Origin: Candidatus Zixiibacteriota bacterium
GTDB taxonomy: Bacteria; Zixibacteria; MSB-5A5; GN15; FEB-12
DNA: 64,000 bases
Direction: 5' to 3'
Assembly (NCBI GenBank): GCA_022571845.1
Contig: JACZXB010000001.1
Coordinates: 62,001-126,000, forward strand
The position numbers and the translations under genes were made by a program. Of this stretch, positions 1 through 64,000 are shown piece by piece (the first letter of the stretch is position 1; each line of letters opens with the position of its first letter). The notes beneath the pieces were generated by a model, which was not told where the DNA came from, ran no database searches, and saw only the letters and a program-made list of their open reading frames with translations.

Positions 1-521
1 GCCGCCCTCTCTTCACCGTAAGAAAGTGTAAACATCCTGTAGAGCGATATTCCAAAACGGTCATTCAAAAAGCGTCTGACAGATTCTGAGCGTCTTTCAC
101 CTAGCGCCAGATTATAGGAATTGGAGCCGGTATTGTCAGTATGTCCAACAAGCTCCACTAGAGATTCAGGGCTTGTTTCCATTTTCTGGCCGGCATCCAT
201 GAGAGTCTGCTCGGCTGCCGAAGTGATTTCATCGCTGTCAAAATCGAAGTTTACTTCACCTTCCCAGATGACCTGGTAGTTTTCGAATCCTTTGGCCTGA
301 TTAAGAGCCATCTCGGCTTTTGCTTTGAGGTCACTTTGAAGAGCCTGGAGTTTCTGAAGGTCAAGGCTGGTCGCGCTGGCTTTTCCTTCTACGTTGCCAA
401 GCTGAGCTGATGTTCTGGCTTCGGAGCCTCTGATCTGTTCATCAACGTAATTTTTACTGGCACCGCAGCCGGCAACCAGGGCAATGACCGAAAGAAGTAT
501 TATTAGTCTTTTGACAGGCAT
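1..521 (-). CDS. OmpA-family peptidoglycan-binding lipoprotein (partial, runs off left edge)
   Basis: Outer-membrane lipoprotein that probably ties the outer membrane to peptidoglycan. Translating the minus strand from the ATG at 521 gives a lipoprotein signal ending in LVAGC, with the acylated Cys at residue 19. A polar, probably helical stretch follows (roughly residues 20-75), then the start of an OmpA-like domain: the strand VNFDFDSDEI and the ligand-binding motif LVGHTDNTGS with downstream ERRSESVRR. About 173 codons are visible and the end of the domain lies outside the window. The start is supported by GGGTGAGG just upstream. It resembles Pal, but the tol genes that normally flank pal are not seen here, so a general OmpA-like lipoprotein is the safer name. 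Confidence 0.88.
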   Translation of the reverse strand, partial: MPVKRLIILLSVIALVAGCGASKNYVDEQIRGSEARTSAQLGNVEGKASATSLDLQKLQALQSDLKAKAEMALNQAKGFENYQVIWEGEVNFDFDSDEITSAAEQTLMDAGQKMETSPESLVELVGHTDNTGSNSYNLALGERRSESVRRFLNDRFGISLYRMFTLSYGEERA

Positions 522-643
522 TTCCTCACCCTTTCTTATATAGTTAATACGAGTTCAATCTATACTCTTTATACAACCGCAATATTAAACAGTATCAGCC
601 TTTTTAAAGCAAGGAAAAACAGCAAAAATATTGTCAGATTGAG

Positions 644-1462
644 CTATTGCTTTATTGCTCCGGCGGTTATGCCGGAGACAATCTGTTTTTGCATAATTAG
701 AAAAAGAATCAAAACCGGCAACACTGCAATAGCTGAGCCGGCCATCAACTGCTGCCAGTCAATTGCTTGAAAACCCTGCAAATGAGCCAGGCCGACCGGT
801 AGAGTTTTCAGGCTGTCACTATTCGTCAGTATATATGGAAAGAGGAACGAATTCCAATTGGTGAAAAAGACCTGAATCGCCAAAACAGCCAGAGCCGGTT
901 TGCACATCGGCATGACTACCTGAAAAAGTATTCTGAACTCACCGGCACCGTCAATTCTGGCAGCTTCTTCCATAGAAGGCGGAATATTCTCTATATACTG
1001 TTTGACCAGAAAAATGCCAATTGGCTGGACCATCCAGGGCAAAATAAGAGACCAGTAAGTGTCATATATACCAGTTTTTAGGGCAAATAGATAAAGCGGC
1101 ACTACCAGTATATGGGCTGGTATCATAAGTACCATGACAACTGAGGCAAAGAGAAGCTTGTTTGTCAGATTTCGATATCGGGCCAGGGCATAGGCTACCA
1201 TGAAGCAGAAGAGAATATTTCCAACGGTTACGGTGATGCCGACGAAAGCTGAGTTAAAGAAATACTTTAAGGTGTTGGTGCCGGAAAATAGCTGAGCATA
1301 GGCCTCAAAAGAAATGCCGCTGGCAACTAAATTTTCGATCGAAATCGAGGAGCCCATTTCCATTAATGATACCCGAAACATCCAGGCCAAAGGAAATACC
1401 ATTATGAACAAGACCAGCGCCAATAAAGCGTATTTTAATAATGCTAATATGCTCTTTACCAT
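644..1462 (-). CDS. Carbohydrate ABC transporter permease, MalG/UgpE type
   Basis: Inner-membrane permease subunit of a binding-protein-dependent sugar importer. It has about six hydrophobic segments over 272 residues. The conserved cytoplasmic loop that docks on the ATPase (EAA loop) reads EEAARIDGAG at residues 165-174, as in the MalG/UgpE/LacG family. It is the last of three minus-strand genes (binding protein, MalF-type permease, this gene), overlapping the preceding permease by 7 bases, which implies translational coupling. No ATPase gene follows; after the stop at 644 comes the OmpA lipoprotein gene. In such systems the ATPase is often shared and encoded elsewhere. The substrate cannot be told from sequence; an oligosaccharide or glycerol-3-phosphate-like compound is usual for the family. 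Confidence 0.93.
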   Translation of the reverse strand: MVKSILALLKYALLALVLFIMVFPLAWMFRVSLMEMGSSISIENLVASGISFEAYAQLFSGTNTLKYFFNSAFVGITVTVGNILFCFMVAYALARYRNLTNKLLFASVVMVLMIPAHILVVPLYLFALKTGIYDTYWSLILPWMVQPIGIFLVKQYIENIPPSMEEAARIDGAGEFRILFQVVMPMCKPALAVLAIQVFFTNWNSFLFPYILTNSDSLKTLPVGLAHLQGFQAIDWQQLMAGSAIAVLPVLILFLIMQKQIVSGITAGAIKQ

Positions 1463-2328
1463 AGCGGCTGCTTTCTCCTTAGCAGAGCGAATTGCGCCAG
1501 TGAGAATAAGGCAATGATCCCGAACAGTACATAAGCGGCGGCAGAAGCATAGCCGGACTGAAGAGTAGTGGTCAGGCCGATTTCGTAAATGAAATAGACC
1601 ATTGTTGAAGTATCAAACTTTCCTTTGGTCATGACAAAAATCTCAACGAAGACCTGAAAAGATTTTATAGTATTTATGACCAGAATAAAGAGAGCAACAG
1701 GTTTGAGAAGCGGCAGTGTTATAGAAAACAACTTTCTAAAAAAACCAGCGCCGTTGACATCGGCAGCTTCGTACAGTTCATCCGGTATAGATTTTAGACC
1801 TGCCAGAAATATTAACATATAGTAGCCGACCGACATCCATACATCCATAGCCATGATAGAATACAAGGCAGTAGACCTGTCAAACAGGAAGCCGTGCAGC
1901 GGAGGGGTCAGACCAATCAGGCTGCAGAGTCCGGCAATATAGCCGCCGCGTTGATAGAGATTGGTGAAAATTAAGGCTATCACCACCATTGACGTTATTG
2001 ATGGTAAAAAACAAGCTGAGCGAAAAAGAGCGCGTCCTTTGAAAGTTCTATTAACGAAAAGCGCCAGCGCCAGAGCGATTATGGTAGTAATCGGGATAGT
2101 ACCGATGACAAATATAAAAGTATTCTTAAGAGATTTAATGAAATCTTCATCGAAAAATAAGGCGCGATAGTTTTCAAAGCCTACCCAGCTGGTTTCGTCC
2201 GGCCGCAGCAGGTTGAAATCGGTAAGTCCCATCACAAAGGCATAGCCTAAGGGAAAAAGCCAGATAAAGAGAAATGTCAGTGACCAGGGCAGAGTAAAGC
2301 CGAACGATTTCGCCAATGAGCGATTCAT
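1456..2328 (-). CDS. Carbohydrate ABC transporter permease, MalF/UgpA type
   Basis: Second inner-membrane permease of the same sugar importer, 290 residues with about six transmembrane segments. The first is residues 11-34, without the long periplasmic domain of enterobacterial MalF, so it is of the compact UgpA/LacF kind. The ATPase-docking loop reads DELYEAADVNGAG at residues 183-195. Its start overlaps the stop of the binding-protein gene by 4 bases and its end overlaps the next permease by 7, so the three genes form one tightly coupled operon. It would form a heterodimer with the product of 644-1462. Confidence 0.93.
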   Translation of the reverse strand: MNRSLAKSFGFTLPWSLTFLFIWLFPLGYAFVMGLTDFNLLRPDETSWVGFENYRALFFDEDFIKSLKNTFIFVIGTIPITTIIALALALFVNRTFKGRALFRSACFLPSITSMVVIALIFTNLYQRGGYIAGLCSLIGLTPPLHGFLFDRSTALYSIMAMDVWMSVGYYMLIFLAGLKSIPDELYEAADVNGAGFFRKLFSITLPLLKPVALFILVINTIKSFQVFVEIFVMTKGKFDTSTMVYFIYEIGLTTTLQSGYASAAAYVLFGIIALFSLAQFALLRRKQPLW

Positions 2329-3554
2329 TTTTTATTCAGAGCTTCAATTTTGTTTTTTGCTTTTAAGAGCTGCTCGGCGATCAGTTCTGAATCTCCAAAC
2401 AAAACCTCTTCAATCACGTTTTCGATAATGTTTTCAATTACAACCCAATTTGGATCTACCGGTGAATGGCGGGAGTGAAGAATCTGCCGGCTGAAAACTT
2501 GAAGATGCTCATTAGATTCAAAGTATTCATCTTTTAGTGCAGATTTGCTTGAGGGCGTCGAAGAACGGTTAGCTATACAAAACTTGATTTGATTATCTGC
2601 TGAGGTGAGAAAGCGGATGAATTTGAGCGCCGCTTCTTTTACTTCAGAAGATTTCGGGATTACCAGAATCTCGCCGCCGAGAAATGATTTCCCCGGAAGT
2701 TTTAGTCCGGGCATCAGGGTAGTGCCGAAGTTAATTTTGAGGTTTCCCAGCTCAATACGTTTTAAAAGCCAGTCGCCGGATAAGATAAAGCCAATTTTCC
2801 CCTCAAGGAACCTATCTTCAATTCCTCTTTGATTAGAAACGAATCCACAGGAGTCATGTATTTCTTTATAAAATTTAAGGGCGTCAACCATATAGTCAGA
2901 CGCTACCAATGAGAATCTGCCATCATCAGAAAACAACTGGCCGCCAAAAGACCAGAGAAACGGCAGAAACTTTTTATACAGTCTATGTTTCTCGGCGGTA
3001 TTAGAACCCCAGCCATCAATATCTGACCCCAGCGAATCTACTTTGTAAACAGCCTGTTTGAATTCGGTCAGCTTTATGGGGATAAACAAAGAATCATAGC
3101 CTGCTCTGGTTAAGAGGTCGCGGTTAAAGAACATGACTCTGGTACCCAGTATCCAGGGCCAGCCGTAGACTATGGAGTCATAGGTGGCCATGCTCCAGCC
3201 ATGAAAGTCGTTTTTGTAGTCTTGAGTTTCTGAGGTGAGGTCGGACAATTGTCCGGCATCGGCAAACTGTGCCACCCAGTCTGAGCCAAGTTCTATGATA
3301 TCGGGCGCGTTTTTTGAAGCGAAGGCGATTACTATTTTTTCGTGCCCGTTTGACCAGGTCAGGTCAGTCAGATTAACTTTGATTTCGGGATTTTGCTTTT
3401 CAAAATCAGCTACAATATCTTGCATAACAGGTTTGATTTTTGAATCTGTCCAGAACTGCCAGAATTCTATAGTAGTTGATGCGGCAATTGTGCCGGAGGT
3501 CAGAATCAGGAAACTGCAGATTACTGTAAATATTCTTGAGCTTCTTTGTCTCAT
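2325..3554 (-). CDS. Extracellular sugar-binding protein of ABC importer
   Basis: Solute-binding protein (family 1, MalE-like fold) that captures a sugar outside the inner membrane and delivers it to the two adjacent permeases. The start at 3554 (MRQRSSRIFTVICSFLIL) places a secretory signal right at the N-terminus. The frame is open further up to 3638, but those 28 residues would bury the signal and are probably not translated. Features of the family are the opening TIEFWQFWTDS, the hinge-region stretch KNAPDIIELGSDW, and GEILVIPKSS with KEAALKFIRFLTS near the C-terminal lobe. Length (409 residues) is normal. There is no Cys for lipid attachment after the signal, so it would be a soluble periplasmic protein. 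The ligand is unknown. Confidence 0.88.
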   Translation of the reverse strand: MRQRSSRIFTVICSFLILTSGTIAASTTIEFWQFWTDSKIKPVMQDIVADFEKQNPEIKVNLTDLTWSNGHEKIVIAFASKNAPDIIELGSDWVAQFADAGQLSDLTSETQDYKNDFHGWSMATYDSIVYGWPWILGTRVMFFNRDLLTRAGYDSLFIPIKLTEFKQAVYKVDSLGSDIDGWGSNTAEKHRLYKKFLPFLWSFGGQLFSDDGRFSLVASDYMVDALKFYKEIHDSCGFVSNQRGIEDRFLEGKIGFILSGDWLLKRIELGNLKINFGTTLMPGLKLPGKSFLGGEILVIPKSSEVKEAALKFIRFLTSADNQIKFCIANRSSTPSSKSALKDEYFESNEHLQVFSRQILHSRHSPVDPNWVVIENIIENVIEEVLFGDSELIAEQLLKAKNKIEALNKK

Positions 3555-3685
3555 ACTCACTAACTTGCTTTCATAAAAAATTATCATTTCATATTCTTTG
3601 ACGGGCAATATATTGCCGACCCACGCACGGTCAAACAAAAAATCTTTTTGTTGTTTTGATTGCTTAGCAATTCAAAATTCTAACT

Positions 3686-4492
3686 GTGTTAGACCACCCG
3701 GCCCTATTGACTATCGCTATAAACGAATGGCTCGACATAGCTCAGCTGCCTACTTTCTTTGCTGCGGTCATCGCTATCCTGACTGTCTTATACACCACAT
3801 TTCACCGGAAGGGAAGAGAGAGTTTTAAGATTCGTGAGATTGCCGGACTAAAAGCTGTCGAAGAGGCGATTGGCCGGGCGACTGAAATGGCCCGCCCGAT
3901 ATTATTTACGCCGGGGTGGGGCGGAGATATTCAACGACCGACTACAATTGCTGCATTAAATATTCTGAGCAGCGTAGCTGAAAAAACTGCTGAGTATAAC
4001 AGCCAGCTGCTTTTCCCTACTCATGACCCGGTCATTATGTCGGTGGCTCAGGAAGTAATAGCCGAAAGCTACAGCCGGGCGGGATATCCCGAAAGATTTA
4101 ACATAGATGACACCACCTACGTGTCGCCATCGCAGTTCGGTTATGCTGCTGCTGTCGAAGGCATGATAACCCGCCTGAAACCGGCCTCGGTTTTTCTGCT
4201 GGGTACATTTGAAGCAGAATCATTGATATTGGCTGAAACCGGAAACATAGCCGGCTCAATTCAAATCGCCGGCACCGATTCAACAATTCAGCTGGCCTTT
4301 TTTATCGTTGCCTGCGACTATACTCTGATAGGAGAAGAGCTTTTTGCAGCATCCGGCTATCTTTCCAAAGACAAATCAATCATGGCCTCCATACGCGCTC
4401 AGGATATTATGAAAGTTATCATAGCAACTGTGATTATACTGGCGATTATTTCAACGTTTGTGGTCCCCTTAAGTGACTGGTGGAAATTCTGA
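3686..4492 (+). CDS. DUF6754-type membrane-anchored protein
   Basis: Function unknown. The 268-residue protein has one membrane segment near the N-terminus (about residues 18-38), a soluble middle of about 190 residues and a C-terminal membrane segment (about 243-263). The middle part matches my memory of the uncharacterised DUF6754 family: IREIAGLKAVEEAIGRATEM, LFTPGWGGDIQ, VAEKTAEY, and ESLILAETGNIAGSIQIAG followed by FFIVACDYTLIGEELFAAS. I chose the GTG at 3686 because no in-frame ATG lies before the membrane segment; no clear ribosome site precedes it. It heads a four-gene run (3686-6537) of membrane proteins with overlapping ends, which suggests one complex. The sugar ABC operon is divergent from it. 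Confidence 0.75.
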   Translation: MLDHPALLTIAINEWLDIAQLPTFFAAVIAILTVLYTTFHRKGRESFKIREIAGLKAVEEAIGRATEMARPILFTPGWGGDIQRPTTIAALNILSSVAEKTAEYNSQLLFPTHDPVIMSVAQEVIAESYSRAGYPERFNIDDTTYVSPSQFGYAAAVEGMITRLKPASVFLLGTFEAESLILAETGNIAGSIQIAGTDSTIQLAFFIVACDYTLIGEELFAASGYLSKDKSIMASIRAQDIMKVIIATVIILAIISTFVVPLSDWWKF

Positions 4493-5115
4493 TGGCGCGC
4501 TTGTTCCCTCAAATTATATGCGGATTTTTCGGCGTTGTTTTGTTTGTTTTGTATTTCCTTAAAGCTCCCTCTGCCAAATCTTTATATCTGACAATCACCA
4601 GCGACTACTGGCAGATTATTTTTGCTTTTGCTCTTCTTGTCGGAGTTGCCAGTTTTATCAGAGTTAATATTAAAAAGCTTAGCAAATTATCAGAGAGCCC
4701 CTATGTCATAACAGGACTGCTCGGTCTGTTTGCAATGCCTGTCATGGCGCTGTTGTGGGGCATAAAAGGTGACTCTCCTTTTATGTGGGTGTTTGAAAAC
4801 GTTCAGGTGCCTCTGCAGGCTACTGTCTTTGCACTTCTGGCTTTTTTTGTGGCATCGGCTTCTCTTAGAGGATTTAAGGCGCGCTCTCTGCCGGCCACGA
4901 TTTTATTAGTCTCTGCTTTAATTGCTCTCTTGAGTCGCTCAGACATTTTTGGCTGGTTTGGGAATAGTGCCTTAGAGTTTAGCGAATGGGTTAGATCCTA
5001 TCCGTCGATGTCGGCTCGCCGCGGAATTTTGATTGGTATTGGCTTAGGCTCTGTGACGACTTCGCTTAGAGTGATTTTAGGGATTGAAAGAACCTGGCTG
5101 GGGAAAGACAGATGA
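4492..5115 (+). CDS. Multi-pass membrane protein of the DUF6754 cluster
   Basis: Integral membrane protein of 207 residues with about five hydrophobic segments and a basic C-terminus; no family recognised. The ATG at 4492 overlaps the stop of the DUF6754 gene (TGATG), a common coupling arrangement. An upstream in-frame GTG at 4480 is possible but less likely. A short soluble loop (residues ~155-175, NSALEFSEWVRSYPSMSARR) precedes the last segment. It overlaps the next gene by 4 bases (ATGA). Its only functional clue is the operon, which holds three other unknown membrane proteins. Confidence 0.72.
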   Translation: MARLFPQIICGFFGVVLFVLYFLKAPSAKSLYLTITSDYWQIIFAFALLVGVASFIRVNIKKLSKLSESPYVITGLLGLFAMPVMALLWGIKGDSPFMWVFENVQVPLQATVFALLAFFVASASLRGFKARSLPATILLVSALIALLSRSDIFGWFGNSALEFSEWVRSYPSMSARRGILIGIGLGSVTTSLRVILGIERTWLGKDR

Positions 5116-5915
5116 ACAGCAGACAGAGCCGACATCTTGCTTTCGCCGGTCTCTTTATAGTAGTGACCGTTACTATGCTTTTAAATATCAGTATCGTAGC
5201 AACTGTCAGCAACGAAACTAAACAGATGTTTGATTATCTGGACGGTCTGCCGGAACGTTCTAATATCATCGTTTCTTTTGATCATGAAGCATCATCACTA
5301 CCTGAAATGAAGCCATTAGGGCTGGTAATTCTCAGGCATCTTTTTGCAAAAGACCACAATCTAATTGGCGTGGCATTGCTGGCGGAGGGGACAGGCGTCG
5401 GCTATCGCTTGATGCAGGAAACAGCCAAAGAATATAATAAAGAATACGGTCGTGATTATGTTTTCCTGGGGTTCAAACCTCAGTTCATTGCCGCGATTCT
5501 GTCTATGGGAGAATCAATAGGAGGCACCTTTCCTGAAGATTATTTGGGGAATACTACTTCGGAAATTGAGCTGTTAAGTGATATTCATAATTACGATGAT
5601 GTTGCTGCAGTGGTATCTCTGGCCGACGGCTCACTTACCACACATTGGATAGAATATGGCAACGAAAAATACGGTGTGCAGGTTTCTGCGGCCGTGGCGG
5701 CATCTATGTTAACGACTTATGACCCCTATATTTCTTCAGGGCAGCTTAAGGCAATGGTGGGAGGGCTCAGAGGTGCCGCGGAGTATGAAAATCTTTTAGG
5801 AATTGGAGGAAGTGGAGCGCGAAGCATGCTGGCCCAATCAAGCGCCCATCTCTACATTATTTTGTTAATTATTATCGGCAACGTTACTTATTTCCGCTCC
5901 AGAAAAAAAGGATAG
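5112..5915 (+). CDS. Bitopic protein of unknown function, DUF6754 cluster
   Basis: Protein of 267 residues with a membrane segment near each end (about 10-32 and 243-260) and a soluble domain of roughly 200 residues between them, the same topology as the DUF6754 protein two genes upstream. The soluble part contains GVALLAEGTGVGYRLMQETA, FLGFKPQFIAAILSMGES and DVAAVVSLADGS. No known family or catalytic motif was recognised. The gene overlaps the previous one by 4 bases and is followed after 7 bases by another membrane protein gene. The paired architecture suggests that the two soluble domains sit on the same side of the membrane and act together; that is inference. Confidence 0.72.
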   Translation: MNSRQSRHLAFAGLFIVVTVTMLLNISIVATVSNETKQMFDYLDGLPERSNIIVSFDHEASSLPEMKPLGLVILRHLFAKDHNLIGVALLAEGTGVGYRLMQETAKEYNKEYGRDYVFLGFKPQFIAAILSMGESIGGTFPEDYLGNTTSEIELLSDIHNYDDVAAVVSLADGSLTTHWIEYGNEKYGVQVSAAVAASMLTTYDPYISSGQLKAMVGGLRGAAEYENLLGIGGSGARSMLAQSSAHLYIILLIIIGNVTYFRSRKKG

Positions 5916-5922
5916 GCAGCTT

Positions 5923-6537
5923 ATGGACCCGGGTACAATTGTAGCAGGAATTTTAACAATTGCAATTTTGTCCTTCTTATATGGTGATAACCCTGTTTAT
6001 AAAATGGCCGAAACATTATTGGTCGGTGTTTCGATGGGCTATGTGCTGGTTATCACCTGGACTAACACTTTAATGGCGGTTTTGTTTAAGCCGTTATTTG
6101 TAGAAAGTCAGCTCTGGCTTGTCATTCCGCTTATATTCGGGCTTTTTATGTTCGGAAGATTTCACAAGTCGACATCGTTTCTGTCGCGCTATTCAATGGC
6201 AGTGCTGATTGGTTCAGGCGCCGGAGTAGCAATACCGGCCATGCTGGGCGCCAGAACGCTGAGGCAGATGACGGCTACGGTTGAAATGGTTCAGGGCGAT
6301 TCATTTATGATGATTTTCTCGGGAATGGTTGTAGTCGTGGGACTTTTTTCTACTTTGTCATATTTCTATTTCAGCCGCGAACATGAAGGCATTATGGGGC
6401 GCTCGGCCAGAGTCGGCACTTACTTTCTGATGATTTTCTTCGGTACAACTTTCGGCTATACCGTCATGTCCAGAGTTTCCACTTTTATTGGCAGAATGGA
6501 CTTTCTGTTAAGCGATTTTCTACATTTGACTAACTAA
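5923..6537 (+). CDS. Multi-pass membrane protein, last gene of the DUF6754 cluster
   Basis: Integral membrane protein of 204 residues with about six hydrophobic segments and very short loops; no family recognised. Notable is the short opening (MDPGTIVAGILTIAILSFLYGDNP), which places a Gly/Pro-containing loop close to the membrane. It follows the preceding gene by 7 bases and ends about 75 bases before the Na+/H+ antiporter gene, so the cluster may be co-transcribed with the antiporter. With the two bitopic proteins and the other multi-pass protein it would make a four-subunit membrane assembly, if they form a complex at all. Confidence 0.72.
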   Translation: MDPGTIVAGILTIAILSFLYGDNPVYKMAETLLVGVSMGYVLVITWTNTLMAVLFKPLFVESQLWLVIPLIFGLFMFGRFHKSTSFLSRYSMAVLIGSGAGVAIPAMLGARTLRQMTATVEMVQGDSFMMIFSGMVVVVGLFSTLSYFYFSREHEGIMGRSARVGTYFLMIFFGTTFGYTVMSRVSTFIGRMDFLLSDFLHLTN

Positions 6538-6614
6538 AAGAACTGAATCATCTTAATTTTCTTTTATAGATTCAAGGTTGACCGCTTTATAGTCAGTTCT
6601 TTTATTGGAATATA

Positions 6615-8498
6615 ATGGCACTGACCATCTCACTTGCATTAGCTGCCGGACTTTTTGCTACTGTCTTAGCACAGCACCTAAGAATTCCCGGCATAGTTTT
6701 ACTACTGGCCACAGGGGCAATCCTGGGTCCGGACCTGCTCGGAATAATCCGTCCGGACACTCTGGGCAATATAATGCCGGTACTGGTAGGCTATGCGGTG
6801 GCAATCATACTTTTCGAAGGAGGCATGAATCTCAATCTTAAGAGACTTCTTAAAGAGTCCGCCTCTATAAAGAGGCTAATCACATTCGGATCGATAATTA
6901 CCGCAGCCGGGGGAGCTACTGCTGCGGCTCTTTTTATGGACTGGTCCTGGCAGCTTTCTGTGCTGTTTGGAGCCTTAGTCATTGTCACCGGACCGACAGT
7001 AATAACACCGCTTTTGCGTCGAATTAAAATTGACCATAAGCTTGAAACAATACTTGAAGCTGAAGGGGTTTTGATTGATCCCATCGGCGCTATTATCGCA
7101 ATCGTAGCCCTGGAAATCGTAATACATCCCACTGGAGGAGCCTTTACATCCGGCCTGATTGATGTCTTCCTGATGCTGGGCATTGGAGTTATCCTGGGAT
7201 TAGGCGGTGGCTTCTTTATTTCTTATTTATTAAAACCAAAGAATTTGATTCCTGAAGGATTGGAAAATATTTTTGTGCTGGCCTCAGTTTTGGCGCTTTT
7301 TCACATATGTAACAAAATACAGCCCGAAAGCGGCATAGCTTCGGTGACTGTCGCCGGATTTGTAGTAGGTAATTTCAAAACAAGAGCACTTCGCGATCTT
7401 ATGGAATTCAAAGAGCAGCTGACAGTCATGCTGATAGCTATGCTTTTTGTACTTCTGGCTGCCGATATTCGCTTCTCAGACATAACCGGCCTGGGCTGGC
7501 CGGGAGTTATGACAGTTCTGACGCTTATGTTCATCGTGCGTCCACTGAATGTGGCGGCATGTACCATAAATTCGGGCTTGAAAGTTTCTGAAAAATCATT
7601 TTTGGCCTGGCTTTCTCCGCGTGGAATCATTGCTGCGGCGGTTGCTTCTTTTGTTGCCCTGACTTTAGATAAGGCCGGTCTAGCGGGGGGTGATAGTTTG
7701 CGGGCATTAGTATTCTTGGTGATCGCCACTACGGTATTGGTTCAGGGATTATCGGGCAGCCTTGTTGCTCAGGCATTGAGAGTGAGGAGAATTACGAACA
7801 AGGGCTATGCCATTTTGGGCGCGCATGACCTTGCCCGCATTCTCGGCAGGACACTTCGAACCGGGGGACATGAAATACTCTTGCTGGACTCAAATCCAGA
7901 CTCAGTCACAACCGCCGAGCAGGAAGAATTCAAGGTTATTTTTGGAAACGCCTTGGAAGAAAGAACCATTCTGAGAGCAAATTTGGGTGATTATATCGGC
8001 TGTATCGGACTTACCACCAACGAAGAAGTAAACCTTATGTTTGTCAACAGAGTTAAGCGGGAATTTAAGACTCCAAAATGTTTTGTGGCATTACACTTTC
8101 GGGATGGCAGCGTTTCTCCTGCAATGGTAAAACATTCAGGCGCCACAATTCTATTTGGAGTTCATTGCGACTTAGACCTTTGGAGCGTACGTATAAGACG
8201 CGGCCTGACAACTGTTACAACCTGGCGATTGACAGAAATAAATGATAATTCTGAGGCATCAGACAAGAATTATGCTGAATTTGAAACTCAGGGACATTTG
8301 TTGATAGCTCTTACTGCTTCTCGTTCTGATAAGATTACGCCATTTGATAATTCGTTTGCGCTGCGAAAAGATGATATATTACATTTCCTTATGTTTTCAG
8401 AAAAGAAAGAAGAAGCAGCAAACTGGCTAATCCATAATGGCTGGGAGCCAGTTGAAATGGACAAGCCATTAAATATTTCTACAGATAAGAGAAATTAA
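6615..8498 (+). CDS. CPA1-type Na+/H+ antiporter with C-terminal RCK (TrkA) domains
   Basis: Cation/proton antiporter, 627 residues. Residues 1 to about 400 carry 12-13 hydrophobic segments of the NhaP/Kef fold, with FEGGMNLNL near residue 68, the unwound-helix motif VTGPTVITPLLRRI, and SPRGIIAAAVASFVAL near residue 335. The C-terminal third is a cytoplasmic regulatory part: a Rossmann RCK/TrkA-N segment (YAILGAHDLARILGRTLRTG, about 395-415), ending in a TrkA-C-like lobe (LRKDDILHFLMFS). Such domains gate transport by binding nucleotides or ions. The protein probably exports Na+ or K+ for pH and salt balance. It follows the DUF6754 cluster and precedes sodC. Confidence 0.9.
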   Translation: MALTISLALAAGLFATVLAQHLRIPGIVLLLATGAILGPDLLGIIRPDTLGNIMPVLVGYAVAIILFEGGMNLNLKRLLKESASIKRLITFGSIITAAGGATAAALFMDWSWQLSVLFGALVIVTGPTVITPLLRRIKIDHKLETILEAEGVLIDPIGAIIAIVALEIVIHPTGGAFTSGLIDVFLMLGIGVILGLGGGFFISYLLKPKNLIPEGLENIFVLASVLALFHICNKIQPESGIASVTVAGFVVGNFKTRALRDLMEFKEQLTVMLIAMLFVLLAADIRFSDITGLGWPGVMTVLTLMFIVRPLNVAACTINSGLKVSEKSFLAWLSPRGIIAAAVASFVALTLDKAGLAGGDSLRALVFLVIATTVLVQGLSGSLVAQALRVRRITNKGYAILGAHDLARILGRTLRTGGHEILLLDSNPDSVTTAEQEEFKVIFGNALEERTILRANLGDYIGCIGLTTNEEVNLMFVNRVKREFKTPKCFVALHFRDGSVSPAMVKHSGATILFGVHCDLDLWSVRIRRGLTTVTTWRLTEINDNSEASDKNYAEFETQGHLLIALTASRSDKITPFDNSFALRKDDILHFLMFSEKKEEAANWLIHNGWEPVEMDKPLNISTDKRN

Positions 8499-8526
8499 TA
8501 ACTTATAGTCATTGGGAGAGAATGAA

Positions 8527-9099
8527 ATGAACAAATCACAAAGCTATTTAGCGATTATTGTATTGGCCGTTATGTCCGTTGCAACGGCCAATCTTTTCGG
8601 TCAGCAAGCTGACGAAAGCCACCCGAACAATGAAACTAGCTCAGGTATTACAATGGCCATAGCCGTGCTTAACCCGACCGCAGGCAATAATGTTTCAGGA
8701 ACCATAACCTTTGCTAAAGTTGAAAACGGTATCAAAGTCGTAGCGACTGTTAGCGGACTTACCGAGGGTAAGCATGGCTTTCATATTCACCAATACGGAG
8801 ATTGCAGCGGAGCAGATGGCAAAACAGCCGGCGGTCATTTTAATCCAACTGCCATGAAACACAGCGCTCCGACTGACAGCATCAGACATGTTGGAGACAT
8901 AGGTAATATTGTGGCCGACGCTGACGGCAATGCCACCCTTGAGTGGGTCGATAGCCATATGACATTCGAGGGAGCTAGTTCCATAATCGGGCGCGGAGTT
9001 ATTATTCATGCCGGTGAAGATGACCTGACTTCGCAGCCTACCGGCGCTGCCGGCGCCAGGGTAGCCTGCGGTGTCATCGGGATTGCTAAAGCAGAATAA
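8527..9099 (+). CDS. sodC: Superoxide dismutase [Cu-Zn], secreted
   Basis: Dismutates superoxide to hydrogen peroxide and oxygen in the periplasm. The ATG at 8527, preceded by GGGAGAG at good spacing, opens a secretory signal (residues 1 to about 24, ending ...ATANLFGQQ). The mature enzyme has all metal ligands: HGFHIHQYGDC (two Cu His), GGHFNP (bridging His), MKHSAP and RHVGDIGN (Zn His and Asp), and GRGVIIHAGEDDL (Cu His). The disulfide pair is present in YGDC and VACGVIG, and the electrostatic-loop Arg in GARVACG. Length (190 residues) is normal. The gene follows the antiporter by 28 bases. Confidence 0.95.
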   Translation: MNKSQSYLAIIVLAVMSVATANLFGQQADESHPNNETSSGITMAIAVLNPTAGNNVSGTITFAKVENGIKVVATVSGLTEGKHGFHIHQYGDCSGADGKTAGGHFNPTAMKHSAPTDSIRHVGDIGNIVADADGNATLEWVDSHMTFEGASSIIGRGVIIHAGEDDLTSQPTGAAGARVACGVIGIAKAE

Positions 9100-9110
9100 A
9101 AGAACAATCA

Positions 9111-10052
9111 GTGTTTTCCGATTTACAAAGACCATCTTCTGAACTGTTCAGTAAATCCTATGACCCTGATGACAGAAAGATGGGGGATGTGGTCAGCCAC
9201 GAACCGTCTGACTATGATGACGCTGAAATTATTATTATCGGTTGTCCGCAGGATGAAGGGGTCAGGCGTAACAAGGGCAGAGTTGGCGCTGCGGCTGCTC
9301 CTGATGCAATTAGACAGGTCTTATATCACTGCTCATCTCCACCTGAGTTACCAACAGGTGCGATCGTTGATCTCGGAAATATAAAAATAGCAGACACGCT
9401 GGAAGAAACTCATGACATTCATGCAAAAGTTGTGGCTAAGATACTTGGAGATAATAAGCGCTTGATTGTACTCGGAGGGGGCAATGATATATCATATCCC
9501 GATTGCCTGGGGCTTTTTAAAGTTCATAAAAACATTCTGGCTTTAAACATAGACAGCCACTTTGATGTCAGGGAAAACAAAGTTCGTAATAGCGGTACCC
9601 CATACCGGCAGCTGCTTGAAGAAAATATTATCCGGTCGGATAGCTTTTTTGAACTGGCTATTCAGCCATTCGCCAACTCAGAAATATATTGGAAGTATCT
9701 CAAGTCAAAAAACGTGTCAATTCATACTTTAGAACAATTTCAGAAACAAGGAATCGAAAAGACTCTGCATTCAATTCTTGATAAAAACAAATCCGAAGCA
9801 ATATTCTGGGGATTTGATATCGACTCGGTGCGCTCAGCCGATGCTCCCGGAGTTAGCGCATCATATCCCACCGGACTGACTGCTGAAGAAATCCTGTCTA
9901 TCGCTGCCATTGCCGGTCAGGACTCACGAAGTAAAATTTTGGAAATATCCGAAGTTAACCCTAAATATGATATTGATAATAAGACAGCCAAACTGGCGGC
10001 GCAAATTACTATCTGCTACCTAAATTCACTGGCGCACCAAATAAGAGGATAA
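9111..10052 (+). CDS. Arginase/agmatinase/formimidoylglutamase-family hydrolase
   Basis: Ureohydrolase-fold enzyme, 313 residues from a GTG start at 9111 that lies 12 bases after sodC. The family's metal motifs are NIDSHFDVR (DxHxD, about residues 146-154) and FWGFDIDSVRSADAPGVSA (DxD, about 233-251), with EISEVNP near the C-terminus. The first motif, usually GGxHS/E with a metal-binding His, reads GGGND here, with Asn at residue 125. Loss of this ligand is seen in part of the formimidoylglutamase-like branch, so activity and substrate are uncertain. No other histidine-degradation or arginine gene is nearby. The assignment to the superfamily is firm; the substrate is not. Confidence 0.85.
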   Translation: MFSDLQRPSSELFSKSYDPDDRKMGDVVSHEPSDYDDAEIIIIGCPQDEGVRRNKGRVGAAAAPDAIRQVLYHCSSPPELPTGAIVDLGNIKIADTLEETHDIHAKVVAKILGDNKRLIVLGGGNDISYPDCLGLFKVHKNILALNIDSHFDVRENKVRNSGTPYRQLLEENIIRSDSFFELAIQPFANSEIYWKYLKSKNVSIHTLEQFQKQGIEKTLHSILDKNKSEAIFWGFDIDSVRSADAPGVSASYPTGLTAEEILSIAAIAGQDSRSKILEISEVNPKYDIDNKTAKLAAQITICYLNSLAHQIRG

Positions 10053-10058
10053 GATAAT

Positions 10059-10286
10059 TTGTTCAAGAAAATTGTTATATCATTTCTATTAATAGTAATT
10101 GCCGGACTCACGGCAGCTTAGAATGTAGAAGAGGGCAGCAGCGCGGCTACGGGTATTGAGACCGAACTTGGCTCGGCCAATTTCCGCCTTACTGCAAGGG
10201 AATACCATGCTCTTTTTTATAATTCTCTTTATAGCAACAACTTAAGTTTTTCTCTTGACATGATTTGCGAAATAATTATCTTATAA
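10059..10286 (+). pseudogene. Short secreted-protein gene interrupted by an in-frame TAG
   Basis: A TTG start at 10059 with an AAGAGGA ribosome site at 10042-10048 opens a perfect signal peptide (MFKKIVISFLLIVIAGLTAA). It is followed at once by TAG at 10119-10121. The same frame then continues without another stop for 54 codons to TAA at 10284-10286, with ordinary-looking composition (GSSAATGIETELGSANF ...). TAG ends other genes in this window, for example the protease at 13441, so it is a real stop here. I read this as the remnant of a small exported protein, broken at the signal-peptidase site and probably truncated at its 3' end. A one-base sequencing error (TAG for GAG) is the alternative. 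Confidence 0.5.
10255..10282 (+). promoter_or_regulatory. Candidate sigma-70 promoter of the S8 protease
   Basis: TTGACA at 10255-10260, 16 bases, then TATCTT at 10277-10282. A second TTGACA lies at 10298-10303 without a well-spaced -10 box. The TATCTT form of the -10 box also appears in front of the aminotransferase gene (23479-23484). It would leave an untranslated leader of about 165 bases, A+T-rich, in which I see no strong fold. Confidence 0.35.
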
Positions 10287-10455
10287 TTAGAAAATAGTTG
10301 ACAACTTTAGTGGCTTATAAATTGTATTTCTAATAGTTAGATTTCAATAGGGTAAATTGAGTTCATTTAACCTTTGGGGTTTTTGTCGATAGGAATATTA
10401 TCAGAATCTTATGTAATAAATATTATTATTCTTAGAAAATGAATTGGAGATAATC

Positions 10456-13443
10456 ATGAAAAAGAGTTCATTGTTAATTTTCACAGCTTTAATGCTATTA
10501 TCGAGCAGCCTGCTGGCAGCTGATGCTGTAATCAAAGTTGACCGAAATCTGGATGTGCCATCATTCTTGGGGTATGTTGACGATGAATTCATAATCGTTG
10601 TCAAAGCAGGAGTTGTGAGCAATTTTGATTCCAAACTCCTCTCATCAAATATGGTGTTTGAAGGCGTACCTGAGTTTGAGTTGCTCTCCGGAAGATTTGC
10701 CGTTATTCAGGAGCGCCAGCAGTTTCAGGGAAGAAAAGTTTCCCCTGCAGCTTCAGCAATAGAAAATGTCATGGCAAGACATTTTAAGATAAAGATTACT
10801 TTCGGTACTGTCGACGATGCGATGAAGGCATACTCTGAACTTGATGCCGTAGAGAGTGTTCAGGCTATCGGTATTCATACGATTTTTGCGACTCCGAATG
10901 ATACCTATTATGACAACCCGCCGGCATCGTTCCCTTATGACCAATGGCATTACTGGGATACACACAGTATTGATGCCGATTTAGCCTGGGATACGCAAAC
11001 CGGTGATGCTACTGTAGTTGTCGGTATACTCGATACAGGCACCCGTTATTTTCATACTGACCTCGGAGGCAATAACGCCCCCTGGGGACCAGATAATCCG
11101 CAGACTAACGGAAACATCTGGATAAACGGAGGAGAAACTGCTGGTGACGGCATTGATAATGACGGCAACGGTTATATTGATGATATAGTAGGTTACGACT
11201 TTGTATCATCGACAAATGCTATCGCTTGCAATTGTCTGGATCAGGACTGTGGCACGGCAGATAACGACCCAGACGACGGCGACGGACACGGAACCCACGT
11301 AGGTGGCACTATTGGCGCCATTACTAATAACGGACGGGCAGTAGCCGGTATAGCCGGTGGTTTTAGTGATGGAACTACCTCCGGTGTCGGCAACGGCTCC
11401 AAACTGATGGCCCTCAGAATCGGCTGGCATGCCCGCTGTATGGGTTTCATCACAGGTGTAGTTCGTATGGATTATGCTGCAGAAGCCATGAATTATGTGG
11501 CTGACCAGGTTGATGCCGGTGTTAATGTTGCCGCTATAAACTGCTCCTGGGGTTCATCAAATTCGGGAGGTCTCGGCGCTGCAGTCGATAACCTATTGGC
11601 CCACGATGTGGTAATCGTTGTTGCCGCCGGTAACAGCAACTCCACAAATACCAGCTATCTGAGCAGCAGAGGCGATTGTCTCGATGTGGCAGCTACTGAC
11701 CGCAACGGCAACGGCGCCAGTTTTACCAATCATGGCCCCTGGGTCGATGTGGCTGCACCGGGTGTAAATATTATAAGCACCTATGCTAACCCTGATGACG
11801 CGGATTTGACTCATAACTACGTCGCTCTTTTGAGTGGCACGTCAATGTCTGCTCCGCATGTGGTCGGAATTTTGGCCTTACTTGAGTCCTGTAACCCGGC
11901 GCTGACTGGCCCTCAGAAGTTCAACCTAATTGTAAATAATACAGACCCGTACACTGACTCACGCGACCTCGGCTCAGGCATAGCCAATGCTAATAAAGCT
12001 TTAATAGCCGCAAGTTGCGCTACCTGTGCTGAAACCACTCCGGTCGCTAATTTTAGCGGTACACCTACAAGCGGTGATACACCTCTCACAGTCAGTTTCA
12101 CTGATGCTTCTTCCAATAATCCGGCTACCTGGTCATGGGATTTTGGAGATGGCGGCAACTCAAGTGCGCAGAACCCCTCTCACGAATACACGTCTGTCGG
12201 TACTTTTACGGTGACACTTACTGCCAGCAATTGTGCCGGTTCAGGTGTTGAAACGAAAGTTGACTATATCACAGTAAATGAGCCGCCCTGTTTGGCGACT
12301 ACTCCTGTTGCAAATTTCAGTGGTTCTCCGACTAGTGGCGAGGCATCTCTTACTGTAGGCTTTAGTGACCTTTCAACAAACAACCCAGTTACCTGGTCAT
12401 GGGATTTTGGAGATGGCGGCAACTCAAGTGCGCAGAACCCCTCTCACGAATACACGTCTGTCGGTACTTTTACAGTGACACTTACTGCCGGTAATTGCGC
12501 CGGTTCAGGTGTTGAAACGAAAGTTGACTATATCACAGTAAATGAGCCGCCCTGTTCGGCGACTACTCCTGTTGCAAATTTCAGTGGTTCTCCGACAAGT
12601 GGTGATGTACCTCTCACAGTAGGCTTCAGTGACCTTTCAACAAACAGCCCGGATACCTGGTCATGGGATTTTGGTGATGGTACAAATTCAAGTGCGCAAA
12701 ACCCGTCTCACGAATATACAACTGCCGGTACTTATACGGTCAGTCTGACGGCCAGCAACTGCGCCGGATCGGGTGTTGAAACGAAAGTTGACTATATAAC
12801 TGTAAATACGCCTCCAGCCGCGACCGAGATGCTAGTCTTTGACATAGTTGTCTCACGGATTAAAATGAGCAAGGGCTTTAAGACGGGAACAGCTGATATC
12901 ACAATCTTTGATGCCAACAGCCAGCCTGTGGAAAATGCAACCGTTACCGGTAACTTCAGCGGCAAGACATCAGAGACAGGACTGACCGCCCTAACAAATG
13001 CCAGTGGCGTGGCGACATTTTTATCAGCCAGTGTCAAGGGTGGCGGAGAGTGGTGCTTTGAAGTTACAAATGTTACTCATGCTACTCTAACTTATAATTC
13101 GTTTCTCAATAACGTCACTCAGTCCTGTGAGGGCGGTGATGTTTTTTCAGTCGGAGAGCCGATAATATCGGAGCTTCCAAATGATTATGTGCTTTTGCAG
13201 AACCATCCTAATCCATTTAATCCGAGCACAAACATTTCGTTTACGCTGCCGCAGTCAATGTATATAACGCTCGAAGTGTTTAATGTAGCCGGCCAGCGTA
13301 TTGCTACGGTTGCGGAAGGCAGTTTTAGTTCAGGCGAACACACGGTCACCTGGAACGCTGAACGTTATTCATCCGGTGTTTATTTTTATCGTTTGACAAG
13401 ACCAGATTTGGTTCAGACGAAAAAGATGTTGCTTTTGAAATAG
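10456..13443 (+). CDS. Secreted subtilisin-like (S8) protease with three PKD domains and a T9SS-like C-terminal tail
   Basis: Extracellular serine protease, 995 residues. The ATG at 10456 follows TTGGAG and starts a signal peptide (residues 1 to about 20). A propeptide of about 130 residues precedes the S8 domain, whose triad is Asp193 (GILDTGT), His278 (DGHGTHVGG) and Ser463 (SGTSMSAPHVVG). Between Asp and His is a Ca-binding-like insert (DNDGNGYIDD). Three PKD repeats of 88 residues follow (about 528-791), then an Ig-like region (ADITIFDANSQPVENATVTG). The last 80 residues form the secretion tail (LLQNHPNPFNPSTNISFTLP ... SSGVYFYRL), which in FCB-group bacteria marks export and surface attachment. 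It probably degrades environmental protein. It stands alone, with its own promoter and terminator. Confidence 0.95.
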   Translation: MKKSSLLIFTALMLLSSSLLAADAVIKVDRNLDVPSFLGYVDDEFIIVVKAGVVSNFDSKLLSSNMVFEGVPEFELLSGRFAVIQERQQFQGRKVSPAASAIENVMARHFKIKITFGTVDDAMKAYSELDAVESVQAIGIHTIFATPNDTYYDNPPASFPYDQWHYWDTHSIDADLAWDTQTGDATVVVGILDTGTRYFHTDLGGNNAPWGPDNPQTNGNIWINGGETAGDGIDNDGNGYIDDIVGYDFVSSTNAIACNCLDQDCGTADNDPDDGDGHGTHVGGTIGAITNNGRAVAGIAGGFSDGTTSGVGNGSKLMALRIGWHARCMGFITGVVRMDYAAEAMNYVADQVDAGVNVAAINCSWGSSNSGGLGAAVDNLLAHDVVIVVAAGNSNSTNTSYLSSRGDCLDVAATDRNGNGASFTNHGPWVDVAAPGVNIISTYANPDDADLTHNYVALLSGTSMSAPHVVGILALLESCNPALTGPQKFNLIVNNTDPYTDSRDLGSGIANANKALIAASCATCAETTPVANFSGTPTSGDTPLTVSFTDASSNNPATWSWDFGDGGNSSAQNPSHEYTSVGTFTVTLTASNCAGSGVETKVDYITVNEPPCLATTPVANFSGSPTSGEASLTVGFSDLSTNNPVTWSWDFGDGGNSSAQNPSHEYTSVGTFTVTLTAGNCAGSGVETKVDYITVNEPPCSATTPVANFSGSPTSGDVPLTVGFSDLSTNSPDTWSWDFGDGTNSSAQNPSHEYTTAGTYTVSLTASNCAGSGVETKVDYITVNTPPAATEMLVFDIVVSRIKMSKGFKTGTADITIFDANSQPVENATVTGNFSGKTSETGLTALTNASGVATFLSASVKGGGEWCFEVTNVTHATLTYNSFLNNVTQSCEGGDVFSVGEPIISELPNDYVLLQNHPNPFNPSTNISFTLPQSMYITLEVFNVAGQRIATVAEGSFSSGEHTVTWNAERYSSGVYFYRLTRPDLVQTKKMLLLK
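12037..12828 (+). repeat. Three tandem 264-bp repeats encoding PKD domains
   Basis: Units start at 12037, 12301 and 12565, each 264 bases (88 codons). Units 1 and 2 share an exact 83-base run (12127-12209 against 12391-12473) and another of more than 50 bases (from 12238 and 12502). Unit 3 differs more, mostly at third codon positions. This points to a recent duplication or gene conversion between units 1 and 2. Confidence 0.92.
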
Positions 13444-13489
13444 AGGCATAGTTAAGGTTCGATTTTAAGCAAGTTGTTATAATATTCAA

Positions 13490-13526
13490 AAAGCCGCTCG
13501 ACTTTATAAAGTCAGGCGGCTTTTTT
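13490..13526 (+). terminator. Rho-independent terminator after the S8 protease
   Basis: Hairpin with arms AGCCGCTCGACTT and AAGTCAGGCGGCT around a TATA loop, one mismatch, followed by six T. The A-run on the other side makes it usable by the convergent DUF2182 gene as well, so it is probably bidirectional. Confidence 0.9.
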
Positions 13527-13551
13527 ATTCATGAAGTCGGCTAATTAATTC

Positions 13552-14358
13552 TTAAGATTTTATCCAGACTACAAACATAGCAATCCCGGCCAGAGTCATA
13601 GCCCCGCCGGCGATTCGCCCGCCCAGATTGCCGAACGGAATTACTTTCTCAAGGAGAACGAACAAAGTAATACCGGCTATCCAGTAAAGACTCATTACGC
13701 CCCCAAAGAACAGCAGCCCCATCAAAATCCAGCAGCAGCCGATACAATAGGCGCCGTGCTCTAAGCCCATTCTAAAAGCGCCCAATGAACCCGGCCTCCA
13801 GCTTTGTGATATAAAGCGGGCAGGTTCCCGGCAATGTTTCAGGCAGGCATCTTTCATCGGAGTCAATTGGTAAACTCCGGCTGCGATAAGTAGCGCAGCC
13901 CCAAACCCGGGACTGTTTGATACCATCATAGGGGAGAGTAGAGCCGCTTCGTCCAGGCCCCATTGTGCCAGAGTAGCACCTAAACTGAAAAGCGACCACA
14001 TCACTACATAGCCGAAGACAAAAGTGGAAGTGGGCACAAGAGTTATGCCCTGCTGAGCAGCTTTGCGGGAGATTGCTGCATATATAAGCGCCATTGGGAC
14101 TGCGGTTGGTACCATCATCCCAATCATCATGATAACCCACATAAGCAGCATGGCTATGAAATAGGACGAGTTCCACTCTCTCATCATCATCATGCCACCG
14201 GAATCGCCCGACATCATACTGCCCATATCCATTCCCATAGCCATATCAACGAGATACAGCCATGCCAGAATAGTCACAACTCCGAGAAGTGACAGAATGG
14301 CAACCTTGTCTCGCCAGGGAAGTGAACGGATTAGTACTGCATTTTCAGAATCAGGCAT
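13552..14358 (-). CDS. DUF2182-family integral membrane metal-binding protein
   Basis: Predicted inner-membrane protein, 268 residues, about six to seven transmembrane segments. The family hallmark is the Met-rich first part (MGMDMGSMMSGDSGGMMMM, then MLLMWVIMMIGMMVPTA) and the later Cys/His set: YQLTPMKDACLKHCREP and GLEHGAYCIGCCWILM. Met, Cys and His clusters suggest handling of copper or another soft metal, but the family has no proven role. It lies 10 bases after the DUF1326 gene, and these two families commonly occur side by side, so they probably act together. Function is inferred only from context and composition. Confidence 0.85.
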   Translation of the reverse strand: MPDSENAVLIRSLPWRDKVAILSLLGVVTILAWLYLVDMAMGMDMGSMMSGDSGGMMMMREWNSSYFIAMLLMWVIMMIGMMVPTAVPMALIYAAISRKAAQQGITLVPTSTFVFGYVVMWSLFSLGATLAQWGLDEAALLSPMMVSNSPGFGAALLIAAGVYQLTPMKDACLKHCREPARFISQSWRPGSLGAFRMGLEHGAYCIGCCWILMGLLFFGGVMSLYWIAGITLFVLLEKVIPFGNLGGRIAGGAMTLAGIAMFVVWIKS

Positions 14359-14368
14359 AGTTTTAAAG

Positions 14369-15004
14369 CTAACGGATTACACCGTCCTGATTCATATGCA
14401 GAATGTTGAATTGTCCGTAGCTGCCATCCAAATCAAGTTCCAGACCCTTGACAGTACATTTGGTTTTGCCTGAACCCATTTCAGCGATAGTATATTCAAA
14501 ACCATTGGGTAGATTTATTCGTGCTCTGGATGGTTCACCGGTGAACGGGCTAATTATCGGTGCGCCTGTTGATTCTACAATTCCGGGTATATTGAGTTTA
14601 CCCTGACGTGCATCAACATCAATGGAGACTTCGATAGGGGCAAATATCGGGTCACGGACTTCGGACATGGTACTATTGTACACAAAAAAGTGCGTTGCTC
14701 CCGGGGCAGTCGATTCACCATATAAAATTTTGGCCAGTGCGCTGCGCTGTTCTTCGCTGGCGCTTTCATCAATTATGGATTGCTCCTTGCCATTACCGGC
14801 GGCGATTTCTCCGGGCCATTTTACCAGCAATGCCCATTTAAGGCCATCCAGCTTGGTGTCATTGAAATAGCCCTCTTCAATAATACCGCACAATACTGCC
14901 TCGCAGCTTCCATGTGTCGTTGGTGAACTAAACTGGCAGGGACAACCGTAATTGCAGTTGCAGTTGCCGTATTCAAAGCCTTTAATCATCCATTTGTCTG
15001 ACAT
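14369..15004 (-). CDS. DUF1326-family protein, partner of DUF2182
   Basis: Soluble cytosolic protein of 211 residues; no signal peptide. The N-terminus carries a dense cysteine motif (YGNCNCNYGCPCQF, about residues 12-25) and a further Cys pair in GSCEAVLCG, as in the DUF1326 family. These cysteines could bind a metal ion. The rest is predicted beta-rich (FFVYNSTMSEVRDPIFAPIE, SRARINLPNGFEY). The start at 15004 has an excellent ribosome site (GGAGGTAATTACA). It is the first gene of a two-gene operon with the DUF2182 membrane protein. The biochemical role is unknown; metal handling is my inference. Confidence 0.85.
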   Translation of the reverse strand: MSDKWMIKGFEYGNCNCNYGCPCQFSSPTTHGSCEAVLCGIIEEGYFNDTKLDGLKWALLVKWPGEIAAGNGKEQSIIDESASEEQRSALAKILYGESTAPGATHFFVYNSTMSEVRDPIFAPIEVSIDVDARQGKLNIPGIVESTGAPIISPFTGEPSRARINLPNGFEYTIAEMGSGKTKCTVKGLELDLDGSYGQFNILHMNQDGVIR

Positions 15005-15074
15005 TGTAATTACCTCCGTTACGCATTTAAAATTTCATTAAGTTCTCCGTCTGCTTTATTCTTTAATACACTAA

Positions 15075-15102
15075 AGTAAATGTTCAATTTCGGCTCTGTC
15101 AA
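15075..15102 (-). promoter_or_regulatory. Candidate promoter of the DUF1326-DUF2182 operon
   Basis: Read on the minus strand: TTGACA (15102-15097), 16 bases, TTTACT (15080-15075), about 70 bases before the DUF1326 start. The -35 box is perfect and the -10 box matches four of six consensus positions. Confidence 0.45.
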
Positions 15103-15210
15103 CCAATTTTGATATTCTGAGTCTAATCCTCTTTGGGGTACTGGTAAGAGTATTGCTTTTTTAGTTCCGGCATACGGGCATGGCTCATTAGTGGTTGGCC
15201 CGCCTATGTC

Positions 15211-15843
15211 TCATATCTCAATGAAATATGCGACAATGCCTAAAACAATAAGGACTATGCCTGTTATCATTTTTTCATGATGGTCAAGAAAATGGGAGCG
15301 TATTTTTTTTGCACCTCTGAGTCCCAAGTCAACAAGCAAGACCATCCCCAAAACGGTTACAACAAGGTAGATCACTGAAACAATCCATATCCCTGTCCAG
15401 CCCAGGATACCAGCATTGAAGTAGTATACTTCTATTTCGATACAGGGTGAGAAAAACATAGCAACACAGAGTGAAACCACTATTGAAAGCTTTGAGATAT
15501 TCGAAGAATTATTACGCTGCTTGATATGACCGTGGTGATGATGATGACCGCCGGAGAAATCAGCTATCAAGTAAACAATTCCCAAAACGATCAGAATCGT
15601 AGGTGCAACAACGGAAATTATCGAAAAATAACGTGTCGACAATTCATAGCCGAGAAATCCAACAAAAATGCCGATAATGATCGTACTCGCGGTGTGAGCA
15701 AATCCCGTTATTGCGGTTATGATCAATAACTCTTTCTTGCTCCAGTTTTCGCTCCTGCCCAGAGCCACCAAGGGTATCCAGTGATTGGGGATAAGGGCGT
15801 GTACGACGCTAAGCAGAAGGCTCCCAATAATAACCTGAATCAT
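15211..15843 (-). CDS. NicO/UreH-like heavy-metal transporter candidate with His-rich loop
   Basis: Membrane protein of 210 residues with about six transmembrane segments. The first segment carries HALIPNHW, which resembles the HAxDPDH motif of NicO/RcnA nickel-cobalt transporters and UreH relatives. A cytoplasmic-type loop in the middle is rich in His (GGHHHHHGH, about residues 100-108), a common metal sensor or buffer. FFSPCIEIEVYY in a later segment adds a conserved-looking Cys and acidic residues. The start has AGGATTAACT upstream. It lies about 200 bases upstream of the DUF1326 gene on the same strand, so the three genes may form a metal-related group. Family assignment is tentative, and the metal and direction of transport are unknown. 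Confidence 0.6.
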   Translation of the reverse strand: MIQVIIGSLLLSVVHALIPNHWIPLVALGRSENWSKKELLIITAITGFAHTASTIIIGIFVGFLGYELSTRYFSIISVVAPTILIVLGIVYLIADFSGGHHHHHGHIKQRNNSSNISKLSIVVSLCVAMFFSPCIEIEVYYFNAGILGWTGIWIVSVIYLVVTVLGMVLLVDLGLRGAKKIRSHFLDHHEKMITGIVLIVLGIVAYFIEI

Positions 15844-16080
15844 AGTTAATCCTATTTTCTGACAGTCAAGCTGTGCTCACAACATTTAATTGCAGAAAGT
15901 TAGAGATTTGGGAAAGCATATGTCTGGAAAATAATGTATTCAGTTGATGGTCGCAAGCGACTTTAATGACCAAGAGCCAACAGGCCAGTAACACACCTTA
16001 TAATTGGGATTCACTTCCGTCTTTAATTGCTAATCTCCCTTGTGCACTTTTCCCAAAACACTAATTTAGCGCTGTTTCAA

Positions 16081-16178
16081 CGTTTGCCGGAGTGGTGGAA
16101 TTGGTAGACAGCCTGGACTTAAAATGCGACCAAGAAGGTCTCGCTAATTATTGAACCCTATAATCATACTCAGGGTTC
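16081..16178 (+). pseudogene. tRNA-Leu(UAA) 5'-half copy 1 with structured flank
   Basis: Bases 16081-16110 are identical over 30 positions to 22734-22763, that is, five bases upstream plus the first 25 bases of the intact tRNA-Leu. The match continues with changes to 16125 (GGACTTAAAAT) and stops after the anticodon loop. The 3' half of the tRNA is absent. Instead the sequence holds GCGACC...GGT..CGC (16126-16145) and a 7-bp hairpin GAACCCT/AGGGTTC (16153-16159/16172-16178). Bases 15844-16080 upstream hold nothing else I recognise beyond a weak TTGTGC-16-TAATTT promoter-like pair (16040-16067). Confidence 0.85.
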
Positions 16179-16216
16179 GCACAGAACGGGACCCGGATAG
16201 ATTCAAGCCAGCTTTG

Positions 16217-17134
16217 TCATTCCGAGCGCGGACCGGGATTGATGATTAGAGTGTCCTCAATCGTGAATCCGCGAACTGAAGGAGTGTCGGACGGTATTAT
16301 TATTTTGAGAATGCGCCCCGGCACCAAAGTTATTTCTTTTGTATATGTGGATTCATATCGAATATAAAGATTCACGGCATTTCGTCTGTAATGCAGAGTA
16401 TCTATAGCATACCTGCGGATAAAGTTTAGAGTAATCGTTGTTGCACTATCGATGTCTGTTAAAGCTGGCAGGAAGCTAATTTCCGCCTCATATTTAACAT
16501 ATTGACTGGCAGCATCATCTACCGGAACACTGAACGATATGCTGATTGGTTTAATTGTATTTGCCAGACTCCTGCCGGCTCCGTGCTTGCTCCGCATCTT
16601 GCCTTCAAAATAACTTAGGCTGATCAACCTCAACTGACCAGGAGGACATATTGTCTCTCTGGCTGGCTGGGTGTCACTAATTGTTATTTGAAGAACTATC
16701 TCTCGGCCATCAGGAAGTAACCCCATGTCAAGATCAATAGCTTCGTTTAGCTTGACTGGCTGGTCGAGTGTCTTTCTGTTGCCGGACTCAATCACGCCGA
16801 GTTTAATTGTTCGCACTGTCAGAATCGTCCCAATCAGTCTCAGTTGAGAGGGCGAACCGCCAATAGTTAAGTGATAATAAAACTCCATCGCCGCAGCTGG
16901 AGCTGCAAATGGCCAAATAGAGTTACCGAATGTGCCGTGTCCTCCGGCATCAGACCAATAGAACACACCTGAAGTAACATCTCTAAATGAAATCATAGAA
17001 CCGTACCTGGCACCTGCGTCAACCAAGCTGTCATCTATTTTATTCATTGCCTGCATCTCGATATAATACGGATTGGCCTGGATAGAAGCAGATAGTGACA
17101 ATATTATAATAACTGCTTGCATCAAATGTTTCAT
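16217..17134 (-). CDS. Secreted protein of unknown function, downstream of anti-sigma factor
   Basis: No family recognised. The 305-residue protein starts with a signal peptide (MKHLMQAVIIILSLSASIQA, cleavage near residue 20). The mature part is mostly predicted beta-strand with few Cys and no catalytic motif that I can see. A Gly/aromatic-rich stretch (FYWSDAGGHGTFGNSIWPF) lies around residues 58-76, and the C-terminal part looks like repeated strands (NLYIRYESTYTKEITLVPG). It is the third gene of a minus-strand operon after an ECF sigma factor and its anti-sigma factor, 23 bases behind the latter. It may be the sigma factor's target or an envelope sensor; both ideas are inference. Confidence 0.7.
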   Translation of the reverse strand: MKHLMQAVIIILSLSASIQANPYYIEMQAMNKIDDSLVDAGARYGSMISFRDVTSGVFYWSDAGGHGTFGNSIWPFAAPAAAMEFYYHLTIGGSPSQLRLIGTILTVRTIKLGVIESGNRKTLDQPVKLNEAIDLDMGLLPDGREIVLQITISDTQPARETICPPGQLRLISLSYFEGKMRSKHGAGRSLANTIKPISISFSVPVDDAASQYVKYEAEISFLPALTDIDSATTITLNFIRRYAIDTLHYRRNAVNLYIRYESTYTKEITLVPGRILKIIIPSDTPSVRGFTIEDTLIINPGPRSE

Positions 17135-17157
17135 GAATCACTCTCCTTGCTTATAGC

Positions 17158-17562
17158 TTAATTTTCATTGGCCAATTCTACGGCACTGACCGGTTCCAGC
17201 TTAATAATATCGATCTGCTCGATAACGATGAATGGCTCAATGTTGGACTCAACTCTTTCGGATTGTGTCGGGCTAAAATCCGTCAGCCAGCTGGCTACAA
17301 GCAGCAGTATCGCTGCTGCTACTGCCGGGAAGGGTAAGGCTATTTTTCGTCGCCACCACGGTGACGGTATTCTTAGGGGGTGTGCCATTGATTGAAAGGG
17401 GAGTGAGCGAATTAATCCCCTCAAGTTTATCGCGGATTCTTGAAATGTGCGACAGTTGGCACACTGAGCGATATGTACATCAAGCTTGTTTTGCTGCTCT
17501 GTGGTCAACGGTTCATCCAGACAGACTGAAATCAGTTTCTGGAATTCTTCACAGCTATTCAT
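17158..17562 (-). CDS. Anti-sigma factor with zinc-finger (zf-HC2/ZAS) domain
   Basis: Membrane-bound regulator that holds the adjacent ECF sigma factor inactive until a signal arrives. The N-terminal domain has the anti-sigma zinc motif with CEEFQKLISVCLDE followed by DVHIAQCANCR (HxxxCxxC, about residues 29-36). A single transmembrane segment follows at about residues 78-91 (FPAVAAAILLLVASWL), with a short extracytoplasmic tail of about 40 residues. Its start overlaps the sigma factor stop by 4 bases, the usual arrangement for a coupled sigma/anti-sigma pair. The short tail means a signal would probably arrive by proteolysis or through a partner, perhaps the secreted protein encoded next. 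Confidence 0.9.
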   Translation of the reverse strand: MNSCEEFQKLISVCLDEPLTTEQQNKLDVHIAQCANCRTFQESAINLRGLIRSLPFQSMAHPLRIPSPWWRRKIALPFPAVAAAILLLVASWLTDFSPTQSERVESNIEPFIVIEQIDIIKLEPVSAVELANEN

Positions 17563-18074
17563 TTTAAGGTCCTTTCTTTCTCTTGAATTCGTTTGCGAAT
17601 GCGATAGAGACGGATTCTGACATTTTCCTTTGAAAGGCTGAGCATCTCTGCAATATCACTTACGCTAAAGCCCTGATGTTCTCGAAGAAGTAACAGTTCT
17701 CTTTCGTCAGGTGGTAAGCTGGAAAGGATTCTGTCTACTATTAAGTTAATGTCAGGATTACTGTTAGTGGCCAGGTGGTCCTCAGATAGTCTATCAAGAG
17801 ACTGAAGTGATATACGCCGCGACAGGTTGTAAACCAGATTGCGGGCAGTCACAAATAGCCAGCTGCGCACAGACCGCGAGATCTTGTTACTTTCCTTTTG
17901 AGCCATTAGACTCATGAAAGAATCCTGGACAATATCTTCACTTTTGGTCCGGTCACCGCATAGATATAGACAGAATGAAAAGAGGGCCGGACTGTGCCTA
18001 TGGTATAGCCGCTCCATGGCAGAATTGTCTCCATGGCAAAAGGCCTGCCAATCCTGGAGATCAATTATCTCCAT
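17559..18074 (-). CDS. ECF-type RNA polymerase sigma factor
   Basis: Sigma-70-family regulator of 171 residues that redirects RNA polymerase. Region 2 spans about residues 20-90, with TKSEDIVQDSFMSLM (region 2.2, core binding) and SVRSWLFVTARNLVYNLSRR (2.3-2.4, -10 recognition). Region 4 spans about 110-165, with LPPDERELLLLREHQGFS and the helix-turn-helix VSDIAEMLSLSKENVRIRLY. There is no region 1 or 3, as expected for ECF sigmas. The anti-sigma gene overlaps it. About 40 bases upstream of the start, minus-strand TGTAACATTT (from 18121) could be part of a self-controlled promoter, but its -10 partner is not clear. Gene and promoter lie between two tRNA-Leu fragments. Confidence 0.93.
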   Translation of the reverse strand: MEIIDLQDWQAFCHGDNSAMERLYHRHSPALFSFCLYLCGDRTKSEDIVQDSFMSLMAQKESNKISRSVRSWLFVTARNLVYNLSRRISLQSLDRLSEDHLATNSNPDINLIVDRILSSLPPDERELLLLREHQGFSVSDIAEMLSLSKENVRIRLYRIRKRIQEKERTLK

Positions 18075-18180
18075 CTAATATCCTCATACATCAAAGAAAC
18101 ATAAAAATAGGAAATGTTACAAAATAATATGAATTTTCGAATAGGCTCATGACAGGCTATTTAGCTTTTTTACAAAAGGC

Positions 18181-18300
18181 TCTAATTTAGTGCCGTTTTG
18201 AGTTTTGCCTCAAGTAGTGGAATTGGTAGACACCAGGGACCTAAAACGCGACCAGCAATATTCGCTAAATAATTAACATCCGACACATTGAAATATCGGA
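18181..18300 (+). pseudogene. tRNA-Leu(UAA) 5'-half copy 2 with structured flank
   Basis: Bases 18217-18240 are identical over 24 positions to 22748-22771 of the intact tRNA-Leu (D-arm and 5' anticodon stem). The acceptor strand (GCCTCAAG, from 18207) and the anticodon loop (CCTAAAA) have diverged, and the 3' half is missing. The upstream 25 bases (TCTAATTTAGTGCCG...) and the downstream GCGACC...TTCGCTAA (18248-18268) resemble those of copy 1. A hairpin TCCGA/TCGGA (18279-18283/18296-18300) sits where copy 1 has its own hairpin of different sequence. The rest of the 18075-18428 gap shows nothing I can name. Confidence 0.8.
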
Positions 18301-18428
18301 CAACCGCTGAGCCTGTTTTCTTTCAAATATTATTTTGGGCTAATTCGGATTAATTTGAACATAGAGTGGTCAGAAATTGCTTACGTATGAAAAGGGCACT
18401 CCAACATGCCACCAACTGGAGAGTGTTG

Positions 18429-19805
18429 TCATATCGTTTGTCTGTGACCTTTTATCAACATCAATCCTATCCCTATGTGAGACAAGAATCCTGCTAACAG
18501 CATGGCCTCATACGGCAGGTTAACAATCGCACCCAGCATTATTGCAAAGATTCGCACGTCCCTCTTGATGAGCTTTCCGAATAGACCACCTGGCGGATTC
18601 GACTGATAGCGAATCACAAACTCCTTCTTGGTATAACTTGCCATGATGAAGCCCGTCAGTGCGAATATCGCACCCAGCCATACGGCTGCATGAGGGTGAG
18701 CAAGCCAGTATCCAAAAGAGACACCGACCACTATTGCTGTGTCGGCATACCTGTCCAGAATTGTATCAAACCATCCACCGAACTTACTCGACTGGAATTT
18801 GAGCCTGGCAACCTCACCATCGCAGCCGTCAACGATTGAGGATAGCTGGATCACCAGACCGGCCAGCATCGTCCAGATATATCCGCCCAGACAGAACATA
18901 ATTGCTCCAATGATGGCGACCGCAAAGCTTATCAGTGAGATTCCGTTGGGGCTGATAGGAGTACGGACAAGTATTTCAGAAATTCGGCGCGACAGGGGAC
19001 GGTTCAGATAACGAGAAACGAAACCATCTTCGTCAGGTTTTGATAAACTCTGCAGCAAGGATCTTTTGGCGCTACCCAGGCTTTTCGGTGTGTCGACGTC
19101 GAACCAGAAGCGTTCGCCAATTGTGACGGCTCGGAATTCACGGCCCTTTATCAACTCAACGATCCCGGCTGAAAGGGAGTGTCGACCCATATCCTTGGCA
19201 ACCTCCAGAGCATCAAACAGAGAGGGTTGACATAGGAAGATTCCAGTATCTACGGCATCGAAGGACGTCTTTTCTTTACCAATTCCGACAATAACATCTC
19301 GATTCAATATTACTTTGGTGGCGTCATCCAGATCAAACACACGCTCGGTGTGACGATCGACAGCAAGCCAGCAGTCTGTTGTATTTGTTCCTGCAGTAAG
19401 CAATAGTCGTAGAATTGCGGGATCGAAAAGGTGATCACACATCAAAAGAAAAAAGGAACTACTTATGTAAGGAGCTGCTGATAGAGCGGAGGATCCATTC
19501 CCCTCTCTCCAATTAGGGTTTTCTACCGGTTGGATCAAGACGGATAATCTCTGTTCGAGTGCACTCAAATAAGGGACTATTATGTGCGAGCGATATCCAA
19601 TCACCACATAGAACTCCATGACCCCAACTTCCTTGCACGACAAAATGGCTCTTTCCAGAAGAGTCAGACCGAGCACCGGGGTAAGAGGCTTTGGGCTACC
19701 TCCATTCACTCCGTTCAGGCGGTTCCCCTCACCAGCGGCCAGTATCACAGCAGGTGGTACAGTCCCCATAAAGGTTGGCACTACTTTTTTAGCTGCTATA
19801 TGCAT
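18429..19805 (-). CDS. Bifunctional inositol-1-phosphate cytidylyltransferase / di-myo-inositol-phosphate phosphate synthase-like fusion
   Basis: Two-domain protein of 458 residues. Residues 15 to about 245 form a nucleotidyltransferase domain (LAAGEGNRL at 22-30, SPKPL, MCDHL, WFDVDTP). Residues from about 290 form a CDP-alcohol phosphatidyltransferase with the full motif DGCDGEVAR...GGWFDTILD (326-351) in a membrane region of about five segments. This is the architecture of the archaeal and thermophile enzyme that makes CDP-inositol from inositol-1-phosphate and condenses it with a second inositol phosphate to phospho-di-myo-inositol-phosphate, a compatible solute. A phospholipid headgroup product is an alternative. 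The gene overlaps its IMPase-like neighbour by 10 bases. Inositol-phosphate synthase is not in the window. Confidence 0.8.
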   Translation of the reverse strand: MHIAAKKVVPTFMGTVPPAVILAAGEGNRLNGVNGGSPKPLTPVLGLTLLERAILSCKEVGVMEFYVVIGYRSHIIVPYLSALEQRLSVLIQPVENPNWREGNGSSALSAAPYISSSFFLLMCDHLFDPAILRLLLTAGTNTTDCWLAVDRHTERVFDLDDATKVILNRDVIVGIGKEKTSFDAVDTGIFLCQPSLFDALEVAKDMGRHSLSAGIVELIKGREFRAVTIGERFWFDVDTPKSLGSAKRSLLQSLSKPDEDGFVSRYLNRPLSRRISEILVRTPISPNGISLISFAVAIIGAIMFCLGGYIWTMLAGLVIQLSSIVDGCDGEVARLKFQSSKFGGWFDTILDRYADTAIVVGVSFGYWLAHPHAAVWLGAIFALTGFIMASYTKKEFVIRYQSNPPGGLFGKLIKRDVRIFAIMLGAIVNLPYEAMLLAGFLSHIGIGLMLIKGHRQTI

Positions 19806-20629
19806 ACGGTATCGCCTTTCAATTGTTGAACAAGATCTGCGTGTAGTTCGGGTGAGCCACTGGCAATTATCGAAAAACGCTGCGTCAGAACTGTGATATC
19901 AGGAATTGGTTCTCCTTCCGGTCCGGATATGGTTCCTCCTGCCTCGGTCAGAATAAGAGAGGGGGCCAGGAAATTCTCAGGTGTAAGACGACCGCGTAGA
20001 TCCAAATGCGCGTCGAGGGAACCCGAAGCTACTAACGTTATTGCTTCAGTAGCGCATCCTAAGGTGCGAACCCCCCGGGCATGGGAAAGAACATTGGCCA
20101 GGGGCTCTCTCACTGCAAAATGATTCATTTCGCAACTAATCATAGCACTGGTCAGAACGTTACATGTTCCGGCACGGATTTGCTTGCCATCGCAGAACGC
20201 ACCGTTTCCGCGCACAGCAGTGCATATCTGCCCGGTAACCAGGTTGCCTACCAATGCGTATTGGACTGTTTCAACTGAGATTGGGCATGAATACGGAATT
20301 AATGCTACAGCCGCGCCGGCAGGCGCTATTCCACGCTCGAAGTTGTCCGAGCCGTCTACGGGATCCAATACTACCGTGAATTCCGGCTGCCCATTGCCAA
20401 ACTCACGGGGTGAACCCTCTTCTGACAACAGCACAACCGGATATGGGAAATGCTCCTTGAGGTAATTGCAGGCCGCCTCATCGGCTGCGAGGTCAAACCA
20501 CTTGACGGAATCCCCCTTGGCGTTACGTGCAGCTTTTACTGTAGAACCAACATCTCCGAAAGCCACAGCGCGCTGAATACTCCGAAAGATTGACTCAAGA
20601 TGAGTCATAATTGAAATCGACGTATTCAT
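19796..20629 (-). CDS. Inositol monophosphatase-family phosphatase
   Basis: Mg-dependent sugar or inositol phosphatase fold, 277 residues from the ATG at 20629, which has GAGAGG at good spacing; the frame is open to 20665 but without a better start. Metal-binding motifs are LLSEEG (about 67-72) and LDPVDGSDNF (88-97; usual form DPIDGTxNF), with the C-terminal LDAHLDLRGRLTPENFLAPS in place of the common WDxAAG. The altered C-terminal motif suggests a substrate other than plain inositol phosphate. It is co-transcribed and overlaps with the IPCT/DIPP-synthase gene, so removal of the phosphate from phospho-di-myo-inositol-phosphate is the natural guess. Confidence 0.85.
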   Translation of the reverse strand: MNTSISIMTHLESIFRSIQRAVAFGDVGSTVKAARNAKGDSVKWFDLAADEAACNYLKEHFPYPVVLLSEEGSPREFGNGQPEFTVVLDPVDGSDNFERGIAPAGAAVALIPYSCPISVETVQYALVGNLVTGQICTAVRGNGAFCDGKQIRAGTCNVLTSAMISCEMNHFAVREPLANVLSHARGVRTLGCATEAITLVASGSLDAHLDLRGRLTPENFLAPSLILTEAGGTISGPEGEPIPDITVLTQRFSIIASGSPELHADLVQQLKGDTVCI

Positions 20630-20741
20630 AGCTATTATCCTCTCAGCTGTTTGACAGAGAAACAACTGCTTTCATCTCTCGGGTTTCCGTCTGTCCGGAT
20701 TAAGATTTATTAAGGGCCGGTCACGCGCGGATGGTTCAGGA

Positions 20742-20772
20742 ATAAAGGGACGTCCGAGTCTCTGTCCCTTAT
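20742..20772 (-). terminator. Inverted repeat, possible terminator after mscS
   Basis: AAGGGAC and GTCCCTT arms (7 bp) around a 12-base loop, followed on the minus strand by TTTATTCC. It lies 134 bases after the MscS gene stop and upstream of the IMPase gene. The T-run is short, so it may instead be a leader structure or a repeat element. Confidence 0.35.
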
Positions 20773-20905
20773 CCTTTCCAGTGGCAAGCAATTAACAACA
20801 ATTGATCGCTCCTGTCAAGCGGTGTCCACAGAAAAGTCGTGCCGACAACCGCAAGCACACCAAACACTTGAGCGTCCGACCGATGAGAAAAGCCAGTGAA
20901 GTCGT

Positions 20906-21733
20906 TTAGACCGCAGTTGCCTGGTATAAATGAACGTCTCTTTGAGGAAAGGGAATTGATATGCCTTCATCATCGAACGTTAGTTTAACCTTTTCGAGCA
21001 GGTCGCACTTAACAGGCCAATAATCACTCGCCTTTACCCAGGGACGAACGAAGAAATCCACAGAACTTTCGCCAAGCTTCAGGACACCGATTTCGGGGGC
21101 CGGATCTTTGAGAATCCTGCCATCAGCTTTCACAATCCGCTCCAGAATACTCCTGGTCAGTTTCAGATCATCGTCGTAGCCTATGCTAAACTCGAGGTCG
21201 ATGCGTCGAGTTTCTTTGGCGGAGTAGTTTGTTATGTTGTCGGCAGTGACCCGGCTATTGGGGACTATGATCTTGCGGTTGTCAAATGTTCTGAGAATAG
21301 TATTGAAGATGCGTATTTCTTCAACCACCCCGCTGGTTCCGCCGGCGTTGATGTAGTTTCCCACCTTGAACGGCTGAAACACTACCAGCATGATTCCTGA
21401 GGCTATGTTAGACAGAGAACTCTGAAGAGCAAAACCAACTGCCAGCCCGGCGGCACCAATCACAGCAATCAAGGGGGTCGTCTCCACCCCCAGAGCTCCC
21501 AAAGCCGCTATGACAGTAAAAACCAGAAGAGATATCCGGGTCAGGTTTTTCACAAAACCGGTTAAAGTGTAATCGGCTCTGCTTTTCTCCATTAGGCGTC
21601 CCACTAAATTTGCAAAAAAAGTTGCCAGCAGTCGTCCCAGAACGAAAATGACTAAAGCGCCTAAAATCTTCCAGCTGACCAAAGTGCCATAAACAGCGCC
21701 CCAGTCCATAAATTGCTCAAGAATGTTTTCCAT
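20906..21733 (-). CDS. mscS: Small-conductance mechanosensitive channel (MscS family)
   Basis: Membrane channel that opens under tension to release solutes on hypo-osmotic shock. The protein has 275 residues, similar to E. coli MscS. Three transmembrane segments lie in the first 120 residues. The pore helix TM3 contains GAAGLAVGFALQSSLSNIAS with the small-residue packing pattern, followed by the signature VGNYINAGGTSGVVEEI in the beta domain and DNRKIIVPNSRV. The C-terminal alpha/beta part ends SIPFPQRDVHLYQ. Its position directly upstream of a likely compatible-solute operon on the same strand fits osmotic adaptation, although an inverted repeat separates them. Confidence 0.93.
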   Translation of the reverse strand: MENILEQFMDWGAVYGTLVSWKILGALVIFVLGRLLATFFANLVGRLMEKSRADYTLTGFVKNLTRISLLVFTVIAALGALGVETTPLIAVIGAAGLAVGFALQSSLSNIASGIMLVVFQPFKVGNYINAGGTSGVVEEIRIFNTILRTFDNRKIIVPNSRVTADNITNYSAKETRRIDLEFSIGYDDDLKLTRSILERIVKADGRILKDPAPEIGVLKLGESSVDFFVRPWVKASDYWPVKCDLLEKVKLTFDDEGISIPFPQRDVHLYQATAV

Positions 21734-21910
21734 TACTCACTCCTCTTCAATTATTATTAGTTAATAGTCTACATTTGTGCTTCTCCTGAGCATGCTCAAG
21801 AGCTCTTTAGAAACCAGCGGTAAGTATAGTCACAGTTTCTTGAGTTGAAAAGGAGTATTGGGGCTTGCTGGATGTTTATATGGATCGTATGAACTTGGCC
21901 CGACTGAACT

Positions 21911-22576
21911 CTAGTCAGTAATCGACTTGGCCGCTGTAGTTTTTCTTACGTCGAGCCATTTTCGGACATCTTTGATGGCCGGCGCGTATCCCCACGGTCC
22001 CTGATCGGCGACGAAGGCAATTTTCCCGTCGACGTCTACCACAAAGATGCGGTCCGGGAAGGCGCTGTAAGCTTCGTTCATACTGTTATCCATGTCATCG
22101 ACGATTGTAGGAATAGACAGATTCTTATCATCAAGCAGATCTAAGGCTACAGCGCAGCGCTCTCCAAAAGTAGTGGCTGCGCTTATGCCTTTTTCCTCGG
22201 CGTAGGGCGCCGGGCGACGGCTGTCAATCGGGTGCGCCTCACGGATATATACCAGTCGGAACTCAGCGATGTCACCAAAATCCTTGTGCAACTGTTCCAT
22301 TTCGCCAACATGGCGAAGAAAGGGCGGTCAGGTATAGCTTCCGAAAAAGAGAACGACCGGTTTCTCTCCTTTGAAGGAGGCCAGGGAAGTTTCGGACTTG
22401 CCGTCGTGAGATTTCAAAGTGAATGTTGGGGCAGTATCGCCGACTTTGGGGGCGTTGTCCTGTCCTTGTTTCTTCATATTATTTCCTCGACCACGCCATC
22501 TCTGAGCCTCGGCATCAGTCACCAAAGCTGCCGTAATGACCAAAATGATTGCAAACAGGGCAATTTTGCTATTCAT
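21911..22576 (-). CDS. Deiodinase-like thioredoxin-fold selenoprotein (in-frame TGA read as Sec)
   Basis: Exported redoxin-like protein of 221 residues if TGA at 22330-22328 (codon 83) is read as selenocysteine. The start at 22576 has GGAGAA upstream and opens a signal peptide (residues 1 to about 24). The thioredoxin-fold part begins KVGDTAPTFTLKSHDGK. The TGA falls exactly at the active site, FFGSYT-U-PPFLRHVGE, the place of the catalytic Sec in iodothyronine deiodinase-family proteins. Downstream YIREAHPIDSRRP, VDDMDNSMNEAYSAFPDR and DQGPWGY are also deiodinase-family landmarks. The frame is otherwise intact on both sides. Without Sec insertion an 82-residue fragment would result. Its role may be reduction of a thiol or halogenated substrate; the substrate is unknown. 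Confidence 0.85.
22301..22330 (-). promoter_or_regulatory. Candidate bacterial SECIS hairpin next to the UGA codon
   Basis: On the minus strand UGA (22330-22328) is followed after 10 bases by TTCGCCA-TGT-TGGCGAA (22317-22301), a perfect 7-bp stem with a 3-base loop whose second base is G. The loop starts 18 bases after UGA. Bacterial SECIS elements are stem-loops just 3' of the UGA with a G near the start of the apical loop, which SelB recognises, so this fits. Confidence 0.6.
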
Positions 22577-22700
22577 ACGTCGAATTCTCCATTTGTTGAC
22601 TTCGTTTCAAAGCTTATACACTTTTTTAAGTTAGTCATTACATCAATACGGTCAAGATACTAACTTTCAAACTGGATTTGAATTATCAGTACAATTGATA

Positions 22701-22729
22701 TTGCGAAATTTGAGTTAACTCTTTATCCT
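22701..22729 (+). promoter_or_regulatory. Candidate promoter of the tRNA-Leu/tRNA-Thr pair
   Basis: TTGCGA (22701-22706), 17 bases, TATCCT (22724-22729), with the tRNA beginning at 22739. The spacing is ideal; both boxes match four of six consensus positions. Confidence 0.4.
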
Positions 22730-22738
22730 GCATCGTTT

Positions 22739-22825
22739 GCCGGAGTGGTGGAATTGGTAGACACCAGGGACTTAAAATCCCTTGCTTCCGAAAGGGGCGT
22801 GCCGGTTCAAGTCCGGCCTCCGGCA
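22739..22825 (+). tRNA. tRNA-Leu (anticodon UAA)
   Basis: Complete class II tRNA of 87 bases. The acceptor stem is GCCGGAG/CTCCGGC with discriminator A. The anticodon stem AGGGA/TCCCT encloses the loop CTTAAAA, giving anticodon TAA. A long variable arm follows (TGCTTCCGAAAGGGGCGT region), and the T-arm reads CCGGTTCAAGTCCGG. CCA is not encoded. It is separated by 6 bases from tRNA-Thr. Its 5' half is copied twice upstream, at 16081 and 18207. Confidence 0.97.
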
Positions 22826-22831
22826 TGAAAG

Positions 22832-22904
<73 letters not shown>

Positions 22905-22946
22905 GTTTTTTAGTCCTGAAGAACGCAATCTATAGCTCCGTCGAAT

Positions 22947-23390
22947 TTAATTAGTATTAATAGTGAAAACTACTACCAAGGAAGGCTCGGACATTACTTC
23001 CGCACTAACTCTTGAGACTCCCAGCGAATCTCCACCATAATTAAGAAACTGGGCCGAGGCCTTGCCTTCAAAGTCAGTAAACGTCACCAATTCAAAATAA
23101 TCACTACCTGCAACTGGTCTTTGGACAGCGCCTTTGCCGTATATCAATGAGAATCTGATGTTTTTATCGGGCAGGGGAGTCCCGTTTAGTTTTGCAAGTT
23201 TGACAACGATCGGCTGGGGCAAAGTACCGAGCCTTACGGTCGATTGATTATCACCAGAAACTTTTGTAAAAACCCAGGTGTCACCCGCCCCGGAACTGCT
23301 AATTTCGCTTTGTTTGGATTCACATCCTAATAGGCAGAATGCCAAGGCCAGTATCACGAACTTTAGTTTATAATTGCATTGTTGAATCAT
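22947..23390 (-). CDS. Lipoprotein with bacterial Ig-like domain, function unknown
   Basis: Small lipoprotein of 147 residues. The start at 23390 gives a lipoprotein signal with ALAFCLLGC, so the acylated Cys is near residue 22; the open frame extends to 23471 but those residues would precede the signal. The body (residues ~35-147) looks like a single Ig-like beta-sandwich of the Big_1/invasin kind: NQSTVRLGTLPQPIVVKL, GTPLPDKNIRFSLIYGKGAV, FTDFEGKASAQFLNYG. Such domains occur in adhesins and envelope proteins. It is divergent from the aromatic superoperon, with about 125 bases between the two starts, and may share the regulatory region. Confidence 0.75.
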   Translation of the reverse strand: MIQQCNYKLKFVILALAFCLLGCESKQSEISSSGAGDTWVFTKVSGDNQSTVRLGTLPQPIVVKLAKLNGTPLPDKNIRFSLIYGKGAVQRPVAGSDYFELVTFTDFEGKASAQFLNYGGDSLGVSRVSAEVMSEPSLVVVFTINTN

Positions 23391-23455
23391 AGCACCACAG
23401 AATATGTCATTTTTAGCAATCAGCAAGTCCAATATGAGCATTTTTAGTCCAATAA

Positions 23456-23484
23456 TTGATTTTTCCACCATTATTAGCTATCTT
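23456..23484 (+). promoter_or_regulatory. Candidate promoter of the aromatic superoperon
   Basis: TTGATT (23456-23461), 17 bases, TATCTT (23479-23484), about 31 bases before the aminotransferase ATG at 23516. No other convincing promoter was seen between here and the trp genes, so the aminotransferase and everything after the attenuator may start from it. Confidence 0.45.
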
Positions 23485-23515
23485 GGACATATATATTATT
23501 GTGATATGGAAACTT

Positions 23516-24724
23516 ATGACTACTGATGAAAAAATAGGGGCCGCCACCCCAAAGTGGAACTATCCTGAGCATATTCTCTCTTTGCAACCGTCGGTAATTC
23601 GAGAAATTCTCAAATTAACCTCAAGGCCTGAGATAATATCGTTTGCAGGAGGTCTGCCCGATCCATCGTTATTTCCGCTGGATGAAATAGCCGAATCTAC
23701 TAAACGAGCTCTGCAAGAATACAAAGGGGCAGCTGTTCAGTACACCTTGACACGGGGAATAACGCCTCTTCGGGAGCTTCTGGCAAAAAGAATAAGCGAT
23801 AGAGGAGCCGCGACTGAGGTCGCTAATCTGCTGGTAACCTCGGGCGCGCAGCAGGCAGTCGATATGGTCACCCGCGTGCTGACCGAGCCGGGGGACACAG
23901 TGCTAACGGAATACCCGACCTATGTGGGAGCGCTACAGATTTTCGATTACAGGCAAATTAATGTAGTCTCGGCCGAAATGGATGAAAACGGCCTGATAAC
24001 AGACCAGGCCGAAGAACAAATCATCAAGCACCAGCCGAAACTGATTTATACCGTGTCTACTTTTCAGAATCCAACCGGCATTTCTATGTCCGAAGAAAGA
24101 CGCCTTAAATTAATTGAGCTGGGCCGGAAATATGGCATTCCTATTGTTGATGACACGCCCTACAACGAGCTCAGATTCACAGGCCAAAATATTCCCACAT
24201 TGAAAGCTCTGGGCGGGGACGATGTTATAACAATTCATACGGTAGCCAAGATACTTGCTCCCGGTCTCAGACTCGGCTGGATTAACGCCAGAAAGGATTT
24301 CATTAACGTAATTGAAAAGATAAAACAGTCCGATGACCTGCATGCCGGTACTTTGAATCAGTATATATGCCATGATTTTTGTAAGAGGGGATTGCTTGAA
24401 CCACACATTGAAAAAATAAAAAAACACTATGGCGCTAAGAGAAATCTGATGCTCTCAGAGATAGAAAAGCAGTTTCCGGCTGGAATCAAGTGGACCAGAC
24501 CCGATGGCGGACTATTCCTCTGGGTAGAACTGCCAGAGCATCTATCGGCCAGGGAGCTGCTTGAAAGAGCTCTAAAAAAGAATGTGGCATTCGTGTATGG
24601 CCAGCCGTTTTACCCGGATGGCTCGGTCACCAACACTTTCAGACTAAATTTTGCCACCGCTACCCATGAGAGAATTGTAGAAGGAATTTCTCGGCTGGGC
24701 AGTCTCTTAACAGAGGTAATTTGA
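23516..24724 (+). CDS. PLP-dependent aminotransferase, class I/II (LysN/aromatic-type)
   Basis: Fold type I aminotransferase of 402 residues from the ATG at 23516 (the frame is open to 23456 without a better start). Landmarks are ISFAGGLPDPSLFP, VTSGAQQAVDMVTRVLTEPG, TVSTFQNPTGISMS, VDDTPYNELRF, and the PLP-lysine region IHTVAKILAPGLRLGW. This resembles the MocR/LysN/2-aminoadipate group, many members of which also act on aromatic 2-oxo acids. Its stop lies one base before the leader peptide ATG, and the leader's ribosome site is within its last codons. Placement at the head of the operon fits a role in the last step to Phe or Tyr. Being upstream of the attenuator, it would be made even when the rest is shut off. 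Confidence 0.88.
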   Translation: MTTDEKIGAATPKWNYPEHILSLQPSVIREILKLTSRPEIISFAGGLPDPSLFPLDEIAESTKRALQEYKGAAVQYTLTRGITPLRELLAKRISDRGAATEVANLLVTSGAQQAVDMVTRVLTEPGDTVLTEYPTYVGALQIFDYRQINVVSAEMDENGLITDQAEEQIIKHQPKLIYTVSTFQNPTGISMSEERRLKLIELGRKYGIPIVDDTPYNELRFTGQNIPTLKALGGDDVITIHTVAKILAPGLRLGWINARKDFINVIEKIKQSDDLHAGTLNQYICHDFCKRGLLEPHIEKIKKHYGAKRNLMLSEIEKQFPAGIKWTRPDGGLFLWVELPEHLSARELLERALKKNVAFVYGQPFYPDGSVTNTFRLNFATATHERIVEGISRLGSLLTEVI

Positions 24725-24725
24725 A

Positions 24726-24785
24726 ATGAAGTTTTATTGGTACAGCTGGTGGCTAAGAGATAAAGAGGATGGTTTTCCGGTATAA
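24726..24785 (+). CDS. Aromatic-rich leader peptide of the trp/aro superoperon
   Basis: A 19-residue reading frame beginning MKFYWYSWW: Phe3, Tyr4, Trp5, Tyr6, Trp8, Trp9, then a charged tail and TAA at 24783-24785. It has a ribosome site (AGAGG, 24712-24716) inside the end of the aminotransferase gene. The position, one base after an aminotransferase stop and 27 bases before an intrinsic terminator hairpin that precedes trpE, is that of a classical trp leader. Ribosome stalling at the aromatic codons, when charged tRNA is scarce, would leave the antiterminator strand free. Three Trp codons make Trp the main signal; Tyr and Phe may add to it. It would be a regulatory peptide with no function of its own. 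Confidence 0.85.
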   Translation: MKFYWYSWWLRDKEDGFPV

Positions 24786-24821
24786 TGACCCTGCTGATAC
24801 GCACAATTTTTGGTCTGCCGG
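24777..24821 (+). promoter_or_regulatory. Antiterminator of the aromatic attenuator
   Basis: CCGG (24777-24780) and GACC (24787-24790) can pair with CCGG (24818-24821) and GGTC (24812-24815), using the 5' arm of the terminator. The two hairpins therefore exclude each other. The leader stop codon (24783-24785) lies within the 5' strand, so a ribosome that finishes the leader blocks this pairing and allows termination. Confidence 0.65.
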
Positions 24822-24837
24822 ACGGCAGGCCTTTTTT
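24812..24837 (+). terminator. Attenuator terminator before the trp genes
   Basis: GGTCTGCC (24812-24819), loop GGAC, GGCAGGCC (24824-24831): an 8-bp stem with one G-T pair, followed by six T (24832-24837). It lies between the leader peptide and the DapF-like gene, so it stops transcription before the trp genes rather than marking an operon end. Confidence 0.88.
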
Positions 24838-24876
24838 ATTGAAGTAAAGTGTCAGGAAAGTTAACTAGAGCAATAT

Positions 24877-25716
24877 ATGCAGATTAAGTTCTACAAATAT
24901 CAGGCCCTGTCTAATGATTTCATTCTAGTAGACAGCAGCCAGAGCAAAATTTCTAAGCAGTCGCTTTCAAATACTGTCCGACAAATTTGCCACCGCAACC
25001 GGGGTGTAGGCGCCGATGGCCTGTTATACCTGAGTAAAGCAAAAAACGACACGGTCGCGGTCGATGTATATAACGCTGATGGCGGCTGGGCCGAAAAATC
25101 GGGCAATGGTCTTCGTATAGCAGGATTGCACCTGCACAGACGAAATCCCAAGAAGCGAAACTTTGTTATCAGCATGGGTGGAACAGAAAGCAGAGTAACG
25201 CTTATCAGTAAAGCAAAACGCGAAGCAATGCTAACTACCGAAATCGGCAGACCAAGCTTTGAAACATCGGAGATTCCGGTCAAATCCAAATCGCAATTCA
25301 TGATAAACTCAACATTAGACCTTGATGGCATAGAATTTCCTGTAACCTGCTTATCGCTTGGCAATCCTCATGCAGTTTTGTTTGTAGATAACTTCGATTT
25401 TGACTGGCAGCAAATCGGGGCCGATATAGAAAATCACGAACTGTTTCCGAATGGCATTAATGTAGAGTTTGTCAAAGTTATCTCTTCTAAGAAACTGCAA
25501 GTAACTGACTGGGAAAGAGGCACCGGCCCAACTGGCTCATCGGGGACAGGCGCTGCAGCGGCGGTAGCGGCCTCAGTTATGCTGGGAGTAGCAGGACGCA
25601 AATGTAAAGTCGTTTTTGAAATGGGGCAAATAGATGTGAACTGGAGAGAATCTGACGATATCATTGAAATAAGCGGACCTGTCGAATTTATCTGTGAAGG
25701 AACATTTGAGTCATAA
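24877..25716 (+). CDS. DapF-like epimerase-fold protein lacking both catalytic cysteines
   Basis: Diaminopimelate-epimerase fold, 279 residues, the normal length. Recognisable are KYQALSNDFILVD, CHRNRGVGADGLLYL, VYNADGGWAEKSGNGLRIAG, LSLGNPHAVLFVD, NGINVEFVKV and WERGTGPTGSSGTGAAAAVA. In active DapF the two acid/base residues are Cys in the motifs xxCGNG and xCGTG; here both are Ser (residues 75 and 222), while the surrounding substrate loops are kept. It probably does not racemise diaminopimelate. It is the first gene after the Trp attenuator and overlaps trpE by one base (TAATG), so a role tied to aromatic metabolism is more likely. PhzF, a DapF-fold isomerase without the Cys pair that acts on a chorismate-derived compound, is a loose precedent. 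Confidence 0.8.
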   Translation: MQIKFYKYQALSNDFILVDSSQSKISKQSLSNTVRQICHRNRGVGADGLLYLSKAKNDTVAVDVYNADGGWAEKSGNGLRIAGLHLHRRNPKKRNFVISMGGTESRVTLISKAKREAMLTTEIGRPSFETSEIPVKSKSQFMINSTLDLDGIEFPVTCLSLGNPHAVLFVDNFDFDWQQIGADIENHELFPNGINVEFVKVISSKKLQVTDWERGTGPTGSSGTGAAAAVAASVMLGVAGRKCKVVFEMGQIDVNWRESDDIIEISGPVEFICEGTFES

Positions 25717-27179
25717 TGATTAGTTTTAAGAAAGCCCGGGAATTAAGCAGCCGGGGGAATGTTGTGCCGGTATTTGAAAAGATTCCGGCAGACTTAGATA
25801 CACCTGTTTCAGCTTTTATTAAACTTGCTGCTGATAAGAAAGAAAGTTTCCTTTTGGAATCTATTGAAGGCGGCGAGAAACTCGCCCGTTATTCATTCTT
25901 AGGATTCGACCCATACCTTGTAGTAGAAAGCTCCGGCGACAACCTCACCGTTCGCAGCGGCAGAAACACTCAAAACGTGACCGAAAAACCAATATCGTTT
26001 ATTAGAAATCTTTTCAAGGAGTATCGCCCGGTAAAAGTGCAGGGTCTGCCGCGTTTCACCGGCGGCGGAGTCGGCTACTTCGCCTATGACACAATCCGCT
26101 GGGTTGAGAAGATACCTGATAATAATCAGGACACAATTGGCCTGCCCGATATGAGACTGTCTCTTTACAGCCGGATAATCGCATTTGACCACCTTAAACA
26201 GGAAATACTCATAATCGCAAATTTGGTAACAGGCGATTCCCAAAAAACACTCAAGCAGCAATATAACGATGCCACCAGATGGATCAGACAATCTGTCAAA
26301 AAGCTAACCATGCCGCTGCCTGTTCACGCCAGAAGAAGCGACAATCATAAGTCTGGCAAAGTCATCGCTCATACATCTAAGCGGACATTTGAAAACATTG
26401 TCCGTAAAGCAAAGCACTATATTAAAGAGGGTGACGTCTATCAGGTTGTGCTTTCGCAAAGATGGGAAATCAAATCTAACTGTTCGGCGCTAAATGTTTA
26501 TCGCCGCCTGAGACGGATAAATCCTTCTCCTTACATGTTCCTTTTGAATTTTGGAAACAACGCGGTAGTTGGTTCTTCGCCAGAGATGATGGTCCGCATT
26601 GAAAAAGATATCATTGAAACCAGGCCGATAGCCGGTACCAGACCAAGAGGCAAAAACGAAGCGGAAGATGCCAAATTGATTGCAGATTTGCTGGCTGATA
26701 AGAAGGAATTGTCCGAGCATACAATGTTGTTGGATCTTGGCAGAAACGATGTTGGCCGGGTCAGCAAGACTGCTACTGTTAAAGTAAAAGATAATATGAT
26801 TATTGAAAAATATTCGCACGTGATTCATATTGTCAGTTCAGTCGTAGGAGAGATAAACAAAAAACACAAACCGATAGACGGACACTTCGCCTGTTTTCCG
26901 GCCGGTACAGTTTCCGGAGCGCCAAAAATTCGCGCCATGCAAATTATCGATGAGCTCGAAACAGAGCGCCGCGGTATTTACGCCGGTTCAATCGCCTATC
27001 TGGACTTTTGGGGGAACCTTGATTCCTGCATAGCTATTCGCACTTTGGTTAAAAAAGATAACAAATATTACATACAGGCCGGAGCTGGTATTGTGGCCGA
27101 TTCCAAACCGTCCCGTGAGTTCAAGGAAACTGAGTCCAAAGCTCGCGCGGCTATACAAGCCGTGACAGGGGAGAATTAA
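25716..27179 (+). CDS. trpE: Anthranilate synthase component I
   Basis: Converts chorismate to anthranilate using ammonia from TrpG, the first committed step to Trp. Length 487 residues. The N-terminal domain has the Trp-feedback motif LLESIEGGEKLARYSFLG (about 47-64). The catalytic chorismate-binding domain (about 220-480) has VYQVVLSQRW, NPSPYMFLLNF, SSPEMMVRIE, ETRPIAGTRPRG, SEHTMLLDLGRNDVGRV and the C-terminal FPAGTVSGAPKIRAMQII. The retained feedback motif suggests the enzyme is inhibited by Trp in addition to control by the attenuator. Its ATG shares one base with the stop of the DapF-like gene, and trpG follows after 3 bases. Confidence 0.97.
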   Translation: MISFKKARELSSRGNVVPVFEKIPADLDTPVSAFIKLAADKKESFLLESIEGGEKLARYSFLGFDPYLVVESSGDNLTVRSGRNTQNVTEKPISFIRNLFKEYRPVKVQGLPRFTGGGVGYFAYDTIRWVEKIPDNNQDTIGLPDMRLSLYSRIIAFDHLKQEILIIANLVTGDSQKTLKQQYNDATRWIRQSVKKLTMPLPVHARRSDNHKSGKVIAHTSKRTFENIVRKAKHYIKEGDVYQVVLSQRWEIKSNCSALNVYRRLRRINPSPYMFLLNFGNNAVVGSSPEMMVRIEKDIIETRPIAGTRPRGKNEAEDAKLIADLLADKKELSEHTMLLDLGRNDVGRVSKTATVKVKDNMIIEKYSHVIHIVSSVVGEINKKHKPIDGHFACFPAGTVSGAPKIRAMQIIDELETERRGIYAGSIAYLDFWGNLDSCIAIRTLVKKDNKYYIQAGAGIVADSKPSREFKETESKARAAIQAVTGEN

Positions 27180-27182
27180 ATT

Positions 27183-27746
27183 TTGCTTCTGCTTTTAGAT
27201 AATTATGATTCCTTCACCTATAATCTGGTTCAGTATCTTAGCGAACTGGGGGCCGATATCAGAGTATTTAGAAACGATGAGATTACTATTTCAAAAATTA
27301 AAAAACTTAAACCAAAATCGATCGTACTCTCACCCGGCCCGGGCAGACCAGAAAACGCCGGTATCATGAATGATCTGGTAAAACAACTGACTGGCTCCGT
27401 TCCTATTCTCGGGGTTTGCCTGGGCCATCAGTCTATTGCTCAGGTTAACGGGGCCACAATCGGCTACGCCCCGGTACTTATGCACGGTAAGACATCCGAA
27501 ATTTCACATAATAATTCTACTTTGTTTAAGCAGGTGCCGTCACCGTTTACCGCCACCCGCTATCATTCACTGGTAGTTGAACGCGACACTATTCCAAAAA
27601 GTTTAAAAATTACAGCCTGGACTGATAAAACAGTCATGGCTGTCGAAAATAAAGAGAAGAAGCTTTATGGAGTGCAGTTTCATCCGGAATCGATACTGAC
27701 TGCGCAAGGCAAAAACATATTAAACAATTTTCTAAAAAGCGTATAG
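27183..27746 (+). CDS. trpG: Anthranilate synthase component II (glutamine amidotransferase)
   Basis: Class I glutamine amidotransferase that supplies ammonia to TrpE; 187 residues from a TTG start at 27183, the only start giving the usual opening LLLLDNYDSFTYNLVQYL. The catalytic Cys lies in GVCLGHQSI (about residue 80), and the His and Glu in GVQFHPESI (about 169-172). The oxyanion motif reads LSPGPGRPENAG. It is a stand-alone subunit, not fused to TrpD. A stand-alone TrpG can also serve folate synthesis (PabA), but no pab gene is present here. Confidence 0.95.
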   Translation: MLLLLDNYDSFTYNLVQYLSELGADIRVFRNDEITISKIKKLKPKSIVLSPGPGRPENAGIMNDLVKQLTGSVPILGVCLGHQSIAQVNGATIGYAPVLMHGKTSEISHNNSTLFKQVPSPFTATRYHSLVVERDTIPKSLKITAWTDKTVMAVENKEKKLYGVQFHPESILTAQGKNILNNFLKSV

Positions 27747-27748
27747 CT

Positions 27749-28762
27749 ATGCAAGAGTTTATCAAAAGAGTAGTTTCAAAAGAAAACCTTTTTCAGGAGG
27801 AAGCATCCAAAGTAATGGAAATCATGATGCAGGGTGAAGCTACTCCGGCGCAGATAGCAGGTTTTTTGGTGGCGCTAAAATTGAAAGGGGAGACCGCCGA
27901 AGAAGTAGCCGGTTTTGCCAAAACGATGCGCAAGCATTCGGTTAAGATTGAAATCGATGACAAGAACGCTGTCGATGGCTGCGGCACAGGCGGTGATGGC
28001 TCGAACTCTTTCAATATTTCAACTGCAGCGGCAATAGTAGCTTCGGCTGCCAGCGTCACTGTAGCCAAGCATGGCAACCGCTCGGTAAGCTCAGCCTGCG
28101 GCTCGGCAGATATTTTAGAAGCCAGCGGCGCCAAAATCGACCCCGGTATAAGCGTGGTCGAGAAAACCATAAATGAACTGCAGTTTGGTTTCATGTTTGC
28201 GCCCCGTTTTCATCCGGCCATGAAATATGCCGCCGCACCACGAAAAGAGCTGGGAGTAAGAACCGTATTTAATATCCTGGGACCAATGACAAACCCGGCC
28301 GGAGTCAAAAGACAGGTCATTGGTGTTTACGATCAATTCCTGATGAAGCTGGTAGCCGAAGTAATGAAACTCTTAGAATCAGAACACGTACTGGTCGTAC
28401 ACTCGCGCGACGGTATGGACGAATTCTCTGTTTGTGCACCAACCGATTTCCTGGAACTAAAAGACGGCGAAATAAACAGCAGAACCATTACCCCACTTGA
28501 AGTAGGACTCACTACCTATCCCTCGGAATCCTTAGCGGGCGGAGATGCCGGTCATAATCTCACAATACTAAACGATATCCTTGAGGGTGAGGACACCAGC
28601 TATCGCGAGGCGGTATTGTTTAATGCCGGGGCGCTGATTTATGTGGCGGGCAAAGCTGATTCAATCTGGGATGGTGTTTCAGCAGCCCGGGACGCTATCG
28701 ACTGGGGAGCGGCTAAGCAAAAATTCCAAAGCTGGATAAAGGCCACAAAACAAATACCTTGA
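27749..28762 (+). CDS. trpD: Anthranilate phosphoribosyltransferase
   Basis: Transfers phosphoribose from PRPP to anthranilate, the second step of the Trp branch. The protein has 337 residues. Motifs are the PRPP loop CGTGGDGSNSFNIST (about 76-90), KHGNRSVSSACGSADILEASG, FAPRFHPAMKYAAAPRKELG with the anthranilate-binding Arg, and FNILGPMTNP. It begins 3 bases after trpG. It is followed not by trpC but by a transporter gene whose possible TTG start overlaps its stop (TTGA). Confidence 0.97.
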   Translation: MQEFIKRVVSKENLFQEEASKVMEIMMQGEATPAQIAGFLVALKLKGETAEEVAGFAKTMRKHSVKIEIDDKNAVDGCGTGGDGSNSFNISTAAAIVASAASVTVAKHGNRSVSSACGSADILEASGAKIDPGISVVEKTINELQFGFMFAPRFHPAMKYAAAPRKELGVRTVFNILGPMTNPAGVKRQVIGVYDQFLMKLVAEVMKLLESEHVLVVHSRDGMDEFSVCAPTDFLELKDGEINSRTITPLEVGLTTYPSESLAGGDAGHNLTILNDILEGEDTSYREAVLFNAGALIYVAGKADSIWDGVSAARDAIDWGAAKQKFQSWIKATKQIP

Positions 28763-28770
28763 TATTTATC

Positions 28771-30096
28771 ATGAATCATACAACCGAAAAAATAGAAGTT
28801 ACTGAAAAGAATAAAAATTTCTGGCAGCGCAGCCGTGGTGGAGTCGGTTCATATCTGGCTACTCTCAGGATGTTTTCCCGTAACGCCAGACTCTATCTGA
28901 TTGGTTCCTTCTTGATGGGAGTTAATTTTCATGTTTTTCAGCTGCTATTAAATCTCTATCTCAAGGAGTTAGGTTTTGTTGAAAGTCAGATAGGTCTGGT
29001 AATCTCGGCCAGAGCTCTTGGTGCAGCATTACTGGCTATTCCGGTCGCAATGGTTCTCAGCCGGGTTAGGCTCAAGCCACTCTTGTTAACAGGCTGTATA
29101 ATGATGGCTGCTTTCAGTTATTTTATTACAACTATGGATGAACTCATTTTACTTATGGGCTTTTCTCTTTTGACCGGAATGTCGTTTGCGTTTTTTCGTG
29201 TAGCCAGCGGTCCCTTCTATATGAGGAACTCTACTCCGGCTGAGAGAACCCACCTGTTTTCGCTTTCGTTTGGAATGATGCTGCTGGCAGGTATGGTCGG
29301 TTCCTTGTTCTCAGGAACACTTGTAATTATGCTGACAGACTTTACTGGCGATATCGTATCGGGCTATCGCTATACGTTATATTTGGGAATAGTAGCCAGC
29401 ATCCTGGCTTTGATTCCCTTTTCGATGGTCAAAGCGAATCCTCCCTCGACTGAGGAAAGCAAAATTTCATTCAATCTGAATCAAATCAGAAGCAGAGGCG
29501 GCTTTTATTTTAAGATTACCGTTGCAAATTTTATAGTGGGGCTTGGCGCCGGACTTATTATTCCATTTCTAAATCTCTATTTCCGAGATAGATTTGGTCA
29601 GCCTCCTGACCGCATTACTTTCTTTTATTTCCTGGCCCATCTGGTTATGTTGGTCGGAATTATGATCGGACCGATTATGGCCAAGAAAATAGGGCTGGTC
29701 AGAGCGGTAGTAACCGCACAGCTGTCTTCGATTCCCTTTATGTTAATTCTTTCTTATAGCGATTTTCTACCGCTGGTTCTGCTGGCCTTTGTATTAAGAG
29801 CCGGGCTTATGAATATTGGCGTGCCGATAATTACTAACCTTGCCATGGAGCTGTCTGAGAAGTCTGAACAGGGACTGGTCAGCGCTCTTTTAATTGTGGC
29901 CTGGACCTCGGCCTTGATGATATCGTCAGCATTGGGGGGAGTGCTCATTGAGAATTTTGGATATACTGTTACTATCAATATTACTATTATGATTTATCTC
30001 GTTGCGACTTTAATATTCTACTCACTATTTAAAAATGCAGAGACCAGGCAGAACGGAAAAAAACCCTGGACTCTGGTGCGCGAGGTAATCAATTGA
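28771..30096 (+). CDS. Major facilitator superfamily transporter inside the trp operon
   Basis: Twelve-segment membrane transporter of 441 residues. MFS features are visible: the loop between segments 2 and 3 reads SRVRLKP, segment 4-5 contains RVASGPFYMRNSTPAER, and there is a central cytoplasmic loop at about residues 215-235. No substrate-specific motif is recognised. Its gene is locked between trpD and trpC: an upstream TTG at 28759 would overlap the trpD stop, and its own stop overlaps the trpC start (TTGA). The first ATG is at 28771; which start is used is unsure. Position suggests export or import of an aromatic compound or pathway intermediate, which is inference. Confidence 0.85.
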   Translation: MNHTTEKIEVTEKNKNFWQRSRGGVGSYLATLRMFSRNARLYLIGSFLMGVNFHVFQLLLNLYLKELGFVESQIGLVISARALGAALLAIPVAMVLSRVRLKPLLLTGCIMMAAFSYFITTMDELILLMGFSLLTGMSFAFFRVASGPFYMRNSTPAERTHLFSLSFGMMLLAGMVGSLFSGTLVIMLTDFTGDIVSGYRYTLYLGIVASILALIPFSMVKANPPSTEESKISFNLNQIRSRGGFYFKITVANFIVGLGAGLIIPFLNLYFRDRFGQPPDRITFFYFLAHLVMLVGIMIGPIMAKKIGLVRAVVTAQLSSIPFMLILSYSDFLPLVLLAFVLRAGLMNIGVPIITNLAMELSEKSEQGLVSALLIVAWTSALMISSALGGVLIENFGYTVTINITIMIYLVATLIFYSLFKNAETRQNGKKPWTLVREVIN

Positions 30097-30872
30097 CTAA
30101 TATACTTCAAGAAATAGCAGCACACAAAAGAAGCGAAGTTGCCCAGCTAAAAACGGAACTTACTTTAAGCGAGATTGAGAACCAGCTTGAGACAGATGAC
30201 CGTCTCGATTTCGGAGCTGCTCTTTTAAGATCCGATAGAGTTAATATTATTGCTGAGATAAAAAAAGCATCACCTTCCAGAGGCGTCTTGATAGAAGATT
30301 TTGATATTGAAAAGCTGGCCGCCTCTTATAGAGATGGAGGTGCGGCAGCGCTGTCTGTTCTGGCCGACAAGAAATATTTTCAGGGATCGCCTGAGTATGT
30401 TGCAACTGCTAAGTCTGTATCAAGACTTCCTGTACTTTACAAAGAGTTCATAGTAGACGAATTTCAGATTCCTTATGCCAGGCTCAAAAAAGCCGACTCC
30501 ATACTGCTGATTGTGAGTATTCTAAAAGATGATGAAATTAAGAGCATGATTAAGCTTGCAGAAAAGTGTTGTCTCGATGTTATCGTTGAGGTTCACGATA
30601 GCTCCGAAGCCAAAATTGCTATTGACTGCGGCGCCCAAATAATCGGAGTCAACAACCGCAACCTCAAAAATTTTTCTGTTTCTCTGAAAACCTCCGAATC
30701 AATGAGCGCTATAATTCCTGATGATATCATAAAAATTGCAGAGTCAGGAATATTTGAACCGGCCGATATCAGACACTTAAAAGAATTCGGGTATAACTGC
30801 TTTTTAATCGGTGAAGCCCTGATAAAATCAACCGACCCGGTAAACCTTTTGAGGTCCCTGGTATCTGCATGA
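30093..30872 (+). CDS. trpC: Indole-3-glycerol-phosphate synthase
   Basis: Ring-closing step of Trp synthesis, a TIM barrel of 259 residues. Motifs are IIAEIKKASPSRG (catalytic Lys and Glu, about residues 50-62), ALSVLADKKYFQGS, VLYKEFIVDEFQI, LDVIVEVHD and IIGVNNRNLKNF, ending ESGIFEPADIRHL and CFLIGEALIKS. TTG at 30093 is the start; it overlaps the stop of the transporter gene by 4 bases, and no ATG occurs before the conserved region. It is separate from TrpF, unlike the fused enzyme of enterobacteria. The next gene, trpF, overlaps it by 4 bases. Confidence 0.96.
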   Translation: MTNILQEIAAHKRSEVAQLKTELTLSEIENQLETDDRLDFGAALLRSDRVNIIAEIKKASPSRGVLIEDFDIEKLAASYRDGGAAALSVLADKKYFQGSPEYVATAKSVSRLPVLYKEFIVDEFQIPYARLKKADSILLIVSILKDDEIKSMIKLAEKCCLDVIVEVHDSSEAKIAIDCGAQIIGVNNRNLKNFSVSLKTSESMSAIIPDDIIKIAESGIFEPADIRHLKEFGYNCFLIGEALIKSTDPVNLLRSLVSA

Positions 30873-31510
30873 AGCATTTTCAAATAAAAGTCTGCGGCAT
30901 AACCCGTGCTGGAGATGCTCTGTTAGCAGCCAGACTCGGAGCCGATATGCTTGGCTTCATATTTTATAAGAAATCGCCAAGATATATTTCAGCTACTGCT
31001 GCAAAAAGCGTCATTGAGAAGATTCCCGCTACCATCGACCGGGTTGGTGTTTTTGTAGATGCCGATTTAGACACACTGCTTAAGACAGCCGGCCGTCTCA
31101 AGCTCGACTACGTTCAGCTGCATGGAAAAACTACTAATTCTATGATTAAGAAACTTAAAACGTCAGGACTCAAAGTAATCCAAGCCTTTCATATTGAGAG
31201 CAAATCAGACTATAAGAAAGCCGCAGCCAGCATTGCTGATATTTTACAACTGGATAACTCGTTCACGGATAAGCCGGGAGGAACCGGCCAGAAATTTGAC
31301 TGGAATATCAGACCAAAGTCAATAATCCCAAATCTTATGCTGTCGGGTGGTATCTCTGCCGACAATATTTTAGAGGGTATAAGAATGTTCAGCCCCATTA
31401 TAGTAGATGTTAACTCAGGAGTCGAAATTTCTCCAGGAAAAAAATCAGAAAAAAAGCTAAAGCAGTTCTTTAGTATATGTGATAGAATCAGATATGGCAC
31501 AAAGAGTTAA
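30869..31510 (+). CDS. trpF: Phosphoribosylanthranilate isomerase
   Basis: Amadori rearrangement step between TrpD and TrpC; TIM barrel of 213 residues. It opens [20 protein letters not shown] with the catalytic Cys in VCGITR (residue 8), then [35 protein letters not shown] and the C-terminal phosphate site [12 protein letters not shown] with [10 protein letters not shown]. The catalytic Asp usually found in LLDxxxxxxxGGTG is present as [20 protein letters not shown]. Its end overlaps the start of trpB by 17 bases if trpB begins at its ATG. Confidence 0.95.
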
Positions 31511-32693
31511 AAGAGGCCCTGACAGCAAAGGCAGGTTCGGTCCCTATGGCGGACAGTATGTTCCAGAGACAGTAATGTACGCTCTGGCCGAACTTGAGAT
31601 GTCATACCGAAAGCTCAAGAAAGACAAGTCATTTCTGGCCGAACTGCGAGGCTACCTATCGGATTATGTCGGCCGCCCCAGCCCCCTCTATTTTGCTGAG
31701 AGGTTTACGGCATATCTCAAAGGTCCCAAAGTTTATTTCAAACGTGAGGACTTAAACCATACCGGCGCCCACAAAATCAATAATACGGTCGGACAGATTC
31801 TCCTGGCCAAGCACATGGGCAAAAAACGGATAATTGCCGAAACCGGCGCCGGACAACACGGCCTGGCCACTGCCACAGTTTGTGCCCGTTTTGGAATGGA
31901 GTGCATCATTTATATGGGAGCCGTGGATATAAAGAGGCAGGCATCCAATGTCGAGAAAATGAAACTTTTGGGAGCTAAAGTTGTCACGGTAGAGTCAGGC
32001 TCGAAAACACTAAAAGATGCCACCAGCCAGGCTATGCGCGACTGGGTTACAAATATCCGCTCGACGTTTTACATTATAGGCTCGGTAGTCGGGCCGCATC
32101 CATATCCGATGTTGGTGCGCGATTTTCAGTCAATAATCGGCAAAGAAACCAAACGACAGTGCCAGAAGAAATTTCGCAGACTCCCGGATGCTATCATAGC
32201 CTGCGTGGGGGGAGGCTCCAATGCTATTGGCATCTTTGACTCTTTCATAAACGAAAAATCGGTAAAACTGATCGGGGTAGAAGCAGCCGGACATGGACTC
32301 AATTCCGGCCAGCATGCCGCCACTCTGTCCAAAGGAAAACCGGGAGTTCTCCACGGCTCTTACAGTTACCTGGTATATGACAACGACGGCCAGATAATAC
32401 TGCCGCATTCTATATCCGCCGGACTTGATTACCCGGGAGTCGGGCCGGAACATTCAGCCTTGAGTGATACGGGACAGGTGAAATATTTTAGCGCTACCGA
32501 TAAACAGGCGCTGGCGGCCTTTGAACTAGTTTCGAAACTCGAAGGAATAATTCCAGCGCTTGAGACATCGCATGCTCTGGCCTATTTAATTGCTCACAAG
32601 AAAGAGTTCAAAGCCAGGCAAAACGTGGTCGTCTGCCTTTCCGGACGAGGTGACAAAGATATGCCAATCTTTTTTGAGAAAGAGAAGGCCTAA
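31494..32693 (+). CDS. trpB: Tryptophan synthase beta chain
   Basis: PLP enzyme that joins indole and serine to make Trp; 399 residues from the ATG at 31494 (a GTG at 31479 is possible). The opening [16 protein letters not shown] is typical. PLP-lysine: [25 protein letters not shown] appears as [14 protein letters not shown], the phosphate cup is [10 protein letters not shown], and the C-terminal [10 protein letters not shown] is present. It is the TrpB1 form that pairs with TrpA, whose gene starts 3 bases later. Confidence 0.97.
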
Positions 32694-32696
32694 AAG

Positions 32697-33482
32697 TTGA
32701 ACCGCATTCGTACATACCTAAATCAGATCAAAAAGCAGAAGCTGCTGATTCCGTTTATAACGGCTGGTTATCCCGACAGCAGCACAACTTTGAATCTTAT
32801 CAAAGCGGCCATAGATTCAGGCTGCGATATGATTGAGATAGGCTTTCCGTTTTCTGATCCGCTGGCCGACGGAGCGGAAGTTCAGTTTTCTTCCTATCAT
32901 GCTCTAAAAAACGGTATGACTCTTGCCAGGACTCTGCGAATTGCGGAGCAAGTCAGAAAAACCAGCGATGTTCCACTTATCTTGATGGGCTACTACAATC
33001 CTGTTTTAAGCTACGGCGAAAACCAATTCATGAAAGATGCAACGGCTGCAGGTGTCGACGGCCTGATAATTCCGGACCTGCCCGTATCTGAAGCTTCAGA
33101 TTATATGCGAAATGCGATAAAACATGACATCTCTACCATATTCTTAGCAGCCCCGACCACAGACAAAAATAGCCTGAAGCAAATAGATAAGAGCTGCTCA
33201 GATTTTGTCTACGCTGTCACAGTAACCGGCGTAACCGGGGGCGGCAAGGTTTTTGGAAGAGATACCGATAACTACTTGAAAGAGCTGGGCCAAGCGCTAA
33301 ATAAGAAATTTGTGGCAGGATTTGGGATTTCGTCGCCAGAAACAGCCAGACGGTTTTGTAAATACAGTGACGGCGTTGTCATCGGTTCAAAATTGATTTC
33401 GCTGATACGAAGTGCCAAAAGCAAATCGCAAGGCGTAAGAGATGCAGCCAGATTTTTGAGTTCAGTTCGCAGGGCAATTTAA
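32697..33482 (+). CDS. trpA: Tryptophan synthase alpha chain
   Basis: Cleaves indole-3-glycerol phosphate and channels indole to TrpB. The protein has 261 residues from a TTG start. Catalytic Glu lies in DMIEIGFPFSDPLADG (about residue 48) and the catalytic Asp in GLIIPDLPVSEASD. Other landmarks are LMGYYNPVLSYG, YAVTVTGVTGGG and VAGFGISSPETA with GVVIGSKLI. The stop overlaps the start of the chorismate mutase gene (TAATG). It completes a full set of seven trp genes within 8 kb. Confidence 0.97.
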   Translation: MNRIRTYLNQIKKQKLLIPFITAGYPDSSTTLNLIKAAIDSGCDMIEIGFPFSDPLADGAEVQFSSYHALKNGMTLARTLRIAEQVRKTSDVPLILMGYYNPVLSYGENQFMKDATAAGVDGLIIPDLPVSEASDYMRNAIKHDISTIFLAAPTTDKNSLKQIDKSCSDFVYAVTVTGVTGGGKVFGRDTDNYLKELGQALNKKFVAGFGISSPETARRFCKYSDGVVIGSKLISLIRSAKSKSQGVRDAARFLSSVRRAI

Positions 33483-33772
33483 TGGCCAAAAAAGATTTAA
33501 AAGACTTCAGAGAAGAAATTAATTCTATAGATATCGAACTGTTGTTCCTTTTTAACAGAAGAGCCAATCTGGTTATAGATCTTGCTCTAATTAAAAAGAG
33601 TCAAGGGAAGAAACTGTTCGACCCGGAGCGTGAAAGAGATATTTTCGTATCGCTGACTGAAAAGAATCCCGGACCGTTAACACCAGACGCTGTAGTACGA
33701 CTATTTGAGCGGATAATAGATGAATCGCGCCGGTTGGAACGAACCCAAGTTTACAACAAGAAAGAGAAGTAA
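33482..33772 (+). CDS. Chorismate mutase, AroQ-alpha type
   Basis: Rearranges chorismate to prephenate, the entry to Phe and Tyr. This is a small all-helical protein of 96 residues. Residues matching the active site of the AroQ fold: Arg in DFREEINSID, Arg in LFNRRANLV, Lys in IKKSQGKK, and the Arg/Glu pair in DPERERDIF. There is no fused dehydratase or dehydrogenase domain. It stands directly before a DAHP synthase gene (9 bases), an order that recalls the fused CM-DAHP synthases of other bacteria; here the two are separate but could form a complex, allowing prephenate or chorismate control of the first step. The complex is inference. Confidence 0.9.
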   Translation: MAKKDLKDFREEINSIDIELLFLFNRRANLVIDLALIKKSQGKKLFDPERERDIFVSLTEKNPGPLTPDAVVRLFERIIDESRRLERTQVYNKKEK

Positions 33773-33781
33773 AGAGCTGCC

Positions 33782-34795
33782 ATGGTTATCGTAATGGAAA
33801 ATACCGCCACCAAAGAGCAGATTGAACTGGTCTGTCAGAAACTGATTGATCACGGTTTTGATATCCATCGCTCGACCGGCAGCAACCGCACAGTTCTGGG
33901 AGTAGTTGGGGACACTCAGCAAGCCGACACCAGAGACTACGAAGTTATGGACGGCGTTCACGAAGTGCTACGTGTAACCGAGCCATACAAACTTGCCGGT
34001 CGAACATTTGGTCCGGAAAACTCAATAGTCAAAGTAAAAGATGTTGAATTTGGCGGCAGCAAAATCGTCCTGATGGCCGGTCCCTGCTCAATTGAATCGC
34101 GGGACCAGATAAAGAAAATCGGCGGCCTCTTAAGTCCGCTTTCAACAAGAATTCTCAGAGGCGGAGCCTATAAGCCCCGCTCTTCTCCCTATTCCTTTCA
34201 AGGACTGGGAGAAGAGGGCTTGAAATACCTTCGTGAAGCCGGCGACACTCACAATATGGCAGTAGTTTCAGAAGTAATGGACCGGGCAGATATTCTACCA
34301 GCCTTAAAGTACGTTGACATCATACAGGTCGGCGCCCGCAATATGCAAAATTTCGCATTGTTAAAAGAACTTGGCAAAGTAGACAAACCTATTCTTCTCA
34401 AACGCGGCATGTCGGCAACATTGCAGGAGCTTCTAATGGCTGCCGAATATATCCTGTCAGGCGGCAACCATGAAGTGATCCTCTGTGAAAGAGGAATCCG
34501 CACGTTTGAGAACTATACCCGCAACACTATGGACATCTCGGCTATTCCGATATTGAAAACTTTGACCCATCTGCCGGTTGTGGCAGATCCTTCACATGGT
34601 ACCGGCATTCGAAAACAGGTCGCTCCCATGGCCAGAGCTGCTGTTGCCGCCGGAGCCGACGGCCTTCTGATTGAGGCCCACTACGACCCCGAAATTGCCT
34701 TCTCAGACGGCGCCCAGACTCTTTATATTGAGCAGTATGAAAAACTGGTTGAGGAGCTGAAAATAGTGGCCTCGGCTGTCGGACGCTCTATCTAG
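33782..34795 (+). CDS. aroF: DAHP synthase (type I-beta, with N-terminal regulatory domain), copy 1
   Basis: First step of the shikimate pathway: condenses phosphoenolpyruvate and erythrose-4-phosphate. The 337 residues include a ferredoxin-like N-terminal domain (1 to about 70, MVIVMENTATKEQIELV ... GVVGD), as in the Thermotoga enzyme, where it mediates Tyr/Phe inhibition. The barrel has [69 protein letters not shown] and [10 protein letters not shown]. It differs from the second copy (37547-38563) across the regulatory domain, so the two are probably inhibited by different end products. It follows chorismate mutase and precedes argS by a 99-base gap. Confidence 0.95.
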   Translation: MVIVMENTATKEQIELVCQKLIDHGFDIHRSTGSNRTVLGVVGDTQQADTRDYEVMDGVHEVLRVTEPYKLAGRTFGPENSIVKVKDVEFGGSKIVLMAGPCSIESRDQIKKIGGLLSPLSTRILRGGAYKPRSSPYSFQGLGEEGLKYLREAGDTHNMAVVSEVMDRADILPALKYVDIIQVGARNMQNFALLKELGKVDKPILLKRGMSATLQELLMAAEYILSGGNHEVILCERGIRTFENYTRNTMDISAIPILKTLTHLPVVADPSHGTGIRKQVAPMARAAVAAGADGLLIEAHYDPEIAFSDGAQTLYIEQYEKLVEELKIVASAVGRSI

Positions 34796-34894
34796 TTTTA
34801 TTGCGATTGCTCCAAGCTTTATCCTTAAGCCTTAAAACTTGTAGATTTGGCCAGAGCTCAGTAGTATTATAGTCTTAAGGAATTTTAGATTTAA

Positions 34895-36709
34895 ATGGCA
34901 AAAGATAAGTTCAAAATTAGTTTCTGTGAGGCGACTGCTGCTGCTTTCAAATCCTTGTATGCAGACAAGTATGAAGATATCGGCAACGTTCAGATTTTCA
35001 GTTCAGAATTTATATATGATAACCTGGAAAAACCAAAAGACCCGTCAATGGGCAGGTTCGCCCTGCCAGTATTTCGGTTTGGGAAACTCTTAGAAGATAA
35101 GCCGCCCAGCATCGCAGCCAAAGTAGCGCCTGAGTCAAACAAGTTTTTAGGTAGATCGCAAAACGGTCCAGCTATTGTCAAAATTGAAGCTGCCGGCGGA
35201 TTTTTAAACGCCAGACCAAACGCAGAACTAGCCGCCAGTTCAACCATTGAAGCAGTACTTACGGCTGGCAAAGACTACGGAAACAGCACTGTCGGACAGC
35301 AGCGTAAAATTCTAATAGAATATTCATCGCCGAATATAGCCAAGCCATTCGGAGTAGGGCACCTTCGTTCAACCATGATAGGCAACTCGCTTCGTAAAAT
35401 TTTCAAAGCGCTCGACTATGATACCATGGGTATCAATTTTCTAGGCGACTGGGGCACACAGTTCGGCAAAATGATTGTCGCTTACCGTAAATGGGGCGAC
35501 GAAAATACTTTAAAAAATAATTCAGTTCAAAATCTGCTTGAACTTTATATAAAGTTTCATGAAACGGCTAAAGAAGATAGCAGTCTTGATGATGACGCGC
35601 GTGAGGTATTCAAAAAACTTGAGCAGGGCGAAAAGTCCGAAGTAGAGCTATGGGAGAAGTTCAAGAGCATATCGCTGACAGAATTCGACCGCATTTATAA
35701 AATGCTGGGAGTTCAATTTGACTGGATAACCAGTGAGTCATTCTTAAACGACAAGATGACTGCTGCCATTGAGTCTCTAGAAAAAGCAGGACTTACTTCC
35801 ATATCCGAAGGCGCCTTGATCGTTGATATCGACGACCCGCAGCTGCCACCGGTACTACTGCGCAAAGCCGATGGCGCCACATTATACGCTACCCGTGATG
35901 TTGCCGGCTTGTTCTATCGCTGGCAGGAGTACAAATTTTACCAGTCGCTATATGTAGTCGGCTCGGCCCAGTCTGACTATTTTAAGCAACTTTTTAAACT
36001 CATAGAGCTAAAGGAAAAGGCCGAGTCGCTGAGTGACGACGACAGCATGAGCGGTAAGGTCAGGCATATAGAATTCGGCTGGGTAAAGTTTGGTGATAAA
36101 GCTATGTCAACCAGACGGGGCAACATTGTAATTCTTGAGGATGTCATAAACAAAGCTGCTGAGCTTGCTAAAAAGCGAATCAAAGAAAAGAACCCCAACC
36201 TCAAAACTATTGAAGAAACATCGCGAATTATAGGCACCGGTGCCGTAATATTTTCACAGCTATCGGTACGTCGTCAGAAAGATGTACGATTTGATTGGGA
36301 CCAGGTGCTTAACTTCGAGGGAGAGACCGGGCCATACCTTCAATACACGCATGCCAGACTCTGTTCGCTTTTGAGAAATTATGACGGCAATGTTTCATCT
36401 GACATAGACTTTGCTCTTCTGGCAGGCAACGAAGAATCCCGTGTGATTGATTTGCTTGCGGATTTTCCGGAAACGATAGAAGACGCTGCCCGCGACTATG
36501 ATCCGTTTTATATTGCTGCCATGCTTTTAAAACTTGCCGGTGCCTTTAATAGGTTTTATCAGCGAAAAAATGCACAAGGGAAAATTGACAGAATCTTATC
36601 AGATGACAAAGAACTATCAGCCGCGCGGATAGCACTAGTAAAATCAGTTCAGCTGGTAATAAACAAAGGTCTCTACCTGTTAGGGTTAGAGGCGCCCCAA
36701 GAGATGTAG
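34895..36709 (+). CDS. argS: Arginyl-tRNA synthetase
   Basis: Class I aminoacyl-tRNA synthetase charging tRNA-Arg; 604 residues. An N-terminal additional domain (1 to about 125, D-loop recognition) precedes the catalytic Rossmann fold with YSSPNIAKPFGVGHLRST, NFLGDWGTQFGKMI and the second signature MSTRRGNIV (about 407-415). The C-terminal anticodon-binding helical domain includes RQKDVRFDWDQVLNFEGETG and YTHARLCSLLR. In the HIGH-type motif the first His is Gly (GVGH), a non-standard form. The gene sits inside the aromatic superoperon, 2 bases before tyrA, with a 99-base gap upstream that could hold a promoter. It is the only gene of the run with no link to aromatics. Confidence 0.95.
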   Translation: MAKDKFKISFCEATAAAFKSLYADKYEDIGNVQIFSSEFIYDNLEKPKDPSMGRFALPVFRFGKLLEDKPPSIAAKVAPESNKFLGRSQNGPAIVKIEAAGGFLNARPNAELAASSTIEAVLTAGKDYGNSTVGQQRKILIEYSSPNIAKPFGVGHLRSTMIGNSLRKIFKALDYDTMGINFLGDWGTQFGKMIVAYRKWGDENTLKNNSVQNLLELYIKFHETAKEDSSLDDDAREVFKKLEQGEKSEVELWEKFKSISLTEFDRIYKMLGVQFDWITSESFLNDKMTAAIESLEKAGLTSISEGALIVDIDDPQLPPVLLRKADGATLYATRDVAGLFYRWQEYKFYQSLYVVGSAQSDYFKQLFKLIELKEKAESLSDDDSMSGKVRHIEFGWVKFGDKAMSTRRGNIVILEDVINKAAELAKKRIKEKNPNLKTIEETSRIIGTGAVIFSQLSVRRQKDVRFDWDQVLNFEGETGPYLQYTHARLCSLLRNYDGNVSSDIDFALLAGNEESRVIDLLADFPETIEDAARDYDPFYIAAMLLKLAGAFNRFYQRKNAQGKIDRILSDDKELSAARIALVKSVQLVINKGLYLLGLEAPQEM

Positions 36710-36710
36710 C

Positions 36711-37556
36711 ATGTCGACTAGACCTGTCAAGAAAATAACGATTTGCGGATTCGGATTAATCGGCGGCTGCATGGTCCTCGATTTTCTAAGAGGAGCAGGT
36801 AAAGTTCAGATAACCGCCTTTGATAAGCCTGCCGTTTTAAAGCGACTTAAAAAGAACCGCAAGTTTCCTGTCAAAACAGAGCCAATTCTACGAAAAGCAG
36901 TAGCTGGCTCAGATATTATTATTCTTTCGGCTCCTCATAAAGCAAATGAGGCCAACCTGAAGCGTCTCTCCAAAATCAATACCCTGACAGATACTCTAAT
37001 AATTGATACCGGCGCCGTAAAACTGCCCATTCTAAAGCTGTCTTTAAAACTTAGCTTTCCCAATGGCACCCAATTTTTGCCGAGTCATCCGATGGCCGGC
37101 CGGGAAAAAGCAGGATTTGAGAATTCTGGCTCAGGCCTGTTTGAAAATCATTGCTGGTTTATTGATGAATCGGTCAGACTAAGCCGGGAAAACAGAGCCA
37201 GGCTTGACTGGATGGTCAATAAACTGCGAATAAAACCTACCTTCATTAAGGCCGGCGTTCATGACCAGCTGATGGCCGAAATTTCGCACCTGCCACAATT
37301 GATTTCTACTATATTGGGGGGGCAGGTTGCAACTGAGCTGGTTCCGCTGGCCGGTCCCGGACTTCGCTCAATGCTCCGCCTCTCAGGTTCGCCATATTCT
37401 GTTTGGTCGGAAATTATAGACCAAAACAGGCCGGAAATAATTAAATCACTTGAAAATTTCAGAAATAACCTTAATAAGGTAATTGGAATAGTTAAGTCAA
37501 AAGACTCGCTCGCCAACATATTTAAGGCATCCGCCAGGAGCTATGAATGCTTATAG
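36711..37556 (+). CDS. tyrA: Prephenate dehydrogenase
   Basis: Oxidises prephenate to hydroxyphenylpyruvate on the way to Tyr. The protein has 281 residues. The Rossmann NAD(P) motif ICGFGLIGGCMVLDF lies at residues ~11-25. The dehydrogenase domain has LSAPHKANEANL, FLPSHPMAGREKAGFENSG (substrate-binding His) and the helical part HDQLMAEISHLPQLIST. There is no ACT domain, so feedback inhibition may be absent or work differently, and no fused chorismate mutase. The gene begins 2 bases after argS and overlaps the second DAHP synthase by 10 bases. Confidence 0.93.
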   Translation: MSTRPVKKITICGFGLIGGCMVLDFLRGAGKVQITAFDKPAVLKRLKKNRKFPVKTEPILRKAVAGSDIIILSAPHKANEANLKRLSKINTLTDTLIIDTGAVKLPILKLSLKLSFPNGTQFLPSHPMAGREKAGFENSGSGLFENHCWFIDESVRLSRENRARLDWMVNKLRIKPTFIKAGVHDQLMAEISHLPQLISTILGGQVATELVPLAGPGLRSMLRLSGSPYSVWSEIIDQNRPEIIKSLENFRNNLNKVIGIVKSKDSLANIFKASARSYECL

Positions 37557-38563
37557 TAATGGAGGCAAACGCCACCAGCCAGATGGTGGAAAACGTTTGT
37601 ACTGAAATAGAAAAAATGGGGCTCAAAGCCCATGCCATGCCGGGCGCTCAGCGCACTGCCATCGGAGTCACCGGCAATAAGGCTCAAGTAGATTCCGACC
37701 GCATCCTGGCCCAGGCTGGCGTTAAAGAGATAATTCATGTAACCAAGCCTTACAAGCTGGTTAGCAGGGAGTTCTATCCTGAGAACTCTGTGATTGAGAT
37801 ATCCAGCGATGTCAAAATCGGCGGCGATAAAATAGTCATAATGGCGGGGCCCTGCTCGGTCGAAAGCCGTGACCAGTGCCTGCGAATTGCCGAAAGGGTT
37901 GCCAAAGCCGGCGCCAAAATATTTCGTGCCGGTGCCTATAAACCGAGAACTTCACCTTACTCCTTTCAGGGCCTGAAAGAAGAGGGCCTGAAAATTCTTG
38001 CCGAAGTAAGAAAGCAGCACAATCTCCTGATAGTAACCGAAGCGATTGATACAGAAACTCTCGGACTGGTTGCTGAATATACGGATATAATCCAGATTGG
38101 CGCCCGCAACATGCAGAACTATTCGCTATTGAAGAAAGCCGGTCAGCAGCCTAAACCGGTTCTGCTCAAGCGGGGCATGTCGGCCACATTGGATGAACTC
38201 CTGATGGCTGCCGAGTATATCTTAAATGAAGGTAACCGAAAAGTAATTCTGTGTGAAAGAGGAGTGCGGACTTTTGCTGACCATACCCGCAACACCCTTG
38301 ACCTTTCGGCCATTCCGTTTGTAAAAAGAATGAGTCACCTGCCGATTATTGCCGACCCCAGTCACGGTACAGGCCGACGCGACAAAGTCTTGCCGCTGTC
38401 CAGGGCCTCACTGGCAGTAGGTGCCGATGGGCTGCTGATAGAGGTCCACCATGACCCGGCCAATGCCTTATCCGATGGTCAGCAGTCGATAACACCTGAC
38501 ACTTTTGATTTACTTACCAAAGAGATGCAGGCAATTGCTTCTGTCATGGGGCGTAGCTGCTGA
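37547..38563 (+). CDS. aroF: DAHP synthase (type I-beta, with N-terminal regulatory domain), copy 2
   Basis: Second paralogue of the first shikimate-pathway enzyme, 338 residues. It has the same layout as copy 1: ferredoxin-like regulatory domain ([17 protein letters not shown] ... TAIGVTGNK), linker [13 protein letters not shown], then the barrel with [71 protein letters not shown] and [10 protein letters not shown]. The ATG at 37547 lies after AGGAG and overlaps the tyrA stop. The linker is closer to the Thermotoga sequence than that of copy 1. Placement between tyrA and aroA suggests that this copy serves the general pathway or responds to Tyr; the ligand cannot be read from sequence. Confidence 0.95.
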
Positions 38564-39906
38564 TGAAGCGACAGCTCAAACGATCCAAAAAAGTGAAAGG
38601 AATTATCACCGTACCGGGTGATAAGTCTATCGCCCAGAGAGCGGCTCTTTTTTCAATTTTATCGAGCGGCCCTATTACTGTTACTAATTTTCCAGATGGC
38701 GCAGACTGTCAAAATTCTCTCAATGCAGCGGAGCAACTTGGTGTAAAAATAGAGCAAGTTGAGGGGAGACTAAAACTCAGGCCGCCTGAAAATAACACTC
38801 TGCCCAGGCAAGCGACAGTCGACTGCGGTAATTCCGGCACCACCGCCAGACTTTTATCAGGCATTGCGGCGGGATCAAATATCGAGCTGACTCTTATCGG
38901 TGATGAATCACTCAGCCTGAGACCAATGAAAAGAGTTATTGAACCTCTTACAGAAATGGGAGCAGAGTTTTTTTGTGAAAATGGAAGTTTACCCTTAAAA
39001 ATCAGAGGCAAGAAACTGCTGCCCTTTGAGTATAAACTTCCGGTGGCTTCTGCGCAGGTAAAGTCGGCGCTGCTTCTGGCCGGCCTGGCTTCGCACTGCT
39101 CGGTTGTCATACGCGAAGACAGTTTCACCCGCGACCATACCGAAAGAATGCTGGCCGAAATTGGAGAAGGAATAGAAACCAGAAAAATCAAAGCGGTTCC
39201 TGTAGAACACCCGGATGACCCGCGCAAAAAGAAAATGGTAATGCCTGAGCCGTTCAAATATGAGGCCAAACTCTCCGCCCAGGCAGCAGTTAAAGGCGGC
39301 GAAATAAATATTCCCGGAGATATTTCAACAGCTTCGTTTTTTATGACGGCGGCTGCTATAACACAGGGGACGGTGACTATCAAAAACGTCGGCCTTAATC
39401 CTACCCGGACTGCCTTTATAGACCACCTGAAAATAATTGGCTGCGAAGTTAAAATTTCTGACAAAGAAACCATATCGGGCGAGCCAAGGGGAACCGTCAC
39501 AGTAACTGGTTTAAAGCTAAAACCCAGAAAAATATCCGGTGATACGACTGTCGGATTAATTGATGAAATCCCACTGGTAGCGATTTTAGCTTCTTTTACC
39601 GAGGGAACAACGGTAATTCGTGATGCCGCTGAGTTAAAAGTTAAAGAATCTAACAGGCTGGAAGCTATCCACCACAACCTGAATCTCACCGGAGCAAAGT
39701 GCGGGCTGCTCGATGACGGACTGGCTATTCAAGGCGGCCGTGAATTATCCGGTGCCGACTTTGTTGGTTTCGGAGACCATCGCATCGTCATGGCATTTTC
39801 AATAACGGCTTTGTCGCTGGCTGGTCCTTCGACAATCGATGATGATTCCCCGGCAGCTGTTTCCTGCCCCGGGTTTTATGACATTCTGGAGTCGATTATA
39901 AGATGA
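38563..39906 (+). CDS. aroA: 3-phosphoshikimate 1-carboxyvinyltransferase (EPSP synthase)
   Basis: Sixth step of the shikimate pathway, joining phosphoenolpyruvate to shikimate-3-phosphate. The protein has 447 residues in two inverted domains. Motifs are VPGDKSIAQRAALFS (residues ~19-33), DCGNSGTTARLLSG, GDESLSLRPM, VASAQVKSALLLAGL, the catalytic Asp in VGLIDEIPLVA, LKVKESNRLEA and GFGDHRIVMAFS. The PEP-site loop reads NSGTTARL, whereas common glyphosate-sensitive enzymes have LGNAGTAxRP; I cannot predict sensitivity from this. A long antisense open frame across it is a shadow. It overlaps its neighbours by 1 and 4 bases. Confidence 0.97.
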   Translation: MKRQLKRSKKVKGIITVPGDKSIAQRAALFSILSSGPITVTNFPDGADCQNSLNAAEQLGVKIEQVEGRLKLRPPENNTLPRQATVDCGNSGTTARLLSGIAAGSNIELTLIGDESLSLRPMKRVIEPLTEMGAEFFCENGSLPLKIRGKKLLPFEYKLPVASAQVKSALLLAGLASHCSVVIREDSFTRDHTERMLAEIGEGIETRKIKAVPVEHPDDPRKKKMVMPEPFKYEAKLSAQAAVKGGEINIPGDISTASFFMTAAAITQGTVTIKNVGLNPTRTAFIDHLKIIGCEVKISDKETISGEPRGTVTVTGLKLKPRKISGDTTVGLIDEIPLVAILASFTEGTTVIRDAAELKVKESNRLEAIHHNLNLTGAKCGLLDDGLAIQGGRELSGADFVGFGDHRIVMAFSITALSLAGPSTIDDDSPAAVSCPGFYDILESIIR

Positions 39907-40763
39907 GCGAGTTCTATAAATTTGGTCTGATTGGTCAAAATGTAGCTTACTCAAAATCTGCCGATATTTTCAAAGCGATTTTTGAATTGAAAGGTTTGGA
40001 CGGTTCTTTTGAGAATTTTGATCTGGACTCAGAAAATAACTTTGATGAAAAATTCAAGTCTTTGATGACAAAAAAAATTTGCGGGCTGTCCGTTACCATA
40101 CCTCATAAGAAGCGCGTGATTCCGCTCTTAAATGACATTTCAGCTGTGGCCGATGCTCTCGAAGCTGTAAACTCAATTTCTGTAGAAAACGGCCTGCTTC
40201 ATGGTCATAATACCGACGTTTTTGGCTTTTCACTGCCCCTGAGAACGTTTACAGAAAAGCTCAAACACGGCCGGGCTATGATACTTGGCTGTGGCGGAAG
40301 CGCCCGGGCGGTTGTTTATAGTCTCTACATAGATTACGAAATCTCTGAGTTCAACATTATCGGCCGGTCAATTGATAAGCTGCAACAATTTAAAACATCT
40401 ATGAAAGAGATTCTCAAAAACTCTAATATCGAAACTTCTTCTATTACTGATTGTGCTGATGCACTATCTAAAGATTTTAGCATTGTTGTCAATTGTACGC
40501 CGCTGGGCGGCTGGAACCACCAAGATATTTTGCCATTTCCTGAAAACTTTAATTGGGACAATACCCGCATTTATTATGACCTGAACTATAATCAAGCCAA
40601 TCTCGCAATCAGGCAGGCACTGGATAATAATGTCATAGCATTCGATGGTTCCCAAATGTTAGTAGGTCAGGCTATACGTTCGTTTGACATCTGGACAGGA
40701 CAAACTGTAGAAATTGACGCGGTTTACAACAAAGTTTTTGACAGAGCCAAACAAACTGTCTAA
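39903..40763 (+). CDS. aroE: Shikimate dehydrogenase
   Basis: NADPH-dependent reduction of 3-dehydroshikimate to shikimate. The protein has 286 residues. The N-terminal substrate domain shows FGLIGQNVAYSKSADIF, SVTIPHKKRVIPLL with the catalytic Lys (about residue 69) and LHGHNTDVFGFS with the catalytic Asp. The Rossmann domain has MILGCGGSARAVVYSL. The C-terminal FDGSQMLVGQAIRSFDIWTG is typical. Its ATG overlaps the aroA stop by 4 bases, and aroK follows after 17 bases. Confidence 0.95.
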   Translation: MSEFYKFGLIGQNVAYSKSADIFKAIFELKGLDGSFENFDLDSENNFDEKFKSLMTKKICGLSVTIPHKKRVIPLLNDISAVADALEAVNSISVENGLLHGHNTDVFGFSLPLRTFTEKLKHGRAMILGCGGSARAVVYSLYIDYEISEFNIIGRSIDKLQQFKTSMKEILKNSNIETSSITDCADALSKDFSIVVNCTPLGGWNHQDILPFPENFNWDNTRIYYDLNYNQANLAIRQALDNNVIAFDGSQMLVGQAIRSFDIWTGQTVEIDAVYNKVFDRAKQTV

Positions 40764-40780
40764 TAATAGCAGCAGTTTTT

Positions 40781-41341
40781 ATGAAACTCAAATCCAGCAT
40801 ATTTCTGATCGGTTTTTCCGGCAGCGGCAAATCTACGGTCGGTAAATTACTTGCTAAAAAACTTACCTGCAGTTTTGTTGATATTGATAAACTTATCGAA
40901 AGCAAGTCTCGCAAAACAATCCCAAATATCTTTAAGACCGATGGAGAGAAAGCGTTCCGCAAATTAGAGTCTGCCGCTATTAAAAACCTCATTGCCGAAA
41001 AAGCGAAAGCGAAACCAAAAGTAATAGCTTTGGGAGGGGGAGCTTTTGAAAACAGAGCCACCCGACTGCTTACTACGGAAAACGGGATTTCGATCTGGCT
41101 TAGATGCTCAATTTCAGAAATATATGAGAGACTAAGAAAACATAGCGACCGACCGAAATTAACAGGTAAGAAAGAGATTTTGTCGGCCAGAAAACAAAAA
41201 CAAACAATCCGGAAACTATTGCTCGAAAGAAAAGACAATTACGCCAGAGCGGATTTGCGAGTCACAAGCTCTGGCAAAACAGCAAACCGTGTTGCGCTCG
41301 AAATTATTTCAAAATTGAGAAAGATCAATGCCTCAGATTAA
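40781..41341 (+). CDS. aroK: Shikimate kinase
   Basis: Phosphorylates shikimate at the 3 position using ATP; 186 residues, P-loop kinase. Walker A is GFSGSGKSTVGKLLA (residues ~10-24). The shikimate-binding DIDKLIESKSRKTIPNIF and FRKLES, with the Gly-rich ALGGGAFEN, are all present. The lid region contains KHSDRPKL with the catalytic Arg. Its end overlaps aroB by 14 bases, so the two are translationally linked. Confidence 0.95.
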   Translation: MKLKSSIFLIGFSGSGKSTVGKLLAKKLTCSFVDIDKLIESKSRKTIPNIFKTDGEKAFRKLESAAIKNLIAEKAKAKPKVIALGGGAFENRATRLLTTENGISIWLRCSISEIYERLRKHSDRPKLTGKKEILSARKQKQTIRKLLLERKDNYARADLRVTSSGKTANRVALEIISKLRKINASD

Positions 41342-42434
41342 TATAATGCTAAAAGCCGGTGCCTATCCGGTGGTCATAGGCAACAGAATGGACAACAAAT
41401 TCTTGAGCCTGATTAAGACTAATGCCCAAAATAGACGGGTCTTTGTTTTCTTTGATGCTCGCTTCTATGCTCTTCACGGAAAAAAGATTGAAGCGTTATT
41501 GAAAAGTAAAAAGTACAATATCAAATCGTTTGTGATCCCGTCTGGCGAAAAATCAAAATCAGCTTCAGCGCTAAAAAAGATTTATGACTTTCTATTACAT
41601 AACCAGATCAGCCGCAATGATTTCATATTGGCCTGTGGCGGCGGGGTCACAACTGATCTGGTCGGCTATGCCGCGGCCACAACTCTACGCGGTATAAAGT
41701 GGGGAGCAGTCAGCACAACTTTATTGGGGATGGTCGACGCGGCAATAGGAGGCAAGACCGGAATCAATCATGAATCAGGTAAAAACCTAATCGGAGCTTT
41801 CTGGCAGCCATCTTTTGTCATTTGCAATACTGAACACCTGCAGACTCTCCCCGAAAGAGAAATGATTGCAGGACTTGGTGAAGTTATTAAATACGGGGGA
41901 CTTATCGGCAATGATTTAATTGATGAGATTGAGAAATTTTTGAAAAATGGTGACCTCTATGATACTAAGATTTTAAAAAAATTGATTAATGTAAGCGTCA
42001 GATACAAAGGCTCAATTGTGGCTAAAGATGAGCGCGAAAAAAACATCAGAATGTTCTTAAATCTGGGTCACACTTTCGGGCATGCCCTAGAAAAAACTCT
42101 GGGCTACGGTAAACTATTGCACGGTGAGGCGATTATTATCGGACTTCTGGCCGCAGTTATTTTGAGCCAAAAGGTTAACAGGACTTCCACAAAAGCGCTT
42201 ACTGGCTACGAAAGTCTGCTGAAGAAGTGCCTGAGGTTCTTACCATATTTCCCTCTTAAACCGGCTGAGATACTCAAAAATATGCAGATTGACAAGAAAC
42301 GCTTCGGTCAAAAGCTAAGATTCGTCTTGCTTAAGAGCCCCGGAAAGCCCTTTATTGCCTCCGACTTAAGGCCGAAACTAATAATAGATTCGGTCAAAGA
42401 GTGCCTCGATCTCTATAAAGCCGAGGGAAGATAA
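41328..42434 (+). CDS. aroB: 3-dehydroquinate synthase
   Basis: Second shikimate-pathway step, a NAD- and metal-dependent cyclisation of DAHP. The protein has 368 residues. NAD-binding and active-site stretches are IPSGEKSKS, ACGGGVTTDLVGYAAATTLRG, STTLLGMVDAAIGGKTGIN and KNLIGAFWQPSFVI. Metal ligands are Glu in GLGEVIKYG and His residues in NLGHTFGHALE and LLHGEAIIIGL. The C-terminal DKKRFGQKLRFVLLKSPGK holds the usual Lys/Arg. It lies immediately before aroQ, with 1 base between. Confidence 0.97.
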   Translation: MPQINIMLKAGAYPVVIGNRMDNKFLSLIKTNAQNRRVFVFFDARFYALHGKKIEALLKSKKYNIKSFVIPSGEKSKSASALKKIYDFLLHNQISRNDFILACGGGVTTDLVGYAAATTLRGIKWGAVSTTLLGMVDAAIGGKTGINHESGKNLIGAFWQPSFVICNTEHLQTLPEREMIAGLGEVIKYGGLIGNDLIDEIEKFLKNGDLYDTKILKKLINVSVRYKGSIVAKDEREKNIRMFLNLGHTFGHALEKTLGYGKLLHGEAIIIGLLAAVILSQKVNRTSTKALTGYESLLKKCLRFLPYFPLKPAEILKNMQIDKKRFGQKLRFVLLKSPGKPFIASDLRPKLIIDSVKECLDLYKAEGR

Positions 42435-42435
42435 A

Positions 42436-42876
42436 ATGTCAGTTATTTTAGTCATAAATGGTCCAAATTTAAATCTACTGGGGACGCGCCAGACAGATAT
42501 ATATGGAGATAAAGGCTTAAAAGAGCTGAATGAGCAACTTTCGAAGCTGGCCGGGCAGTTGCAGGTTTCACTCAAATTTTTTCAGTCAAATTCTGAGGGT
42601 GATCTAATAGATTATCTGCATAAAGAGGGACCTGCTGCAGACGGTATAATTATCAATCCCGCAGCATTTACACATTATAGCTATGCAATCCGGGATGCAA
42701 TTTCTGCTATTGAGACAGAAACCGTAGAAGTTCATATTTCCAATATTTTCTCAAGAGAAGAATTCAGACACAAATCAGTTATCAGTCCTGTCTGCTCCGG
42801 GCAGATCTGTGGCTTTGGATTCTATGGTTACGCCATGGCCCTGTCATATTTTGCTGATATCTCCAAGGGAAAGTAG
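42436..42876 (+). CDS. aroQ: 3-dehydroquinate dehydratase, type II
   Basis: Third shikimate-pathway step, in the dodecameric flavodoxin-like (type II) form; 146 residues. Motifs are VINGPNLNLLGTRQTDIYG (catalytic Arg and Tyr, residues ~6-24), FFQSNSEGDLIDYLH, INPAAFTHYSYAIRDAI and EVHISNIFSREEFRHKSVIS with the catalytic His. It is the last recognisable aromatic gene. Chorismate synthase (aroC) is the only shikimate-pathway gene absent from the cluster. The next gene starts 1 base after its stop, so the transcript probably continues. Confidence 0.96.
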   Translation: MSVILVINGPNLNLLGTRQTDIYGDKGLKELNEQLSKLAGQLQVSLKFFQSNSEGDLIDYLHKEGPAADGIIINPAAFTHYSYAIRDAISAIETETVEVHISNIFSREEFRHKSVISPVCSGQICGFGFYGYAMALSYFADISKGK

Positions 42877-42877
42877 C

Positions 42878-44470
42878 ATGAAGCTTCTGTCAATAAACAT
42901 CAAAGCCCTTATAATTGCACTTCTCGTAATTTTTACTGTCGGCAGAGCTGACTCTCCTGTCTCAGACATAACGGAGCAGCTAGATTCGATAGAAAAAAAA
43001 CTTGAGTGGATACAACACCGTCTCACTCTGGAGCAATGGGAGTACCATGTCAACGGAGTCTCGGATTCCCTCGATTTCTACCAAGACCTTTACCGCTATT
43101 TATTAGCTAACTCTGATTTATTTAAAAATATTCCATTTAGACTGGCACAGGTCAAAGACCAGGAGCAGAAGCACCGGCTGCAGCTGTTGCTGGCAAATCT
43201 TCTCCCGGACCGCGTCCGATTTAAGCCGGAAATTTCAAATCTAAGCGACTCATTGAATAGACTGTTTACTTATTTTAGTTCTGACTTGCAGGGACAAAAG
43301 CTGACACTAGCAGAGCTAAACAAAACCTATCGCACCAGCCGCAACCGCTCTGAAAGAGAAAATGCTTTCCGGGCTGCCAACGCCGTTGGAGACCGCGTTT
43401 CATACGGCATGTCAATAATTTTTCAGCTGCGCAATAAGGAGGCGGCCAGATTCGGCTATCAGAATTATTTCGACATGATTGCCTCCCAGACTCCCCTTGG
43501 CACAAAATCTGTTCTGCAGCTTATTTACAAACTTGATTCACTTACACAACAACGTTTTACAACAATCTCTGCTAACGCCCTAAAAACTGTCGGCGTTAAA
43601 GAACTTGAACTATGGGATTTGGATTACACTCATTTCCAGATAAACCAAAGAGCAGTCGATTTCTTTAATTTTGATCAAGAGCTTAGAGTGCTCGATAGTG
43701 TCCTGGAGAGAATGGGATTTGAGGTCGAGCAGCTGCCTATTTATTACACTCAGAATTCCGGTGCTAATGCTCTGCTGACAGACAACGTATTTGAAATAAA
43801 GGCGCCCTTTGATGTAAGAATTATCCTGACTGAAACTGACCGGGAGTTACGGATTCGGCAACTCTTAAAAACAACCGGCCAGGCCCTTTATTTGGTTCAC
43901 ATCGCAGAGGATAAACGAGTATACAATTTTATGGCTCAAAAAGCCTGGCAGATGGCCATGTCCGAAATCATGGCGCTATTAGCAATTGATAGTCTCTGGC
44001 TAAATGATTTTGCCAACATGCCAGTCGGCTTTATTAGACAATATAGAAAAGCACGATACGAACAGGAACTGATAGAAGTAAGAATGCTCCTTTTGAATCT
44101 TCATTTTGAACACGAAGCTTATTTAAATCCCGACCAGGACTTAAACAAACTTTATTGGAACATACTCCAAAAATATACTGGCCTGCCAAGACATGAGGAT
44201 ATTACAGTCTGGGCAAGCAACAGCGAATTTTTGAATTCGCCGCTAAATTCTATGAACAAATTATTGGCGAAGATAATTGCTGCCCAGTCGGTCAATTATA
44301 TGAATGATTATCTTGGCCAGCCGGTTGATAATTTGAGAACCTCGGCTTTTCTTATTCAAAACTACTATCGCTTTGGCTCGAGATACAGCTGGACAGAATT
44401 ACTTGAACGGGGAACCGGCGAAAAATTCAATCCCGAACATCTGGTCAGCCACTTTCAGTTATCAGACTAA
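42878..44470 (+). CDS. M2/M3-type peptidase homologue without the zinc-binding motif (pseudoenzyme)
   Basis: Exported protein of 530 residues; the ATG at 42878, with AAGGGA upstream, starts a signal peptide (to about residue 24). The helical body resembles bacterial M2/M3 metallopeptidases of the oligopeptidase-F/ACE type: LNKTYRTSRNRSERENAFRA, LRNKEAARFGYQNYFDM, and FDVRIILTETDRELRIRQLL just before the active-site helix. Where these enzymes have HExGH, this one has KTTGQ (331-335, in LLKTTGQALYLVHIAE), so both metal His and the catalytic Glu are lost. A third-ligand-like Glu may survive in MSEIMALL. I infer a non-peptidase binding or scaffold role. It is likely co-transcribed with aroQ, perhaps by read-through. 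Confidence 0.7.
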   Translation: MKLLSINIKALIIALLVIFTVGRADSPVSDITEQLDSIEKKLEWIQHRLTLEQWEYHVNGVSDSLDFYQDLYRYLLANSDLFKNIPFRLAQVKDQEQKHRLQLLLANLLPDRVRFKPEISNLSDSLNRLFTYFSSDLQGQKLTLAELNKTYRTSRNRSERENAFRAANAVGDRVSYGMSIIFQLRNKEAARFGYQNYFDMIASQTPLGTKSVLQLIYKLDSLTQQRFTTISANALKTVGVKELELWDLDYTHFQINQRAVDFFNFDQELRVLDSVLERMGFEVEQLPIYYTQNSGANALLTDNVFEIKAPFDVRIILTETDRELRIRQLLKTTGQALYLVHIAEDKRVYNFMAQKAWQMAMSEIMALLAIDSLWLNDFANMPVGFIRQYRKARYEQELIEVRMLLLNLHFEHEAYLNPDQDLNKLYWNILQKYTGLPRHEDITVWASNSEFLNSPLNSMNKLLAKIIAAQSVNYMNDYLGQPVDNLRTSAFLIQNYYRFGSRYSWTELLERGTGEKFNPEHLVSHFQLSD

Positions 44471-44544
44471 TATTTCACACCTGCTATTTTCATAACAACT
44501 AAACTTGAACCAGCCATGATTCAGGGATATCTTAGCCTGAAGAG

Positions 44545-45912
44545 ATGAATAACACTTTAATCAATAATCAAAATAAAAGTATCACCGAAGGACCTATCCT
44601 GAGATCTGTGATCTCATTAGCGGCTCCTGTTGCTATGGGCATGTTCATGGAGTTTGCTCTGTCGACCACAGATTACTTTTGGGTCGGCAAACTCGGTCCG
44701 ACCGCACAGGACTCGATTACTTCTTCGCTGATAGTCATTTGGACTATACTGGCAATTACCGCAATCGTATCTGTCGGACTTACTGCCTTGATATCCCGTA
44801 ATATCGGTTCAGGTGATATTGAAAAAGTAATATATTTTATCAAACAGGGCTTCGCGCTGGCTATAATCTTAGGCGTTACTGCGACAGTAATAGGAACTTT
44901 TCTTGCCGGTGACATCCTGGAATTCATGAGGGCCGGAGCTGAAACCATCAGGCACGGAACTCCCTACCTGCGAATATTTTTCGCATCGGTAATTTTACTT
45001 TTTCTGATGGAAACCAGTTACGCTATTTTCAGGGCTTCCGGGGATACCAGAACCCCCACAAAGGTGGGTGTAATTGTGGTAGTCATAAACATGGTATTAG
45101 ACCCGCTGCTGATATTTGGAGCAGGCCCAATTCCTGCCATGGGAGTTGCCGGGGCAAGTCTGGCTACCGCCATCGCATTTCTTACCGGTACCGTATTACT
45201 TATTACGCTTATATACAAAGGTAAACTTGGTTACACGCTTCCTCACTGGAGAACTGTTGCAACTTCTCTGAGCGGCATGCTCAAGATCGTAAAGATAGGC
45301 CTGCCGATGTCTGGTCATCAGCTGATTTTCATGATGGTCTACTGGTTTTTAATTATGATTGTTCACAGTTACGGCGAAAATGCCGGTGCGGCCATGGGCA
45401 TCGGCAATCGCATGGAATCTTTTTGTTATCTCATCGGCTACGGCATATCACTCGCTGCGGCAACCATGGTGGGGCAGAATCTTGGCGCCGGAAAACCGGA
45501 AAGGGCCGCCAAGTGCGCCTGGTATGCCGTCGGACTTGGAATCGCTGTCTCGGCATTTGTCTCAATCTTCTTTTTTGTTATTCCGCGCCAAATCGTGGGC
45601 ATTTTTTCAAACGACCCCTATGTTGTGCCAATAGCAACTGACTATCTTATAATTCTGGGACTGTCCCAAATTACAATGACTATCGAACTAGTTCTGGAAG
45701 GTTCCTTTGTGGGTGCTGGCGACACTATTCCGCCAATGCTGGTCATGGTGCCCGGGCATCTGCTCAGAATCCCATTAGCCTATTACCTTTGCTTTACGCT
45801 GGACTGGGGCATCAACGGAGTCTGGTGGACGTTAACGATAACAACAACTATTAAAGCACTCATCCTGGCGTTCTGGTTCAGGCGGGGAAAATGGAAAGAA
45901 AAAATCATTTGA
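44545..45912 (+). CDS. MATE-family multidrug/Na+ efflux transporter
   Basis: Inner-membrane exporter of 455 residues with twelve hydrophobic segments in two related halves. Family signs are EGPILRSVISLAAPVAMGMF at the start, TTDYFWVGKLGP in segment 1-2, RASGDTRTPTKVG after segment 4, and the repeat-half stretch GIGNRMESFCYLIGYGISLA with QNLGAGKPERAAK. It probably expels organic cations or a metabolite in exchange for Na+ or H+; no substrate can be named. It lies 74 bases after the pseudo-peptidase gene. Confidence 0.93.
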   Translation: MNNTLINNQNKSITEGPILRSVISLAAPVAMGMFMEFALSTTDYFWVGKLGPTAQDSITSSLIVIWTILAITAIVSVGLTALISRNIGSGDIEKVIYFIKQGFALAIILGVTATVIGTFLAGDILEFMRAGAETIRHGTPYLRIFFASVILLFLMETSYAIFRASGDTRTPTKVGVIVVVINMVLDPLLIFGAGPIPAMGVAGASLATAIAFLTGTVLLITLIYKGKLGYTLPHWRTVATSLSGMLKIVKIGLPMSGHQLIFMMVYWFLIMIVHSYGENAGAAMGIGNRMESFCYLIGYGISLAAATMVGQNLGAGKPERAAKCAWYAVGLGIAVSAFVSIFFFVIPRQIVGIFSNDPYVVPIATDYLIILGLSQITMTIELVLEGSFVGAGDTIPPMLVMVPGHLLRIPLAYYLCFTLDWGINGVWWTLTITTTIKALILAFWFRRGKWKEKII

Positions 45913-45992
45913 TTTAGGTTGCTGCTACACTATTCAGCTGGTTATTTTTAGCATGATGATTCGAAGAAAACAAGTTTAAGGGAACTAAACTT

Positions 45993-46781
45993 ATGACATC
46001 AGGAGCGATTAAAAAAACAGCTCGCTTTAAAACAAACGTTGACTCAATCCCGCAATACGGTTTTATCGAAAACGATGAGATAAAAGTAATCACAAGTGCT
46101 CCCTGGCTGGATGACACGGCAACGGGAAAAACAGTAAAGTTGTCAGAAGTCACTCTTTTGGCTCCTGTCGTACCGAGTAAAGTTGTCTGTGTCGGACTTA
46201 ATTATCATGCCCATGTCGATGCCTCGAAGTCAGCCAAGAAAGCTCCCGAACAACCGCTGCTGTTTTTAAAGCCCCCCTCGGCGGTGATAGGACCAAATCA
46301 AAATATCGTACATCCCGGTCAGTCTAAACGAGTCGACTTTGAAGCAGAACTTGCAATTGTAATTGGAAAACGTGCAGTCAAAGTTTCCACTGGTGAGGCT
46401 CTTTGCTATATATTTGGATTCACCTGCGCCAACGATGTAACCGCCCGTGATTTGCAAAAAACTGACGGACAGTGGGGAAGAGCCAAAGGATTTGATACGT
46501 TCTGCCCGGTCGGGCCATGGATAGTCTCAGGAATAGATTCTGGCAATTTGAAAATAGAAGGCATACTAAACGGCGATATAAAACAGTCCGGCAATTCAAA
46601 GAATATGATTTTTGATATTCCTTTCATTGTCAGTTATATCTCCATGGTCATGACCCTTGAAGCGGGCGATCTGATTTTGACCGGCACTCCGGCCGGTATT
46701 GAAGCGATGAAGCACGGTGATAAAATCGAAGTCAATATAGAACAGATTGGTAGTTTGATAAATCAGGTAGTCTCAGAATGA
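45993..46781 (+). CDS. Fumarylacetoacetate hydrolase-family protein
   Basis: Mg-dependent FAH-fold enzyme, 262 residues. Residues 55 to about 255 form the FAH domain: VCVGLNYHAHV, QPLLFLKPPSAVIGPNQ, the metal-binding VDFEAELAIVIGKRA (two Glu), FTCANDVTARDLQK, RAKGFDTFCPVGPWIV and LTGTPAGIEAMKHGDKIEV. Members act as acylpyruvate hydrolases, 2-hydroxyhepta-2,4-diene-dioate isomerases or oxaloacetate decarboxylases. The general housekeeping form (acylpyruvase/oxaloacetate-type) is most likely, as no aromatic degradation genes are here. It overlaps the AlaX-type gene by 4 bases. Confidence 0.9.
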   Translation: MTSGAIKKTARFKTNVDSIPQYGFIENDEIKVITSAPWLDDTATGKTVKLSEVTLLAPVVPSKVVCVGLNYHAHVDASKSAKKAPEQPLLFLKPPSAVIGPNQNIVHPGQSKRVDFEAELAIVIGKRAVKVSTGEALCYIFGFTCANDVTARDLQKTDGQWGRAKGFDTFCPVGPWIVSGIDSGNLKIEGILNGDIKQSGNSKNMIFDIPFIVSYISMVMTLEAGDLILTGTPAGIEAMKHGDKIEVNIEQIGSLINQVVSE

Positions 46782-47971
46782 CTGAAAGGCTTTATTACAA
46801 AGACCCGGGACTATTAAGTTTCGAGGGCGCTATAATAGAAGCGATAGAATCCAGTGGCAAACATCTGACTATTCTTGATAAGACCGCTTTCTATCCGACA
46901 TCGGGCGGCCAGCCTCATGACAAAGGCTTGTTAAATTCTGTAGCAATCATTGATGTCACTGAAAGCGACGGCAAAATACAGCATATTTCAGATTCTGCCG
47001 TAGGCTCAAAAGGTGATATTGTCAAAGGTGAAGTTGACCTGGTCCGCAGAAGATATTTCCGGCAGCTCCACACCGCACAACATATACTGAGCAGCGTTTT
47101 TATTGAGCTCTATGATTTTGAAACTGTTTCTGTTCACCTTGGCGAAGATTATGGCGCTATTGAAATAAATCAGCCGAGCCTGGAAGAAGACCAGCTGCTT
47201 AAAGCCGAACAGCTGAGCAACGAATATATCCTGCAGTCCCTGCCTATTGAGATAATATTTGCAGGAGAACAAGAGGCACAAAAGCTGCCGCTAAGAAAGA
47301 AGCCATCGCGACAGGGTACAATTCGTATTATCAAAATTGGTGAGATAGACTATTCAGCCTGCGGTGGCACGCATTGCTATAACAGCTCCGAAGTTGGCCT
47401 GATTAAAATAATAAACATTGAAAAGCAAAGGGGCAAGGCTCTGATTAATTTTTTAGCCGGTACAAAAGCCAAAGAGGATTACGATAAAAGATTTGAGGTA
47501 ACAGACACTCTTTCAAAACAGCTGACCTGCGCGGTTGATGAGCTAAAACTCCGTTTTGACAAAATCCTTGAAGAAAACAAATTGTACCGCCAGCAACTGG
47601 GCCAACTGCAGAACGAGCTGCTGCCGATGAAAATCAATGAAGCTGCTGCCAAGTCAGAAAGCTCAAATGGAAAAAACTTTGTGTGTATAGAAGTAGATAG
47701 TATGGATTCTAAGGTAGCTGGTAACTTCACCACTTCCTTAGCAGACAAAATCTCAGGAATTGCTTTGATTCAATTGGAAGAGCGTATAATAATTGGGGTG
47801 TGCGATACTGATACTATTAATATCGAAGCTAAAGAAATAGCGCGGAGGTTTTCATCTGAGTTGAATCTCAAGGGGGGCGGAGGAAAAACAATGGCGCAGC
47901 TTGGAGGCGCTCTGAAAGGACAGCTAAATAAATACAGGGAAGTTTTGGTTAATATCTTAAATGAATTATAA
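46778..47971 (+). CDS. AlaX-type alanyl-tRNA editing protein with DHHA1 domain
   Basis: Free-standing homologue of the alanyl-tRNA synthetase editing region, 397 residues. The N-terminal part resembles the start of the editing module (TAFYPTSGGQPHDKG). The editing core has zinc motifs HTAQH (about residue 100) and CGGTH (about residue 198). A coiled-coil linker (230-290) leads to a C-terminal DHHA1 domain with LKGGGGKTMAQLGGA. There is no aminoacylation domain. Such AlaX-long proteins hydrolyse Ser or Gly wrongly attached to tRNA-Ala. It overlaps FAH by 4 bases and the LptD-like gene by 11. Confidence 0.9.
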   Translation: MTERLYYKDPGLLSFEGAIIEAIESSGKHLTILDKTAFYPTSGGQPHDKGLLNSVAIIDVTESDGKIQHISDSAVGSKGDIVKGEVDLVRRRYFRQLHTAQHILSSVFIELYDFETVSVHLGEDYGAIEINQPSLEEDQLLKAEQLSNEYILQSLPIEIIFAGEQEAQKLPLRKKPSRQGTIRIIKIGEIDYSACGGTHCYNSSEVGLIKIINIEKQRGKALINFLAGTKAKEDYDKRFEVTDTLSKQLTCAVDELKLRFDKILEENKLYRQQLGQLQNELLPMKINEAAAKSESSNGKNFVCIEVDSMDSKVAGNFTTSLADKISGIALIQLEERIIIGVCDTDTINIEAKEIARRFSSELNLKGGGGKTMAQLGGALKGQLNKYREVLVNILNEL

Positions 47972-50900
47972 GTGTAATCATATTCTGCTCGCTGTCATTA
48001 TTGTTTTGCTGGCTGGCTCCGGGGCCATTGCTCAAAAGAGCGGCGAGATTTTCTTAAAGCATTCCAACGAACTCGAAGTTGTCCTCGAGAACGGGCGTTA
48101 TATAACTTATGTGATCGGCAATGTTCTCTTTGAAACAGAGACAGGTACAATCAGATGCGATTCTGCTATCTGGGACAAAGGAAAAACGATCCGTCTGCGC
48201 GGCAACATATTTTATGAAGATGAGAAATTCAGTATCAAGGCAGACTCTCTATTATACAATTTGAGAGACAAAACGGCTGACGCCTTTGGACAAAGAGTCG
48301 AGCTTTGGTCGTTTGAGGATTCCCTGCTGGCCATAGGCACACAGGCGATGCTGGACCGCGAAAATGATTCAATGTATATGGAAAGCCGGCCGACGCTTTA
48401 TTTCAATTATCCCGACACCGCCTCAATGATAGAAGTTACCGCCGACAGAATAGATTACAGCTCCGCCAACAAGAAAGCCGTCGCTGTCGGAAAAGTTGAG
48501 ATTCTCTCGGCTGACTTTAGAGCTACTGCCGGCTCTGCTGTCTTTGATACCGAAAATGACAGTCTTGAGCTGAAAGAACAAGCAGTAGCCTTCAAAAGAA
48601 ATTCAAAAGTATCTGGAAAGTTAATCGCCGTAACTTTCGAAAACAATGAGATCATCCGCATCAGCGTTATCGATTCAGCCAAGGCCGAGTTCCGGGAACC
48701 ACTAAAAGAAGATACAACGTTATCGGATAATTCTATTCTAAAGGGCAAAGAGATTCATCTTAATTTCACAGATGGCCAGATGAGATCTGTCATCTGTTTC
48801 GATCAGGCCTTCTCCTGGTATTATCCTGCCATTACAAATGACAGCCTTTTTCAGGAAAACAGCATATCCGGTGATACTATTCGCTTCATCACTGAAAACG
48901 AAGAATTATCTCAGGTACAGGTTAGCGGTGGCGCCATCGGCAAATATATTTCTGGCCCGCCAGAAGCACGTGAATCAAACGAGGCTGGCAAGATTGATAC
49001 AGTAGATTACAAAGGCAACTACATCGAGTATAACCTTGATGATTCCCTTATCACTCTTTTCGGATCGGCCGATGTCAAATCAGGGGCAGTTGCCCTGACC
49101 GCTTTTCAAATTCTATTTTATACTGGCGATCGTCTTATAGAGGCTTATTCTGCTCAAAGCGCCCAGGACTCAGGACTGTTTCACGAGTCGAAGTTTGACT
49201 ATCAACCCAACCCGGTGCCAGTCATACTGGCCGATGGCGACCAGCAAGTATTCGGAGATTATCTGGTTTATTCAACTGATACAGAAAAGGGGAGAATCTA
49301 CCAGTCTAAGACGAGCTACGATGAAGGTGTCTACTACGGTGAAAAACTTTATCGTGAACAGTCAGATATTTTCTACATTGATGACGGCAAATATACAACC
49401 TGCAGCGCCGAGGAACCGCACTTTCATTTCCGCTCCAGCAACCTCAAGCTTATAAAAAATGACAAACTTATAGCCCGGCCATTGGTGTTTTATCTGGGTC
49501 GTCTGCCAATTTTTGCATTGCCGTTTTATGTGCTGCCGTTAAAGAAGGGCAGGCACTCCGGGATGCTGCCGTTTGATTTTGGAAGTTTCCAGCAAGGTGA
49601 CCGCTATGTCAGAAATATTGGCTACTACTGGGCGGCTTCAGAATATTGGGACTGGCAGGGCTCATTTGATTATATAGAAAGACAGCGCACTTTTACTCTT
49701 AACAGCAGAGTCAATTTCCGTAACAGGTATGTCTTTGATGGCTACCTTGCCGGAAGTTACACCAAAGTAACTTCCTTTGATGCCTTTACAGCTACTGAAA
49801 ACGACAGAACCCGCTGGATTACCAGTGGCGCTTACAGCCATACCTTTTCGCCAAGTTTTTCAATCAGAGGCAATGCAGATTTTCGCTCAGACGCCACTTA
49901 CTTTGATGACTATTCGCTGAACCGTGACGAGATTCTTAACAGGTCGGCCAAGTCTCAAATGAGTTTCTCAAAAAAGTTCGGCAGCGGTACTTCAATAAGC
50001 GGTTCTGTCTCACATATAGAGAATTTAGACTTAGGCAGCCGAACCAATAATTTGCCCATATTATCCGTTTCGCTGCCTACTGTCTGGCCGTTTGGCAGCG
50101 GCAGCAAAGACGAAAGCGGCAAAATAAAACAACACTGGTATAACAATTTCACTTTTAGATACAGTCCGTCACTTTTGAACTTTTCCAGCCGGAATGAGAT
50201 AACCGATACTTTGATTCAGAACAGCGGGATTGATACAACCATAACCGTTACTCGAAGCAGAAAAAAGTATGCGAAAATCTCGCATAATCCCTCAATCGGA
50301 CTGCCAACTTTAAAGCCGTTTAAATATCTGGTTCTGACTCCTTCTTTTGGATACAGCGAAACCTGGTTTAAGATAAACAGTACCGACCAATCCGAATTGG
50401 CAAACATCGAACCAACAACTTACCGCACCTACTCATATAGCGCCGGTATTTCTGCCCGAACTGACTTATATGGGACGTTCTATCCCAATATCCTTGGCTT
50501 GACTGGATTAAGACACACCATCACACCCTCGGTAACTTATGGCTACAGACCGGATATCGATCGCCACCCACAGGTTCGAAGCTTTGGCGGAGGAGGGTCC
50601 GGCAGTGTTAAGAGCCAGTCGATATCTGTCTCGGTCAGGCAGCTCTTTCAGGCGAAATATGGCAGAGGAGATGTCCAAAAAAATATCGACTTGATATCTT
50701 TTAATTCAGGGTTCAGCTATAACTTTGAAGCGGCCACGAGACCGTACTCAAACCTGAACACCAGCTTTCAGTCAAGCGCTATACCAAAAATAAACTTTAA
50801 TGGCAGCATGGTTCACTCGCTATATAAGCCAGGAACCGATGAAGTTGATTTCTGGTCGCCAAGACTGGAAAGTTTCCGCATCGACGCCAGATTTACTCTC

Positions 50901-51353
50901 TCTGGCAAAACATTCATATTTGATGAAAGCTCTGTGCAGAATTTTCAAACCGGCTTCACATCACCTGACCAGCTTGAGTCACTAACAGCCCCCCCGCCTT
51001 ACGGCAGCGGGCAGTCAGGGTCGCGGGGCTGGCAATTTAGCGCTGCTTATGGCTATTCACAGTCTGGTCGCAATGCAACATTCAGAAAGTTTAGCTTCTT
51101 TAGATTTAATCTAAATTTTAATCTGACACCAACTACCCGTGTAAGATACACCCACGATTATGATATTGACGACAGCAAGACAATCTACAACTCAGTTAAT
51201 ATAGTTAAACAAATACATTGCTGGACTGGTTCAATTTATTGGGTACCAATCGGTTCCAATAAGGGCTTTGGATTTAAGTTGTTTGTGACGGCCATCCCTG
51301 ACATCAAAATTGATAACAATCACAGCTCTTATTTGAACGCTCTTCAGCGCTAA
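47961..51353 (+). CDS. lptD: LPS-assembly protein LptD-like (OstA domain plus beta-barrel)
   Basis: Large outer-membrane protein of 1130 residues. A signal peptide (1 to about 25, ending SGAIAQ) is followed by a long LptA/OstA-like beta-jellyroll region (about 30-430) with repeated strands such as TETGTIRCDSAIWDKG and IRLRGNIFYEDEKFSIKADS. The C-terminal part (about 500-1130) looks like a beta-barrel with many aromatic-rich alternating strands. The join is marked by PLVFYLGRLPIFALPFYVLP and the LptD-like GRHSGMLPFDFG. It would insert LPS or a similar glycolipid into the outer leaflet. The extended N-terminal region is longer than in proteobacterial LptD. The start overlaps the AlaX gene. Confidence 0.88.
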   Translation: MNYKCNHILLAVIIVLLAGSGAIAQKSGEIFLKHSNELEVVLENGRYITYVIGNVLFETETGTIRCDSAIWDKGKTIRLRGNIFYEDEKFSIKADSLLYNLRDKTADAFGQRVELWSFEDSLLAIGTQAMLDRENDSMYMESRPTLYFNYPDTASMIEVTADRIDYSSANKKAVAVGKVEILSADFRATAGSAVFDTENDSLELKEQAVAFKRNSKVSGKLIAVTFENNEIIRISVIDSAKAEFREPLKEDTTLSDNSILKGKEIHLNFTDGQMRSVICFDQAFSWYYPAITNDSLFQENSISGDTIRFITENEELSQVQVSGGAIGKYISGPPEARESNEAGKIDTVDYKGNYIEYNLDDSLITLFGSADVKSGAVALTAFQILFYTGDRLIEAYSAQSAQDSGLFHESKFDYQPNPVPVILADGDQQVFGDYLVYSTDTEKGRIYQSKTSYDEGVYYGEKLYREQSDIFYIDDGKYTTCSAEEPHFHFRSSNLKLIKNDKLIARPLVFYLGRLPIFALPFYVLPLKKGRHSGMLPFDFGSFQQGDRYVRNIGYYWAASEYWDWQGSFDYIERQRTFTLNSRVNFRNRYVFDGYLAGSYTKVTSFDAFTATENDRTRWITSGAYSHTFSPSFSIRGNADFRSDATYFDDYSLNRDEILNRSAKSQMSFSKKFGSGTSISGSVSHIENLDLGSRTNNLPILSVSLPTVWPFGSGSKDESGKIKQHWYNNFTFRYSPSLLNFSSRNEITDTLIQNSGIDTTITVTRSRKKYAKISHNPSIGLPTLKPFKYLVLTPSFGYSETWFKINSTDQSELANIEPTTYRTYSYSAGISARTDLYGTFYPNILGLTGLRHTITPSVTYGYRPDIDRHPQVRSFGGGGSGSVKSQSISVSVRQLFQAKYGRGDVQKNIDLISFNSGFSYNFEAATRPYSNLNTSFQSSAIPKINFNGSMVHSLYKPGTDEVDFWSPRLESFRIDARFTLSGKTFIFDESSVQNFQTGFTSPDQLESLTAPPPYGSGQSGSRGWQFSAAYGYSQSGRNATFRKFSFFRFNLNFNLTPTTRVRYTHDYDIDDSKTIYNSVNIVKQIHCWTGSIYWVPIGSNKGFGFKLFVTAIPDIKIDNNHSSYLNALQR

Positions 51354-51484
51354 AACTTCCAGAAACTACTGATTTTTTAACTTTCTAGGGCCATTTCTAA
51401 AATATGTTTTAGTTGACGCTAACCCCCACGATGAGATTTACTTAGAAGAAATCAGACCCAAATAACGTTCAAGGAGAGGACGCC

Positions 51485-51760
51485 ATGACAAAAGATCAAA
51501 TGATTGCCTTGATTGCCGAGAATTCCAAGATTACCAAGAAGCAGGCAACTGACGCTGTGCAGACTTTTATGAGCACAGTCACCAAACAGCTCAAAAAGGG
51601 CGAAAAAGTTTCATTCGCAGGTTTTGGGACATTTTCTACTTCCAAAAGAAAAGCGAGAATCGGCCGTAATCCGCAGACCGGTGCCAAGATTAACATTCCG
51701 GCCAGACGTGTTCCGGTATTTAAGGCCGGCAAACACTTGAAAGAGGCCGTCAGGAAATAG
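51485..51760 (+). CDS. hup: HU-family histone-like DNA-binding protein
   Basis: Small nucleoid protein of 91 residues that bends DNA as a dimer. It opens MTKDQMIALIAENSKITKKQA, followed by FAGFGTFSTSKRKARIGRNPQTG, which forms the DNA-gripping arm (residues ~45-68), with the conserved Pro in RNPQTGAKINIPA, and ends VPVFKAGKHLKEAVRK. The ribosome site (AAGGAGAGGACGCC) is the strongest in the window, suiting an abundant protein. It has its own terminator, and 130 bases upstream are free. A TTGACG (51413) with TTTACT 18 bases on could be its promoter. Confidence 0.97.
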   Translation: MTKDQMIALIAENSKITKKQATDAVQTFMSTVTKQLKKGEKVSFAGFGTFSTSKRKARIGRNPQTGAKINIPARRVPVFKAGKHLKEAVRK

Positions 51761-51782
51761 GCAATTCATAAGTTTTTGCTGC

Positions 51783-51812
51783 AAAGGCAGGACTAATTGT
51801 CCTGCCTTTTTT
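51783..51812 (+). terminator. Rho-independent terminator after hup
   Basis: Perfect 11-bp stem AAAGGCAGGAC/GTCCTGCCTTT around the loop TAATT, with the T-run continuing to 51812. It separates hup from ftsK. Confidence 0.95.
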
Positions 51813-51852
51813 ATTGATTTGAAAAGGTTTTAGACTGAGTTTCTTTAGCTAT

Positions 51853-54144
51853 ATGGCACGTTCAAAATCAAAGAGAAACGAAAATAAAAGGCAGAAAATC
51901 TTCGCGCTCTTGTTGCTTTTGGTGGCACTGCTCTGTCTGATATCTCTGATAAGCACTGATTATGTCGATGCCCAAAGAATAACGGGCGAGCTTGACTCGC
52001 ATTTAAGTCCATTTGAGATAAGCTATAGAAATCAAGGCGGTCTTGTCGGAGCCTATCTGGCTTATTTCTTGACCACACTGCTGGGCTGGCTGGCCTATTT
52101 TCTGCCGTTGGGACTCATAGCGACTTCGATTCGGTTGTTTACATCAAGAAAACCATCGATTTTCCGCATCAATACGCTGCTATTATTCTCAATATCTATT
52201 TCAGCGACCCTAATATATAATGTCAACCTCTTTTCCACACCGACTATAAGCGGCAGGCCAGACAGCGCCGGAGGCTTTGTATCAGAGCAGCTGACCCAAC
52301 TCTGCTTATATTTGGTCGGAGAGTTTGGCTCCTACGTTCTGCTAACGGGTGTGATTTTAATAATTATGATTGGATTCAGCTCTTTCAGCTGGAGCTTCCC
52401 CAGCATCAAATGGAATATGAGTTTATTTGGCAAAATGTTTAGAATTCTTACTTCGATTTTGAGTTTCAGGTGGCTGGCAGCTCTTATTTCAGAGTTCAAA
52501 AACAATCCGGTTGACGAAGATGAGAGCGAATATAAAGAGGAAGACCAGGAAGGTCGCTTTTCAGATTCTGGCAATATCCGTGATGAAATTGCTGCAAATG
52601 AGCAAAAAAAGCTCGCTCCTGAACGCCGCCTGACCAAATTTATGCGCTCTGCAGAGCAGTTGCAGCTCAAATCAGTCCAGTACGAATACCCGCCTTTAGA
52701 CCTGCTCGATGATACCATAGAAACTTCTGAGACTACAATAAATACCGAAGAAATGAATCTCTCTGCTGACCTGTTACGAGATGCTCTTGAGTCGTTCGGG
52801 ATATCGATAGAGGGCACTATCAGCAAACAGCCCGGACCGGTAATCACTCGCTATGAATTTAAGCCGGGCTCCGGCATAAAAGTGAGCCAGATTAATAATC
52901 TGGCGGATGATTTAGCGCTGGCACTTCGCGCCCGGCAAATTCGTCTGATTGCGCCAATCCCGGGCAAGGCAGCAGTTGGCGTTGAGATTCCGAATCGGAA
53001 TCCACAGATGGTGAGACTAAAAGAAATTTTAAATTCACCCGAGTTTGCTGATTCTTCCAAGAAGCTGCCATTGGTTCTGGGAAAAACAACTTCCGGCAAA
53101 CCGTTTGTAACCGACCTTGCCAAACTTCCACATCTGCTGATAGCCGGCGCTACCGGCGCAGGCAAATCGGTCTGCTTAAATACAATAATTTCCTCGCTAC
53201 TCTATCGCCTGCATCCGCATCAGATAAGATTTATAATGATTGACCCCAAAATGCTGGAGCTGACCGTTTACTCCGGTATTCCGCATCTGGGGCGACCGGT
53301 AGTTACTGATCCTAAACGCGCCGAAAGGGTATTGTTTGACGCTGTAAAAGAAATGGAGTCTCGCTACCGGAAACTGGCAGCGGCCGGAGTTCGAAGCATT
53401 GATGACTTTAATAAACGGCAGGACAGCGCCGATCAAAGAATGCCATATATAGTCATAGTTGTTGATGAATTGGCCGATTTGACGATGTCTTCAGGTTCTA
53501 ATAAAATCGAATTGCAGATTACAAGATTAGCTCAAATGGCCCGAGCAGTCGGCATTCATCTGATACTGGCAACCCAGAGACCATCAGTCGATGTCATTAC
53601 CGGTATCATAAAGGCTAACTTCCCTTCACGGATTGCTTTTCAGGTATCTTCAAAAGTTGATTCTCGGACGATTATCGATGCCAACGGCGCTGAGAAACTT
53701 CTCGGTTTAGGCGATATGTTATTCTTGCCATCTGGGCAGCCGCAGCCAACCAGAATTCACGGCGCTTATACCAGCAACGATGAAACCGATAAGATTGTCG
53801 AGTTCATCAATAGTCAGGGACTGGAGATGATGGCGCTGGAGGGAATCACTCAGGCAACCGGTGAGGCCACTGAAGCAGAAATAGACTTGGGCGACCCCCT
53901 ATTTAAAGAAGCCTGCGATGTTGTAGTCAGACAGAAACAGGGCTCCGTATCGCTTCTTCAGAGAAGACTTGGAATCGGCTACCAGCGGGCAGCTAGGCTG
54001 ATAGATAAACTTGAACTGGCCGGAATTGTTTCGACTTTTGACGGCTCAAAAGCCAGAGAGGTGCTGGTTGACAAAGCCTACATTGACACTATATTCAATC
54101 AGCAAACATCTTCAGCCGCAACAACTTCCGAATTGAACCAATAA
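51853..54144 (+). CDS. ftsK: DNA translocase FtsK/SpoIIIE
   Basis: Membrane-anchored motor that pumps chromosome ends through the division septum; 763 residues. Four or so transmembrane segments lie in the first 175 residues. A short acidic linker (about 215-255) leads to the motor: the alpha domain from about residue 300 (LESFGISIEGTISKQPGPVITRYEF), Walker A GATGAGKSV (about 433-441) and Walker B YIVIVVDELADL (about 533-544). The C-terminal gamma winged helix (about 680-740) reads QGSVSLLQRRLGIGYQRAAR and recognises chromosome orienting sequences. The linker is short, more like SpoIIIE than E. coli FtsK. Confidence 0.96.
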   Translation: MARSKSKRNENKRQKIFALLLLLVALLCLISLISTDYVDAQRITGELDSHLSPFEISYRNQGGLVGAYLAYFLTTLLGWLAYFLPLGLIATSIRLFTSRKPSIFRINTLLLFSISISATLIYNVNLFSTPTISGRPDSAGGFVSEQLTQLCLYLVGEFGSYVLLTGVILIIMIGFSSFSWSFPSIKWNMSLFGKMFRILTSILSFRWLAALISEFKNNPVDEDESEYKEEDQEGRFSDSGNIRDEIAANEQKKLAPERRLTKFMRSAEQLQLKSVQYEYPPLDLLDDTIETSETTINTEEMNLSADLLRDALESFGISIEGTISKQPGPVITRYEFKPGSGIKVSQINNLADDLALALRARQIRLIAPIPGKAAVGVEIPNRNPQMVRLKEILNSPEFADSSKKLPLVLGKTTSGKPFVTDLAKLPHLLIAGATGAGKSVCLNTIISSLLYRLHPHQIRFIMIDPKMLELTVYSGIPHLGRPVVTDPKRAERVLFDAVKEMESRYRKLAAAGVRSIDDFNKRQDSADQRMPYIVIVVDELADLTMSSGSNKIELQITRLAQMARAVGIHLILATQRPSVDVITGIIKANFPSRIAFQVSSKVDSRTIIDANGAEKLLGLGDMLFLPSGQPQPTRIHGAYTSNDETDKIVEFINSQGLEMMALEGITQATGEATEAEIDLGDPLFKEACDVVVRQKQGSVSLLQRRLGIGYQRAARLIDKLELAGIVSTFDGSKAREVLVDKAYIDTIFNQQTSSAATTSELNQ

Positions 54145-54167
54145 TAGAGCCGTGCCGTATAATTCAT

Positions 54168-54776
54168 ATGCAAACTTTTCTATTCAGTTTAGTCTTATTA
54201 TTGGCTCAAAGTAATCTGGTTCGACCGCAATCAGACGCTCTTGAGGCTGTCAAATCAAAATTTTCAGATGGCAACTGTACTTATTTCGAATTCGCAAATA
54301 TTATTGAGTCGAAAATTTTTGGTGTCATTGATACTATCCATGGCTCAGCCTATATAGCCAAAGACGGCCGATACAAGATTGAAATAGGTAGTGACGTTTT
54401 TCTTTATGATGGGTCGCTACTATATACTTATTTTTTGGAAACCAATCAGCTCATCATTGAAAAACCGGACTCCGGCAAACTGGTTTCCGATGAGATTTCG
54501 TTTGTCATCAAGCTCGATGAATGGTATGATTCTAAGGCTAATTCTAAGAATAGCTATGCTTTAACGAAAAGAGAAGGAGTCGAAGGCGATATTCCGGATT
54601 CACTTGAACTGATTACAAATTTCGTAGATTCGACAATTGCGGAAATCTGGTATTTTGATATAAACGAAGATATTAACAGAGTAAAATTTTTAAAACAGAA
54701 AACAGACTCAATTTGCTCTGTAAAACGCTTTGAACCGGATTTTCCGGATTCTGTTGAGAAAGTCAAACTTTATTAG
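54168..54776 (+). CDS. LolA-like outer-membrane lipoprotein carrier protein
   Basis: Small secreted protein of 202 residues; signal peptide 1 to about 20. The body resembles the LolA fold (unclosed beta-barrel): ALEAVKSKFSDGNCTYFEFA, then GSAYIAKDGRYKIEIGSDVFLYDGSLLYTYF, the place of the typical LolA motif (PGRFRxxYxxPxxxxxxxDGxxLW), then LIIEKPDSGKL. It would carry lipoproteins across the periplasm. Sequence similarity is weak, as usual for LolA outside proteobacteria. Its position right after ftsK matches the common ftsK-lolA gene order, which supports the call. Confidence 0.78.
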   Translation: MQTFLFSLVLLLAQSNLVRPQSDALEAVKSKFSDGNCTYFEFANIIESKIFGVIDTIHGSAYIAKDGRYKIEIGSDVFLYDGSLLYTYFLETNQLIIEKPDSGKLVSDEISFVIKLDEWYDSKANSKNSYALTKREGVEGDIPDSLELITNFVDSTIAEIWYFDINEDINRVKFLKQKTDSICSVKRFEPDFPDSVEKVKLY

Positions 54777-54779
54777 AAG

Positions 54780-56108
54780 ATGAATTTCTATATCCATAAA
54801 TTAGGCTGCCCCAAAAACGATGTCGATGCCGATTACATTGCGGCCAGACTGATTGCCGAGGGACACACTCCGGTCGGTTCACCCGACAGGGCCGAGTCTA
54901 TTATTGTTAATACCTGCGGCTTTATACTTGAGGCCAAAGAAGAATCAATAAACGCAATTTTGAATCTTTCTGAATTCAAAAAAACGGGAATACTAAAATC
55001 TCTTTATGCCGCCGGCTGTCTGACGCAGCGCAACGGCGACGAACTCCTCAAGGGAATCCCCGAACTTGACGGTGCTTTCGGCCACGGCGCGCTCAACTCC
55101 ATCGCCAAAGCAGTCAGCACTTCGGCCCGATTTGATAAGACAATTAAACTTGAAACCCGCAAACTGGGCTATTTGAATTTCCGGAATAGATTTATCTCAG
55201 ATGACTGGCCGTATTCATATCTGAAGATTTCCGATGGCTGCGATCGTCCTTGCACTTACTGTGCCATTCCTAAAATGCGGGGGAGATATCGGAGCAGACC
55301 GCTTGATTCGATTATCAAAGAGGCCGAATTTTTGGCGCAAAACGGCAAAAAAGAATTGATACTGGTATCTCAGGAAGCCACACTCTGGGGATATGACCTC
55401 AAAGACCGCCCCAATACTATTACTCTTCTTAAAGCGCTGGAACAGGTTGACGGTATTGACTGGATACGACTCTTATACTTATATCCAGGGCAGGTCGAAG
55501 AAAATCTCATAGAATATATGGCTGAAGACAACAAAACCCTGAACTACTATGATTTGCCCCTTCAGCACGTCAACAGCGAAATCTTATCAAGAATGAAGCG
55601 GCTGGTAGACAGACCCCGAATCGACAAACTATTAGACAAAATAAGAAGAACCAGCAACCATGCGGTCATCCGTACTACTTTTATTGTGGGTTTCCCCGGA
55701 GAAACCAAAAAACAATTCAATGAACTTTATGATTTTGTATCTGAAAATAGACTCGACCGCATGGGAGTTTTCCGTTACTCACCCGAAGACGGCACACCAG
55801 CAGAAAAACTAAGCGGTCAGATTCCGGAAAAAGTTAAAGTAGAAAGAATGGACGCACTGATGAACCTTCAGCGGGACATTGCTTTCGAAAACAATAACAA
55901 TCTAATCGGTACTGTTCAGAAAGTTCTGGTTGATGAAATTAACTCTGAGCAAATTGCAATCGGTCGCACCTATGCCGATTGTCCTGAAATCGATCAGGAA
56001 GTAAAGATATATGGTGACAGCTGCCAGGTCGGCGGCTTTTATAACGTATTGATTGACGAATCAGATGGATATGATTTACGAGGAACCGTAACCGGAGAAC
56101 AGTTATGA
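54780..56108 (+). CDS. rimO: Ribosomal protein S12 methylthiotransferase
   Basis: Radical-SAM enzyme that adds a methylthio group to Asp of ribosomal protein S12; 442 residues. The N-terminal UPF0004 domain holds three cluster Cys: KLGCPKNDVDAD, NTCGFILEAKEESI and AGCLTQRNGDEL. The radical-SAM motif is CDRPCTYCAIPKMRGRYRSR with Cys at 154, 158 and 161. A C-terminal TRAM domain ends CQVGGFYNVLI. The N-terminal sequence LGCPKNxVDAD and overall length fit RimO rather than MiaB. It starts 3 bases after the LolA-like gene and overlaps the transglycosylase gene by 4. Confidence 0.94.
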   Translation: MNFYIHKLGCPKNDVDADYIAARLIAEGHTPVGSPDRAESIIVNTCGFILEAKEESINAILNLSEFKKTGILKSLYAAGCLTQRNGDELLKGIPELDGAFGHGALNSIAKAVSTSARFDKTIKLETRKLGYLNFRNRFISDDWPYSYLKISDGCDRPCTYCAIPKMRGRYRSRPLDSIIKEAEFLAQNGKKELILVSQEATLWGYDLKDRPNTITLLKALEQVDGIDWIRLLYLYPGQVEENLIEYMAEDNKTLNYYDLPLQHVNSEILSRMKRLVDRPRIDKLLDKIRRTSNHAVIRTTFIVGFPGETKKQFNELYDFVSENRLDRMGVFRYSPEDGTPAEKLSGQIPEKVKVERMDALMNLQRDIAFENNNNLIGTVQKVLVDEINSEQIAIGRTYADCPEIDQEVKIYGDSCQVGGFYNVLIDESDGYDLRGTVTGEQL

Positions 56109-56749
56109 TTCAATATGATAAACTGGGAATCTTTCTTTCCAAACCGATTGCCTTGCTGCTTATGCTGATATACCTACTGCAATCGGCATTGTTGATTTAT
56201 CTCATCAAGGACAAATTTGATTTGGAGCAGCAGATCAATTTTCAGCAGAAACGGATTTCTGAACTTGAAGAGAAACTCCAGATATTCAAAGCTATTGATG
56301 ATTTTCAAATCGGTTTCAGCGATGAAGAAGTCCAACAGCTTGCAGAAGTAATCTATAGCGAAAGCAAAAAATATCAATACGATCCGCTGTTCATAATGGC
56401 GGTTATCCTGACAGAGTCATCGTTTAAGAAGGGTCAGCGTTCATCATACGGCGCCAGAGGACTTATGCAGGTGGTGCCATTTGTTGGCAAAGATGTAGCC
56501 CCCCGGGCCGGCGTAGACTGGACAGGCAAGGGAACATTATTTGAACCTAAAAGTAATATCAAATTGGGGACGCACCATCTGTTTGAACAGATACTGAAAT
56601 TTGGAGATGTCAAAAAGGCAATAGTGGCCTACAATGTAGGCGAGGGAACGCTAAGAAAATTAATGAGAAAGCAAAAGCCGTTGCCTCAAAATTACCTGAA
56701 TAAAGTGCTAAAAAATTACGATATGCTGAAGGAGACGTACCGAACTTGA
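56105..56749 (+). CDS. Membrane-anchored lytic transglycosylase (SLT domain)
   Basis: Peptidoglycan-cleaving enzyme of 214 residues. A signal anchor occupies residues ~13-35, followed by a short coiled coil (about 38-58) and the SLT/lysozyme-like domain (about 75-205). The catalytic Glu is in AVILTESSF, followed by the family signatures YGARGLMQVVPFVG, NIKLGTHHL and AIVAYNVGEGT. The single anchor would hold it on the periplasmic face of the inner membrane. It overlaps rimO by 4 bases (ATGA) and bamD by 4 (TTGA). Confidence 0.92.
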   Translation: MIQYDKLGIFLSKPIALLLMLIYLLQSALLIYLIKDKFDLEQQINFQQKRISELEEKLQIFKAIDDFQIGFSDEEVQQLAEVIYSESKKYQYDPLFIMAVILTESSFKKGQRSSYGARGLMQVVPFVGKDVAPRAGVDWTGKGTLFEPKSNIKLGTHHLFEQILKFGDVKKAIVAYNVGEGTLRKLMRKQKPLPQNYLNKVLKNYDMLKETYRT

Positions 56750-57687
56750 CAATTTCTACCCCGACTTATTTCATCCGGCTGCTTTTGACATTATTAATAA
56801 TTTCGGCGATGGCAATAGGCTGCGGTGGCAGACCGAGCCTGACTAATATGCCGGCCAAGGAATTACTCGACCTGGGCCTCAAAGAATACGAAAACAGAAA
56901 GTACCTTAACGCCATAGAAATATTTCAGACCGTGGTATACAATCATCCCGGCAATTCCGTAGTCGATACCGCCCAATATCACCTGGCTCTGGCCTATCTT
57001 GGCAACAAAGATTATGAAGTAGCTGCTGTTGAGTTTAACCGGCTGGCGCTCAATTATCCTTCGAGCGCCTATTTTGAAAACGCTATCTTTATGAGAGCTG
57101 TCTCTTATTTTGAGGGAACTCCAAAGCATTACGGACTAGACCAATCTGAACTTGTGGTAGCAATCAAGCAGCTCGAAGATTTCTTAATAGATTTTCCGGA
57201 ATCTCATCTGATTGCCGATGCCCAGACCTACTTAAAAGCGGCCAATACTCGCCTCGCCTATAAATATTATAAGAGTGCTGTTGTCTATCGTCATATCGGG
57301 GCCTATAGAGCTGCCAAAAAGTACTATCAGATAGTTATAGACGACTATACCAATTCTGAGTATGTCGCCAATGCTGTTTTTGAATATGCAGAAATGGACT
57401 TTACCATTGGAAACTATGCCGAGGCCCACACGGCCTTTGAAAATTTCCTGATCATCTTCCCTGAACACGAATTAGCCCGGGAGGCTAAGAAGAAAGCTAC
57501 TGAAGCATCTTTTAAAAGCGGGATTTCCGCATTTAACAAAGGGCAGATGGACAGCGCTAAAGAAAGATTTGAATCATTTATCAAAGAGTATCCGAATGAT
57601 GACCGTGTGAGCAGCGCTAAAGAATACCTGAGTCTGATAGCAGACAAACAGAGTATGCTCTCACAGGATCAACATGCCGAATCCTGA
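56746..57687 (+). CDS. bamD: Outer-membrane assembly lipoprotein BamD-like (TPR)
   Basis: Lipoprotein of the beta-barrel assembly machinery, 313 residues, starting at TTG 56746, which overlaps the previous stop. The lipobox reads AMAIGC (Cys near residue 26). It is followed by tetratricopeptide-like helical repeats: LLDLGLKEYENRKYLNAIEI, YHLALAYLGNKDYEVAAVEF, DAQTYLKAANTRLAYKYYKS, and so on to residue ~305. BamD normally has about 240-280 residues with five TPRs; this one is longer by about one repeat. It overlaps nadD by 14 bases. Confidence 0.88.
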   Translation: MTISTPTYFIRLLLTLLIISAMAIGCGGRPSLTNMPAKELLDLGLKEYENRKYLNAIEIFQTVVYNHPGNSVVDTAQYHLALAYLGNKDYEVAAVEFNRLALNYPSSAYFENAIFMRAVSYFEGTPKHYGLDQSELVVAIKQLEDFLIDFPESHLIADAQTYLKAANTRLAYKYYKSAVVYRHIGAYRAAKKYYQIVIDDYTNSEYVANAVFEYAEMDFTIGNYAEAHTAFENFLIIFPEHELAREAKKKATEASFKSGISAFNKGQMDSAKERFESFIKEYPNDDRVSSAKEYLSLIADKQSMLSQDQHAES

Positions 57688-58276
57688 AAACGGCAGCAAA
57701 TGGGGTATTCTTGGGGGCAGTTTTGACCCGATCCATAATGGCCACATCAATCTTGCTAACTCGGTTTGCAGTAAAAAGAAGCTCGATGGTGTTCTAGTAG
57801 TTCCGGCAGTAAAACACCCCAACAAAAACCGCCTAAGCGAAGCAAACTATTCAGACCGGGTTGCTATGTTAAAAGCAGCCCTTTTGGGAATGACGGAATT
57901 TTTGATATGCGAAATTGAAGCAGAAGAGAGTCTCTCCGGTTATACGATTGATACTGTTCGAGCACTTAAAAAGCGATTCCCGAAAGTTAAATTCTACTTT
58001 ATTATCGGTTCGGATAATATCAGTATAATAGACAACTGGTATATGGCTGAAGAATTAATATCGGAAGTTGAATTTATTGCCGGAACCCGCCCCGGCTCTG
58101 GCAATGCTGATAAATCCCAATTGCCGGTTGAGCTGATTGGAATACCGGAGCTTGATATTTCATCGAGTGAAATTCGTAAAATGATTAAGAGCGGATGTTC
58201 TTTTGAAGAACTAACAGATTATGTTCCGGCAAGCGCTGCTGAATATATTCTCAAAAAAGGTATTTACAACAAGTGA
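57674..58276 (+). CDS. nadD: Nicotinate-nucleotide adenylyltransferase
   Basis: Makes nicotinic acid adenine dinucleotide in NAD synthesis; 200 residues. The nucleotidyltransferase motif WGILGGSFDPIHNGHINLA includes the HxGH pair (about residues 23-26). Further landmarks are LVVPAVKHPNKN, SGYTIDTVRALK, FIIGSDNISIIDNW and the C-terminal ISSSEIRKMIKSG (second signature ISSTxIR). The ATG at 57674 lies inside the end of bamD. Its stop overlaps the polA GTG start (GTGA). Confidence 0.95.
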   Translation: MPNPENGSKWGILGGSFDPIHNGHINLANSVCSKKKLDGVLVVPAVKHPNKNRLSEANYSDRVAMLKAALLGMTEFLICEIEAEESLSGYTIDTVRALKKRFPKVKFYFIIGSDNISIIDNWYMAEELISEVEFIAGTRPGSGNADKSQLPVELIGIPELDISSSEIRKMIKSGCSFEELTDYVPASAAEYILKKGIYNK

Positions 58277-60993
58277 GCGCCAAGAAAAACAGGCTCTATC
58301 TCATAGACGGCTACGCCTTAATCTACAGAGCTTATTTCGCATTTATCCGAAACCCTCTGTTTAACTCCAAAGGTGAAAACACATCCGCCATCTTTGGCTT
58401 TGTAAATTCTCTGCTTAAGATTATTCGAGACGAACAGCCTGATTACATAGCAGTAGTGCTTGACACCAAAAAACCTACCTTCCGTCATGAAAAATATGCC
58501 GAGTACAAGTCTACCCGAGCCAAGATGCCAGATGATCTGGTAACCCAGATTCCCAAAATCCGTCAGGCAATTGAGGCCTTTCGTATTCCTATTATAGAAA
58601 AGGACGGTTTTGAGGCGGACGACATTATCGGAACCTTTGCAATTAAAGCAGCCAAGCAAGGCTGCCAGGTCTGGTGTGTGACAGGCGACAAAGATTTCTT
58701 CCAGTTAGTAGGTGATAACATCGGCATCTTATATCCGGGTAAAAAAGCGGGCATATATAACAAAATGGGACCCCAAGAAGTTAAAGAAAAGTTTGGCGTC
58801 TATCCTGAAAGAGTAATCGACAAACTGGCTCTGATGGGTGACAGCTCTGACAATATTCCCGGTGTACCCGGCATAGGACCCAAAACTGCAGACAGTCTGC
58901 TGGCGCAATTCGATACCCTCGAAGATATTCTTGGCTCTTATGAACAGATAACAGCCAAGGGAGTGCGCGACAAGATTGCTAATAATATAGAAAGTGCCAG
59001 GCTGTCCAAGGAACTGGTGACAATACATCTTGAAGTACCGGTCCCATTTGAATTAGATAAATTAAAAATTCAGCAACCGGATAAGGCTGCTGCTAGAAAA
59101 TTGTTCAAAGAGCTGGAGTTCAACCGGCTGGCCAAAGAATTCACGCCTGAGGCAGATGCAAAACATATAGAAGCAATCGAAGTCAAGAAGCAAAAACTTA
59201 ATTATATCCAGATAACGAATCTTGGAGAACTGAAAGAACTGATTAAGAAACTCAGAACTTGTAAAGAAGTAGCAGTCGATACAGAGACGTCATCTCTTGA
59301 TACCCGTGAAGCTGTCTTAGTTGGTGTTTCTTTATCAAGCGCTGCCGGCACAGCTTATTATATTCCAATCGCGCATGAAGATAAAACACAAAATTTGCCA
59401 TACGACCAGACAATTGCAGAACTAAAAAAGCTCCTGGAAGATAAGAAAGTTCAGAAGTTTGGACAGAACCTTAAATATGATCTTGAGATATTTCATGAGA
59501 ACAGTCTGAATATAGATCCAATCAGTTTTGATACGATGATTGCCTCGTATCTGACTGACTCTCTGTCACGTGAACATTCGCTTACTTTTTTGGCAAGGAA
59601 ATATTTTGATTACCAGATGCAGCCAATAACAGATTTAATCGGCAGCGGCAAAAACCAGAAGAGTTTTGCAACTGTACCTGTTAAAGAAGCGGTCTTTTAC
59701 GCCGCCGAAGACGCTGACTACACTTTCAGACTTCGAGGTAAACTCGCACCATTAATTGAACAAAACGAAATGCATAATCTCTATTACAATATAGAGCTGC
59801 CGCTGGTGCGCATTCTGGCAGATATGGAAGAAACAGGGATCAGAGTAGACCCGCATTTCTTAGGCGAACTCTCAAAAAAAGCTGAAACAGAGCTGGACAA
59901 AAGTACAAAGAGCATTTATAAGATAGCCGGGGGAGAGTTCAATATAAACTCTACGCAGCAGCTTTCACATATTCTATTTGATAAACTTGGACTGCCAACA
60001 AAAGGGAGGACCGCCAAAAAAACCGGCTACTCGACCGATGTTCGCGTACTGGAAGAACTGGCCGAACTTCACGAACTACCTAAAATAATTCTCGATTACA
60101 GACAGTTAACAAAACTCAAGAATACCTATATTGACGCTCTTCCAAAGCTAATATCAGAAAAGACCGGCCGGGTGCATACTTCCTTCAATCAGACAATAGC
60201 CGCCACCGGCAGGCTGTCATCGACAAACCCAAACCTTCAGAATATTCCTGTTCGCACAGAAGAGGGACGTAGAATTAGAAAAGCGTTTATACCCAGAGAC
60301 AAAGACCACGTTTTACTGATAGCCGATTATTCGCAGATTGAATTGCGATTACTAGCGCACTACTCCGGAGACAAGGTTTTGGTCAAAGCCTTTGTAAATT
60401 CCGAAGATATCCACACCCGCACAGCCGCCGAAGTTTACAATGTAAAAATCGACAAGGTCACTCCGGATATGCGGCGCTCTGCCAAAACCGCCAATTTCGC
60501 CATCATTTACGGAGTCTCGGCATACGGGCTGTCACAACAATCTGAGCTAAATCTTGAGCAGTCAAAAGAGTTCATTGAGATGTATTTTAAAAGGTATTCT
60601 GGCTTAAGAAAATATATGGATGAGACTATCGCCTTCGCCAAAGAGAAGGGCTATGTCACTACCATGTTCAATCGCAGGCGATTAATTCCTCAGATTAACG
60701 ATAAAAATTACGTTGTCAGACAAAACGCCGAGAGAGTAGCTATCAACACTCCCTTACAGGGAACTGCTGCCGAAATCATCAAAATTGCGATGATAAAGAT
60801 TTACAAAAAAATGGCCGGAATGAAATCAAAGATGGTTCTTCAGGTTCACGACGAACTCATTTTTGACACCCATAAGGACGAACTGGAAGCATTACAGCCC
60901 CTTGTCAAAACCGAGATGGAAAAGGCAGTTAAACTAAAAGTACCGGTAGTAGTAGACACCGGCTTCGGTAACAACTGGCTGGATGCAAAATAA
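58273..60993 (+). CDS. polA: DNA polymerase I
   Basis: Repair and Okazaki-fragment polymerase; 906 residues from GTG 58273. There are three domains. The 5' nuclease (1 to about 290) has LYLIDGYALIYRAYFAF, the acidic cluster FEADDIIGTFA, and GDSSDNIPGVPGIGPKTA. The 3'-5' proofreading domain (about 305-490) retains its catalytic acids: AVDTETSSLD, NLKYDLEIF and YAAEDADYTFRL. The polymerase domain (about 530-906) has RLSSTNPNLQNIPVRTEEG, LLIADYSQIELRLLAH, RRSAKTANFAIIYGVSAYGL and LQVHDELIFD. All activities look intact, which is not true of every bacterial PolA. It ends the rimO-to-polA gene run. Confidence 0.97.
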   Translation: MSAKKNRLYLIDGYALIYRAYFAFIRNPLFNSKGENTSAIFGFVNSLLKIIRDEQPDYIAVVLDTKKPTFRHEKYAEYKSTRAKMPDDLVTQIPKIRQAIEAFRIPIIEKDGFEADDIIGTFAIKAAKQGCQVWCVTGDKDFFQLVGDNIGILYPGKKAGIYNKMGPQEVKEKFGVYPERVIDKLALMGDSSDNIPGVPGIGPKTADSLLAQFDTLEDILGSYEQITAKGVRDKIANNIESARLSKELVTIHLEVPVPFELDKLKIQQPDKAAARKLFKELEFNRLAKEFTPEADAKHIEAIEVKKQKLNYIQITNLGELKELIKKLRTCKEVAVDTETSSLDTREAVLVGVSLSSAAGTAYYIPIAHEDKTQNLPYDQTIAELKKLLEDKKVQKFGQNLKYDLEIFHENSLNIDPISFDTMIASYLTDSLSREHSLTFLARKYFDYQMQPITDLIGSGKNQKSFATVPVKEAVFYAAEDADYTFRLRGKLAPLIEQNEMHNLYYNIELPLVRILADMEETGIRVDPHFLGELSKKAETELDKSTKSIYKIAGGEFNINSTQQLSHILFDKLGLPTKGRTAKKTGYSTDVRVLEELAELHELPKIILDYRQLTKLKNTYIDALPKLISEKTGRVHTSFNQTIAATGRLSSTNPNLQNIPVRTEEGRRIRKAFIPRDKDHVLLIADYSQIELRLLAHYSGDKVLVKAFVNSEDIHTRTAAEVYNVKIDKVTPDMRRSAKTANFAIIYGVSAYGLSQQSELNLEQSKEFIEMYFKRYSGLRKYMDETIAFAKEKGYVTTMFNRRRLIPQINDKNYVVRQNAERVAINTPLQGTAAEIIKIAMIKIYKKMAGMKSKMVLQVHDELIFDTHKDELEALQPLVKTEMEKAVKLKVPVVVDTGFGNNWLDAK

Positions 60994-61029
60994 TAGAGGA
61001 ACCTCTATCCATAATAGTATGTTTCTATT

Positions 61030-61923
61030 ATGATGACTTATTGCAAATTTACAACCTACTTGAGAAATTTTGCCCTGACACTTCTTCTCAGCAGCGCAAT
61101 CCTCCAGAGCTGCAGCGAAAAAGAAATTGCTATTACGATGGACGAGCCTGAGAGCACAGTCATACGAGTACCATCGGACTTACCTACCATCCAGGCGGCC
61201 GTCACTGCTGCATCTGACAATGATACGATTCTGGTAGCACCGGGAATTTACAGCGGCGAAGGCAACAGAGATATTATCATTGAAGGTAAATCCGTGGTTA
61301 TCATGGCAGAGCAAGACGCCTCTTCAACAGTGATTGATTGTGAGGGCAATGAAAATGAGCCTCACCGTGCCTTCATAATAAGAAATCAGGAGAGCTCAAA
61401 TACAATTATAGAAGGATTCACAATCCGAGGAGGATATAATACATCTGGCGCTGCTATATACTGCACGTCTGCTTCGCCCACATTCAAGTTTTGTATATTC
61501 TACGACAATCAGTCGACCTTAAGTGGCGGTGCCATCCGCTGTAAGAACTCCTCGCCTTCATTAATCAACTGCACTTTCGTTGCCAACTCTGCCCGGACCG
61601 GCGGCGCAATTTTCGGACTGGCTTCGTCATCGCCTTATCTCGAAAACTGCATTATTGCTTTTTCCGGAAGTGGCGAGTCGATTGCAACTGCCGATGGTAG
61701 CAGCCAGCCGTTACTTGCCTGCTGTAATATATTCGGAAATGCCGGCGGCGATTGGGAAAGATCAATATCAGACCAGGCTAACTCCGATGGTAACCTGTCT
61801 GTCGATCCCCAATTTTGTGATCTTGACAATTCAATATTTTCATTAAAATCCGGCTCCCCTTGTGCACCAGACAACAATAGCTGCGGCAGGCTAATCGGTG
61901 CCTTACCAGTTGAATGTAACTAA
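61030..61923 (+). CDS. Right-handed parallel beta-helix lipoprotein
   Basis: Surface or periplasmic lipoprotein of 297 residues. ATG at 61030 (or the next codon, 61033) begins a lipoprotein signal ending LQSC (Cys near residue 28). A DUF1565-like opening (VPSDLPTIQAAVTAASDNDT) leads into pectate-lyase-like coils of about 22 residues: EGFTIRGGYNTSGAAIYCTS, TFKFCIFYDNQSTLSGGAI, SLINCTFVANSARTGGAIF, YLENCIIAFSG. This pattern is common in secreted proteins of FCB-group bacteria. No catalytic residues recognised; it may bind polysaccharide. It stands alone, 37 bases after polA. Confidence 0.85.
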   Translation: MMTYCKFTTYLRNFALTLLLSSAILQSCSEKEIAITMDEPESTVIRVPSDLPTIQAAVTAASDNDTILVAPGIYSGEGNRDIIIEGKSVVIMAEQDASSTVIDCEGNENEPHRAFIIRNQESSNTIIEGFTIRGGYNTSGAAIYCTSASPTFKFCIFYDNQSTLSGGAIRCKNSSPSLINCTFVANSARTGGAIFGLASSSPYLENCIIAFSGSGESIATADGSSQPLLACCNIFGNAGGDWERSISDQANSDGNLSVDPQFCDLDNSIFSLKSGSPCAPDNNSCGRLIGALPVECN

Positions 61924-62035
61924 ACTACCTGCGGCAGACACAAATCTCTTGCCTCTAACTTACCGGCAAACTAACTTGGCCTTTCTCGAGACTATCAGCA
62001 ATGCGAAAACGGCTACTGAAAGGATATAAGTAAGC

Positions 62036-63988
62036 ATGTTTGATTCCTGGCGCGGATTCAGTGAAGAAAAGCTCTCAGATGAATGGCACCGGAAACTAAC
62101 AGAATTGGGACGCATTGCGCGTGGTCATATTCTCAAAATGACGACGTTAGCGGCTTCAGGACACCCCGGCGGTTCAATTTCTTCGATAGAAATTTACTTA
62201 ATGCTTTACTTTATGTCACGCGTAGACCCCAAACAACCACACAGAGATGACCGCGATCGCATTCTGATTTCTCACGGCCATACTTCGCCGGGTGCATATT
62301 CGGCTCTGGCAGCAGCCGGATTTTTCCCAATTGAGCCTCTGCTGCACGGCTTCAGACAGGCAGGCTCACCATATGAAGGGCATGTGGAACGTTCAGTTCC
62401 GGGCATCGAATGGGATACCGGAAATCTGGGGCAGGGGTTTTCTGCTGGAATTGGAAAAGCTCTTTATTCAAAATTATCCGGCCAAAATTTCCATACTTTT
62501 GTATTCATGAGCGACGGTGAACAGCAGAAAGGGCAGGTCTCAGAAGGCCGCCGCTTTGTGGCCAAATTCAAACTGCCGCGCTTGACTGTAATAATAGACA
62601 AAAACCGACTTCAAATATCCGGCGCTACTGCAGATATAATGCCTCAGGATATTGCTGCAGAGTGGCAATCAAATGGCTGGGAAGTTATGGAAATCGATGG
62701 CCATGACCTAGGCCAAATCTATGACGCCCTTAGAAAAGGCTATAGCAGTAGTGGTAAACCTCTGGTCATTATCGCCAAGACGATTATGGGTCAGGGGATT
62801 TCGTTTATGGAAAACGAAGAATGCTACCACGGTGCAGCTCTCAAGCCGGACCAGCTAAGCGCTGCCTTAAAAGAACTAAATATTGATGACTCAGATATGG
62901 AAGAGCTAAAGCAGAAACGCCAAAGTGGCCCGCCGCCAGATTTCCCGCCGCCGCCATCTTTATTTCCTGAAGTTAACCCGGGAGAAACTATCACCTATGC
63001 CGCTGATAAAAAGATGGATAACCGTTCAGCTTTCGGAAATGCGCTTTTGTCTGTCGGTGAGGCAAACCTTGGCCAAAAGAATTTTCCAATGGCTGTCTTT
63101 GACTGCGATTTGTCGGTCTCTGTTAAGACTAAAGTGTTTGGTGAATCATTCCCGGACAATTTTTTCCAGTGCGGCGTTTCCGAGCATAACACAGCAGCTA
63201 TGGCCGGCTCACTGTCTGCCGAAAAAGCTTTATCTGTCTGGGCAGATTTTGCCGTTTTCGCTGTTGATGAATGCTACAACCAGGCCAGGTTAAGCGACAT
63301 CAATCATGCCAATATTAAAATGTTCTGTACTCATACGGGAGTAAATGTTGGTGAAGATGGCAAGACCCACCAGTGCATCGATTACTTTGCGCTGCTTAAT
63401 TCTACCATTGGCTGGAAAGTCTTTACACCGGCCGACCCCAACCAGACTGACAGAATCGTGCGCTATGTGCTGACTCATCCCGGCAATCACGCCGTGCTTA
63501 TGGGGCGCGCTGTCAATCCCATCATTACAGACGAATCTGGCCAGCCGTTCTTTGGTGACAATTATAATTATGAATATGGTCGGATGGACAAAATCCGCAC
63601 AGGAGAAAATCTGGCGCTTGTCGCAGCCGGCAACATGCTTGGGATTGCGTTTAAGAACTATCAGCTGTTGGAGTCAGAGAATATAAATATTTCGCTGTTT
63701 AATATTTCTGATTGGTCTGATCTGCATCCTGATGATATCAAGACAATTGCCTCTTATCCGCGGGTAATTGTACTCGAAGACCACAATATCAAGACAGGAC
63801 TGGGAAACGCTATTTCTTCGGCAATTTTTGATCTCGGACTTTCTACTAAGCTGACCAAAATCGGTGTCTCTGACTATGCTTCGTCGGGCAAGACGGACGA
63901 ACTTTATAAACTATTGGGAATGGATTCTGAGTCTGTGGCCACCACTGTGCGCACATTATTGAAAGCTGACGGTATAGCCGCCAACTGA
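62036..63988 (+). CDS. tkt: Transketolase
   Basis: Thiamine-diphosphate enzyme of the pentose phosphate pathway that also makes erythrose-4-phosphate, a substrate for the DAHP synthases encoded in this window. Single chain of 650 residues. The N-terminal PP domain has SGHPGGSISSIEIYLMLYFM, ISHGHTSPGAYSAL and the ThDP/Mg stretch MSDGEQQKGQVSEG with IIDKNRLQISG. The central Pyr domain has the catalytic Glu in FFQCGVSEHNTAAMAG and THTGVNVGEDGKTHQ, and the C-terminal domain has VIVLEDHNIKTGLGNAIS. The usual Pyr-domain form is retained. AAAGGATATAAGTAAGC precedes the ATG. It could be a member of a transketolase-like subfamily with different sugars. Confidence 0.93.
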   Translation: MFDSWRGFSEEKLSDEWHRKLTELGRIARGHILKMTTLAASGHPGGSISSIEIYLMLYFMSRVDPKQPHRDDRDRILISHGHTSPGAYSALAAAGFFPIEPLLHGFRQAGSPYEGHVERSVPGIEWDTGNLGQGFSAGIGKALYSKLSGQNFHTFVFMSDGEQQKGQVSEGRRFVAKFKLPRLTVIIDKNRLQISGATADIMPQDIAAEWQSNGWEVMEIDGHDLGQIYDALRKGYSSSGKPLVIIAKTIMGQGISFMENEECYHGAALKPDQLSAALKELNIDDSDMEELKQKRQSGPPPDFPPPPSLFPEVNPGETITYAADKKMDNRSAFGNALLSVGEANLGQKNFPMAVFDCDLSVSVKTKVFGESFPDNFFQCGVSEHNTAAMAGSLSAEKALSVWADFAVFAVDECYNQARLSDINHANIKMFCTHTGVNVGEDGKTHQCIDYFALLNSTIGWKVFTPADPNQTDRIVRYVLTHPGNHAVLMGRAVNPIITDESGQPFFGDNYNYEYGRMDKIRTGENLALVAAGNMLGIAFKNYQLLESENINISLFNISDWSDLHPDDIKTIASYPRVIVLEDHNIKTGLGNAISSAIFDLGLSTKLTKIGVSDYASSGKTDELYKLLGMDSESVATTVRTLLKADGIAAN

Positions 63989-64000
63989 AAAAATATCAAA

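Follow-up and report, generated by a model that had tools for sequence, protein, structure and literature searches.

The segment at positions 24726-24837 of the window (the whole 64,000-nt stretch of Candidatus Zixiibacteriota DNA that was analyzed) very probably represents a ribosome-mediated transcription attenuator. It is quite likely a composite attenuator for Trp and Tyr that governs the entry of RNA polymerase into dapF-trpEGD-MFS-trpCFBA-aroQ-aroF-argS-tyrA-aroF-aroA-aroE. An earlier note had claimed ribosome-mediated attenuation of a trp/aro superoperon, and this claim is well supported, because species of the genus retain the frame and the same plan recurs throughout the class with complementarity maintained between different sequences. 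The case is read from the DNA itself: the frame, its ribosome site, the terminator, the exclusive pairing, the conservation in the genus, the class-wide plan and the agreement between codons and operon content. The comparison set comprised 133 genomes at class level; labels starting with f, g, G or L are working codes.

The leader frame (24726-24785) was read directly from the forward strand, on which all features of the window described here are located. It contains 19 codons (MKFYWYSWWLRDKEDGFPV, then stop): the ATG at 24726 is followed by AAG TTT TAT TGG TAC AGC TGG TGG CTA AGA and then by GAT AAA GAG GAT GGT TTT CCG GTA, with the TAA at 24783-24785. A putative ribosome-binding site (AGAGG, 24712-24716) is located 9 nt 5' of the ATG. 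This reading bears out a 19-codon frame with a ribosome site and the order Phe-Tyr-Trp-Tyr-Ser-Trp-Trp at codons 3-9, as had been claimed. The presumptive control codons Tyr4, Trp5, Tyr6, Trp8 and Trp9 (24735-24752) are identical in four species of the genus g1.

The ATG lies 1 nt past the stop codon (24722-24724) of a class I/II PLP aminotransferase gene (23513..24724; Pfam PF00155, E 2.6e-33), which is probably co-transcribed with the leader. No good sigma-70-like promoter was found between the aminotransferase gene and the g1 leader, and the leader must therefore be transcribed from the aminotransferase gene or from an unseen promoter. A leader located 5' of the aminotransferase gene instead was sought in the window and in other f1 genomes, and none was convincing. 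Within 24700-24762, base pairing can form between the 3' terminus of the aminotransferase gene (TCTCTTAACAG) and the region of the Trp codons (CTGGTGGCTAAGAGA). It would enclose the leader start, and a role in the control of leader translation is possible.

Since the overall folding energy of the 151-nt stretch is ordinary (z -0.83), the case for an attenuator is built on anatomy and comparison. Ordinary folding is also what a chance small frame ahead of an ordinary terminator would show, but such a coincidence is barely credible. The window contains a single short frame with at least five aromatic residues, at least two of them Trp, per seven codons, and this frame is terminator-linked; 100 Markov sequences of the same dinucleotide content had a mean of 0.6 such frames and none of the 100 had one with a terminator. 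The conservation in the genus and the parallels at the same place across the class argue against chance as well.

The predicted intrinsic terminator (24812-24837) consists of a hairpin (24812-24831) with an 8-bp stem, GGTCTGCC-GGAC-GGCAGGCC, followed by TTTTTT, which matches the 8-bp hairpin with six T described before. The terminator 5' arm plus loop (24812-24822) forms the 3' strand of the antiterminator; the 5' strand spans 24776-24790 (24776-24782 plus 24787-24790), and the leader stop codon lies within this span. Pairing of 24776-24782 with 24816-24822 and of 24787-24790 with 24812-24815 yields 11 bp with a 4-nt bulge. The alternative pairing of two 4-nt blocks that the earlier note had proposed thus exists, but it is longer than written there. 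Folding also confirmed that the two states exclude each other, with the stop codon in the antiterminator strand as claimed. For 24763-24838 the best fold containing the antiterminator has -22.6 kcal/mol and the terminator state has -21.6 kcal/mol, and the antiterminator exceeds shuffled sequences in each g1 species (p 0.01-0.03).

Folding with a stalled ribosome was calculated on the assumption that 13 nt are covered ahead of the A-site. In silico, a ribosome at codons 5-9 leaves free RNA that folds best as the antiterminator, and a ribosome at the stop codon leaves the terminator as the sole remaining fold; with the ribosome at Phe3 or Tyr4 the terminator arm can pair otherwise before the 3' arm exists. 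When charged tRNA-Trp and tRNA-Tyr are ample, a ribosome translating the leader would reach the stop codon and mask 24776-24790, so that the terminator would form and transcription would end. A ribosome waiting at Tyr4, Trp5, Tyr6, Trp8 or Trp9 would keep the antiterminator 5' strand free for pairing with the terminator 5' arm, and transcription would continue, so that starvation for Trp or Tyr would relieve termination. Since all Tyr and Trp codons lie where stalling is expected to relieve termination, expression should rise when either amino acid is scarce, and the leader probably senses both jointly. The locus combines an intrinsic terminator before the first structural gene, an antiterminator that in silico is freed by stalling and masked at the stop, and a short frame with control codons that appear cognate to the operon product. 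An Rfam scan of the window and the region returned only tRNAs and no match to a known leader, T-box or riboswitch; Trp_leader (RF00513) was found neither at the gathering score nor at E up to 10.

The first gene past the attenuator is dapF (24877..25716; NCBIfam TIGR00652, E 1e-63), followed by trpE, encoding anthranilate synthase component I (25716..27179; NCBIfam TIGR00564, above the cut-off). These matches agree with the dapF-like gene and trpE that had been placed directly past the hairpin. Then follow trpG, trpD, an MFS transporter gene, trpC, trpF, trpB and trpA (27183..33482; assigned from the ORFs and relatives with the same order), a gene for an AroQ-type chorismate mutase (33482..33772; Pfam CM_2 PF01817, E 3.8e-22) and aroF, argS, tyrA, aroF, aroA and aroE (33782..40763; order kept in families f1, f3 and f7). 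The whole gene order is common to f1 (G034), f3 (G041, G038) and f7 (G069, without the MFS gene). By its gene content the unit unites the shikimate pathway entry with the branches to Trp and Tyr. The downstream unit of trp and shikimate/Tyr genes described earlier is hence confirmed, except that the chorismate mutase gene had been overlooked. The 300 nt that separate trpA from aroF were considered as a site for a second attenuator, which was ruled out since this gene fills them. The argS gene (34895-36709) lies inside the superoperon, a linkage that is kept across f1, f3, f7 and f19. dapF, a lysine/peptidoglycan gene, leads the unit, and the order aminotransferase-dapF-trpE is found in f1, f3, f11 and f19. 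The TrpE proteins of the nearest Candidatus Zixiibacteriota genomes are 96% and 93% identical.

In the four g1 species the leader reads M(KF/NV)YWYSWWLRD(K/R)ED(G/S)(F/Y)PV before the stop. The YWYSWW codons are invariant and the adjacent codons vary. Conserved Trp, Tyr and Phe codons had been predicted for aligned relatives: the Trp and Tyr codons are identical in all four species, but Phe3 is missing in two of them, where KF is replaced by NV (Val in G002 and G003). In G002, a change of codon 17 from TTT to TAT and a C to T change in the loop jointly gain one antiterminator pair.

Most other sampled f1 genera with the same gene order have a terminator at the same site and no leader. A hairpin kept with the frame lost, which the earlier note had named as evidence against its proposal, is thus absent in g1 and present in most other sampled genera of f1; the leader is patchy in this family and dispensable, because most of these genera do without it. 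In the relatives without leader, a promoter-like TTG...TAT sequence (-10 element poor to fair) follows the terminator and dapF starts a few bases further on. This arrangement, together with the missing clear promoter of the g1 leader, would suit a relic, in which the terminator just ends the aminotransferase transcript, dapF-trp has a promoter of its own and the leader has lost its regulatory role. For g1 we consider this quite improbable: the frame, the aromatic codons, the ribosome site and both pairings are maintained in all four species, the paired changes in G002 add to the antiterminator, and the promoter-like sequence past the terminator is degenerate. This degenerate element could provide a bypass of an otherwise functional attenuator.

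Across the class about 35 Trp-leader attenuators were found before trp operons, distributed over many families. The f3 leaders occupy the same gap as in g1 and have TTGCCT-16/17-TATA(C/G)T-like promoters 7-9 nt 5' of the ATG (L050, L053, L054, L056); the mRNA that carries them is probably leaderless. In f7 and f19 the leaders also precede dapF. A leader directly adjoining trpE stands in f2, f4, f5, f10, f18 and a part of f1; it mostly follows TTGACA/TATATT-like promoters, its typical core is YWWWY, and it is accompanied by an element, GATAGTGG, whose pairing partner is the terminator arm CCCGCTATC. Among the f1 genomes outside g1, G073 (g26) has a leader, which reads MHSILNLRWWRGTVAMRPDGEI up to its stop codon. 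Tandem attenuators, each with a leader and a terminator, are located before trpE in G037 (L057 4016-4375) and G043 (L055 3802-4202), and in G037 both leaders mix Tyr, Phe and Trp. Tandem attenuators are known from Salmonella mgtCBR (PMC3641672).

The antiterminators start 8-22 nt past the last Trp codon throughout the class and exceed dinucleotide shuffles of their own region in most cases (23 genera, combined Fisher p ~1e-19); taken alone, the pairing is not significant in most f3 members and in g26. The pairing elements differ by family (GATAGTGG, GATCGGTGGG, AGGCGG, GCGGGCGGG and TCCGG-GACC), each being complementary to its own terminator arm, and complementarity with unrelated sequences is kept in f3, f7, f19, g26 and g1. 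A covariance model, R1, was built from leaders of stand-alone trpE genes, and matches were taken up to E about 1e-4; it does not reach the g1 element. Among 13 aligned leaders, four terminator pairs have changed on both sides. Covariation in the antiterminator is hardly beyond shuffles within the R1 family, since the element is nearly invariant there, and support for the antiterminator therefore comes from the comparison between families and from the region shuffles. Two further Trp leaders, one with NQWWWCTCHWRW before a TrpB2-like gene (L284; G053:C468) and one with FWWWYTCQWRW before another gene (L283; G040:C113:39504, forward strand), suggest a wider Trp attenuator regulon.

To compare leader codons with operon content, two groups were defined. 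The merged group contains 19 leaders from 18 genomes in which a Tyr-branch gene (chorismate mutase and/or tyrA) is linked, an assignment made partly via close relatives or a second contig (G001, G003, G068, G047); the trp-only group contains 16 leaders of operons to which neither chorismate mutase nor tyrA is linked. Tyr lies no more than three codons away from the Trp run in 19/19 merged and 6/16 trp-only leaders (Fisher p 4e-5, which is not a true probability since the genomes are related). Tyr makes up 30% of the Trp-flanking codons in merged leaders, 7% in trp-only leaders, which have Trp runs and few Tyr, and 2.7% of the residues in the operon proteins. On the TrpE tree the linkage of chorismate mutase changes six times; among independent pairs, Tyr shifts with the linkage in all that are informative and against it in none, and with five to six pairs the sign test cannot reach 0.05.

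The covariance model R1 also matched sequences 5' of separate chorismate mutase-aroF-tyrA operons. These have a leader with a run of Tyr codons, free of Trp within the run, in 7/7 genomes: RYYRYYYYYNRQNDGG in G040, YVLYYYSYRRTRESG in G016, YSGYYYRYYYAF in G080 (with one Trp a few codons before the run), SFYYRYYFGF in G022, YNYIHYPAYYRR in G121, SYYYYCIYTR in G013 and RYGYYYYYALY in G073. Antiterminator pairing is strong in five of the seven (p 0.002 each) and has p 0.08 in G013; the value for G073 was excluded, as it had been scored on the wrong hairpin. Both forms occur together in G040, G016 and G073: the trp genes are preceded by a Tyr-free Trp leader, which has NWWWW in G040, and the Tyr-branch genes by a Tyr leader that lacks a Trp run.

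A leader that senses only charged tRNA-Trp, with Tyr and Phe codons being neutral or serving RNA structure or translation start-up, is unlikely on this evidence. Trp is indeed the one residue that no leader before trp genes lacks, and some trp-only leaders contain Tyr (YWWWY, g29). Immediately before the Trp run there is often a NAT or NAC codon, for Tyr or, in lineages without Tyr, for Asn, and a preference at the RNA level may account for some of the Tyr signal. Moreover, the AroR leader of C. glutamicum (Phe-Tyr-Phe), which controls aroF, is reported to respond to Phe and not to Tyr (PMC4046766, PMC11802643), so that the presence of a codon is no proof of sensing and specificity has to be read from codons with caution. 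Against Trp as the only signal, however, the Tyr frequency tracks the linkage of Tyr-branch genes, the separate Tyr-branch operons carry Tyr runs without a Trp run, and TAT and TAC are both used, which speaks for the amino acid and against the bases.

Sensing of Phe is distinctly doubtful, as is a true pan-aromatic leader. The pan-aromatic leader claimed by the earlier note stands for Trp and Tyr, whose codons are conserved and follow the operon content. Phe3 is retained in two of the four g1 species, Phe flanks the Trp run in the merged operons of G047, G011, G054 and G044 and lies in the 9-codon core of 9/19 merged versus 1/16 trp-only leaders, and chorismate mutase feeds Phe synthesis as well. 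Yet Phe3 is Val in G002 and G003, and the share of Phe among Trp-flanking codons in merged leaders (5.6%) is near the background of the operon proteins (4.3%) and not significantly different from that in trp-only leaders (0.9%; p 0.10). In addition, a Phe leader or attenuator before pheA was sought across the class and none was convincing. Many pheA genes (L303-L331) have a CCGATAA-like motif about 8-12 nt 5' of the ATG and lack a clear ribosome site.

The joint sensing of Trp and Tyr fits a broader reading that we consider reasonably likely: a modular attenuator, present across the class, in which the control codons would be rewritten as operons merge or split. Trp codons would be placed before trp genes, Tyr codons before chorismate mutase-aroF-tyrA, and both would be interleaved before the merged superoperon, where they would form an OR gate for two amino acids.

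Ribosome-mediated attenuation of trp operons is classical. The g1 locus resembles enterobacterial trpL (RF00513) in its adjacent Trp codons, the exclusive antiterminator and terminator, the stop codon near the antiterminator strand and the location before trpE. It differs from trpL in that Tyr is mixed with Trp, a protector hairpin competing with the antiterminator is not clear, Rfam gives no match, and the operon adds shikimate and Tyr genes, dapF and argS. S. meliloti trpL is leaderless, as the f3 leaders apparently are. Actinobacterial and Sinorhizobium trp attenuators use the same mechanism outside enterobacteria, but a tie to operon content is not reported for them. The ilvGMEDA and thr leaders are multivalent: a single leader carries codons for more than one amino acid that its operon produces. 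They share with the g1 leader the presence of several product amino acids in one leader; theirs are branched-chain amino acids or Thr and Ile, whereas here Trp and Tyr are combined, with split and merged versions within one phylum. The ilv and thr attenuators are named in PMC1183508. In actinobacterial trp leaders the number of Trp control codons is two or three (PMC1262725), and for the S. meliloti trpL attenuator the leader peptide is functional (PMC7298713). C. glutamicum AroR is likewise a ribosome-mediated attenuator with two different aromatic residues, and its target is a DAHP synthase gene; unlike here, Trp codons are not reported and trp genes are absent. A literature search, in which subscription papers were thinly covered, yielded no pertinent report on attenuation in Zixibacteria, an uncultured phylum, on a Trp-Tyr composite or on leaders with tyrosine codons.

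The split and merged forms constitute a natural experiment, in which the regulatory codons apparently track operon content. They make the origin of multivalent attenuation directly testable, and short leader frames of this kind let the regulatory specificity of uncultured bacteria be read.
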